A DNA stretch of 30,399 nucleotides, from the IMG/VR virus record IMGVR_UViG_3300030108_003432, positions 1 to 30,399 of that record. One strand, written 5' to 3'. Positions within the stretch are counted from its first letter, which is position 1. The number at the start of each line of letters is the position of its first letter. Source of the DNA: a virus. The notes beneath the pieces were generated by a model, which saw only the letters and a list, made by a program, of their open reading frames with translations, searched no databases and was not told the origin of the DNA. A program made the translations under genes and the position numbers. This document shows positions 1-30,399 of this stretch, one piece after another.

Positions 1-684
1 GAACACCCAGGCACCCTGGTTGCCGTTGAGGAAGGCAGCGCAAACGCTGACAAGATGTTTCTTTGTACAAGCAACAAAGGCGGCACACTAAACACCACAG
101 ATATTCTCTGGACTAACATTGTTCCAGGCTCTGGCGGCACGGTTACAAACATCGCCACCGCTGGGATGGCGACAGGCGGTGCCATCACAAGCACCGGCAC
201 TGTCACGGTTTCGATTAACGGACAATCTGCGCTGGGCGCTTCCCCGGTAGCAGCGGATGAATTTGCCATTTATGATGCTGACGCTACAGCGCATAAAAAG
301 ATTACAACGACACAATTATTCGGTTCAACTGAACTAACAGCGACTGCGCGAGAGTACACGAAGACGCAAAACTTCAACGCTACGACATTGAGTGATGGCG
401 CAAATATTTCTTGGGATCTGTCGCAAAACCAAGTCGCCGTCGTCACGCTTGCCGGAAACCGCACCCTCGATGCGCCATCCAATCAAGTAGCCGGTGCGAC
501 TTACATCTTAATTGTCAAACAGGACGGCAGCGGTAATCGAACGCTTGATACCACTGCTTCAGCTTACAAATTTCCAGGCGGCACTGAACCAACCCTTTCA
601 ACCGGCGCGAACGCTGTAGACATACTGAGTTTTGTTAGCGACGGCAGTTCGATGTTTGGCGTTGCACAGTTGAACTTCTCGTAG
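1..684 (+). CDS. Tail fibre/spike-like protein, C-terminal part (5' truncated)
   Basis: The reading frame is open from the first base (E-H-P-G-T-L-V-A-V-E-E...) with no start codon, so the gene begins outside the window; a start at the internal ATG at base 55 would cut a continuous domain. The visible 227 residues are rich in T, S, G, A and N, with short beta-strand patterns typical of the receptor-binding end of podovirus tail fibres. The opening segment, up to the C-T-S-N-K-G-G-T-L-N-T-T motif, resembles a small repeated domain seen in many fibre proteins. No chaperone or enzymatic motif is seen. It precedes a second beta-rich virion protein and the lysis genes, as tail fibres often do. The role in host binding is inferred from composition and position. 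Confidence 0.65.
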   Translation, partial: EHPGTLVAVEEGSANADKMFLCTSNKGGTLNTTDILWTNIVPGSGGTVTNIATAGMATGGAITSTGTVTVSINGQSALGASPVAADEFAIYDADATAHKKITTTQLFGSTELTATAREYTKTQNFNATTLSDGANISWDLSQNQVAVVTLAGNRTLDAPSNQVAGATYILIVKQDGSGNRTLDTTASAYKFPGGTEPTLSTGANAVDILSFVSDGSSMFGVAQLNFS

Positions 685-693
685 GTTCAACAG

Positions 694-1359
694 ATGTTCA
701 CATTTCCAATCACGATGATGTCGGCAGAAGCCAGCGTAGAACTTTCATACGTGTTGTCTGACACATCGAGTTCAAACGCGACCGATTACTCTGGTGATTT
801 TGACGGCAAATCGATCGGCACAGCGGCCTCTGACCGCCAAGTAATCATTTGTGTGTATGGACCTCGGTCATCAGCAGGCGCAAGGTCTGCGTCAGTTTTG
901 ATCGGCTCAACCACTGCCACGGGACTGGTGACGGCGAATAGCAGCGGCGGCGAGTTCGTTGGAATTTTTGCGGGAACAATTACCAGCGGCACAACCGCAG
1001 ATATCGACGTCATTTTTAACAGTTCAATGCTGGGCTGCGCGATCTCAATTTACACGATTACCGGCGCGGCAACATCAGCTAGTGACACCATGACTAATGT
1101 GGACACAGACCCACTCGCCGGGTCAATAACTGTTCCTGCTGGCGGCGCAGTTGTTACTGTAGCTGGAGCGAGCTTTCGCAGCACTACAACTTTCAATTAC
1201 ACCAATGCGACTAAGGACCATGATGCTGTCTTCGACTCTGACTTTCATTTTTCGACGGCGCGATCAACCGCTAGCGGCACTTACACAATAACTGCCGATG
1301 CAGATGGTAACACGAGCGGTGATAGCATGTTGGCGGCTGTTGCCTTTGATGTTGCGTGA
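694..1359 (+). CDS. Beta-rich putative virion surface protein
   Basis: This 221-residue protein has almost no charge clusters and is full of S/T/G/A with alternating hydrophobic residues, as in a beta-sandwich or fibre-tip protein. It starts nine bases after the tail fibre stop, with GTAGGT upstream of the ATG; a second Met at residue 8 has no better ribosome site. No signal peptide or membrane segment is visible. The position directly behind the fibre gene suggests a tail fibre accessory or tip protein, similar in style to short structural proteins of marine podoviruses. I do not recognise a named family, so the virion assignment is inference. Confidence 0.5.
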   Translation: MFTFPITMMSAEASVELSYVLSDTSSSNATDYSGDFDGKSIGTAASDRQVIICVYGPRSSAGARSASVLIGSTTATGLVTANSSGGEFVGIFAGTITSGTTADIDVIFNSSMLGCAISIYTITGAATSASDTMTNVDTDPLAGSITVPAGGAVVTVAGASFRSTTTFNYTNATKDHDAVFDSDFHFSTARSTASGTYTITADADGNTSGDSMLAAVAFDVA

Positions 1360-1367
1360 GGTAATCA

Positions 1368-1904
1368 ATGGACCCACTCACCGTTGCCGCTGCCATAGCC
1401 GCCACCAAAACGCTGGTTAAGTCTGCTCGTGGAGTCCAAGAAATTGTTCACGGGTTAGACGGCGTCTTTCATGCACAAGACGAGCATGAGAAAAACAAAA
1501 ATCATAAACCCGGCAGCTCTATTGGTGAAAAGAATAAATCAATCCTTCAGAAACGTGCTAAGGATGACGGCTCCGAAACTTCTATGTCGGCTAGTGCCGC
1601 AGCTATAATCGAACAAAAGCAGTTGGATCAGCAAATCGCTGACCTACGCGACGAAATTAATCGTAAATGGCCGTCTAAGGCAGGGGAAAAAAGTACCTGG
1701 GACCAAATTTTAGATGAACGTGAAAAACGCATCGCAGAAAAAAAAGAACGTGAAAAACGCGAAAAAATTGAAGCGGAAGAACGCGCAGAGCGTAGAAAGG
1801 CTATGTTGCTTGAGGCGGCAAAAGGACTTGCTGTAGCAATTGTTGCTGGCGGCATTGCTTGGTTTTTGTGGTGGGCATATACAAGTGGACCGGCGGTAAA
1901 GTAA
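1368..1904 (+). CDS. Coiled-coil protein with C-terminal membrane anchor
   Basis: This 178-residue protein of unknown function has three parts. The N-terminus is Ala-rich (residues 1-30, beginning M-D-P-L-T-V). The middle (about 60-145) is highly charged, with long E/K/R helical runs such as E-K-R-I-A-E-K-K-E-R, so a coiled coil is likely. A single strong hydrophobic segment lies near residues 150-170 (L-A-V-A-I-V-A-G-G-I-A-W-F-L-W-W) with a very short tail. GAGGT seven bases before ATG decides the start. It lies between a fibre-type gene and the lysis genes, and a spanin-like or membrane-associated virion role is possible. The tail-anchored topology is unusual for a spanin, so I leave the function open. 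Confidence 0.5.
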   Translation: MDPLTVAAAIAATKTLVKSARGVQEIVHGLDGVFHAQDEHEKNKNHKPGSSIGEKNKSILQKRAKDDGSETSMSASAAAIIEQKQLDQQIADLRDEINRKWPSKAGEKSTWDQILDEREKRIAEKKEREKREKIEAEERAERRKAMLLEAAKGLAVAIVAGGIAWFLWWAYTSGPAVK

Positions 1905-1905
1905 T

Positions 1906-2259
1906 ATGGAACTAACAGCTGCTCATGCTATGCAATTTCTTATGTTAGTTGGAACTATCGCTGGGGGGTATGCTGTAGTTAAGTCACAATTAGCAAGAGT
2001 AATTGAAGATTTAGAAAATCATATTACAGCATCAGACAATCATAAAACTAAATTTGATGCTAGATTGGATGATGCTGAATCACAACGTGCAGTATTTGCC
2101 AGTCAAATTAAAACGCTGTCTCAAATTAATAGTGTAGCCTCTTTAGCTGAATTAAATACTAGATTAGCTAGACTAGAAATGGGGCATGAGTATCTAAGTA
2201 AACAAATAGATCGAATGCATTCAATGCATAATGGTAAACATCCACCTGTAGACAACTAA
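1906..2259 (+). CDS. Small membrane protein with N-terminal TM and coiled coil
   Basis: This 117-residue protein has a hydrophobic segment at about residues 8-26 (M-Q-F-L-M-L-V-G-T-I-A-G-G-Y-A-V-V) followed by a long, regularly spaced leucine/charged helix (about 30-105) and a polar tail ending in P-P-V-D-N. The ATG sits one base after the stop of the preceding gene, so translation is probably coupled. This one-TM-plus-coil shape resembles haemolysin XhlA-like phage proteins and inner-membrane spanins, and it lies immediately before the holin and lysozyme. A lysis accessory role fits, but no family-specific motif is visible. Confidence 0.5.
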   Translation: MELTAAHAMQFLMLVGTIAGGYAVVKSQLARVIEDLENHITASDNHKTKFDARLDDAESQRAVFASQIKTLSQINSVASLAELNTRLARLEMGHEYLSKQIDRMHSMHNGKHPPVDN

Positions 2260-2275
2260 TGAAAGATATTTAAAA

Positions 2276-2332
2276 ATGGTAGGACTTACGATAATAATTT
2301 TTCAAGTTGCTATTATAGGAGTACTTTTGTAA
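2276..2332 (+). CDS. 18-residue hydrophobic micro-ORF (possible)
   Basis: The frame ATG-GTA-GGA-CTT-ACG... encodes 18 residues, M-V-G-L-T-I-I-I-F-Q-V-A-I-I-G-V-L-L, which as a whole is long enough and hydrophobic enough to span a membrane. Its TAA stop overlaps the ATG of the holin gene (TAATG), the same coupling used elsewhere in this genome. Upstream there is only a weak GAAAG ribosome site. The stretch also contains the AGGAG site of the holin gene, so the peptide may simply be leader sequence. It would be an unusually small lysis regulator if real. Confidence 0.25.
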   Translation: MVGLTIIIFQVAIIGVLL

Positions 2333-2778
2333 TGCTTTCATTGCTAGGCAGTGTGCTTGGTTTTGGTACCAGCTTTCTACCCAAGGTTATGGATTACTTT
2401 CAAGATAAATCAGACAAAGCGCATGAATTAAAGTTAATGGAAAAGCAAATTGATCAGCAGAAAGCGCTTGGCGAAATCAAGCTTCAACATATGCACGTTG
2501 AAGCTGACATTCGCGAAGGCGAAGCTTTGCTAAAACACTCGTCCAACTTACAAGCAAAAGCTAGCCCGTGGGTAGTTAACTTAGCCGCATCCGTTCGCCC
2601 ATGTCTAACCTACCTTTTAGCGCTTGAGTTTGGTGTATTAACCCTATGCGTTAGTATGGATTGGATGACTGCTGAACAGTACAACATGATATGGAATGAT
2701 GAATTTCAAGCCGTTTGGGCAGCAGTCGTGTCATTTTGGTTTGGTTCTAGAACTATGGCACGAAAGTCTCAAACATGA
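2332..2778 (+). CDS. Holin, GTA-holin/3TM type
   Basis: This 148-residue membrane protein would time lysis by forming lesions in the inner membrane. It has an N-terminal hydrophobic/amphipathic segment (about 1-18), a charged helical middle (25-70) and a conserved block S-V-R-P-C-L-T-Y (about 87-94) leading into a membrane span (to about 107). A final span ends in S-F-W-F-G-S-R, the signature I associate with the GTA_holin_3TM family. AGGAG lies ten bases before ATG. The stop overlaps the lysozyme start (ATGA), giving a classical holin-endolysin pair. The family call rests on the vRP...fWFGsR pattern and context. Confidence 0.75.
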   Translation: MLSLLGSVLGFGTSFLPKVMDYFQDKSDKAHELKLMEKQIDQQKALGEIKLQHMHVEADIREGEALLKHSSNLQAKASPWVVNLAASVRPCLTYLLALEFGVLTLCVSMDWMTAEQYNMIWNDEFQAVWAAVVSFWFGSRTMARKSQT

Positions 2779-3215
2779 GGATTAATGAAGCCGGTTTGGA
2801 AATACTCAAATCCTTCGAAGGGTGGCGACCCAACGTCTATCATTGCGGTGCAAGATGGACTATCGGGTGGGGCAGTACGTATGATCTTAACGGCGATCGT
2901 ATTACCCCTAATCACCCTGATATTGATGAAGTCGAAGGCGAAGCTTTGCTCCGACAAGAAATACGCCATGTTGAAAGAACAATTACACGAGTTGTCAAAG
3001 CACCTTTAAATGAAAATCAATTCTCTGCTTTGTGTTCATTTACTTATAACGTAGGAAGTGGTAATTTTTTTCGCAGTACTATGCGTCAAAAAATATCTCG
3101 TTTAGACTACGAAGGTGCAGCTGATGAGTTTCCTAAATGGCGTAGGTCAGTAGGTAAAATTCTTCCAGGATTAGTACGCCGTCGTATTTCTGAACGCGCT
3201 TTATTCTTGTCGTAA
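2775..3215 (+). CDS. Endolysin, glycoside hydrolase family 24 lysozyme
   Basis: This 146-residue muramidase cleaves the glycan strands of peptidoglycan. The catalytic glutamate is E15 in L-K-S-F-E-G-W-R, and the conserved T-I-G-W-G-S-T starts at T29. The D/C position of the triad appears to be C24 in Y-H-C-G-A-R-W-T. Many relatives have five residues between this position and the Thr, but here there are four, a one-residue shortening. The C-terminal half keeps L-N-E-N-Q-F-S-A-L-C-S-F-T-Y-N-V-G, typical of the family. There is no signal peptide or SAR segment at the N-terminus, so release depends on the holin upstream, with which it overlaps by ATGA. Confidence 0.88.
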   Translation: MRINEAGLEILKSFEGWRPNVYHCGARWTIGWGSTYDLNGDRITPNHPDIDEVEGEALLRQEIRHVERTITRVVKAPLNENQFSALCSFTYNVGSGNFFRSTMRQKISRLDYEGAADEFPKWRRSVGKILPGLVRRRISERALFLS

Positions 3216-3227
3216 TGGAGACAATAG

Positions 3228-3506
3228 ATGGCCAAAGATACAATCCTTACACGCATTGGAGTAAAAGGATATAACAAGCCTAAAGCTACACCAAATCACC
3301 CTAAAAAAAGTCACGTTGTTGTAGCAAAGGAGGGTAACAAAGTAAAAACAATTCGATTTGGTCAACAAGGGGTTTCTGGTGCTGGCAAGAATCCTAAAAC
3401 TAGAAAGCAAAAAATGAGGCGTAAATCGTTTAAAGCACGACATGGAAGAAATATTAAAAAAGGAAAAATGTCAGCAGCATATTGGGCTAATAAGGTAAAG
3501 TGGTAG
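3228..3506 (+). CDS. Small basic phage protein, DUF6321-like
   Basis: This very basic protein has 92 residues, with K/R clusters throughout. Characteristic blocks are G-V-K-G-Y-N-K-P-K-A-T-P near the start, T-I-R-F-G-Q-Q-G-V-S-G-A-G in the middle, and F-K-A-R-H...G-K-M-S-A-A-Y-W-A-N-K-V-K-W at the end. This is the pattern I recall for a widespread small phage family (DUF6321) of unknown role, perhaps DNA-associated or virion internal. GGAG eight bases before ATG sets the start. It is the last + strand gene of the left block, and its 3' end overlaps the convergent helicase gene by about 20 bases, leaving no room for a spacer terminator. Confidence 0.7.
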   Translation: MAKDTILTRIGVKGYNKPKATPNHPKKSHVVVAKEGNKVKTIRFGQQGVSGAGKNPKTRKQKMRRKSFKARHGRNIKKGKMSAAYWANKVKW

Positions 3507-4848
3507 CCATTATAGCATCGGCCACATTTTGTTTTTTTACCAAAGCTGATATAATTCGGTGATCCATTAAGTTACCTAACAAGTCAACGTACATTACCGG
3601 GTGATGTTGACCGTGTCGATGATTACGATCTTCTGACTGCACCCTAGCATCTAAATCATATACATTTTCATAGTATACTGATGTATAACAGGGAGAATTA
3701 TCGTTGCCTAACAACGTATGACCGTACTTAGCAGACGATATTTGGCATATAATTACCTCTTTATCACCTTCATTAAAATTAAATTTTGCTAACTCTATTT
3801 CTTGCTGAGACATGCCGCCAGCAATAAAAGTGCATCGATCCTTAAACGTTTCTACTAAAGAAAATACCGACCGTTTGTAAAAAGCAAACACTATTACTTT
3901 GCTATTTGCTTGTTCTACAATCTCTTCTACCACTTTTATCTTAGGATTGTTATCACTTGGCACTATAGTGTGAGTATTACCTTCTTCATCGATAATAAAC
4001 CCAGACCCTATTTGCTGTAACTTCATAGCTTGAGTAATAGCCATAGGTGCCGTTATACTGCCTTCCTCTATCTTTATTACAAAATCTTTGTGCATTTGAG
4101 TATACATTTCTTTTTGATTTTTAGTCATATCATAGTCTCTCGTAGAGTATGACTTGTCTGGCAAATCAGTCCATTCTTTCTTCTTAGCTCTAAAAGAAGC
4201 TGCGGTTAGTATTTGTTCTAGCTCCTTGCTATTTCTGCTACCAACAATCTCTTTACCAAGGTAGCCGCCCATAATACAAAAGCGATTTCTAAATGCGTAG
4301 GGGTTCCTAGTACCAACGTGTCCTATTACTTTTAATTGACCCCATAAGTCCATAGCGGATTTAGTAACCGGTTGCCCAGACAGCACCCTTACCACTTTTG
4401 CTTCTTTAGCTAAATTGATAGCCCTTTTAGTGCGCATAGCTCTTGGGTTTTTTAGTGCAATGGACTCATCAAATACTAAGTACACTGATCGTTCTTGCAT
4501 CATATCCGATAGTATTTTTTGCCCTTTTTTAGTAGAGATAGCTTCATAATTAATAGCCATCATAATGTTAACGCCTTCTGGTATATAAGGCCAAGGGGCA
4601 TAACTAATACCTGTTACGCCTTGCTTTTCAGCCTCTATCATCCAGTTAGTTTTAAGAGAATTAGGACACACAACTATCATAAAATCAACAACATCTTTGT
4701 AGATTAGGTCAGTAAATTCAGACCAACATACAGCCGATTTACCAAGTCCCATCTCCATAAAGTAAGCGTAGCCTTCTTTACCTTCAGCCGATTTTAAAGC
4801 TTCAAGCTGTACTTTATACGGCTTAGATGATAAATGCCATTTTGTCAC
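3487..4848 (-). CDS. SNF2-family DEAD/DEAH helicase
   Basis: This 453-residue superfamily 2 helicase/translocase has all the motifs. Q-like P-Y-K-V-Q lies near residues 10-14, motif I M-G-L-G-K-S at 33-38, Ia V-V-C-P-N-S-L-K-T-N-W, a DEAH-box variant F-D-E-S-I-A-L-K-N-P, motif III V-L-S-G-Q-P-V-T, and motif VI R-V-Q-S-E-D-R-N-H-R-H-G-Q. These are typical of SNF2-like phage helicases that move on double-stranded DNA. I chose the GTG at 4848 because it overlaps the upstream stop as GTGA and has AGGGG nine bases before it; a GTG three codons earlier (4857) is the alternative. It is the last gene of the leftward operon, directly behind the Z-synthesis genes. A role in replication restart, recombination or branch migration is inferred. 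Confidence 0.88.
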   Translation of the reverse strand: MTKWHLSSKPYKVQLEALKSAEGKEGYAYFMEMGLGKSAVCWSEFTDLIYKDVVDFMIVVCPNSLKTNWMIEAEKQGVTGISYAPWPYIPEGVNIMMAINYEAISTKKGQKILSDMMQERSVYLVFDESIALKNPRAMRTKRAINLAKEAKVVRVLSGQPVTKSAMDLWGQLKVIGHVGTRNPYAFRNRFCIMGGYLGKEIVGSRNSKELEQILTAASFRAKKKEWTDLPDKSYSTRDYDMTKNQKEMYTQMHKDFVIKIEEGSITAPMAITQAMKLQQIGSGFIIDEEGNTHTIVPSDNNPKIKVVEEIVEQANSKVIVFAFYKRSVFSLVETFKDRCTFIAGGMSQQEIELAKFNFNEGDKEVIICQISSAKYGHTLLGNDNSPCYTSVYYENVYDLDARVQSEDRNHRHGQHHPVMYVDLLGNLMDHRIISALVKKQNVADAIMATTLPY

Positions 4849-5435
4849 TTTACCCACCCCTTTGTAGTCATAGTTTTAGTACGCACCGGGTCTAAAATCT
4901 TCCCCATAAACATATCATAAAGACCGTTGCCGGGGTTGCCGTCTATTAAGTTGCACACCTCTTTGAGACTATGAATTAATTCTCTCTGTAACGTTGGTAT
5001 AGTGTCATTACCAAGATCAGTTTCATCAGATAAAAACATACACGCCTCAAATAAATCAGCTGCCTTAAGTATGTTTTTTTCGTCCATATCAAGAGGTATA
5101 TTTGTTAACCCACTAAGGTCCTCTAAAAGTGCGCCCTGCTGTATATGTAGGTGCCTCTTTTTTGCTGGTGCCGGTATATCCCCTGTTAGCATCTCGTCCA
5201 TGTCGTGCATTAAAGCCGCTTGGATTAACTTTAGTCGACGCAAAGGATCATACCCCAACCAACGGGTAATATAGTTAACGTATAGAGCAACATAATAGCT
5301 GTGTTCTGCTACATTTTGATTTTGAATAGTTCTAATAATTGTCCAACGTGGAACGTTACTCAGTATCCTTATCTGAGAGTCCAGCAGGTCTAAGGATACG
5401 AAGTCCTCTATCTCTTGCTTGCTCAACGTCGTCAT
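4845..5435 (-). CDS. datZ: HD-domain dATP triphosphohydrolase, DatZ-like
   Basis: This 196-residue HD phosphohydrolase is of the YfbR/DatZ type. Visible metal ligands and motifs are H45 in N-V-A-E-H-S, H77-D78 with E81 in M-H-D-M-D-E, then L-T-G-D-I-P-A-P-A-K (83-92) and D127 in A-A-D-L-F-E. R30-W31 precede the first histidine as in YfbR. In phages with purZ, the DatZ members remove triphosphate from dATP and so keep adenine out of the genome; YfbR members act on dNMPs. The placement next to purZ favours DatZ. The start at 5435 has GGGGAG upstream; an earlier in-frame ATG at 5516 lacks a ribosome site. The first 80 bases overlap the small gene before it. Sequence alone cannot settle dATP versus dNMP specificity. 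Confidence 0.82.
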   Translation of the reverse strand: MTTLSKQEIEDFVSLDLLDSQIRILSNVPRWTIIRTIQNQNVAEHSYYVALYVNYITRWLGYDPLRRLKLIQAALMHDMDEMLTGDIPAPAKKRHLHIQQGALLEDLSGLTNIPLDMDEKNILKAADLFEACMFLSDETDLGNDTIPTLQRELIHSLKEVCNLIDGNPGNGLYDMFMGKILDPVRTKTMTTKGWVK

Positions 5436-5562
5436 AATACATCTCCCCTGTTTTAGTGTCCTTATACATCCAAGATATGAGAACGTTGTTTTCTGACCAG
5501 TGGCCGTGCGATTCAAAACCGGGTGGCAAATCCTTAATCTTTGGTAACATCTTATTATTCAT
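5356..5562 (-). CDS. 68-residue protein of unknown function inside the Z cassette
   Basis: This is a small acidic/basic mixed protein with the readable blocks L-P-P-G-F-E-S-H-G-H-W and T-G-E-M-Y-Y-D-D-V-E-Q-A-R-D-R-G. The latter reads like a short substrate- or partner-binding module rather than random sequence. It starts inside the end of purZ (ATGAATAA overlap), and its 3' end overlaps the start of the datZ-like gene by 80 bases, so all three are translated as one block. A second ATG four codons further in is an alternative start. There is no membrane segment or catalytic motif that I recognise. Position is the only clue, and an accessory to PurZ or DatZ is possible. Confidence 0.55.
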   Translation of the reverse strand: MNNKMLPKIKDLPPGFESHGHWSENNVLISWMYKDTKTGEMYYDDVEQARDRGLRILRPAGLSDKDTE

Positions 5563-6634
5563 CTGCTGCGTCCTTAATAAACGGTGAAGTAGAAACATCC
5601 TCTACATTTGGTCCTCTGCTATATAACATGATTGGGTCTTTACGCATAATACGTTTATACTTAGGGCTTAATTGGTTTAATAGATGAGCTAAATCGTCAT
5701 TAGGCATATAATTTAGAAAGTTAAGGAATAAAATTGTTGGTCGATTTTCAGTAACGGCATCTATAAACTGCGCCCATGACCAAGTAAATACTCGCCTTAC
5801 CCGTCCAGTAACGGTAGTCATTTCTGCCGGTACCCCCAACTTTTCCCACGACAATTCATACTGGTCAGGATATACAGGGCCAGAAGTACCTATTGGATTG
5901 CCTTTACCGTCAAATATGCTTCCTACCCTAATAGGATATGTTCGCATAGACTGTACTACTTCACCTAAAAATGAGGCGTGGATACCTGCGTCACTTAATC
6001 CCTGCATTACTGTGCACTGTCTGCTAGTAGTGTATGGGTAAAATGGCCCATTTATAGACAAGCTGTACCCTTGTGGCACCTCAACCGAAACACGTGCACC
6101 ATTTTGTAATGATGTGTTCAAATCAACCGTGCCTATCAGCGGTAATAACTCTTTTACTTCACGGGCAATATTAAGACCTTTGCGTCCAATTTTAGCCGCT
6201 AAAGCAGCACCTACCCCTTTTTGAGTAGACGCAACGCTAGTAGCCCCAGATTCATGCATCTTTTCTTGAGATATGTGATCGTCCGTAATCACCGCTGCAT
6301 TAGGGTGTATTATTACACGATCAAAATCAATATTTAGAGTATCTAACTCTTCGAATAATAATCCTGGGTTAATAATAGCCCCGGCGTTTAAATATATCTT
6401 ACAATCTGGTTGCACTACTCCAAACGTAGGCATATGATAGCAGCAAAACCCTTCTTTGTCTTTGTATTTGGTCCAGTGTCCGGCGTTAGCACTAGCGTTT
6501 GTAACAGCATAGTCAACTTCATTACTAGGCTGGTGTGCTAAGTACGCCGCTAAAAGTCCTTTCCCTGTAGAGCCAAACTGTCCGTCTACCAATACAGCAG
6601 CTTTACCGCTATCAATATATTTAACTTCGCTCAT
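5555..6634 (-). CDS. purZ: PurZ, 2-aminodeoxyadenylosuccinate synthetase
   Basis: This 359-residue relative of adenylosuccinate synthetase is shorter than bacterial PurA (about 430). The P-loop reads D17-G-Q-F-G-S-T-G-K-G26. The catalytic Asp of PurA (G-D-E-G-K-G) is replaced by S22, the hallmark I know for phage PurZ. The N-A-G-H motif with its conserved His (H53) is kept. Known PurZ enzymes join dGMP and aspartate using ATP or dATP to give 2-amino-dAMP-succinate; host PurB then releases fumarate to give dZMP. GGAGAG lies before the ATG, and the start overlaps the upstream pyrophosphohydrolase gene by 14 bases. Neighbours (pyrophosphohydrolase, DatZ-like, DNA polymerase A) match known Z-genome phages. 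The substrate (dGMP rather than IMP) is inferred from the motif and the context. Confidence 0.93.
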   Translation of the reverse strand: MSEVKYIDSGKAAVLVDGQFGSTGKGLLAAYLAHQPSNEVDYAVTNASANAGHWTKYKDKEGFCCYHMPTFGVVQPDCKIYLNAGAIINPGLLFEELDTLNIDFDRVIIHPNAAVITDDHISQEKMHESGATSVASTQKGVGAALAAKIGRKGLNIAREVKELLPLIGTVDLNTSLQNGARVSVEVPQGYSLSINGPFYPYTTSRQCTVMQGLSDAGIHASFLGEVVQSMRTYPIRVGSIFDGKGNPIGTSGPVYPDQYELSWEKLGVPAEMTTVTGRVRRVFTWSWAQFIDAVTENRPTILFLNFLNYMPNDDLAHLLNQLSPKYKRIMRKDPIMLYSRGPNVEDVSTSPFIKDAADE

Positions 6635-6911
6635 TTTTATCTCTCCACATTAAGAATATGGCACAACACATCGCATGAGCTAAGTGATGAATATTCGTCT
6701 CTTTATCAACTCTTTCACCTAGCCGCCATGCTATGATGTGACGCATCATTGCATCAAAATACCGATCCCAATCGTCGCACTCTTTCCAATTATCAACACC
6801 ATACTTATCAGCGCCAAAATCAAATACCGATACAACGTCGTTGATAATCTCAAACGGTAACAACCGCCATCTCCTCTTTCCACCATCAAATTTCTTAAAT
6901 GGCTTAGACAT
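6621..6911 (-). CDS. dATP/dGTP pyrophosphohydrolase-like protein (DUF5664/PF18909 type)
   Basis: This 96-residue protein begins K-K-F-D-G-G-K-R-R-W-R-L-L-P and continues with F-G-A-D-K-Y-G-V-D-N-W, then R-Y-F-D-A-M-M-R-H-I-I-A-W-R-L-G-E and H-H-L-A-H-A. This string matches my memory of the phage dATP/dGTP diphosphohydrolase N-terminal family. In Z-genome phages an enzyme of this kind converts dGTP to dGMP, the PurZ substrate, and may also attack dATP. The start at 6911 has GAGGG upstream and overlaps the nuclease gene by 8 bases; the 3' end overlaps purZ. A second, MazG-type candidate for the same step lies at 11359-11655. Family call good, exact substrate inferred. Confidence 0.75.
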   Translation of the reverse strand: MSKPFKKFDGGKRRWRLLPFEIINDVVSVFDFGADKYGVDNWKECDDWDRYFDAMMRHIIAWRLGERVDKETNIHHLAHAMCCAIFLMWRDKNERS

Positions 6912-7329
6912 TTTTACCCTCTAACTTATCATACCAGTGTAGCATAGATTTGACAATATGGTCAACAGGCCAGGGGTTTGTCAAATCTATGCAATCGCAA
7001 TTATTGCCAGCAGAAGCATATTTTACATTTGGGTCAGCACCCACATATACCGATTTCTTTTGAGTAGATACCTCTTGAAGCAAAGCCCACCCGCAAGGCT
7101 GACCGGCACGAACAAAGCGTGATAAAGTCTCCCGCTGCAGTTCAGTAAGGCCTACTTCTAATTTAGATGTAGAAGCCTTTTTACATTCTACAAAAATGCC
7201 CTCGCGTGAAGGCCATTTTAAAAATAAATCTGGTATACCAGCTTGGTGACGAGTAGCTATTTTAAAACCAAAACCGTCATTTAGTCTGGTTTCCTTAACT
7301 AGCTTAGCTTGAAAGTCTAATTCCTTCAT
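6904..7329 (-). CDS. VRR-NUC / PD-(D/E)XK-type nuclease
   Basis: This 141-residue protein has the small nuclease core: E3 near the start (M-K-E-L-D-F-Q), R-H-Q-A-G-I-P-D-L-F-L-K-W in the middle, and I-F-V-E-C-K-K-A as the (D/E)xK strand. VRR-NUC domains cut branched or flapped DNA and often sit beside SNF2 helicases in phages; here such a helicase is four genes downstream in the same operon. The ATG overlaps the lipoprotein stop (ATGA) with GGGAAG upstream. The C-terminal third (after the nuclease core) has no recognised motif. A role in recombination or Z-DNA repair is inferred. Confidence 0.72.
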   Translation of the reverse strand: MKELDFQAKLVKETRLNDGFGFKIATRHQAGIPDLFLKWPSREGIFVECKKASTSKLEVGLTELQRETLSRFVRAGQPCGWALLQEVSTQKKSVYVGADPNVKYASAGNNCDCIDLTNPWPVDHIVKSMLHWYDKLEGKNV

Positions 7330-7625
7330 TGTATCTTCCCAATAGTTAAAGGACAGTTAGGGCAAGGAGAAAATAACACTTGCTTTTGACTAGACGGAGC
7401 GCACGTAACATCAACCACTATTGGCGAATAACGCCCATTAATTTTAACTCTAGAGTGAATAACTACTGCTCTATGATTAGCAGATTCACACTCACTTATA
7501 GCAGAGATAACTTCTTGCCTAGTCATTTTATATAAAGATTGATCGCTTACGTCAAGTTTAATATCAGGCGTCTCGTTTTGAGTACACCCAGCTAATAACA
7601 AAGCAAATGGTAAAATATACTTCAT
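7326..7625 (-). CDS. Small lipoprotein
   Basis: This 99-residue protein has a classic lipoprotein signal: M-K-Y-I-L-P-F-A-L-L-L-A-G-C, with cleavage expected before the Cys at position 14, followed by T-Q-N-E. The mature part is about 86 residues with three further cysteines, two of them in a C-P-N-C motif near the C-terminus. GAGGA precedes the ATG. It lies between the DNA polymerase and nuclease genes and is translationally coupled to the latter. A phage lipoprotein expressed with early genes could act in superinfection exclusion or envelope modification, as known for other phage lipoproteins, but no family is recognised. Confidence 0.65.
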   Translation of the reverse strand: MKYILPFALLLAGCTQNETPDIKLDVSDQSLYKMTRQEVISAISECESANHRAVVIHSRVKINGRYSPIVVDVTCAPSSQKQVLFSPCPNCPLTIGKIQ

Positions 7626-7628
7626 ATT

Positions 7629-9500
7629 TTAGTCCTCTCCGTAACTAGCAACTGCCCAATTTAGTCCTATACCTTCATCTACATCCATCGGTACGCGAAG
7701 TTCTACTAGCCTCTTAGGCCCAAAATCAGTCATTATTTTTAGACATTCACGATATAGTAGTGGCCCATAAGGGTCATCTTTTGCGTATTGAAAATCAATT
7801 GAATCGTGTATGTTTAACAACATTTCGCACTCTTCTGGATCGTACTGCCCTTTGCCGCTTAAATGGTCATCTATATCGGCCATAGCCTTCTTAATAATGT
7901 CCGCATTGGAGCACTGTAATAGTCGGTTGATAGCCTTATAACTATTAGAGCCACCGTTACTAAAATATTGTATTCTAGCTCGTCTACCAAGTATAGACCG
8001 TACAAATCCCCTATCCTGCATTACATTTGCGGCGTGTTTTTGAATCGCCTTAATCTCGGGCATAGCATTAAAGTAGTTGTTGTATATACGATTACCCTCT
8101 GTCTCGCTTACTCCTAATTCTTGTATCAATTTCGGCTTGCCCATACCAGTAATTAGGCCCTGATTTAGTCTTTTACCGGACGTTCTATCGATATTTGCCG
8201 CTTTAGCAACCGCTGTATGCGCATCGATGGCGGGAACCTGTAAGTATCCATCCACGAGTACCTTACAATTCGAATAGTGTGCAAGTAACCTCGGCTCACA
8301 TTGAGAGTAATCCACGCTGGCCCATACCATACCATTATCGGGAATAAAAATAGATCTAAATAAACGGCCAAGCTCCTCATTTCTTTTAGGTACTTGTTGG
8401 AGATTTGGCCGTGAAGAGCTAAGTCTGCCAGTGACAGTTCCATACTGATCTGATTTCGACTGATTGAACTCCGTATGAACTCGGCCTTTCCAAATGTGGG
8501 TGTCCATCGGCGCAATAAATGAGTCCAATAAATTCCTATACTTCCTTGCCACAACGACATGCTTACCAATCTCCGTGGTTAATAACCAAGATTCTGCAAA
8601 AGACGGGTTGCCTTTTTCAGTAACAGGCCAATTTGTTATACCATGATCCGTAAATAATTTTACCATCTGACTTGGTGCACGAGTATTTAAGTCTGCGGGT
8701 AAAGCGTCCATAGCTTTGTCTAAGCGGTCTTCCACTATCTTTTTTACTTGTTGTAGTCTATCTTCATCAACCTTAACGCCACGCATCATCATTCTATGCA
8801 GCGGGTTTATTGTTCTACACTCTAAATCGTGTATGTTATTTAACTCCTGCTTGTCTATTTGCCTTCTTTGCCACTTCCACAACTCATAAGTGCTGATCCC
8901 GTCCGCCAAGGCGTATTCCACCGCAAGATCATCCAGACCGTCGAGCCGCCAGTATGATGCCATCTGTTTACGATCAGGTCGACCACCAAATTTACTGGCC
9001 ATATAAGCGTAAAGCTCACTACCAAGTTTTGCGGATACCTTCGCATCGATGCAGCAATTTTCAAGCGAATAGGAGTTACGATACTCATCAATTAACCCCG
9101 CATTAATCATTGTACACTCTAATGTATTTGACACGGGATTAATTCCGTGCTTAGCCATAAATTTTAAATCAAAGTGTAGATTGTGACCTATAATTCTTAA
9201 TTTTTTGCCCCGTTCCTTAAAGATGGTAGCAACTTCTTTTTCAAATTGATGGGTTGGTATTGGTAAGTCAAAATCAGCCGTGGCAGGAGCAATATAGCCG
9301 CCCACATTATTGCCGTTATGACGAACAGGCACATAATAATTATCCCCGTCGTCAGTACCAAAGGTAAAAACGTAGCCAACACTATAATTTGTACGCCAAT
9401 CAAGGCCAGACGTTTCCACATCAATAACTAACTCCGTTGTCTCCGGAGAAGTTAATCTCCGGAGCAACGAAGCGCAATCCTCCATGGATTTACACAGCAC
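7629..9500 (-). CDS. dpoZ: Family A DNA polymerase with 3'-5' exonuclease (DpoZ candidate)
   Basis: This 623-residue polymerase has a DEDDy exonuclease: ExoI D27-V-E29, ExoII N107-L-H-F-D111, ExoIII Y196-A-L-A-D200. The palm and fingers show T-G-R-L-S-S near 357, motif A D397-Y-S-Q-C-E402, motif B R439-T-S-G-K443-R-L-N-Q-G-L-I-T451-G, and motif C I-H565-D566-S567. Compared with E. coli Pol I, the F762 position is Q447, the Y766 position is T451, and the HDE motif C is HDS. In purZ phages the linked PolA-type enzyme (DpoZ) favours dZTP over dATP; that property is inferred here. The GTG start overlaps the upstream stop by one base (TAGTG); an ATG five codons later is possible. Confidence 0.88.
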   Translation of the reverse strand: MLCKSMEDCASLLRRLTSPETTELVIDVETSGLDWRTNYSVGYVFTFGTDDGDNYYVPVRHNGNNVGGYIAPATADFDLPIPTHQFEKEVATIFKERGKKLRIIGHNLHFDLKFMAKHGINPVSNTLECTMINAGLIDEYRNSYSLENCCIDAKVSAKLGSELYAYMASKFGGRPDRKQMASYWRLDGLDDLAVEYALADGISTYELWKWQRRQIDKQELNNIHDLECRTINPLHRMMMRGVKVDEDRLQQVKKIVEDRLDKAMDALPADLNTRAPSQMVKLFTDHGITNWPVTEKGNPSFAESWLLTTEIGKHVVVARKYRNLLDSFIAPMDTHIWKGRVHTEFNQSKSDQYGTVTGRLSSSRPNLQQVPKRNEELGRLFRSIFIPDNGMVWASVDYSQCEPRLLAHYSNCKVLVDGYLQVPAIDAHTAVAKAANIDRTSGKRLNQGLITGMGKPKLIQELGVSETEGNRIYNNYFNAMPEIKAIQKHAANVMQDRGFVRSILGRRARIQYFSNGGSNSYKAINRLLQCSNADIIKKAMADIDDHLSGKGQYDPEECEMLLNIHDSIDFQYAKDDPYGPLLYRECLKIMTDFGPKRLVELRVPMDVDEGIGLNWAVASYGED

Positions 9501-9772
9501 TAGAACTTTACCTCATCATCTAAAGGTAAATCGGTCTGTGCCGTTAATTTTGTATTACTAGGTGAATAGTCTGCACCATAATCGCTTGCCTCAAAAGCCA
9601 TGATGCGCCACCCATTCTCCCCATTGTTTTGCACCTGCGGTGCCGGTATAGAGTTTAGCATGATAGCGTACCCTTTACCGTTTTTTTGAGGAAACATTGT
9701 TCCAATCCTGTGCCAAAACGTCTTACCATCTTTGCCAGGAATCGGCACGGATAAATCATAACGGTCTGCCAT
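9500..9772 (-). CDS. Small protein with acidic, Phe-ending tail (SSB-like candidate)
   Basis: This 90-residue protein opens V-P-I-P-G-K-D-G-K-T-F-W-H-R-I-G-T-M-F-P, continues through K-N-G-K-G-Y-A-I-M-L-N-S-I-P, and ends D-L-P-L-D-D-E-V-K-F. The first part recalls small proteins found on plasmids and phages that carry a W.rIG..fp..nG.G....l...P pattern. The acidic tail ending in Phe is the arrangement used by SSB and T7 gp2.5 for partner binding. It is fused by TAATG and TAGTG overlaps to the genes on both sides, directly before the DNA polymerase. DNA binding is an inference from the tail and location. Confidence 0.6.
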   Translation of the reverse strand: MADRYDLSVPIPGKDGKTFWHRIGTMFPQKNGKGYAIMLNSIPAPQVQNNGENGWRIMAFEASDYGADYSPSNTKLTAQTDLPLDDEVKF

Positions 9773-10575
9773 TAGAACGTGTCCTCTATAACAGCTTCTT
9801 CTTGCTGTATATCTTCTTCGTCTTTAACAGCAACACCCCGCGCTTTAAAGTACTGATACATATCGCGCATTTCAGAAGCCATATCCTTATCTACCACGCC
9901 AGTTGACTCAAATTTGTAGTCAAAAAACGTGCCGCTGGCGTGATCGTGTTTATAACTAGACATATTAAACACGCGCCCCCAGCTAGGTAGTCTGCTGATG
10001 CCTAGCTTAGACACGAATTTTTTGCCTACACCAAGCGATGCCTTACTTAGCGACACAATAGCAGGTGATAGTTCTGGATGATCCGGAAACCAAGACACAA
10101 CGTTAATATTCAACGTCGCAGCTGGCTTACTATTATCATCGTCTGGGTCGGACGAGCCAAAGTTAGACAGCCCAGATGCTTGTACAGATGTACCGGTATC
10201 CCAAACTACGGACTTGCCCGTGTCTAGTTTTACCTCAAACTGCTGATTAGGCCGATCCCAACGAACGCCATCATCAGCTCTAGCCAGGATGCCGCCGCCA
10301 TCTTTACGTGGACGCCATAGCACCACGGATTTTGTAACAAGTAGCGGCACCATCTGTACTTCCTTGCCCATCGACTGCTCAGCGATGGTGTGGTAAAAAT
10401 TACCGCCTTTTTCGTCACCCTCGCTTACCTCAGGTGATAAAGCTTGAAGTAGCTTAACCCTAGGCACCACAGCAAGGTCAGACGTGTTCTCTACGCCTTC
10501 GCCGCTATAGTCAGCAAGGTAATCAGGCACCGCATCTACGGCACTGGTCGACTTTTTTGCAACAGCTTTTGCCAT
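9772..10575 (-). CDS. Putative ssDNA-binding or recombination accessory protein
   Basis: This 267-residue protein has a low-complexity Ala/Lys start, then V-P-R-V-K-L-L-Q-A-L-S-P-E near residue 40, followed by a globular part with several Trp and beta-prone segments. The C-terminus is strongly acidic (D-E-E-D-I-Q-Q-E-E-A-V-I-E-D-T-F) and ends in Phe, as in single-strand binding proteins. The order coiled helper, this protein, small SSB-like protein, DNA polymerase supports a replication role. AGGAG eight bases upstream fixes the start at 10575. I do not recognise a named family with certainty; a single-strand binding or annealing function is inferred from the tail and neighbours. Confidence 0.6.
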   Translation of the reverse strand: MAKAVAKKSTSAVDAVPDYLADYSGEGVENTSDLAVVPRVKLLQALSPEVSEGDEKGGNFYHTIAEQSMGKEVQMVPLLVTKSVVLWRPRKDGGGILARADDGVRWDRPNQQFEVKLDTGKSVVWDTGTSVQASGLSNFGSSDPDDDNSKPAATLNINVVSWFPDHPELSPAIVSLSKASLGVGKKFVSKLGISRLPSWGRVFNMSSYKHDHASGTFFDYKFESTGVVDKDMASEMRDMYQYFKARGVAVKDEEDIQQEEAVIEDTF

Positions 10576-10590
10576 TATCTTTCTCCTATT

Positions 10591-11046
10591 TTAGACTTTG
10601 GTTACAGACGTATTTTGCAAGATGTATACGTTAAATACGTCCTCGGGTAGCTCCTTACCCTCTTCTAACAAGGTACGAGCCGTGGCTGACAGGGTAGACG
10701 AATTCACAGTCTCTGTGATTAAGTCTTCCAAGTCATTGTCGCGTAGCCAATCATAACCGGCTACTTTGTCCTTCATTGAAGCACGGACAGTCTCACTTTT
10801 CGTAAAGCGATGTCCATTAACAGTAATAGAAGTACACCCAGCCTCTTCAAACTTACTAGGTACAACTTCTTCCTTTAGCCTCTTGTAAATCTCGCCAGAC
10901 TGAGACTTCAAATCTTTAATCAGCTCGTCTAGCACACGCGCCTCTAGCAAAATGCTAACTGCCGTTTCAATTGGCTCATTTGCTAAATCGTCCGCTTCTT
11001 TTTTAAGGGACTCAATCCCTCTAAGCAAGTCTTTATACTTAGTCAT
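10591..11046 (-). CDS. Helical hypothetical protein next to SSB-like genes
   Basis: This 151-residue protein has an N-terminal half that is a long charged helix (residues 5-65). A small domain around T-V-N-G-H-R-F-T follows, and the C-terminal segment W-L-R-D-N-D-L-E-D-L-I-T-E-T-V-N then E-L-P-E-D-V-F-N-V resembles a block I have seen in unassigned phage proteins that travel with recombination genes. AGGAG eight bases before ATG gives the start. It lies 15 bases upstream of the SSB-like gene and probably works with it. No enzymatic motif is visible. Confidence 0.6.
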   Translation of the reverse strand: MTKYKDLLRGIESLKKEADDLANEPIETAVSILLEARVLDELIKDLKSQSGEIYKRLKEEVVPSKFEEAGCTSITVNGHRFTKSETVRASMKDKVAGYDWLRDNDLEDLITETVNSSTLSATARTLLEEGKELPEDVFNVYILQNTSVTKV

Positions 11047-11048
11047 AT

Positions 11049-11366
11049 TTACTCTCCTATATGAATGGGGTAATACTCCCCATACCGATTATCCCACTTT
11101 AACACGCGGAATCCATTATAGCCGTGATTAATTAACCACGTGCTAACCATAATCGAAGTAGTCATACATCCAATTGGCACTAAGTAGTCGGTATACAAAT
11201 TAAAATCCGCCAATTTAGCATCGCATAGAGCATTAACATACTCCTTATTCTCTGATACGTCGTCGGGGTAAAACCCACGCCTAAATAGAAAAATAGGATC
11301 ACCCCACCGATCAAGTGAACTAAAATCCATCTTGTTTGATTTTTGAATAACGTATGCTTTAGCCAT
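11049..11366 (-). CDS. Hypothetical protein, 105 residues
   Basis: This is an aromatic-rich protein with the segment L-D-R-W-G-D-P-I-F-L-F-R-R-G-F-Y-P near the start and several Tyr/Trp in the last third. There is no membrane segment and no motif I recognise. The ATG at 11366 overlaps the end of the MazG-like gene by 8 bases, so translation is coupled; no strong ribosome site is present. A TTG one codon earlier is possible but unlikely. It lies in the dNTP/SSB block of the operon. Confidence 0.5.
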   Translation of the reverse strand: MAKAYVIQKSNKMDFSSLDRWGDPIFLFRRGFYPDDVSENKEYVNALCDAKLADFNLYTDYLVPIGCMTTSIMVSTWLINHGYNGFRVLKWDNRYGEYYPIHIGE

Positions 11367-11655
11367 CAAACATATCCGGATTCTGACGATTGATTATTGC
11401 GTGATAAATCATACAATAATTAGCTACATCCGCAAGCTCATCTTTAAGCTCGCTAAGATCACCAAATCGAATAGCTTGCTCGACCTCAACCACCTCTTCT
11501 AGTAAAAGGCCCATCACCTTTTCAGTGTCAAGATCATCCCATCCGCCTTTATTGCGGTGTACGTACAGCTTGTGTATCATCTGATTCACAAATCGCTGTA
11601 TGTCACCTGAGTATTGAGCAATCTCGTCGGGGATTTCAATTAAGATAGTAGCCAT
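11359..11655 (-). CDS. MazG-like (DUF550-type) nucleotide pyrophosphohydrolase
   Basis: This 98-residue all-alpha enzyme hydrolyses (d)NTP to (d)NMP and pyrophosphate. The metal-binding motifs are E53-E54-V-V-E57 and E73-L-A-D76 followed by N79. Before these stands H-R-N-K-G-G-W-D (33-40), which I associate with the DUF550/MazZ-type subgroup. In Z phages such an enzyme supplies dGMP to PurZ; otherwise it could clean noncanonical nucleotides or hydrolyse dATP. It is the first gene after the promoter at 11767-11795, with AGGAG eight bases upstream of ATG, so it is probably made early. It duplicates the proposed activity of the gene at 6621-6911. Confidence 0.8.
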   Translation of the reverse strand: MATILIEIPDEIAQYSGDIQRFVNQMIHKLYVHRNKGGWDDLDTEKVMGLLLEEVVEVEQAIRFGDLSELKDELADVANYCMIYHAIINRQNPDMFDG

Positions 11656-11687
11656 ATTTAGTCTCCTATTTGGTATCTATGCAGGGC

Positions 11688-11720
11688 GGGTGAGGAGTGG
11701 AGGTTCAACACTCCTCACCC
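11688..11720 (-). other. Perfect 12-bp hairpin in the leader of the MazG-like operon
   Basis: GGGTGAGGAGTG (11688-11699) and CACTCCTCACCC (11709-11720) are exact reverse complements around a nine-base loop. The structure lies between the promoter at 11767-11795 and the ribosome site at about 11661-11665, so it should fold in the mRNA leader. No U-tract follows in the leftward direction, so it does not look like a standard terminator. Processing site, attenuator or protein-binding site are all possible. Confidence 0.6.
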
Positions 11721-11766
11721 TATCCTATAACTAGCATCAACTCTAAGTTATAAGATATCCATGTAT

Positions 11767-11795
11767 ACGATAGCACACGCCGTATGTCTTGTCAA
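11767..11795 (-). promoter_or_regulatory. Sigma70-type promoter for the dNTP/replication/Z operon
   Basis: On the - strand, TTGACA (11795-11790) and TATCGT (11772-11767) are separated by 17 bases, and the base pair before the -10 reads TGC, an extended -10 TGn. Transcription would start near 11760, about 100 bases before the MazG-like ATG, leaving room for the leader hairpin. The -35 overlaps the region just after the 2OG oxygenase stop. Confidence 0.72.
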
Positions 11796-11798
11796 GCG

Positions 11799-12206
11799 CT
11801 ACGTGAAGAACATTAGTAGAACCGTTCTGTCGCCACTATGTTTATGTACTTTGTGTTCTACATCAGAAGACGTAAGCACCATCATTCCTTGTTCTACAGG
11901 CGCATACTCTGTTCTTGTTTGATACTTTCCGCCAGCAAATTCGTCTGGATGTGACAATAGTATAGAAGCTGCAAACGTACACCATTGCATATGACCTTGT
12001 GTTCCTTTATCAGTGTGCCAAGGGTGTCCTTCTTTGCGAGTTTCTACCCTAGCATACGCCGGGTCTGCAGTGTTTATGGCAGCAATTTCACTAATATCAT
12101 AGCAAAGGTTGTTTATTATTGGGTCTGTCCAAGGGACGTGTTGCTTAAACGTTCTAAAATACTGACACTCATCAGCAGACAAAACGTTAGGCAGAAATCT
12201 TATCAC
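11799..12206 (-). CDS. 2OG-Fe(II) dioxygenase-like protein
   Basis: This 135-residue double-stranded beta-helix oxygenase has the iron ligands H64 and D66 in W-H-T-D and distal H118 in D-V-E-H-K-V. R127 in S-G-D-R-T-V, at the usual spacing, would bind 2-oxoglutarate. The pattern resembles small phage prolyl-hydroxylase/PiuC-like enzymes. The substrate is unknown: a protein side chain, a nucleotide or a DNA base are all possible. The start is GTG with GAGGG seven bases upstream, overlapping the preceding gene by 20 bases. It is the last gene of the primase transcription unit. Confidence 0.78.
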   Translation of the reverse strand: MIRFLPNVLSADECQYFRTFKQHVPWTDPIINNLCYDISEIAAINTADPAYARVETRKEGHPWHTDKGTQGHMQWCTFAASILLSHPDEFAGGKYQTRTEYAPVEQGMMVLTSSDVEHKVHKHSGDRTVLLMFFT

Positions 12207-12489
12207 GCTGACCCTCTATTACAATAGGGCCTATTTCTACCGTTGCACCGGACCGTACTCGACCTCTTAAGACGTTACCCAGGTTCATACGTAGATGACC
12301 CATATTTAAATGTGACCACCGTTTCAAATCAACGTTATTTTGCTTAGCTACTAAACGAAGCTTATCCATATCCGTCTTGCCGGTAGTTTCGTTAGGTAAA
12401 AAAGCGCTTAAGGCTTCAGATATTTGATCACCACAAGAACCCGATCTACCGTAGCGATCAAAGAATTTCTTCTCTATAATGTCTGGCAC
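12187..12489 (-). CDS. Small paralogue 1 of the LNxG-MNLxNVLRGR family
   Basis: This 100-residue protein ends in a domain with R-W-S-H-L-N-M-G-H-L-R-M-N-L-G-N-V-L-R-G-R. Two other genes in this window (14999-15442 and 16482-16910) share that block. It also shares F-F-D-R-Y-G and C-G-D with the third copy. The start is GTG at 12489, chosen because AAGGAG lies seven bases upstream; a TTG seven codons earlier would lie upstream of that ribosome site. The basic, conserved helix-like block suggests nucleic-acid binding, but I recognise no characterised family. It lies directly behind the primase-helicase. Confidence 0.65.
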   Translation of the reverse strand: MPDIIEKKFFDRYGRSGSCGDQISEALSAFLPNETTGKTDMDKLRLVAKQNNVDLKRWSHLNMGHLRMNLGNVLRGRVRSGATVEIGPIVIEGQRDKISA

Positions 12490-12530
12490 GTTATGTCTCC
12501 TTTTCGTCAATTATAAAAACATAACAGTTG

Positions 12531-14855
12531 TCAAAGATCAAGGTTCTTCATTTCATAAGACCCCGGTGCTTTGTAATGAGAAGTTAACTCGGTTTCACTC
12601 ATAGATTGAAAAGTGTCTGCATTTCGAATTGCCCACACACGAGGCTTGGACCCATCCTCAAAACGCTTCTGACCTAGCATCTCCCCGCCTAATTCCCTTA
12701 ACGTATTAGACACGTGCACGTTGCTGATCTTACCTAGACCCGGTATGTTTTTTAAAGACTGAATTAGATCAGCTACTATTATTAAGTCACATTTCATTGG
12801 CCATTCTTGCGCTTCTATTTGTTCAAAAAGATAAGACTTTAATGGACGCTCGCTTGCTTCTGCCATCTCAAAGAATGACTCAGTCTTAGGTGGCGGAGCG
12901 TCAGGATCGAATTTACTTAGGTCGTAGTCTTCTGCCCATTTAGCTATAAGACTTAAATTCTCCTTAGTCCACGCAAACAGTTCATTGTAGTATTTTTTAG
13001 GCTTTGGCTGCGCATCTGAAAACCAGACCCAATATCGCCGGGTATCTTTAGTTAGAATCATTGCATCGCGGTGGTTAGTGGTACAGAAAAAGTTAGCCGT
13101 ATTATCAACCATATAAGCGTCTGTTCTCATCTTTCTTACAGCTACTTCATTCTCGGTAATCAACGGTTTTAGGTGATTGGCTACTTCTAGTCTACCTGCC
13201 GCCATAAGTTCTTCAATAAAAACTAATTCTGTATTAGCCACCCATCCGTTAAATTGTTCTTTTAAGTTATTAGTATTAACCTCTGTAACGTTGCGCGGCC
13301 CTACTATACTTTTCATTACTTGCTTTACGTAAGATTTACCTGTACCCTCATGGCCGCTGCCTATTACCACGGCATGACGTATTTTAACCCCAGGCTTAGA
13401 TATCGTATGGGCTAACCACGCGCTAAGGTGGTTGTATCCTGCTTTGTTGCCATCGGTTAAAAATTTTAAGTGATCGGTGAAAGGTTTAACGCTTGCTTTA
13501 TTATCAGCCGGTATTACATCGTGTCCTTTCCATGTGTTATATACTTTACGCTTTCGATGTACCGTAAAATCTGAATTTTCTCCCGGTACGTAAGTTAGCG
13601 TATCCACCACTCTTAGGTCAGAAGATTCTAGCATAATCTTTGATACGTTTTTGCCCGGTGCCATCGCCGCATGTGCGTTCTTTACCGATTCACGGCTGTA
13701 AGACAGTTCTCTATCTGGATCGTAGAACGCGTCCTCATTGGCTACGTATATGTAACGATCTAGAAGCTCGGTTATATCGACTTTTGCCTTGGTTCCACGC
13801 GCAAAGCCTTTATTAATCGCGCCATCTATCAACTGATCTAAAAACGTATCAGATTTGTATCGGTCCATCTCTCCTGCGGAGCGCTCTGGTACTACAACTG
13901 CGTCATCTATATAGCTGCGCACCAAGCGTTTTAACTCAGACCTGCCGCCGCGCTCTGGCTCGCCGTGGTGATTAATCCAACTGGCGATTCCCTGCATAAT
14001 CGGATGGTGGAACCCGTCCCTATCATCACCTATGCGATCAAAGAAGTTGATGTACCGTCTAGAATTTGACTCATCGCCGTCATCTACTATCCACTCAGAA
14101 CTTATATTAACGACGTCTTGTTCGACTTTAAATATTCCACTACGCTTAGGCAACGGATCGTCTACTTTATGTAGAACTGGTGCTGCGGTATAGTGCGGCT
14201 GTATCGGATTAAAAAGCGCCGGGTCCACCAACCTACGTCCATGCACTTGGACAAAAGACTCATTAAAGGTGTTAAAGTAGCGCCTTAGATCATCATCGCT
14301 TACTGGCACATCCAAAACAAATGATAGGTGGCAGCGCACAGTGTCGCCTTTAAAGCCCATTGAACTTGAATACCGCCAATGGCAACTTACGTTTTGAAAC
14401 ACGCCGGGTAACAAGTCTATGACCTCTAGTATCGACAATTCTGGATTAGTAGGGTCAAATTCTGAGGGTAGAATGCCAGTGTCACCAGCTGGTATGCCAT
14501 CGATATCAAGCGTTACCCAACGCCTCGACGCAAAAACCAAAGTTCCGGTGCCATCGTTTCTTACGATCCGCCGCACATCACATTCTAAATCGGTGGTCTT
14601 AGATGGATGGCCCCGCACAATAAAAGCGTAAGGGTTGCTATTAAGCTCTTCCATCTGGTCGAAAAAATCGTCTGGCGTGTCAAAACGAACCGGCCTAAAA
14701 CGAAATTCTTTTGATATTCTATTACTTATGATCTGGTATCCGCTTTTCTGCGGCTTAACCTGCTTGGTACAGTACTGCTTGGGTACTGGCTCTAATACGG
14801 TAAATTCGTGAGGCTGCGCATCCTGTAACAGCTCTGCTTCTGCTAATCTTGCCAT
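12531..14855 (-). CDS. Primase-helicase: AEP-like primase plus SF3/DUF5906 helicase
   Basis: This 774-residue replicative protein has an archaeo-eukaryotic-type primase in the N-terminal half: D117-I-D119 in V-T-L-D-I-D-G, H176 in V-R-C-H-L-S-F, and D-P-A-L-F-N-P-I-Q-P-H-Y-T-A-A-P near 211-226. The C-terminal helicase has Walker A G-H-E-G-T-G-K-S (501-508), Walker B L-V-F-I-E-E (544-549), sensor F-F-C-T-T-N (589-594) and D-T-R-R as arginine finger. Together these should synthesise primers and unwind the fork. The start is the ATG at 14855 with AGGAG seven bases upstream; an ATG seven codons earlier lies inside the leader. It is driven by the promoter at 14880-14908. Z-genome phages known to me also carry PrimPol-type primases. 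Confidence 0.88.
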   Translation of the reverse strand: MARLAEAELLQDAQPHEFTVLEPVPKQYCTKQVKPQKSGYQIISNRISKEFRFRPVRFDTPDDFFDQMEELNSNPYAFIVRGHPSKTTDLECDVRRIVRNDGTGTLVFASRRWVTLDIDGIPAGDTGILPSEFDPTNPELSILEVIDLLPGVFQNVSCHWRYSSSMGFKGDTVRCHLSFVLDVPVSDDDLRRYFNTFNESFVQVHGRRLVDPALFNPIQPHYTAAPVLHKVDDPLPKRSGIFKVEQDVVNISSEWIVDDGDESNSRRYINFFDRIGDDRDGFHHPIMQGIASWINHHGEPERGGRSELKRLVRSYIDDAVVVPERSAGEMDRYKSDTFLDQLIDGAINKGFARGTKAKVDITELLDRYIYVANEDAFYDPDRELSYSRESVKNAHAAMAPGKNVSKIMLESSDLRVVDTLTYVPGENSDFTVHRKRKVYNTWKGHDVIPADNKASVKPFTDHLKFLTDGNKAGYNHLSAWLAHTISKPGVKIRHAVVIGSGHEGTGKSYVKQVMKSIVGPRNVTEVNTNNLKEQFNGWVANTELVFIEELMAAGRLEVANHLKPLITENEVAVRKMRTDAYMVDNTANFFCTTNHRDAMILTKDTRRYWVWFSDAQPKPKKYYNELFAWTKENLSLIAKWAEDYDLSKFDPDAPPPKTESFFEMAEASERPLKSYLFEQIEAQEWPMKCDLIIVADLIQSLKNIPGLGKISNVHVSNTLRELGGEMLGQKRFEDGSKPRVWAIRNADTFQSMSETELTSHYKAPGSYEMKNLDL

Positions 14856-14879
14856 AATCTGTCTCCTAAACAGCACACT

Positions 14880-14908
14880 AAGATACCACGAGGACTGTCA
14901 AGTGTCAA
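14880..14908 (-). promoter_or_regulatory. Sigma70-type promoter for primase-helicase
   Basis: On the - strand, TTGACA (14908-14903) and TATCTT (14885-14880) are separated by 17 bases, with TGG directly before the -10 (extended -10). A second TTGACA begins 7 bases after the first. Transcription would start near 14873, about 18 bases before the primase ATG, with the AGGAG site inside that short leader. The hairpin at 14913-14948 separates it from the gene upstream. Confidence 0.75.
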
Positions 14909-14912
14909 CATC

Positions 14913-14948
14913 AAGAGGCCCCGTCACTATGGAATAACGGGGCCTCTT
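14913..14948 (-). terminator. Strong hairpin terminator between early units
   Basis: AAGAGGCCCCGT (14913-14924) pairs perfectly with ACGGGGCCTCTT (14937-14948) over 12 bp with a 12-base loop. It lies about 50 bases behind the stop at 14999 and immediately before the next promoter, so it probably ends the first leftward transcript. The A/T ends of the stem give only a short U-run on either strand, so it may work in both directions but incompletely. Confidence 0.72.
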
Positions 14949-14998
14949 TACAGGGATGCTAACTAGGAGATGCTTTAAAAAAGCACACCCTATATTGA

Positions 14999-15442
14999 CT
15001 AGTCAATGGTTTTGCCATCGATCACCACTTGCTGCATTTTATAATACCGGCCTCGCAAGACATTGCTTAGATTCATTGCCACCTGTCCAACGTTAAGGTG
15101 GTCCCATTTTGACGGAACTAAATCATTTTCGACAGCAATCTCGTAAAGACGTTGCCGCTTCGCCTCGCCTTTAACGTCGCCAGTTGCGCTTTTTAACGCT
15201 TCCGTCGTAGGATGCGTTACTTTTTCTGCTTTTTCCTGACGATTTTTGCTTCTGTCTTTCGACGGTATCTGTCGCTGAGACTTAGCAGCAGCAGCGCGTC
15301 GAGGGTCTGGACGATACGTTGGCATTACCCAAACTTTCCGCTCGCCCAACGTTAGGAGCCTTTCAAGCTGCTTTTTGGTCGGAACTTTCCGCTTCAAAAA
15401 AGGCGGTATCTCACACAGCGCATCAACAACGGGGTCCCTCAT
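14999..15442 (-). CDS. Paralogue 2 of the LNxG-MNLxNVLRGR family
   Basis: This 147-residue protein has a basic, Ala/Arg/Lys-rich middle (about 45-75, with R-R-A-A-A-A-K-S-Q-R). Its C-terminal domain carries K-W-D-H-L-N-V-G-Q-V-A-M-N-L-S-N-V-L-R-G-R. It lacks the C-G-D and R-Y-G blocks found in the other two copies, so it is the most diverged. I placed the start at 15442, where GAGAGGA lies about 8 bases upstream and the ATG overlaps the preceding small gene (ATGA). An ATG twelve codons earlier lies inside that gene and has no ribosome site. The basic character suggests nucleic-acid contact; function unknown. Confidence 0.62.
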   Translation of the reverse strand: MRDPVVDALCEIPPFLKRKVPTKKQLERLLTLGERKVWVMPTYRPDPRRAAAAKSQRQIPSKDRSKNRQEKAEKVTHPTTEALKSATGDVKGEAKRQRLYEIAVENDLVPSKWDHLNVGQVAMNLSNVLRGRYYKMQQVVIDGKTID

Positions 15443-15567
15443 TTTGCAATTCCTCTCTGCTTTAAAAACCGGTGGCACAATGCTCTGTAGCTCTTGGTGC
15501 TGGGCACGTTGTACGACAGCACCTCTAAAGCTTCCCTAATCAAACGCAATTCTACTTCCTGTGACAT
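15439..15567 (-). CDS. 42-residue small protein
   Basis: The peptide begins M-S-Q-E-V-E-L-R-L-I-R-E-A-L-E and ends F-L-K-Q-R-G-I-A-K, with a helical first half and a basic tail. AGGAG stands seven bases before the ATG and overlaps the stop codon of the previous gene. The stop overlaps the next start (ATGA). This tight packing, the same as between established genes here, is the main reason to accept it. The function is unknown; a small regulatory or DNA-binding peptide is possible. Confidence 0.6.
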   Translation of the reverse strand: MSQEVELRLIREALEVLSYNVPSTKSYRALCHRFLKQRGIAK

Positions 15568-15576
15568 GTTTTTCTC

Positions 15577-16092
15577 CTAGACGTTATATATAACGCGCTG
15601 CTCAATAGTGATTCGAGCGTAAATGTCATCGATGTGAATGGCACGTCCCCTATAAGAAAACGCATTACCGCAGCAATCATGAGTGGTGTTGTCGAATCCA
15701 GGCGACACCCATTCCTCAATAGCGTGTAAAATATCATCTGCGCGAAGGCAGGATACTTCAGCGTTGTTAGCCTCTGATTGAAAAATTTCGTACGTGGTAT
15801 TGGCAATCGTTTCAAACTTCTCTTGATCGATATGCGCTACCTTTATTGAAACGTACCCATCCATCGACTCGCTATGCGTTCCAACGGTATCGACGCGACT
15901 GATGGTTTTGCTGTACTCTTCCGGTACGGTCTGATACCATTCATCGATAATCTGCTCTTGGCCCTGATCTTTCAAAAAAGCATCTGGACCACCACATTCT
16001 GCGATGTATTCAGAATCGAAACGATACTCACGACCACGAAACCCAAAAACAGTATCCATGGTGCCATCGTCTATAATATATGGTGTTGGCAT
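15577..16092 (-). CDS. Hypothetical early protein, 171 residues
   Basis: This acidic protein has F-G-F-R-G-R-E-Y-R-F near the start and S-Y-R-G-R-A-I-H-I-D-D-I-Y near the end; these look like two related strands (xFRGRxYxx). It has a Cys pair in H-D-C-C-G-N-A-F. There is no membrane segment. Its ATG overlaps the stop of the membrane protein gene (TGATG) with GGGGTG upstream. I recognise no family; an early host-takeover protein is a reasonable guess from its place in the first leftward unit. Confidence 0.5.
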   Translation of the reverse strand: MPTPYIIDDGTMDTVFGFRGREYRFDSEYIAECGGPDAFLKDQGQEQIIDEWYQTVPEEYSKTISRVDTVGTHSESMDGYVSIKVAHIDQEKFETIANTTYEIFQSEANNAEVSCLRADDILHAIEEWVSPGFDNTTHDCCGNAFSYRGRAIHIDDIYARITIEQRVIYNV

Positions 16093-16400
16093 CAGTCACA
16101 CCCCACACAAAGCATGATCATGAAAAAAAGCATCATCGCTGATGTGACAATCCACAGGATGGCATGACTGAATGCGTCACCAATGAAACCACCCATCACA
16201 ACTGGCGCAACGGTCAAACCAACAAGCGCCAAACAGCTGACGATGTATGCCGCCAGACACACATTACGATCAGCGCCTTGCAGCGCACGTCTATCACGAG
16301 GGTAAGTTGGGGCGGAACGCTTGGTGCCGCAGTTGATGCTCAGCCGGTCAAGGCTTTTGTAGGTTCTAGGCCGGTCAAGGCTTTTGTAGGTACTGCTCAT
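16092..16400 (-). CDS. Small membrane protein with duplicated N-terminal 9-mer
   Basis: This 102-residue protein has a polar, basic N-terminus (1-45) that contains the tandem units T-Y-K-S-L-D-R-P-R and T-Y-K-S-L-D-R-L-S. Two hydrophobic spans follow, about residues 48-72 (L-A-A-Y-I-V-S-C-L-A-L-V-G-L) and 80-99 (I-L-W-I-V-T-S-A-M-M-L-F-F-M). AGGAG eight bases before the ATG sets the start. An early two-span membrane protein could act in superinfection exclusion or host membrane modification; that is inference only. Confidence 0.5.
   Translation of the reverse strand: MSSTYKSLDRPRTYKSLDRLSINCGTKRSAPTYPRDRRALQGADRNVCLAAYIVSCLALVGLTVAPVVMGGFIGDAFSHAILWIVTSAMMLFFMIMLCVGCD
16343..16391. repeat. 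Direct repeat, two 22-base copies
   Basis: GCCGGTCAAGGCTTTTGTAGGT occurs at 16343-16364 and again at 16370-16391, 27 bases apart. The spacing keeps the reading frame of the membrane protein at 16092-16400 and duplicates nine residues of its N-terminus. The copies are identical at base level, so the duplication looks recent. Confidence 0.8.
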
Positions 16401-16481
16401 GTCGTGTCTCCTATTTGTCGGCTGGCTGGCTCGTCAGCGATGTGGAACCGCCACACCGGACCGGGTTTCCCCGGTTTCGCC

Positions 16482-16910
16482 TTAGATGGTGATGTCGATT
16501 TCTTCGCCGCGAGCCACTCGACCACGCAGCACGTTGCCCAAATTCATCCGCTGCAAGCCGTTGTTCAAGCTGCTCCAGCGTCCAGGATCGATCGAGTTGG
16601 CTTTGCAAATCGTGATCCATTCTGGCGTCTCAGGAGTCACGCCTTTGATCTTTTGGGCGAGATCGTCTCCGCAGTTGGCCTCGGTGCCGTACTTTTCTTT
16701 GTACTTGCGCGGTACGACGGACGAAGTCACCACAACGTCGTCATCCTCGTCCTCAAATTCCGCAAGCCACTCCGTGATCGTCTTGGTTACGGAGCGCTTT
16801 GACTGCACGTTGATGAGCAGCTGTTCTTTTTTTTCCTGAGACAGAGCTTCCCAGATCGTGTTTTTGGCGAATTTCTTGTTGGCGTATTCTACGAGTTGAT
16901 CGATAGTCAT
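16482..16910 (-). CDS. Paralogue 3 of the LNxG-MNLxNVLRGR family
   Basis: This 142-residue protein has an N-terminal helical part (residues 1-50), an acidic linker (E-F-E-D-E-D-D-D), then V-V-P-R-K-Y-K-E-K-Y-G and C-G-D. The C-terminal block is R-W-S-S-L-N-N-G-L-Q-R-M-N-L-G-N-V-L-R-G-R, with an acidic end. The combination R/K-Y-G, C-G-D and M-N-L-G-N-V-L-R is shared with paralogue 1. I recall similar short proteins with SVVP.KYk.kY...CGD in other phages without known function. AGGAG seven bases before ATG gives a firm start. It is the second gene of the first leftward unit. Confidence 0.7.
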   Translation of the reverse strand: MTIDQLVEYANKKFAKNTIWEALSQEKKEQLLINVQSKRSVTKTITEWLAEFEDEDDDVVVTSSVVPRKYKEKYGTEANCGDDLAQKIKGVTPETPEWITICKANSIDPGRWSSLNNGLQRMNLGNVLRGRVARGEEIDITI

Positions 16911-17074
16911 GTCATTCTCCTATTTGACTTGTCTGCTTGGGGCGCTACTGACCCCTCTCACCGCCAGACCCTGGCCACCGCATTCCGTCGCGGCTCCAGG
17001 GCTGGGCGGGTTGTCCGCTGCTGGTCTGGGGCGTCAGTCCTCGTCGTCAGGCACCGGGAGCAGACCCCGGCGCG

Positions 17075-17090
17075 ACGCCCCGTGGGGCGT
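17075..17090 (-). terminator. Short GC hairpin after the first early gene (weak terminator)
   Basis: ACGCCCC (17075-17081) and GGGGCGT (17084-17090) are complementary with a two-base centre, which in practice leaves five or six pairs. It lies just behind the stop at 17097 and has no U-run on the leftward strand. It could reduce read-through between the first and second early genes. The rest of the 186-base gap from 16911 to 17096 is GC-rich, and I see no gene in it. Confidence 0.35.
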
Positions 17091-17096
17091 TTCGGC

Positions 17097-17357
17097 TCAC
17101 AGGACGTCCTGGAACTCGAGGCTCAGGGTCGCCTCGTCTGTCCAGCAGGTCACGTCGCCGTTTTCCTCTTCTTCGACGTCGCTGACGTCGTGACCCTCGC
17201 TCTCCCACGTCTTGACGTGGTCGTCGAAGGCCTTCCTGGCGTCCTCGTACTCGCCGTACACCCAGACCAGGGCGTCGGGGCGTCCAGAGGCGTCTTCGTA
17301 CCCCACTCCTACGGCGGTGAGGGTCCAGGTCATGGGTCTGTCGCTGCGGTCTGTCAT
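17097..17357 (-). CDS. First early gene, small acidic GC-rich protein
   Basis: This 86-residue acidic protein starts M-T-D-R-S-D-R-P-M-T-W-T-L-T-A-V-G-V-G-Y and has an E/D-rich patch (V-E-E-E-E-N-G-D) before a C-terminal W-T-D. The ATG at 17357 was chosen because AGGAAA lies nine bases upstream; an in-frame start 21 codons earlier lies within the leader near the promoter. It is the first gene behind the promoter at 17411-17439. Base composition is much more GC-rich than the structural genes (third positions mostly G or C), which suggests a different origin. The function is unknown; first-expressed acidic proteins of phages often inhibit host enzymes or mimic DNA. Confidence 0.6.
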   Translation of the reverse strand: MTDRSDRPMTWTLTAVGVGYEDASGRPDALVWVYGEYEDARKAFDDHVKTWESEGHDVSDVEEEENGDVTCWTDEATLSLEFQDVL

Positions 17358-17410
17358 GGCGTGTTTCCTTTCGTGTCTGGCGGCGAGGCCGTTCCCCGTC
17401 CGCACCAAGA

Positions 17411-17439
17411 AGTGTACCACACGGAGCAGGCCTTGTCAA
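17411..17439 (-). promoter_or_regulatory. Leftward early promoter
   Basis: On the - strand, TTGACA (17439-17434) and TACACT (17416-17411) are 17 bases apart, with TGG before the -10. The -10 element and the bases around it (TGGTACACT) are identical to the rightward promoter at 18012-18040. Transcription would start near 17404, about 47 bases before the first early gene. Confidence 0.78.
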
Positions 17440-17448
17440 GTCCCTCGT

Positions 17449-17950
17449 GACGACGAGGCACGAGGCGGCGGAGAGGCGAGGCAAAAAAGAAAAAAAGAAC
17501 GCGCGCGCGAGGAGCAGCACCAGGAGAGGAGAAAAAAAGACGAGGCACGAGGCCCTGACGAGGCGAGGCGAGGCGTGGTCGAGGCCCTGGTCGTCGTCGT
17601 TTGCCTCTTGCGCCTCGCGTTGCCTTGGGTCGTCCTGGTGACGAGAAGAAAAAGAAAAGCGGACGAAAAAAGGCGCGGCAGCACCCCGTCGACCCCCCTC
17701 CGAGACGAACCCGACAGAGGCGAGGCGCGCGAGGCAGAGGCACGACCACCACACCGGCAGAAGGCAACAAAACAGAAAGAAGCAAGGCACACGAGGCAGA
17801 AGGCAGAAGGCAGAAGGCGGAACGCGACACAACGAAAGGCGGAACGCGACACAACAAAAGGCGGAAGGCGGAACGCGCGACGGAAAGAAAAGAACGCGCG
17901 ACGGAAGGCGGAACAGCCCCCACCCCCAAGACGACGCCACGACACAGCAA
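17449..17950. other. Divergent non-coding region with strand-biased, T-free tract
   Basis: No T occurs on the + strand from 17449 to 17555 (107 bases) or from 17700 to 17950 (251 bases). Between them, 17583-17640 has no A on the + strand, so the bias flips. By direct count, 17701-17940 holds 90 A, 70 C, 80 G and 0 T. Stop codons need a T, so every frame on the + strand is open here, and likewise every frame on the A-free - strand; the long reading frames in this region are therefore not evidence of genes. Short words such as GAGGC and GGCGGAA recur. The tract lies between the divergent promoters and upstream of the terminase genes; origin, packaging site or recombination site are possible roles. 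Confidence 0.75.
17796..17906. repeat. Short tandem repeats inside the T-free tract
   Basis: Three repeat types follow one another. AGGCAGA-like heptamers lie at about 17796-17815. Two 22-base units GGCGGAACGCGACACAAC(G/A)AAA lie at 17816-17837 and 17838-17859, with a partial third unit. The 15-mer GAACGCGCGACGGAA occurs at 17871-17885 and 17892-17906. All contain GGCGG or CGCG cores without T. Iteron-like binding sites for a replication or packaging protein are one explanation; slippage in low-complexity DNA is another. Confidence 0.6.
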
Positions 17951-17991
17951 TATGATGGGACCCGAAAAGCTAGCATATTTATTCTAAACAT

Positions 17992-18017
17992 TACTTGACA
18001 AGTTATACTACTTGACA
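17992..18017 (+). repeat. Direct repeat TACTTGACA upstream of terminase
   Basis: TACTTGACA occurs at 17992-18000 and 18009-18017, with starts 17 bases apart. The second copy is the -35 element of the rightward promoter. The first could be a second -35 without a matching -10, or one half of a two-site operator. Confidence 0.5.
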
Positions 18018-18040
18018 GTACTTCCCCCTGCTGGTACACT
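18012..18040 (+). promoter_or_regulatory. Rightward promoter for terminase/structural genes
   Basis: TTGACA (18012-18017) and TACACT (18035-18040) lie 17 bases apart, with TGG before the -10. The -10 ends only seven bases before the ATG of the small terminase, so the transcript would begin at or within a few bases of the start codon. Confidence 0.75.
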
Positions 18041-18047
18041 ATAGCCC

Positions 18048-18554
18048 ATGTCAGAAAAAACAATTGTTACCGAACGTCAACGCCTTATAATGCGATATAG
18101 GCGTCAAGGAATGACGGTTTCAGAAATTGCAGAATCATTAGATTCTAGCGCTTCAGCTATATCTAGTGCTCTCGAAACCGCATACCGCGCATTACATGTA
18201 GAAGATGAAGCAGCAGTTGCACGGCAAATGGACCTAGAAAGGCTAGATGAGTTACATCAGTCGTATTGGGACCCTGCTAAAGATGGCGATATTAAGGCAG
18301 CAGAATTTATATTAAAGACGATGGACCGCCGTGCAAAAATGTTAGGTATAGACGCCCCTATTGAGACTAAAACGGATGGAAATTTACAAATCGGTTGGAT
18401 AACTGATGGAGCTTTTGGAGAGATAATCGACCATGAAAATAACGATACCGTATCGACCCAGGCCCTTGCAGAAGACACTTCACGAACAGTCAGCGAGGTT
18501 TGCGGTGATAGCGTGTCACCGGAGATTCGGGAAAACAGTATGGTCGATAAATGA
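18048..18554 (+). CDS. terS: Terminase small subunit
   Basis: This 168-residue packaging protein recognises phage DNA and loads it onto the large subunit. The N-terminal helix-turn-helix spans about residues 7-45 (M-T-V-S-E-I-A-E-S-L). The central block R-L-D-E-L-H-Q-S-Y-W-D-P-A and F-I-L-K-T-M-D-R-R-A-K-M-L-G-I-D is typical of phage small terminases. There is no Shine-Dalgarno sequence before the ATG, and the promoter -10 is only seven bases away, so a leaderless mRNA is likely. The C-terminal 40 residues overlap the terL gene by 122 bases and are low in conserved features. Confidence 0.82.
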   Translation: MSEKTIVTERQRLIMRYRRQGMTVSEIAESLDSSASAISSALETAYRALHVEDEAAVARQMDLERLDELHQSYWDPAKDGDIKAAEFILKTMDRRAKMLGIDAPIETKTDGNLQIGWITDGAFGEIIDHENNDTVSTQALAEDTSRTVSEVCGDSVSPEIRENSMVDK

Positions 18555-19761
18555 TGCGGTAAAAGAAGTAGTAGAGCGCAAAATAAGAGGATTACAAAGA
18601 CCACGAGGCATATATGTAGCTCCTTTGTATCGACAAGCTAAACAAATCGCCTGGGACTATGCTAAGTTCTATTGTGAAAAACTGCCGGATTACAAAGTAA
18701 ATGAATCTGAGTTGCGCATTGATTTTCTTGGCGATTGTCGTTTTTATCTTATCGGTGCAGATAACCCTGATTCCGTTAGAGGAATTTACGCCGATATTGC
18801 CGTAATGGACGAATACGCGCAAATGAACCCTAAGATGTGGACCGAGGTGTTGCGCCCCGCATTATCTGATCGACTGGGTAAAGCTAGATTTATTGGCACT
18901 CCTAAGGGTAAAAATGCTTTCTTTGAACTTTTCGATGCCGCCGACACGGGTAAGGACAATTGGTCTGCGCATATGTTTAAAGCTAGTGAGACTGGTTACG
19001 TAGACGAAGGCGAATTACTGTCTGCACAGTCTGAAATGACGGAGGAAGAGTATGCGCAAGAATATGAGTGTTCTTGGGAAGCTGCTATTAGGGGTGCATA
19101 CTATGGTAGGCTTATGGAATCGGCTACCCTTGCTGGAAGAATTACGTCTGTGCCTTATGAGCCAACTCTTGAAGTGCATACGGCGTGGGATTTGGGTATT
19201 GATGACAGTACGGCTATATGGTTTGCGCAAGTGGCTGACCGTGAAATACGCCTTATTGACTTTTATGAGAATAGTGGGGCAGGTTTGGATCACTATGTTA
19301 AGATACTTAAAGAGCGTGATTATATATATGCGGATCATTATTTACCACATGATATCAAAGTTAAGGAATTGTCCTCTGGACGATCCAGGCTTGAAATGTT
19401 GCGCGGATTGGGGATACGAGGGAGAGTGGTTCCGAAAATACCGATAGACGATGGTATTAATGCCGTACGGGCGATACTGCCCCGGTGTTGGTTCGATAAA
19501 GATAAATGTAATAAGGGGATAGAGGCGTTAAGACAATATCGCACTCAATTTAATGATAAAACCCAAACATTTATGCAGCGTCCTCATCATGATTGGACAA
19601 GTCACGCAAGTGATGCTTTTAGATATTTAGCTACTTCTATTCGTGACGGAGTGGAGCATAGGCGCAGACCTTCTATGGCTGTTTCAGACTATGATATGTT
19701 TACTACGTCTACTCACAATCATGAGGCTGTAGCTAGTGATTTGGATTATTGGCCATGGTAA
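18433..19761 (+). CDS. terL: Terminase large subunit
   Basis: This 442-residue DNA-packaging motor has ATPase and nuclease domains. Walker A reads C-H-R-R-F-G-K-T (28-35), Walker B I-A-V-M-D126-E127, and the coupling motif I-G-T-P-K-G-K-N is at 154-161. The nuclease domain begins W-D253-L-G-I-D-D-S-T and closes with H-A-S-D-A-F-R-Y near residue 400. The start at 18433 is needed for the conserved Y-R-P-R-P-L-Q-K-T-L-H opening and has GGAGAG about 12 bases upstream; it overlaps the terS gene in another frame by 122 bases. Family and function are clear; cos- or pac-type packaging cannot be read from it. Confidence 0.93.
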   Translation: MKITIPYRPRPLQKTLHEQSARFAVIACHRRFGKTVWSINDAVKEVVERKIRGLQRPRGIYVAPLYRQAKQIAWDYAKFYCEKLPDYKVNESELRIDFLGDCRFYLIGADNPDSVRGIYADIAVMDEYAQMNPKMWTEVLRPALSDRLGKARFIGTPKGKNAFFELFDAADTGKDNWSAHMFKASETGYVDEGELLSAQSEMTEEEYAQEYECSWEAAIRGAYYGRLMESATLAGRITSVPYEPTLEVHTAWDLGIDDSTAIWFAQVADREIRLIDFYENSGAGLDHYVKILKERDYIYADHYLPHDIKVKELSSGRSRLEMLRGLGIRGRVVPKIPIDDGINAVRAILPRCWFDKDKCNKGIEALRQYRTQFNDKTQTFMQRPHHDWTSHASDAFRYLATSIRDGVEHRRRPSMAVSDYDMFTTSTHNHEAVASDLDYWPW

Positions 19762-20207
19762 GAGAAATGCGTGTTGGCGATGAAGCTCAGTTACTTCAAC
19801 TTGGCCAGATTATGCACCAAGAGTCGGCTTACTTTAGTAAATATAGGGTAAATATTGATAAATGGAAAAAAATGTGTATTGCTGCTTTAACCAAACCTAC
19901 TATTGCGTGTTTTGTATATGAAAAAGACGACAGTATAATAGGTATGTGGGCAGGGTATATATCCTCTTTATGGTATTCTGATGATCTTAAAGTGTATGAT
20001 ACAGTACTTTTTGTACATCCTCATCATAGAAAAGGCCCTGCAGCGTATAGACTTATAAAAGCATCGGAAGAATGGGCAAAATTATGTGGGGCAAAGAGTA
20101 CCACTATTAGTCTAAGCTCAGGTATTGACACCGAAAGCGTTTCGTGTTTTCTTTCTAGACTAGATTACAGCACTACTGCTGTGATTATGGAAAAGGAGAT
20201 CGGTTAG
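19755..20207 (+). CDS. GNAT-type acetyltransferase-like protein
   Basis: This 150-residue protein begins M-V-R-E-M-R-V-G-D-E-A-Q-L-L-Q-L-G, as many GNAT proteins do. The acetyl-CoA binding strand-loop-helix is V-L-F-V-H-P-H-H-R-K-G-P-A-A-Y-R (about 84-99), with R-K-G-P-A as the Q/RxxGxG/A site. The substrate is unknown; small GNATs between terminase and portal genes are common in T7-like marine phages and may modify a host or virion protein. The ATG at 19755 overlaps the terL stop region; a Met four codons later is possible and has TAAGAG before it. Confidence 0.72.
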   Translation: MVREMRVGDEAQLLQLGQIMHQESAYFSKYRVNIDKWKKMCIAALTKPTIACFVYEKDDSIIGMWAGYISSLWYSDDLKVYDTVLFVHPHHRKGPAAYRLIKASEEWAKLCGAKSTTISLSSGIDTESVSCFLSRLDYSTTAVIMEKEIG

Positions 20208-20407
20208 TGTGTTTTTCACAACCTAACATAGAACCACCACCGCCCCCTCCTCCGCCTCCTACCGTTGCCGACCCAGAAGTAAAGGCTGCTCGGGAAAACG
20301 AAAGGAAAAAGCGGATAGCCGCCGCAGGGCGTAGCTCGACCATTCTAACTGGCGGTATGGGCGTTGGAGAAGAGCGAACTCAAGGCAAACAAGTATTGGG
20401 TGCGTAA
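20207..20407 (+). CDS. Small Pro-rich virion-associated protein
   Basis: This 66-residue protein has a run of nine prolines (10-18), then E-V-K-A-A-R-E-N-E-R-K-K-R-I-A-A-A-G-R-S-S-T-I-L-T-G-G and an L-G-A end. The G-R-S-S-T-I-L-T-G-G block is one I recall in short proteins encoded between terminase and portal in many podoviruses. GTG is the start, overlapping the GNAT stop (TAGTG), with AAGGAG ten bases upstream. The function is unknown, perhaps a portal or tail completion factor. Confidence 0.65.
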   Translation: MCFSQPNIEPPPPPPPPPTVADPEVKAARENERKKRIAAAGRSSTILTGGMGVGEERTQGKQVLGA

Positions 20408-20748
20408 TGTGCAGCGGTTCTAATGGTGGCACAGACGATATGAACACCATCGAGCGTGAATCAGAAGTTGATACGTTTCACACTACGGAACAAAAAGGTC
20501 CTGTAAGTGAAGCCGGTCATAGTGGTTTATCTACTTCAGAGGCTTTAGATATCGCCTTTAACCCTGCATCTACATTGTCTTCACCGGGTGAGAAAGCTGC
20601 AGCAGCCGCTCAAGCTGCACTACCGGGCGGTTTTGTAATAGGTGGGTTAAGGGCTTTGGGACTACGATCTCATGGCAGTATATTCAGTTCACGATCACCA
20701 GGAACTTTACTTACTGGATCACGAAATGATGAAAAATTAGGGTCATAA
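20407..20748 (+). CDS. Hypothetical protein, 113 residues, shares T-L-L-T-G end
   Basis: This is a Ser/Ala/Gly-rich protein with an acidic first half, then P-G-E-K-A-A-A-A-A-Q-A-A-L-P-G-G-F-V-I-G-G as a weakly hydrophobic helix. The C-terminal S-S-R-S-P-G-T-L-L-T-G echoes the S-S-T-I-L-T-G block of the preceding gene. The ATG overlaps the upstream stop (TAATG). The position in the terminase-portal interval suggests a minor structural role. I recognise no family. Confidence 0.5.
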   Translation: MCSGSNGGTDDMNTIERESEVDTFHTTEQKGPVSEAGHSGLSTSEALDIAFNPASTLSSPGEKAAAAAQAALPGGFVIGGLRALGLRSHGSIFSSRSPGTLLTGSRNDEKLGS

Positions 20749-20749
20749 T

Positions 20750-20893
20750 ATGCCCTTAATGAAAGGATCATCGCGTAAGACGATTCGAAAAAATGTTAGT
20801 ACTCTTCTTACTGAAGGGTATAAACGCGATCAAGCAATTGCAATTGCAATGAGAAAAGCTGGTAAAAAACGTTCATCTAAAAAGAAAGGATAG
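20750..20893 (+). CDS. 47-residue basic protein (MPLxKGSSxKTI family)
   Basis: The sequence begins M-P-L-M-K-G-S-S-R-K-T-I-R-K-N-V, continues with E-G-Y-K-R-D-Q-A-I-A-I-A-M-R-K-A-G-K, and ends in a K/S/R cluster. This pattern is widespread in tailed phages as a short basic protein (the DUF6496-like group in my memory) encoded near the portal. Its ATG lies one base after the previous stop. The function is unknown; the high basic charge suggests DNA or virion-internal association. Confidence 0.72.
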   Translation: MPLMKGSSRKTIRKNVSTLLTEGYKRDQAIAIAMRKAGKKRSSKKKG

Positions 20894-20898
20894 TTAAG

Positions 20899-21009
20899 AT
20901 GCCTGGACATTATGGAAAAGGAAAGTCTGGTATGAAAAAAAGTGGCAAAAGTAGTATGCCAGCCAGCGTTAAGAAAGCTATTGCTAAGAAAAAAACGGGT
21001 AAAAAATAA
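20899..21009 (+). CDS. 36-residue basic peptide
   Basis: The peptide M-P-G-H-Y-G-K-G-K-S-G-M-K-K... has 15 lysines and no acidic residue. Short peptides opening M-P-G-x-Y-G-K are repeatedly found in this position in podoviruses. The ATG lies five bases after the previous stop, and its TAA overlaps the next ATG (TAATG). It may be a packaged DNA-binding peptide; function inferred only from charge and conservation of the opening. Confidence 0.6.
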   Translation: MPGHYGKGKSGMKKSGKSSMPASVKKAIAKKKTGKK

Positions 21010-21239
21010 TGGCAAAAGCACCGAAAAAAACGTCTACTAAAAAAGAACCCGCTCGTAGACGTACAAGGGCAAAAAAAGCTGATGGCACGTTTAAGGCGGA
21101 TGACCCAGCCACGCCAGATATTAATGAAGCTTTTGTGCCGATAGAACCCGATCAGTCCTTTAGAGAAGCACAACGTGCTAAACCTGCTGGTGTTCGGTCT
21201 AGTTATAGACGCTTAGGCGGTAAATTAGTCTCTAATTAG
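21009..21239 (+). CDS. Small basic protein, 76 residues
   Basis: The first third is a K/R/P/T-rich tail (K-A-P-K-K-T-S-T-K-K). The middle G-T-F-K-A-D-D-P-A-T-P-D-I-N-E-A-F-V-P resembles a motif near the C-terminus of short phage proteins preceding the portal. It is coupled to the preceding peptide by TAATG. There is no membrane segment or enzyme motif. A virion or DNA-condensing role is possible. Confidence 0.55.
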   Translation: MAKAPKKTSTKKEPARRRTRAKKADGTFKADDPATPDINEAFVPIEPDQSFREAQRAKPAGVRSSYRRLGGKLVSN

Positions 21240-21250
21240 AGGATAAGTGT

Positions 21251-22879
21251 ATGCCAACAGATGCACAATCTTATATAAAAAGATACGAAGAATTACGTAG
21301 TGACAGACGTAATTGGGAGCATCATTGGCAAGAAGTTGCTGAAGTAATTTTGCCCCGCCGTACTGATATTGTAGGATCACGTACACCCGGCGATAAACGA
21401 AATCTTAAAGCAATTGACAGTACAGGTATAATTGCTAATGAGCTTCTAGCGGCAGGTTTGCATGGTATGATGACTAATCCTGCATCTAAATGGTTTACCC
21501 TGCGTTTATCTAATCAGGCTTTAAACCAAGAAGCAGCGGTTAAAATGTGGCTTGAAAGTGTAGAACGTATTATATATGAAGAACTGTCGTCTTCTGAATC
21601 TAGCTTTTCAAGCCACATACATGAACTGTACTTAGACTTATCTGCATTTGGCACAGCGGTAATGTTTATTGGTGAAAGCGATCAGACTAAAGACCTTATG
21701 TTTACAGCTTTACCATTAAAAGAGTGTTATGTGTCTGAAAATTCTGATGGTCGAATTGATACTCTTTATCGCAAATTTGAACTTTCGGTTAGGCAAATTG
21801 TTCAAAAATTTGGTGATAAAGAAGATGACGTTGGTAAAGAAGTGTTAGAGTGTTATAATAATGACAAACTCGAAGACAAGTTTGAAATTATTCATGCTAT
21901 CTTTCCTAGATATGATTATGATAAACGTAAAAAAACTCGACAAAATAAACCCATTGCCTCTGTGTATGTATTGTGTAAATCTGAAATGATACTTGATGAA
22001 GGCGGGTTTGAGGAATCCCCTATTTTAGCTCCACGATGGTCTAAAGCTAGTGGTGAAGTTTATGGGCGTGGTCCTGGAATGGCTACATTGCCAGATGTTA
22101 AAATGCTTCAACAGATGAGCAAGACTATATTAAAAGCAGCGCAAAAGATAGTTGACCCTCCTTTACAGCTTGAAGACGACAGTGTTATGCTACCAGTGCG
22201 TACAATTCCTGGCGGTCTTAATTACCGTAGATCGGGATCTGACCCAATTCAGCCTTTAGCTACAGGGGGTAATATCCCTATCGGCCTTGAGATGATGCAA
22301 GATGTGCGTTTACGAATTCGTGAAGGGTTTTTCCTGGACCAATTGTCACTTCAACAAGGTCCTCAAATGACGGCTACAGAAGTATTACAAAGAACGGAAG
22401 AAAAATTACGGTTACTTGGGCCAGTAATGGGAAGGCTTCAAAGTGAGTTGCTTTCACCATTGATTAATAGAGTATTTGGCCTATTAGGCAGACAAAATAA
22501 GCTACCACCAATTCCAGAAGAGCTACAAGATCAAAGTTACACAATAGAATTCGTATCTCCCTTAGCTCGTGCACAGAGACAAGTTGAGGCTAACAGTCTT
22601 TTGCGAGTATTTGAGATCGGATCAACAGTAATTCAAATGCAACCTGAGTCCGGACGTGTATTTAAAGGTGAGGACACGATGCGGTGGCTTTCAGACTTAT
22701 TTGGCATACCAATGTCAATTCTAGAGTCACGGCAGGAAACGGCGGACCGTCGATCAGCTGAGCAACAACAAGCGCAAATGGCGCAACAGATGGCTATGGT
22801 TGAACAAGGTGCAAATGTCCTTAATAAGGCGGCCCCAGCAGTAGATGTCCTTAACCAAGCTACAGCAGCGGAAACGTGA
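21251..22879 (+). CDS. Portal / head-to-tail connector protein
   Basis: This 542-residue T7 gp8-like connector would form the dodecameric vertex through which DNA enters and leaves and to which the tail attaches. Family features include the opening Y-E-E-L-R-S-D-R-R-N-W-E-H-H-W-Q-E, A-A-G-L-H-G-M-M-T-N-P-A-S-K-W-F near residues 68-83, and Y-G-R-G-P-G-M-A-T-L-P-D near 273-284. M-T-A-T-E-V-L-Q-R-T-E-E-K near 376 and a Gln-rich C-terminus follow. AGGATAAGTG lies before the ATG. It supports the podovirus-like assignment of the whole window. The end overlaps the Bbp19-like gene by 35 bases. Confidence 0.92.
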   Translation: MPTDAQSYIKRYEELRSDRRNWEHHWQEVAEVILPRRTDIVGSRTPGDKRNLKAIDSTGIIANELLAAGLHGMMTNPASKWFTLRLSNQALNQEAAVKMWLESVERIIYEELSSSESSFSSHIHELYLDLSAFGTAVMFIGESDQTKDLMFTALPLKECYVSENSDGRIDTLYRKFELSVRQIVQKFGDKEDDVGKEVLECYNNDKLEDKFEIIHAIFPRYDYDKRKKTRQNKPIASVYVLCKSEMILDEGGFEESPILAPRWSKASGEVYGRGPGMATLPDVKMLQQMSKTILKAAQKIVDPPLQLEDDSVMLPVRTIPGGLNYRRSGSDPIQPLATGGNIPIGLEMMQDVRLRIREGFFLDQLSLQQGPQMTATEVLQRTEEKLRLLGPVMGRLQSELLSPLINRVFGLLGRQNKLPPIPEELQDQSYTIEFVSPLARAQRQVEANSLLRVFEIGSTVIQMQPESGRVFKGEDTMRWLSDLFGIPMSILESRQETADRRSAEQQQAQMAQQMAMVEQGANVLNKAAPAVDVLNQATAAET

Positions 22880-23099
22880 TTTTAAAATAACTTTCGGCAG
22901 CGAAGAGGGTAAACGTGTATTAAATTATTTAATACGCGCAAACCACATACTAGAACCTACCTTTTCTGTAGATGCAATTCAATCTGCTTTTAATGAAGGG
23001 CGCAGAAATGCGGTTCTTGAGATAATGTCTGTTTTACATTATCGGCCAGACGATTTTTTACAACTTGCCAGTAATGTAGAGGAGAACAAAGATGAGTGA
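22845..23099 (+). CDS. Bbp19-like small virion assembly protein
   Basis: This 84-residue protein has F-K-I-T-F-G-S-E-E-G-K-R-V-L-N-Y-L, then S-A-F-N-E-G-R-R-N-A-V-L-E-I-M-S-V-L, the pattern I know as the Bbp19-like phage domain, usually encoded between portal and scaffold. The start overlaps the portal gene by 35 bases in another frame. Its stop overlaps the scaffold start by eight bases. The exact role is not known; capsid assembly is inferred from position. Confidence 0.72.
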   Translation: MSLTKLQQRKRDFKITFGSEEGKRVLNYLIRANHILEPTFSVDAIQSAFNEGRRNAVLEIMSVLHYRPDDFLQLASNVEENKDE

Positions 23100-23925
23100 A
23101 GAAGCACCCGTAGAAGAAACAGCCGTAGAAGAAGCACCCGCACCCGTTGTTGAAAGTGCACCTGTTGAAACAACTCCTGATGATTGGAAGCAATCCTTAT
23201 CAGAGGAAGTGCGAGATCATGCATCTCTTAAAAAGTATACTTCTGTAGAAAATCTTGCAAAAGGGTATATTAACGCTTCATCAATGCTTGGAAAAGACAA
23301 ATTAGTAAAACCCTCAAGTGATGATGAGTGGAATGATTTTTATAACGATATGGGACGACCAGAGAGTCACGAAGGGTATAAATTTACGTATGCGGCTGAA
23401 GTTCCTGAGGGGCTACAGGGCTACGTTGAAGGTAGGGTTGAGTCTTTTAAAGAAAGCGCTCATAAGCTTGGTCTTACTAGTCAACAAGCAGACGGACTAT
23501 ATACATGGTATATGGAAGGTAACGTTAATAATGCAAAACAGCTTGAAGAACAAGCTGTTGAGCTTGAGCAACAAGCCGAGTACGAACTAAAAAAAGAGTG
23601 GGGGCCTGCGTATGAAGAAAAAATTACGCAGTCTCAGGCTGCGTTAAGTCAATTTGCTTCGCCTGAGTTTGTAGATTATCTTGAAAAGACTCAATTAGGG
23701 AACAATCCACATATGATTCGAGCTTTTGCAAAGATTGCTGAAGGTATGATGGAAGATGGCCAAATTATGGGAGTCGAGTCTACACAACCTACTGTAGCTC
23801 AAATAGACAACGATATTAGCGCTGTTATGGCAAATCCTGCTTATTGGGACGCTGATTCTCTTGAAAGACCTAAATTGGTAGCTAAGGTTCACGAGTTAAT
23901 TCAATTAAAAGAGGCATCAGAATAA
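23092..23925 (+). CDS. Capsid scaffolding protein
   Basis: This 277-residue protein has an acidic, Pro/Ala/Val/Glu-rich N-terminus (1-30), a central part with D-D-W-K-Q-S-L and S-V-E-N-L-A-K-G-Y, and long helical coiled segments (about 120-185, E-E-Q-A-V-E-L-E-Q-Q-A-E). This composition and its place between portal and major capsid protein match the T7 gp9-type scaffold that shapes the procapsid and leaves before DNA packaging. GAGGAG nine bases before ATG decides the start. It is followed by the strong promoter at 23926-23955. Confidence 0.82.
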   Translation: MSEEAPVEETAVEEAPAPVVESAPVETTPDDWKQSLSEEVRDHASLKKYTSVENLAKGYINASSMLGKDKLVKPSSDDEWNDFYNDMGRPESHEGYKFTYAAEVPEGLQGYVEGRVESFKESAHKLGLTSQQADGLYTWYMEGNVNNAKQLEEQAVELEQQAEYELKKEWGPAYEEKITQSQAALSQFASPEFVDYLEKTQLGNNPHMIRAFAKIAEGMMEDGQIMGVESTQPTVAQIDNDISAVMANPAYWDADSLERPKLVAKVHELIQLKEASE

Positions 23926-23955
23926 TTGACACGTGGTTGCTTAATAGGTTATAAT
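23926..23955 (+). promoter_or_regulatory. Consensus promoter and leader of the major capsid gene
   Basis: TTGACA (23926-23931) and TATAAT (23950-23955) are both perfect consensus, 18 bases apart, starting one base after the scaffold stop. The transcript would begin near 23962, giving a leader of about 117 bases before the capsid ATG. In that leader, 23976-24002 can fold (ACGG...CCGT outer, CGAAT/ATTCG inner). The site gives the capsid gene an extra dose of transcript. Confidence 0.8.
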
Positions 23956-24078
23956 CCTTGCGAAAGTGGCGTAAAACGGACACCGAATAAATATTCGCCC
24001 GTATAGCCCACTCCAAAGAGGCCGGACTTCCGATACCCTCAATGGACTAGTGAAAACTTTCAAAACGGGAAATGACAA

Positions 24079-24963
24079 ATGAGCCTTGAGATTACTACAG
24101 CCTTTGTCGAGCAGTACCGTGGAAACGTTGAACACTTGGCCCAACAAAAGGGTTCGCGTCTTCGTTCCTCTGTATCTGTCGAGACTGTTACAGGCAAAAA
24201 TGCGTTCTTTGAGCAAATTGGTAGTACTTCTGCCAGAGTTCGCGCTAGCCGCCATTCTGACACTCCTAGAATGGACACCCCTCATGCGAGACGTCGGGTA
24301 AGTCTAATCGATTATGATTGGGCCGACCTTATTGATCGCGAAGACCAAGTGCGTATGCTTATTGATCCTACCTCTCCGTATGCTGAAGCTGCTTCTAACG
24401 CGATGGGTCGTGCAATGGACGACGTTATCATCACCGCAGCAGACGCTACAGCTTTTACCGGAGTAGATGGGTCTACTAGCACTGCATTTGACACATCCGG
24501 TATGGTTGTTGATGTTCAAGTTGGCATTAGCCCTGCCGCAGATACTGGTCTTAATGTAGGTAAACTTCGTGCCGCAAAAGAAAAGCTCGATGCTAACGAA
24601 GTTGATGACATGGACAGGTACGTCGTCCTAAATGCTAAGCAAATGAATAATTTGCTTGCAGAAACTGAGATCACGAGCAGCGACTTTAATACCGTCAAAG
24701 CTCTTGTTCAAGGAGAAGTTAATACCTTTATGGGATTTAACTTTATTCGGTCAGAGCGTATCGGAGTTGATAGTAACTCTGATCACAAAGTGCTGTTTTA
24801 TGCCAAATCAGGCATCAAACTTGGTATTGGGGCCGAACCAGTTGCGCGAATCAGCGAGCGTGACGACAAAAACTATGCCACTCAGGTTTTCTATTCTATG
24901 GCTATCGGGGCAACTCGCATGGAAGAGAAAAAAGTTGGCTATATTGAATGCGACCCGAGCTAA
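24079..24963 (+). CDS. Major capsid protein
   Basis: This 294-residue protein forms the icosahedral shell. Recognisable blocks are S-L-E-I-T-T-A-F-V-E-Q-Y at the start, D-Y-D-W-A-D-L-I-D-R-E-D-Q (76-88) and A-M-D-D-V-I-I-T-A-A near 113. N-A-K-Q-M-N-N-L-L lies in the middle, and F-Y-S-M-A-I-G-A-T-R-M-E-E-K-K-V appears near the C-terminus. This is the Phage_capsid_2 type (HK97 fold) found in many marine podoviruses. GGGAAA lies before the ATG, and a dedicated promoter lies upstream. Codon choice is more C/G-rich than its neighbours, as usual for a highly expressed gene. Confidence 0.9.
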   Translation: MSLEITTAFVEQYRGNVEHLAQQKGSRLRSSVSVETVTGKNAFFEQIGSTSARVRASRHSDTPRMDTPHARRRVSLIDYDWADLIDREDQVRMLIDPTSPYAEAASNAMGRAMDDVIITAADATAFTGVDGSTSTAFDTSGMVVDVQVGISPAADTGLNVGKLRAAKEKLDANEVDDMDRYVVLNAKQMNNLLAETEITSSDFNTVKALVQGEVNTFMGFNFIRSERIGVDSNSDHKVLFYAKSGIKLGIGAEPVARISERDDKNYATQVFYSMAIGATRMEEKKVGYIECDPS

Positions 24964-24976
24964 GGAGGGATGACTG

Positions 24977-25480
24977 ATGGCGAACGTTAACACAACCCTC
25001 GTTTCGAACTTTATTTCTGCTACGGGCGTACCAGCTGCAGCACAGGAGCTACACGGATCAATGCGTGTAGCTTGCGGCACAATTGCTCTTGCGGCGGGTG
25101 ACCTGTCCGCAGGTGATACGGTTATGTTGGCTCCAATCCCAACTAACGCAGCTGTTGTGTCGATCAAGATTTTCAACGATGATCTTGACTCTGGCTCAAC
25201 TGTAACTATGCATGTTGGTCTTTACACGGACGACGGCAACGTTACGGCGAAAGATGTTGATTGCTATGCTAGTGCAACAACTGATCTTCGTGCTGCGGTA
25301 ACGGTAGGTACCGAAGTAGCTTTTGAAGCACGAAACATCAACCTAATGGGCCAAAAAGTCTGGCAAGATGCTGGTGACAGCAGCGACCCAGGTGGGCATT
25401 ATCTTATTGGCATTGAAACCGATGCTGCTGGTGATACTGCTGGTGATCTTTCGTTTTTGATTACCTACGTGGTCGACTAA
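24977..25480 (+). CDS. Capsid decoration-like protein
   Basis: This 167-residue beta-rich protein directly follows the major capsid protein and has the strongest ribosome site in the window (AAGGAGG nine bases before ATG). Segments such as V-S-I-K-I-F-N-D-D-L-D-S-G-S-T-V-T-M-H-V-G-L-Y look like an exposed beta-sandwich. High expression and its place suggest a head decoration or stabilising protein. A hairpin terminator follows. I do not recognise a specific family. Confidence 0.6.
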   Translation: MANVNTTLVSNFISATGVPAAAQELHGSMRVACGTIALAAGDLSAGDTVMLAPIPTNAAVVSIKIFNDDLDSGSTVTMHVGLYTDDGNVTAKDVDCYASATTDLRAAVTVGTEVAFEARNINLMGQKVWQDAGDSSDPGGHYLIGIETDAAGDTAGDLSFLITYVVD

Positions 25481-25486
25481 TAGAGC

Positions 25487-25516
25487 ATGGGGGAAGGGTT
25501 AGTGCCTTTCCCCCAT
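25487..25516 (+). terminator. Hairpin terminator after capsid genes
   Basis: ATGGGGGAA (25487-25495) pairs with TTCCCCCAT (25508-25516), nine perfect pairs with a 12-base loop. It lies between the decoration-like gene and the tail tubular gene. Only a weak U-rich stretch follows (ATCTATA), so partial read-through into the tail genes is expected. Confidence 0.68.
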
Positions 25517-25535
25517 ATCTATAGGAGGGTGCTAC

Positions 25536-26135
25536 ATGGCTTTAGCTACTTCAAACGTTGAAATATGCAATTTAGCTTTAACAAAATTAGGTGAAGACCC
25601 TATTACAGCCTTGACTGAAGACAGCAAGGCTGGTCGTTTATCTAATTTACACTTTGCTCGTCTACGTAATGTAGTTCTACGTTCACATACTTGGAATTTT
25701 GCTGTAAAACGAGCTTCACTAGCTCAGAGTACAATTGCTCCAGAGTATAGATTTACAGCAAAATATGCTTTGCCAGACGACTTTTTACGAATCATAGACT
25801 GTAATCTACTTAATGACGTTAGTTGGAAAATTGAGGGCAAGTTTTTAGTATGTGATGCAGATACTGTTAAGATACGGTACATTGCTCAAATAGAAGACCC
25901 TGGCCAATTTGATGAATTATTTATCGAAACGTTAGCTGCTCGTATAGCTGCTGAGTTAGCTATTCCGTTAGCTGATAACGTTAATCTATCTGACTTTATG
26001 GAGCAAAGGTATCAGCGTAAGTTACGAGAAGCAAGGACAGCTGATGCTACCGAAGGCAACCCAGAGTTTTTAGAAGCTTCTACATGGTTAGACTCAAGAG
26101 TTGCTTACAATTCTCCTTATCCATTTGAAAATTAA
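25536..26135 (+). CDS. Tail tubular protein A (T7 gp11-like adaptor)
   Basis: This 199-residue adaptor sits between portal and nozzle. The start E-I-C-N-L-A-L-T-K-L-G-E and the block L-R-S-H-T-W-N-F-A-V-K-R-A with Y-A-L-P-D-D-F-L-R-I are characteristic of gp11-like tubular proteins. F-I-E-T-L-A-A-R-I-A-A-E-L-A and a C-terminal Y-N-S-P-Y-P-F follow. AGGAGGG lies before the ATG, and its stop overlaps the next start (TAATG). Confidence 0.88.
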   Translation: MALATSNVEICNLALTKLGEDPITALTEDSKAGRLSNLHFARLRNVVLRSHTWNFAVKRASLAQSTIAPEYRFTAKYALPDDFLRIIDCNLLNDVSWKIEGKFLVCDADTVKIRYIAQIEDPGQFDELFIETLAARIAAELAIPLADNVNLSDFMEQRYQRKLREARTADATEGNPEFLEASTWLDSRVAYNSPYPFEN

Positions 26136-28858
26136 TGGCTCGTACAAAATACATTCAAACTAATTTCACTGCCGGGGAGCTTTCGCCTCGTTTAGACGCT
26201 CGCATTGATCTTTCTAAATATCAAAATGGGTCTAAAACATTAAATAATATGTTTGTATTCCCTCACGGAGGTACTCAAAGAAGAGGTGGCACCAAATTTA
26301 TAACTCAAACAAAAACGGCGGCTGATAAAGTTAGGTTGGTACCTTTTGAATTTAGTACTACCCAAGCTTATGTATTAGAATTTGGAGATGAGTACGTTCG
26401 TTTCTATAGAGATAATGGAGCTATTTTAGAAGCCGCTAAAACTATTACCGGTATTACCCAAGCTAACCCAGCAGTAGTAACCAGTAATTCTCATGGGTAT
26501 AGTAATGGGGATTGGGTGTATGTTTCTGCTGTTGTAGGAATGACAGAAGTAAACGGCTCTTACTATATAGTTGCCGGCAAAACTACAAATACATTTCAGT
26601 TAACTGATTTAGATGGTAACAATGTAAATTCTTCTGCTTTTACCGCATATAGTTCAGGTGGCACGGCTGAAAGAGTATATACTGTAACTACGCCTTGGGA
26701 CAAAGATGATTTATTTGAATTATCTTTTACTCAATCTGCTGACATTTTATACGTAGTGCATCCAAACTATTCTCCTAGGCAAGTATCACGAACAGGCCAT
26801 ACGTCATGGACTGTTACAGAGTATGAGTTTATTGATGGGCCTTACCTAGCTGAAAATACTACGGATACTACTCTTGCTTTATCAGGCACCTCTGGCTCAG
26901 TTACGGTTACAGCATCTGCAGTTACTGGTATAAATGATGATGCGGGGTTTAGAGCAGCAGATGTTGGCAGGTTAATACGTTATACACATAGTGGAACAAC
27001 TACTTATTTAAAAGTTACAGCTTTTACCGATACTACTCATGTTACTGCTACAGTTACAGGGGTAAATTCTGGAGGAACGTCAGGAGTTACAACTTGGCGA
27101 TTAGGATATTATTATACTAATAACCAACCAAGCACAGTTGCTTTTTATGAACAACGACTAGTATTTGGTGGGTCAAATGATTTTCCACAATTAATGGTGT
27201 TTAGTGCAAGTGGAGATTATACAAATCACACTCCTGGGACCGCCGCCGATGACCCTATGGTGTATACAATTGCAACAGACCAAGTAAATGTTATTCGTTG
27301 GCTTAACCCCGGTTTGGTGTTGGTTGTTGGCACTGTAGGCGGCGAATTTGTAGTGTCTGCTTCTAGTCAAGATGAAGCTTTAACTCCAACTAATATTAGG
27401 GTTATACGACAAACTACATATGGGTCTGCGGCTATTTCAGCTTTGCGCGTGTCTAATGTTGTGCTATTTGTTCAACGTGCTAAACGTAAAATAAGGGAGT
27501 TTGTGTATCGTTTTGAATCTGATACATACGTTGCCCCAGATTTAACTTTGCTTGCAGAGCACATTACATCGACAGGTATGGTCCAAATCGCGTATCAACA
27601 GGAACCAGATTCTATTTTATGGGCTTGTCTAACAGATGGTACATTATTAGGGTTAACGTATCAAAGAGATCAAGAGGTAGTAGCTTGGCATTCTCATACT
27701 ATAGGCGGTGTGTCAGATGCAGCCGGTACAAAAGCTCAAGTTGAGTCTATCGCTGTTATTCCTACAACCGCTACGGATGGTGCTGGTAGGGATCAATTAT
27801 GGTTGTCGGTTAAACGTCTTGTAAACGGTAATACCTATAGGTACATTGAAATATTGCAACCAGGGCTAGAAGTAGAAGATTCTCAAGAAGATGCGTTTTT
27901 TGTAGACAGTGGGCTTACCCTAGATTCTCCTAAGACTATTACTGCTGCTACTAAAGCGAAACCTGTTGTGATAACATCATCCTCGCATGGGTTTTCTGAC
28001 GGGGATTTAGTAGACATACGTAATATAGAGGGGATGATTGAATTAAATAACAAACGTTTTGTAGTAATAGAGTCAACTACAAATACTTTTGAAATAATGG
28101 CTCAGTCTAAAACAACAGTAACTGCCGCTACCAAAGCAAATCCATGCGTAATAACCTCTGCTTCTCATGGACTATCAACCGGCGATGAGATAGGGTTTCT
28201 AAATGTAGGCGGTATGACTCAACTTAATGGCAATGGATATACGGTTACAAAAATATCTGACGACACTTTTTCTATTGGTGTTGACTCCTCCGGATATGGT
28301 ACTTTTACAAGTGGTGGTGATATACATTTAAATACTGATGGTAGTGCGTTTACAACGTATGTATCTGGCGGTAAAGCGCGAGAAGCTGTTAGTACTATTA
28401 GTGGGTTAGATCACTTAGAAGGGCAGTCTCTCTCTGTGCTTGGCAATGGGGCAGTGCAAGCAAACCAAACGGTATCGTCTGGATCGATCACGTTATCTAC
28501 CAGAGCAAGCATAGTGCATATGGGGCTACCTTATACTAGTACTCTTGTAACCATGAATTTAGAAGCTGCAGCTAATGATGGAACCGCACAAAGTCGAACA
28601 AAAAGAATACATGAGGTATTTGTTAGATTTTATCGTTCTTTAGGTGTTAAAGTTGGTTCTGAAAGTGGGGATTTAGACATAGTACCTTTTAGGGATAGCT
28701 CCGATTTAATGGACAGACCCCCCGCTTTGTTTACAGGTGAGAAAAAAGTAGCTTTTCCAAAAGGGTATGAGACTGAAGGTAGAGTAAAAATCACACAAGA
28801 TCAACCTTTACCAATGACTATATTAGCCATAGTTATGCATGTTAAGACAAACGAGTAG
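26135..28858 (+). CDS. Tail tubular protein B (T7 gp12-like nozzle) with FCCH-like repeats
   Basis: This 907-residue nozzle protein opens F-T-A-G-E-L-S-P-R-L-D-A-R-I-D-L-S-K-Y and F-P-H-G-G-T-Q-R-R-G-G-T-K, the usual gp12-type start. It carries three copies of a beta-rich domain of the ubiquitin-activating-enzyme FCCH-like type, each with an A-x-P...T-S-x-S-H-G-x-S-x-G-D core: about 101-180, 601-659, and 660-732. The third copy appears inserted inside the second, whose closing segment (N-T-D-G-S-A-F-T-T-Y-V-S-G-G) appears only after it, at 733-746. Such domains are common in phage tail proteins and probably decorate the nozzle. Confidence 0.85.
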   Translation: MARTKYIQTNFTAGELSPRLDARIDLSKYQNGSKTLNNMFVFPHGGTQRRGGTKFITQTKTAADKVRLVPFEFSTTQAYVLEFGDEYVRFYRDNGAILEAAKTITGITQANPAVVTSNSHGYSNGDWVYVSAVVGMTEVNGSYYIVAGKTTNTFQLTDLDGNNVNSSAFTAYSSGGTAERVYTVTTPWDKDDLFELSFTQSADILYVVHPNYSPRQVSRTGHTSWTVTEYEFIDGPYLAENTTDTTLALSGTSGSVTVTASAVTGINDDAGFRAADVGRLIRYTHSGTTTYLKVTAFTDTTHVTATVTGVNSGGTSGVTTWRLGYYYTNNQPSTVAFYEQRLVFGGSNDFPQLMVFSASGDYTNHTPGTAADDPMVYTIATDQVNVIRWLNPGLVLVVGTVGGEFVVSASSQDEALTPTNIRVIRQTTYGSAAISALRVSNVVLFVQRAKRKIREFVYRFESDTYVAPDLTLLAEHITSTGMVQIAYQQEPDSILWACLTDGTLLGLTYQRDQEVVAWHSHTIGGVSDAAGTKAQVESIAVIPTTATDGAGRDQLWLSVKRLVNGNTYRYIEILQPGLEVEDSQEDAFFVDSGLTLDSPKTITAATKAKPVVITSSSHGFSDGDLVDIRNIEGMIELNNKRFVVIESTTNTFEIMAQSKTTVTAATKANPCVITSASHGLSTGDEIGFLNVGGMTQLNGNGYTVTKISDDTFSIGVDSSGYGTFTSGGDIHLNTDGSAFTTYVSGGKAREAVSTISGLDHLEGQSLSVLGNGAVQANQTVSSGSITLSTRASIVHMGLPYTSTLVTMNLEAAANDGTAQSRTKRIHEVFVRFYRSLGVKVGSESGDLDIVPFRDSSDLMDRPPALFTGEKKVAFPKGYETEGRVKITQDQPLPMTILAIVMHVKTNE

Positions 28859-28866
28859 GTGGTAAT

Positions 28867-29343
28867 ATGTGTTTAGGCCCAGAGGCACTGGCAACAGCAG
28901 CATTAGTTTCAGCAGTTAGTGGGTCTGCTGTATCGGCATATGGTATGTATCAGCAAGGTCAAGCTGCTAAAAAGTCTGCTGCTTATAACGCTGCTATTCA
29001 ACGCAATCAGGCAATCGCAGCGCGTCAAAAAGCGGACTTTGATGCTAGACGAAAGCGGTCAGAAGTAGAAACACTCCTAGCGCGACAACGATCAGGATTT
29101 GCAAAAGGTGGCGTAGCGTTAGAAGGTACGCCATTAGAGGTGCTAGAGGCTACGGCAGAAGCTGGCGAGCTTGACGCTCAAGCTATTATATATGGTGGTG
29201 AAGTAGGCGCAACCGGGTATGAGTCACAAGCAGAACTTTCACAACTAACAGGTCAACAAGCTGCTCAAGCAGGTATGGTTGGCGCTGGTTCAACGCTACT
29301 AACGGGCGCTGGCAAGGCCGGGTTAGCATATAGTAAGATATAA
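28867..29343 (+). CDS. Internal virion protein (gp14-like)
   Basis: This 158-residue Ala-rich protein has a hydrophobic N-terminus (A-L-A-T-A-A-L-V-S-A-V-S-G-S-A-V-S-A), a helical middle with Y-N-A-A-I-Q-R-N-Q-A-I-A-A-R and R-R-K-R-S-E-V-E-T-L-L-A-R-Q-R-S-G-F-A. It then has G-V-A-L-E-G-T-P-L-E-V-L and a glycine-rich hydrophobic end. This matches the small internal core proteins ejected into the host envelope by podoviruses. GTGGTAAT lies upstream of the ATG. The gp14-type call rests on this pattern and gene order. Confidence 0.75.
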   Translation: MCLGPEALATAALVSAVSGSAVSAYGMYQQGQAAKKSAAYNAAIQRNQAIAARQKADFDARRKRSEVETLLARQRSGFAKGGVALEGTPLEVLEATAEAGELDAQAIIYGGEVGATGYESQAELSQLTGQQAAQAGMVGAGSTLLTGAGKAGLAYSKI

Positions 29344-29356
29344 TAAGGAATTTAAA

Positions 29357-30399
29357 ATGCCTGTTATTCCAGAATATCGCCCCGGTGGTACAGTAACAAT
29401 TCCAGGCCCAGGGTCTGTCCCTACTCCTCGTGCTACTCCAGATACCTTTGGTGCAATGGGGGGCAGGTCTATGGTTAAGGTAGGCGAAGAAATTAGCGAC
29501 TTTGCCATAGACTACATGGATAAAAAGGCGAAAGAAAACGCTGATATATTTGTAGGAAAAACTGCTGCTGCTGCCCGTAAAGAGTGGACTAATAATTATG
29601 TAGAACGCCAAAAGACAGCTAATTCAGATATAGCTAATGACCTTGATATCTATATGGCTACTAGCACAGATGTGTTTTTAGCCCAGGCTCCTAACGCAGA
29701 TGCAAGAGTACGTGCCGGCATAGCTTTAGACTCTCTAAGGTCTACCCTTGGGGCTAAAGCCATTATATCTGATGACGCTGCTAGACTTAAAAGGTTAGAA
29801 ACTACTTTACTAGTTTCACACGATGATCGTAGAGCTGCAGTATTTCAAGATTTTTCACAACTAAATACTGCAATTGAAGCATCCAATCGACAAATAATAG
29901 CGCTTAAGATACCTGATAATGAGAAAGTTGAATTAAGTCAAAAGTATACGTACGAACTAGGATTCGATGCTATACAGGGCTTAATTGATATGAGCGAAAC
30001 TGGCGCTAAAGATGCGCTAAAGATGCTTAACGATCCTAAAAATCCAACTCAATTTTATTTAGACAAAGCAAATAAACAAAAGCTTATTAAATACGCAGAA
30101 ACAACGATTAAGTCTCATGAAGCTGACCGCCGTGTAAAATTTAATATGGCGGAAAAATTGCGCGCGCAAGCTCAAAGAACAGAAAAAAACAGACTTATGA
30201 AGCTTCATGAAAATGGAGAATTAACCAATGAGATAATAAAAAACTCTACACTAGATGCTACTGGTAGAGAGTGGATTCGAGATATAATTAGAAAGGATGC
30301 TGCCGGTGATCCCGCCCCGGCTGCAGAAGACAGAGCTTCAGTTTTTGCGGATTTAATGGATTCTGCTGACTCTTTAGACCCAGAAGATCAGTATTGGTA
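29357..30399 (+). CDS. Internal virion/structural protein (3' truncated)
   Basis: The frame starts at ATG 29357 (AAGGA nine bases upstream) and stays open to the window edge, giving at least 347 residues. It opens M-P-V-I-P-E-Y-R-P-G-G-T-V-T-I-P-G-P-G and then becomes helical and charged (V-G-E-E-I-S-D-F-A-I-D-Y-M-D-K-K-A-K-E), as in large core proteins of podoviruses. No lysozyme or transglycosylase motif lies in the visible part. It follows the gp14-like gene as gp15/gp16-type proteins do. The rest lies outside the window. Confidence 0.68.
   Translation, partial: MPVIPEYRPGGTVTIPGPGSVPTPRATPDTFGAMGGRSMVKVGEEISDFAIDYMDKKAKENADIFVGKTAAAARKEWTNNYVERQKTANSDIANDLDIYMATSTDVFLAQAPNADARVRAGIALDSLRSTLGAKAIISDDAARLKRLETTLLVSHDDRRAAVFQDFSQLNTAIEASNRQIIALKIPDNEKVELSQKYTYELGFDAIQGLIDMSETGAKDALKMLNDPKNPTQFYLDKANKQKLIKYAETTIKSHEADRRVKFNMAEKLRAQAQRTEKNRLMKLHENGELTNEIIKNSTLDATGREWIRDIIRKDAAGDPAPAAEDRASVFADLMDSADSLDPEDQYW

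Follow-up and report, generated by a model that had tools for sequence, protein, structure and literature searches.

Genomes in which 2-aminoadenine (Z) stands in for adenine are one of the few natural swaps of a DNA letter. Does the virus record IMGVR_UViG_3300030108_003432 derive from a phage of this kind, and what polymerase would then copy its DNA? We analysed the whole record of 30,399 bases (the window). An earlier note had described it as carrying a complete Z cassette in a single leftward operon, composed of purZ, a DatZ-like hydrolase, two candidate pyrophosphohydrolases and a PolA-type polymerase. All five ORFs were recovered at the same positions on the minus strand, and Pfam, PHROG and NCBIfam searches bore out their families (Table 1). 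They lie inside a single leftward series of ORFs that overlap or almost touch; it begins at 14876 with a primase/helicase and ends at 3487 with a SNF2-type helicase. We read this block as a putative operon that serves replication and the nucleotide pool in a Z-genome phage, in which dZTP would be made, dATP removed and A replaced by Z, and give this reading a probability of about 0.86. We observed directly the genes and their families, the catalytic residues, the order of the genes and their conservation among a clade of related contigs, and each enzyme is predicted to act as its characterised relatives do. No terminal repeats were found in the 30,399-base record, Rfam and tRNA scans of the window gave no matches, and neither did a DNA-level search of isolate phages with the window.

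Table 1. Features of the window, with the matches by which they were assigned.
Feature	Position	Strand	Basis
SNF2/superfamily II helicase at the end of the block	3487..4857	-	Pfam, PHROGs
datZ, HD-domain dATP triphosphohydrolase	4845..5435	-	PHROG 7076 3e-21; Pfam YfbR-like 1e-15
68-aa ORF, conserved, between purZ and datZ	5356..5562	-	comparison of clade loci
purZ, N6-succino-2-amino-2'-deoxyadenylate synthetase	5555..6634	-	NCBIfam PurZ 3e-69; PHROG 1211 5e-63
stand-alone DUF5664 dATP/dGTP diphosphohydrolase	6621..6911	-	Pfam PF18909 2e-31
endonuclease-like protein	6904..7329	-	PHROG 93
A-family DNA polymerase with 3'-5' exonuclease	7629..9500	-	Pfam DNA_pol_A 1e-59; NCBIfam DpoZ_1 1e-97
Pam3 gp34-like protein, replication module	9772..10575	-	database match
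Pam3 gp33-like protein	10591..11046	-	database match
mazZ-2, MazG-like pyrophosphohydrolase	11359..11655	-	Pfam MazG 5e-6
primase/helicase, DUF5906/VapE-like domain	12531..14876	-	Pfam, PHROGs
portal and capsid region	21251-24963	+	closest to HTVC010P/HTVC034P-type pelagiphages

In the purZ product, whose PHROG family is annotated as '2-aminooxy adenylosuccinate synthetase', the motif GSTGKG places Ser22 at the position of the catalytic Asp13 of PurA. Alignment found Ser at this position in 75/75 PurZ rows, against Asp in the PurA of E. coli. The contacts listed for the dGMP pocket of S-2L PurZ (PMC8342488) were also largely kept (G22, N49, A50, T132, Q190, R240, V241, T273 and R280 in S-2L numbers). 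The earlier note had proposed a tree against PurA as a check. In a quick tree with E. coli as the sole PurA outgroup and archaeal PurZ-like rows left out, a supported split placed the window protein with PurZ, separate from PurZ0 (Wayne, Archimedes) and from E. coli PurA. There it was nested in an uncultured radiation, with the group of phage OH beside that radiation. Identity was 37% to phiVC8 PurZ in the multiple alignment and 44-47% to OH PurZ (47% in the multiple alignment). The protein scored 233 bits with the PurZ model and 163 bits with the PRK04293 adenylosuccinate synthetase model. The former lies below the trusted cut-off of 300 for NCBIfam NF038379; since OH PurZ (241 bits) also falls under 300, this cut-off excludes the entire lineage, and OH is counted in the literature among the Z-cluster phages. 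In a search of 84,980 cellular species, each represented by a single genome, no PurZ of the window clade was found, and the best match was 43%. We conclude from these comparisons that 5555-6634 encodes a genuine PurZ, for which use of dGMP is predicted.

The neighbouring DatZ, from a PHROG family annotated as 'dATP triphosphohydrolase', kept 15/15 tested S-2L positions, including R19, W20, I22, P79, K81 and K116. The tested positions cover the HD metal ligands and the phosphate and base contacts of S-2L DatZ, in which I22 shuts out the 2-amino group and W20 the ribose (PMC8065100). The start of datZ is uncertain because the conserved 68-aa ORF, which also overlaps the purZ stop, runs over the annotated DatZ N-terminus. 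Relatives begin closer to the motif aligned with 'LLDSQ', and translation may in fact begin downstream of 5435. This small ORF was found in 6/7 members of the window's clade, the exception being L002. More distant homologues occur in L032 and L046/L047, and every locus with a match has PurZ. Its short forms gave no significant match in Pfam or PHROG.

Two candidate dGTP/dATP pyrophosphohydrolases had been proposed, and they proved to be of different kinds. The sole isolate match of the 11359-11655 protein was OH MazZ-2 (47% identity), so that this gene belongs with the MazZ-2 of known Z phages. Its acidic positions E54, E57, E73 and D76 were invariant across 20 homologues. Its predicted model (mean pLDDT 93) was closest to the MazG-fold structure 2P06 (Z 11.3, rmsd 1.7, 79 residues); S-2L MazZ was not among the structural matches listed, which excludes nothing. 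This MazZ-2 is the expected supplier of dGMP for PurZ, judging by its family. The gene is not placed between purZ and datZ; it precedes the polymerase, at 4.7 kb upstream of purZ, and is so placed in L002, L016, L018 and L019 as well; this is a matter of layout that leaves the protein family unaffected. A MazZ-1 (DUF550) profile search of the window gave no match.

The second protein, from 6621-6911, is instead a DUF5664 enzyme, its Pfam family PF18909 being the dATP/dGTP diphosphohydrolase N-terminal domain formerly named DUF5664. The gene overlaps the purZ start by 14 bp. DUF5664 of phage Wayne hydrolyses dATP, dUTP and dGTP to monophosphates, dATP fastest, and in PurZ-type phages the domain is often fused to DUF550 (PMC12884076); in the window, unlike those phages, it is a gene of its own and not fused. 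A sequence search of the PDB and a Foldseek search with the predicted model gave no match and no significant match, respectively. VIA-align ranked 2P06 best (Z 8.2 over 77 residues at rmsd 2.8, the second-ranked row reaching Z 4.8), a match too weak to establish the fold of a helical bundle. In the DUF5664 tree the window clade stood separate (support 99), and neither joining it to the fused DUF5664-2 group (p-AU 0.43) nor joining it to the DUF5664 of Wayne (p-AU 0.15) was rejected. These values do not establish that DUF5664 entered Z phages a third time independently.

A profile search of viral contigs gave 422 PurZ matches, from which 80 PurZ loci were retained. The gene types that the earlier note had assigned to a Z cassette recurred together on most of the 80 PurZ contigs other than the window. 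Counting the window, 53 loci have 2.5 kb or more of sequence on each side of purZ; of these, DatZ was present in 41, MazZ in 40 and both in 36. Seven records (the window, L002 and L016-L020, of which L017 and L018 are near-copies) share one layout, with DUF5664 immediately upstream of purZ, datZ downstream, and MazZ-2 ahead of the polymerase wherever the contig extends so far. In nearly all other PurZ loci, MazZ-2 adjoins purZ and no DUF5664 stands beside it. The seven-record clade was highly supported in the PurZ, polymerase and DUF5664 trees separately. The PurZ diversity retrieved is mostly uncultured and outside the characterised isolates, with a polymerase lineage that has a different active-site solution.

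Other arrangements were seen among these loci. L202 (IMGVR_UViG_3300028584_000048) has PurZ, a phiVC8-like polymerase and a DUF5664 that is again a gene of its own but immediately follows datZ, which makes a second layout of this type. In L032, PurZ (residues 5-360) and a MazZ-2 domain (residues 400-479) share a single open frame at 9983-11425 (+), apparently a natural fusion. Eight loci on virus contigs of 67-287 kb (L053, L054, L062, L064, L067, L069, L070 and L076) carry PurZ with the Ser and gave no DatZ or MazZ profile match within flanks of up to 10 kb per side; the partner genes may be located elsewhere, or PurZ may do without them.

The polymerase is of the A family, as the earlier note had it, and belongs to a PurZ-linked lineage, one that is neither phiVC8-like nor Wayne-like. 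Both its polymerase site and its exonuclease site retain their catalytic residues. Its O-helix reads KRLNQGLITGM, with Gln and Thr at the positions of PolA Phe762 and Tyr766, where phiVC8-like DpoZ has Leu and Phe (L455/F459) and sister groups have Met/Thr or Met/Ser. The enzyme lacks insertions 2 and 3 of the fingers that are described for phiVC8 DpoZ (PMC8599892), a Z-selective polymerase with a solved structure: the R754-to-K758 span has 5 residues against 12 in phiVC8-like DpoZ, and the interval between helices O1 and P has 11 against 29-31. Its NCBIfam score of 328 is below the trusted cut-off of 500, as is that of the OH polymerase (253). A careful tree, from which phiJL001 was left out, resolved three PurZ-linked groups: Wayne-like, phiVC8-like and OH-like, the last including the window. 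The OH-like and phiVC8-like clades received 100/100 each, and their sister relation was neither supported nor rejected (p-AU 0.31).

Tyr766 was absent from 52/60 polymerases of PurZ+ loci and from 1/84 of loci without a PurZ match, the 52 comprising the F762/Y766 pairs QT (24), MT (12), LF (10), MS (3), FF (2) and MN (1). An altered O-helix pocket thus accompanies PurZ, as an association and not a test, because the set of 84 is narrow, many contigs are short and independent events on the tree are few; a test of independent pairs found 2-3 pairs and was powerless. Y766 of Pol I contributes to fidelity at the nascent base pair (PMC4882331), and its replacement may serve Z selection. It is possible, though we would not yet favour it, that the OH-like enzymes constitute a third Z-selecting lineage among DNA polymerases, selective without the phiVC8 insertions by way of a rebuilt base-pair pocket. 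Discrimination of Z from A could be tested on the two substituted residues.

Taken together, these proteins suggest the following scheme. MazZ-2, perhaps with DUF5664, would convert dGTP to dGMP, which PurZ would join to aspartate in a succino precursor. Host PurB would free dZMP from the latter, and host kinases would raise it to dZTP. DatZ would degrade dATP to dA and DUF5664 would turn dATP, with some dGTP, into the monophosphate, leaving a pool with dZTP instead of dATP, from which the A-family polymerase of the phage would insert Z opposite T. The cassette that had been called complete is so for its phage-encoded part; PurB and the nucleotide kinases must be the host's. Predicted biosynthesis of Z and removal of dATP, in keeping with the earlier note, are supported by the PurZ tree, the active-site residues, the neighbouring DatZ and MazZ-2 and the recurrence of the gene set on other PurZ contigs. 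We infer Z in the virion DNA; the polymerase, which lies outside both characterised DpoZ types, may itself prefer dZTP. No base analysis appears in the part of the OH paper available to us (PMC7139368).

If A is replaced by Z, A-containing sites would be shielded from restriction and GC-only sites would not. We compared the log observed/expected of 6-bp palindromes, with GC in the regression, between 65 PurZ+ loci and two sets, 93 PurZ- loci from other searches and 43 loci found with an arbitrary 14-mer. A-containing palindromes were less avoided in PurZ+ loci (effect 0.23 and 0.29, t 5.45 and 5.43), and GC-only palindromes showed no relief, being avoided as much or more (-0.27 and -0.39). The window itself gave -0.14 for A-containing and -0.90 for GC-only 6-bp palindromes. 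With 4-bp palindromes the difference between PurZ+ and PurZ- loci was not A-specific. The test was conceived once the genes had been analysed, and it used phylogenetically non-independent loci and sets that differ in phage taxa and hosts; its signal is correlational, at the level of the population, consistent with Z in DNA and of moderate weight. It offers a sign, from sequence alone, that Z genomes are shielded at A-containing sites.

Could the same genes instead serve ordinary nucleotide salvage, with a PurA-like enzyme and housekeeping hydrolases aiding dNTP supply and normal A in the DNA? This was what the OH authors first proposed for the OH genes in 2020 (PMC7139368), and DUF5664 does occur in hundreds of phage records, mostly without PurZ. 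However, a dATP-destroying enzyme beside PurZ is unfit for dATP supply, the synthetase carries Ser in place of the catalytic Asp and falls among PurZ proteins, and DatZ retains both specificity residues; we consider salvage very improbable. Substitution might also be partial, a non-discriminating polymerase and incomplete removal of dATP yielding a mixture of Z and A in proportions that the nucleotide pool dictates. The position of the polymerase outside the characterised DpoZ clades and its lack of insertions 2 and 3 fit such a mixture, two dATP consumers (DatZ and DUF5664) would fit reliance on pool control, and the PrimPol of S-2L is itself non-selective (PMC8065100). Yet S-2L replaces all its adenines by means of DatZ despite that polymerase (PMC8342488, PMC8065100), and the altered O-helix pocket accompanies PurZ, which makes a mixed genome unlikely.

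The capsid and portal are 57% and 48% identical to those of pelagiphages of the HTVC010P/HTVC034P/HTVC035P kind, and the window phage is probably marine, since its virion genes resemble theirs. The Z cassette is found here in a relative of well-known marine phages; none of the HTVC010P/HTVC034P-type pelagiphages is among the PurZ-bearing isolates listed. Elsewhere in the window, a 135-aa protein (11799-12206, minus strand) shows by eye an HxD...H pattern like that of 2-oxoglutarate/Fe(II) oxygenases; it had no match in Pfam or PHROG searches and could be a further modification enzyme. Between divergent gene blocks, a purine-biased, GC-rich block with short tandem repeats (AGGCAGA, AAGGCGGAACGCGACACAACAA) at 17400-17960 is a candidate origin or regulatory region.

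The closest isolate is Ochrobactrum phage vB_OspP_OH (Wolominvirus, MT028492), with identities of 47% for MazZ-2, 36% for the polymerase and 33% for the Pam3 gp34-like protein. Isolate matches of the latter with 84-93% coverage all came from PurZ phages (OH, Kokobel2, VLCpiS6a, K21lambda1 and PSA28), and the remaining ones covered just a 29% piece. OH shares with the window the order primase - gp34-like - PolA - nuclease - purZ - datZ - helicase and a polymerase of the same lineage. It differs in having MazZ-2 between purZ and datZ, no DUF5664 match in the stretch compared, M/S instead of Q/T in the O-helix, and annotated baseplate J-like genes. Acinetobacter phage SH-Ab 15497 and PMBT28-like phages resemble the window in PurZ, DatZ and a DUF5664 domain, but theirs is fused to DUF550/MazZ-1 and their polymerase, which has insertions 2 and 3, falls in the phiVC8-like clade. 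Vibrio phage phiVC8 and Alteromonas phage ZP6 likewise have PurZ, MazZ-2, DatZ and PolA; in them purZ, mazZ2 and datZ are contiguous, no DUF5664 was found, and DpoZ has L/F in its O-helix as well as insertions 2 and 3. ZP6 has, in addition, capsid, portal and terminase homologous to HTVC010P (PMC8515928), so that both it and the window carry HTVC010P-related virion genes. Cyanophage S-2L shares PurZ, DatZ and a MazG-fold MazZ, the latter of the MazZ-1 type, and has PrimPol in place of the PolA polymerase. Arthrobacter phage Wayne also has an active DUF5664 (PMC12884076), but combines it with PurZ0, DutZ/DmtZ instead of DatZ/MazZ, and a distant DpoZ. The system is thus of the known Z-genome kind and differs in arrangement and polymerase. 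New at the level of sequence are a DUF5664 in its own gene upstream of purZ, a MazZ-2 away from purZ, a polymerase without insertions 2 and 3, a small conserved ORF between purZ and datZ, and virion genes of the HTVC010P type.
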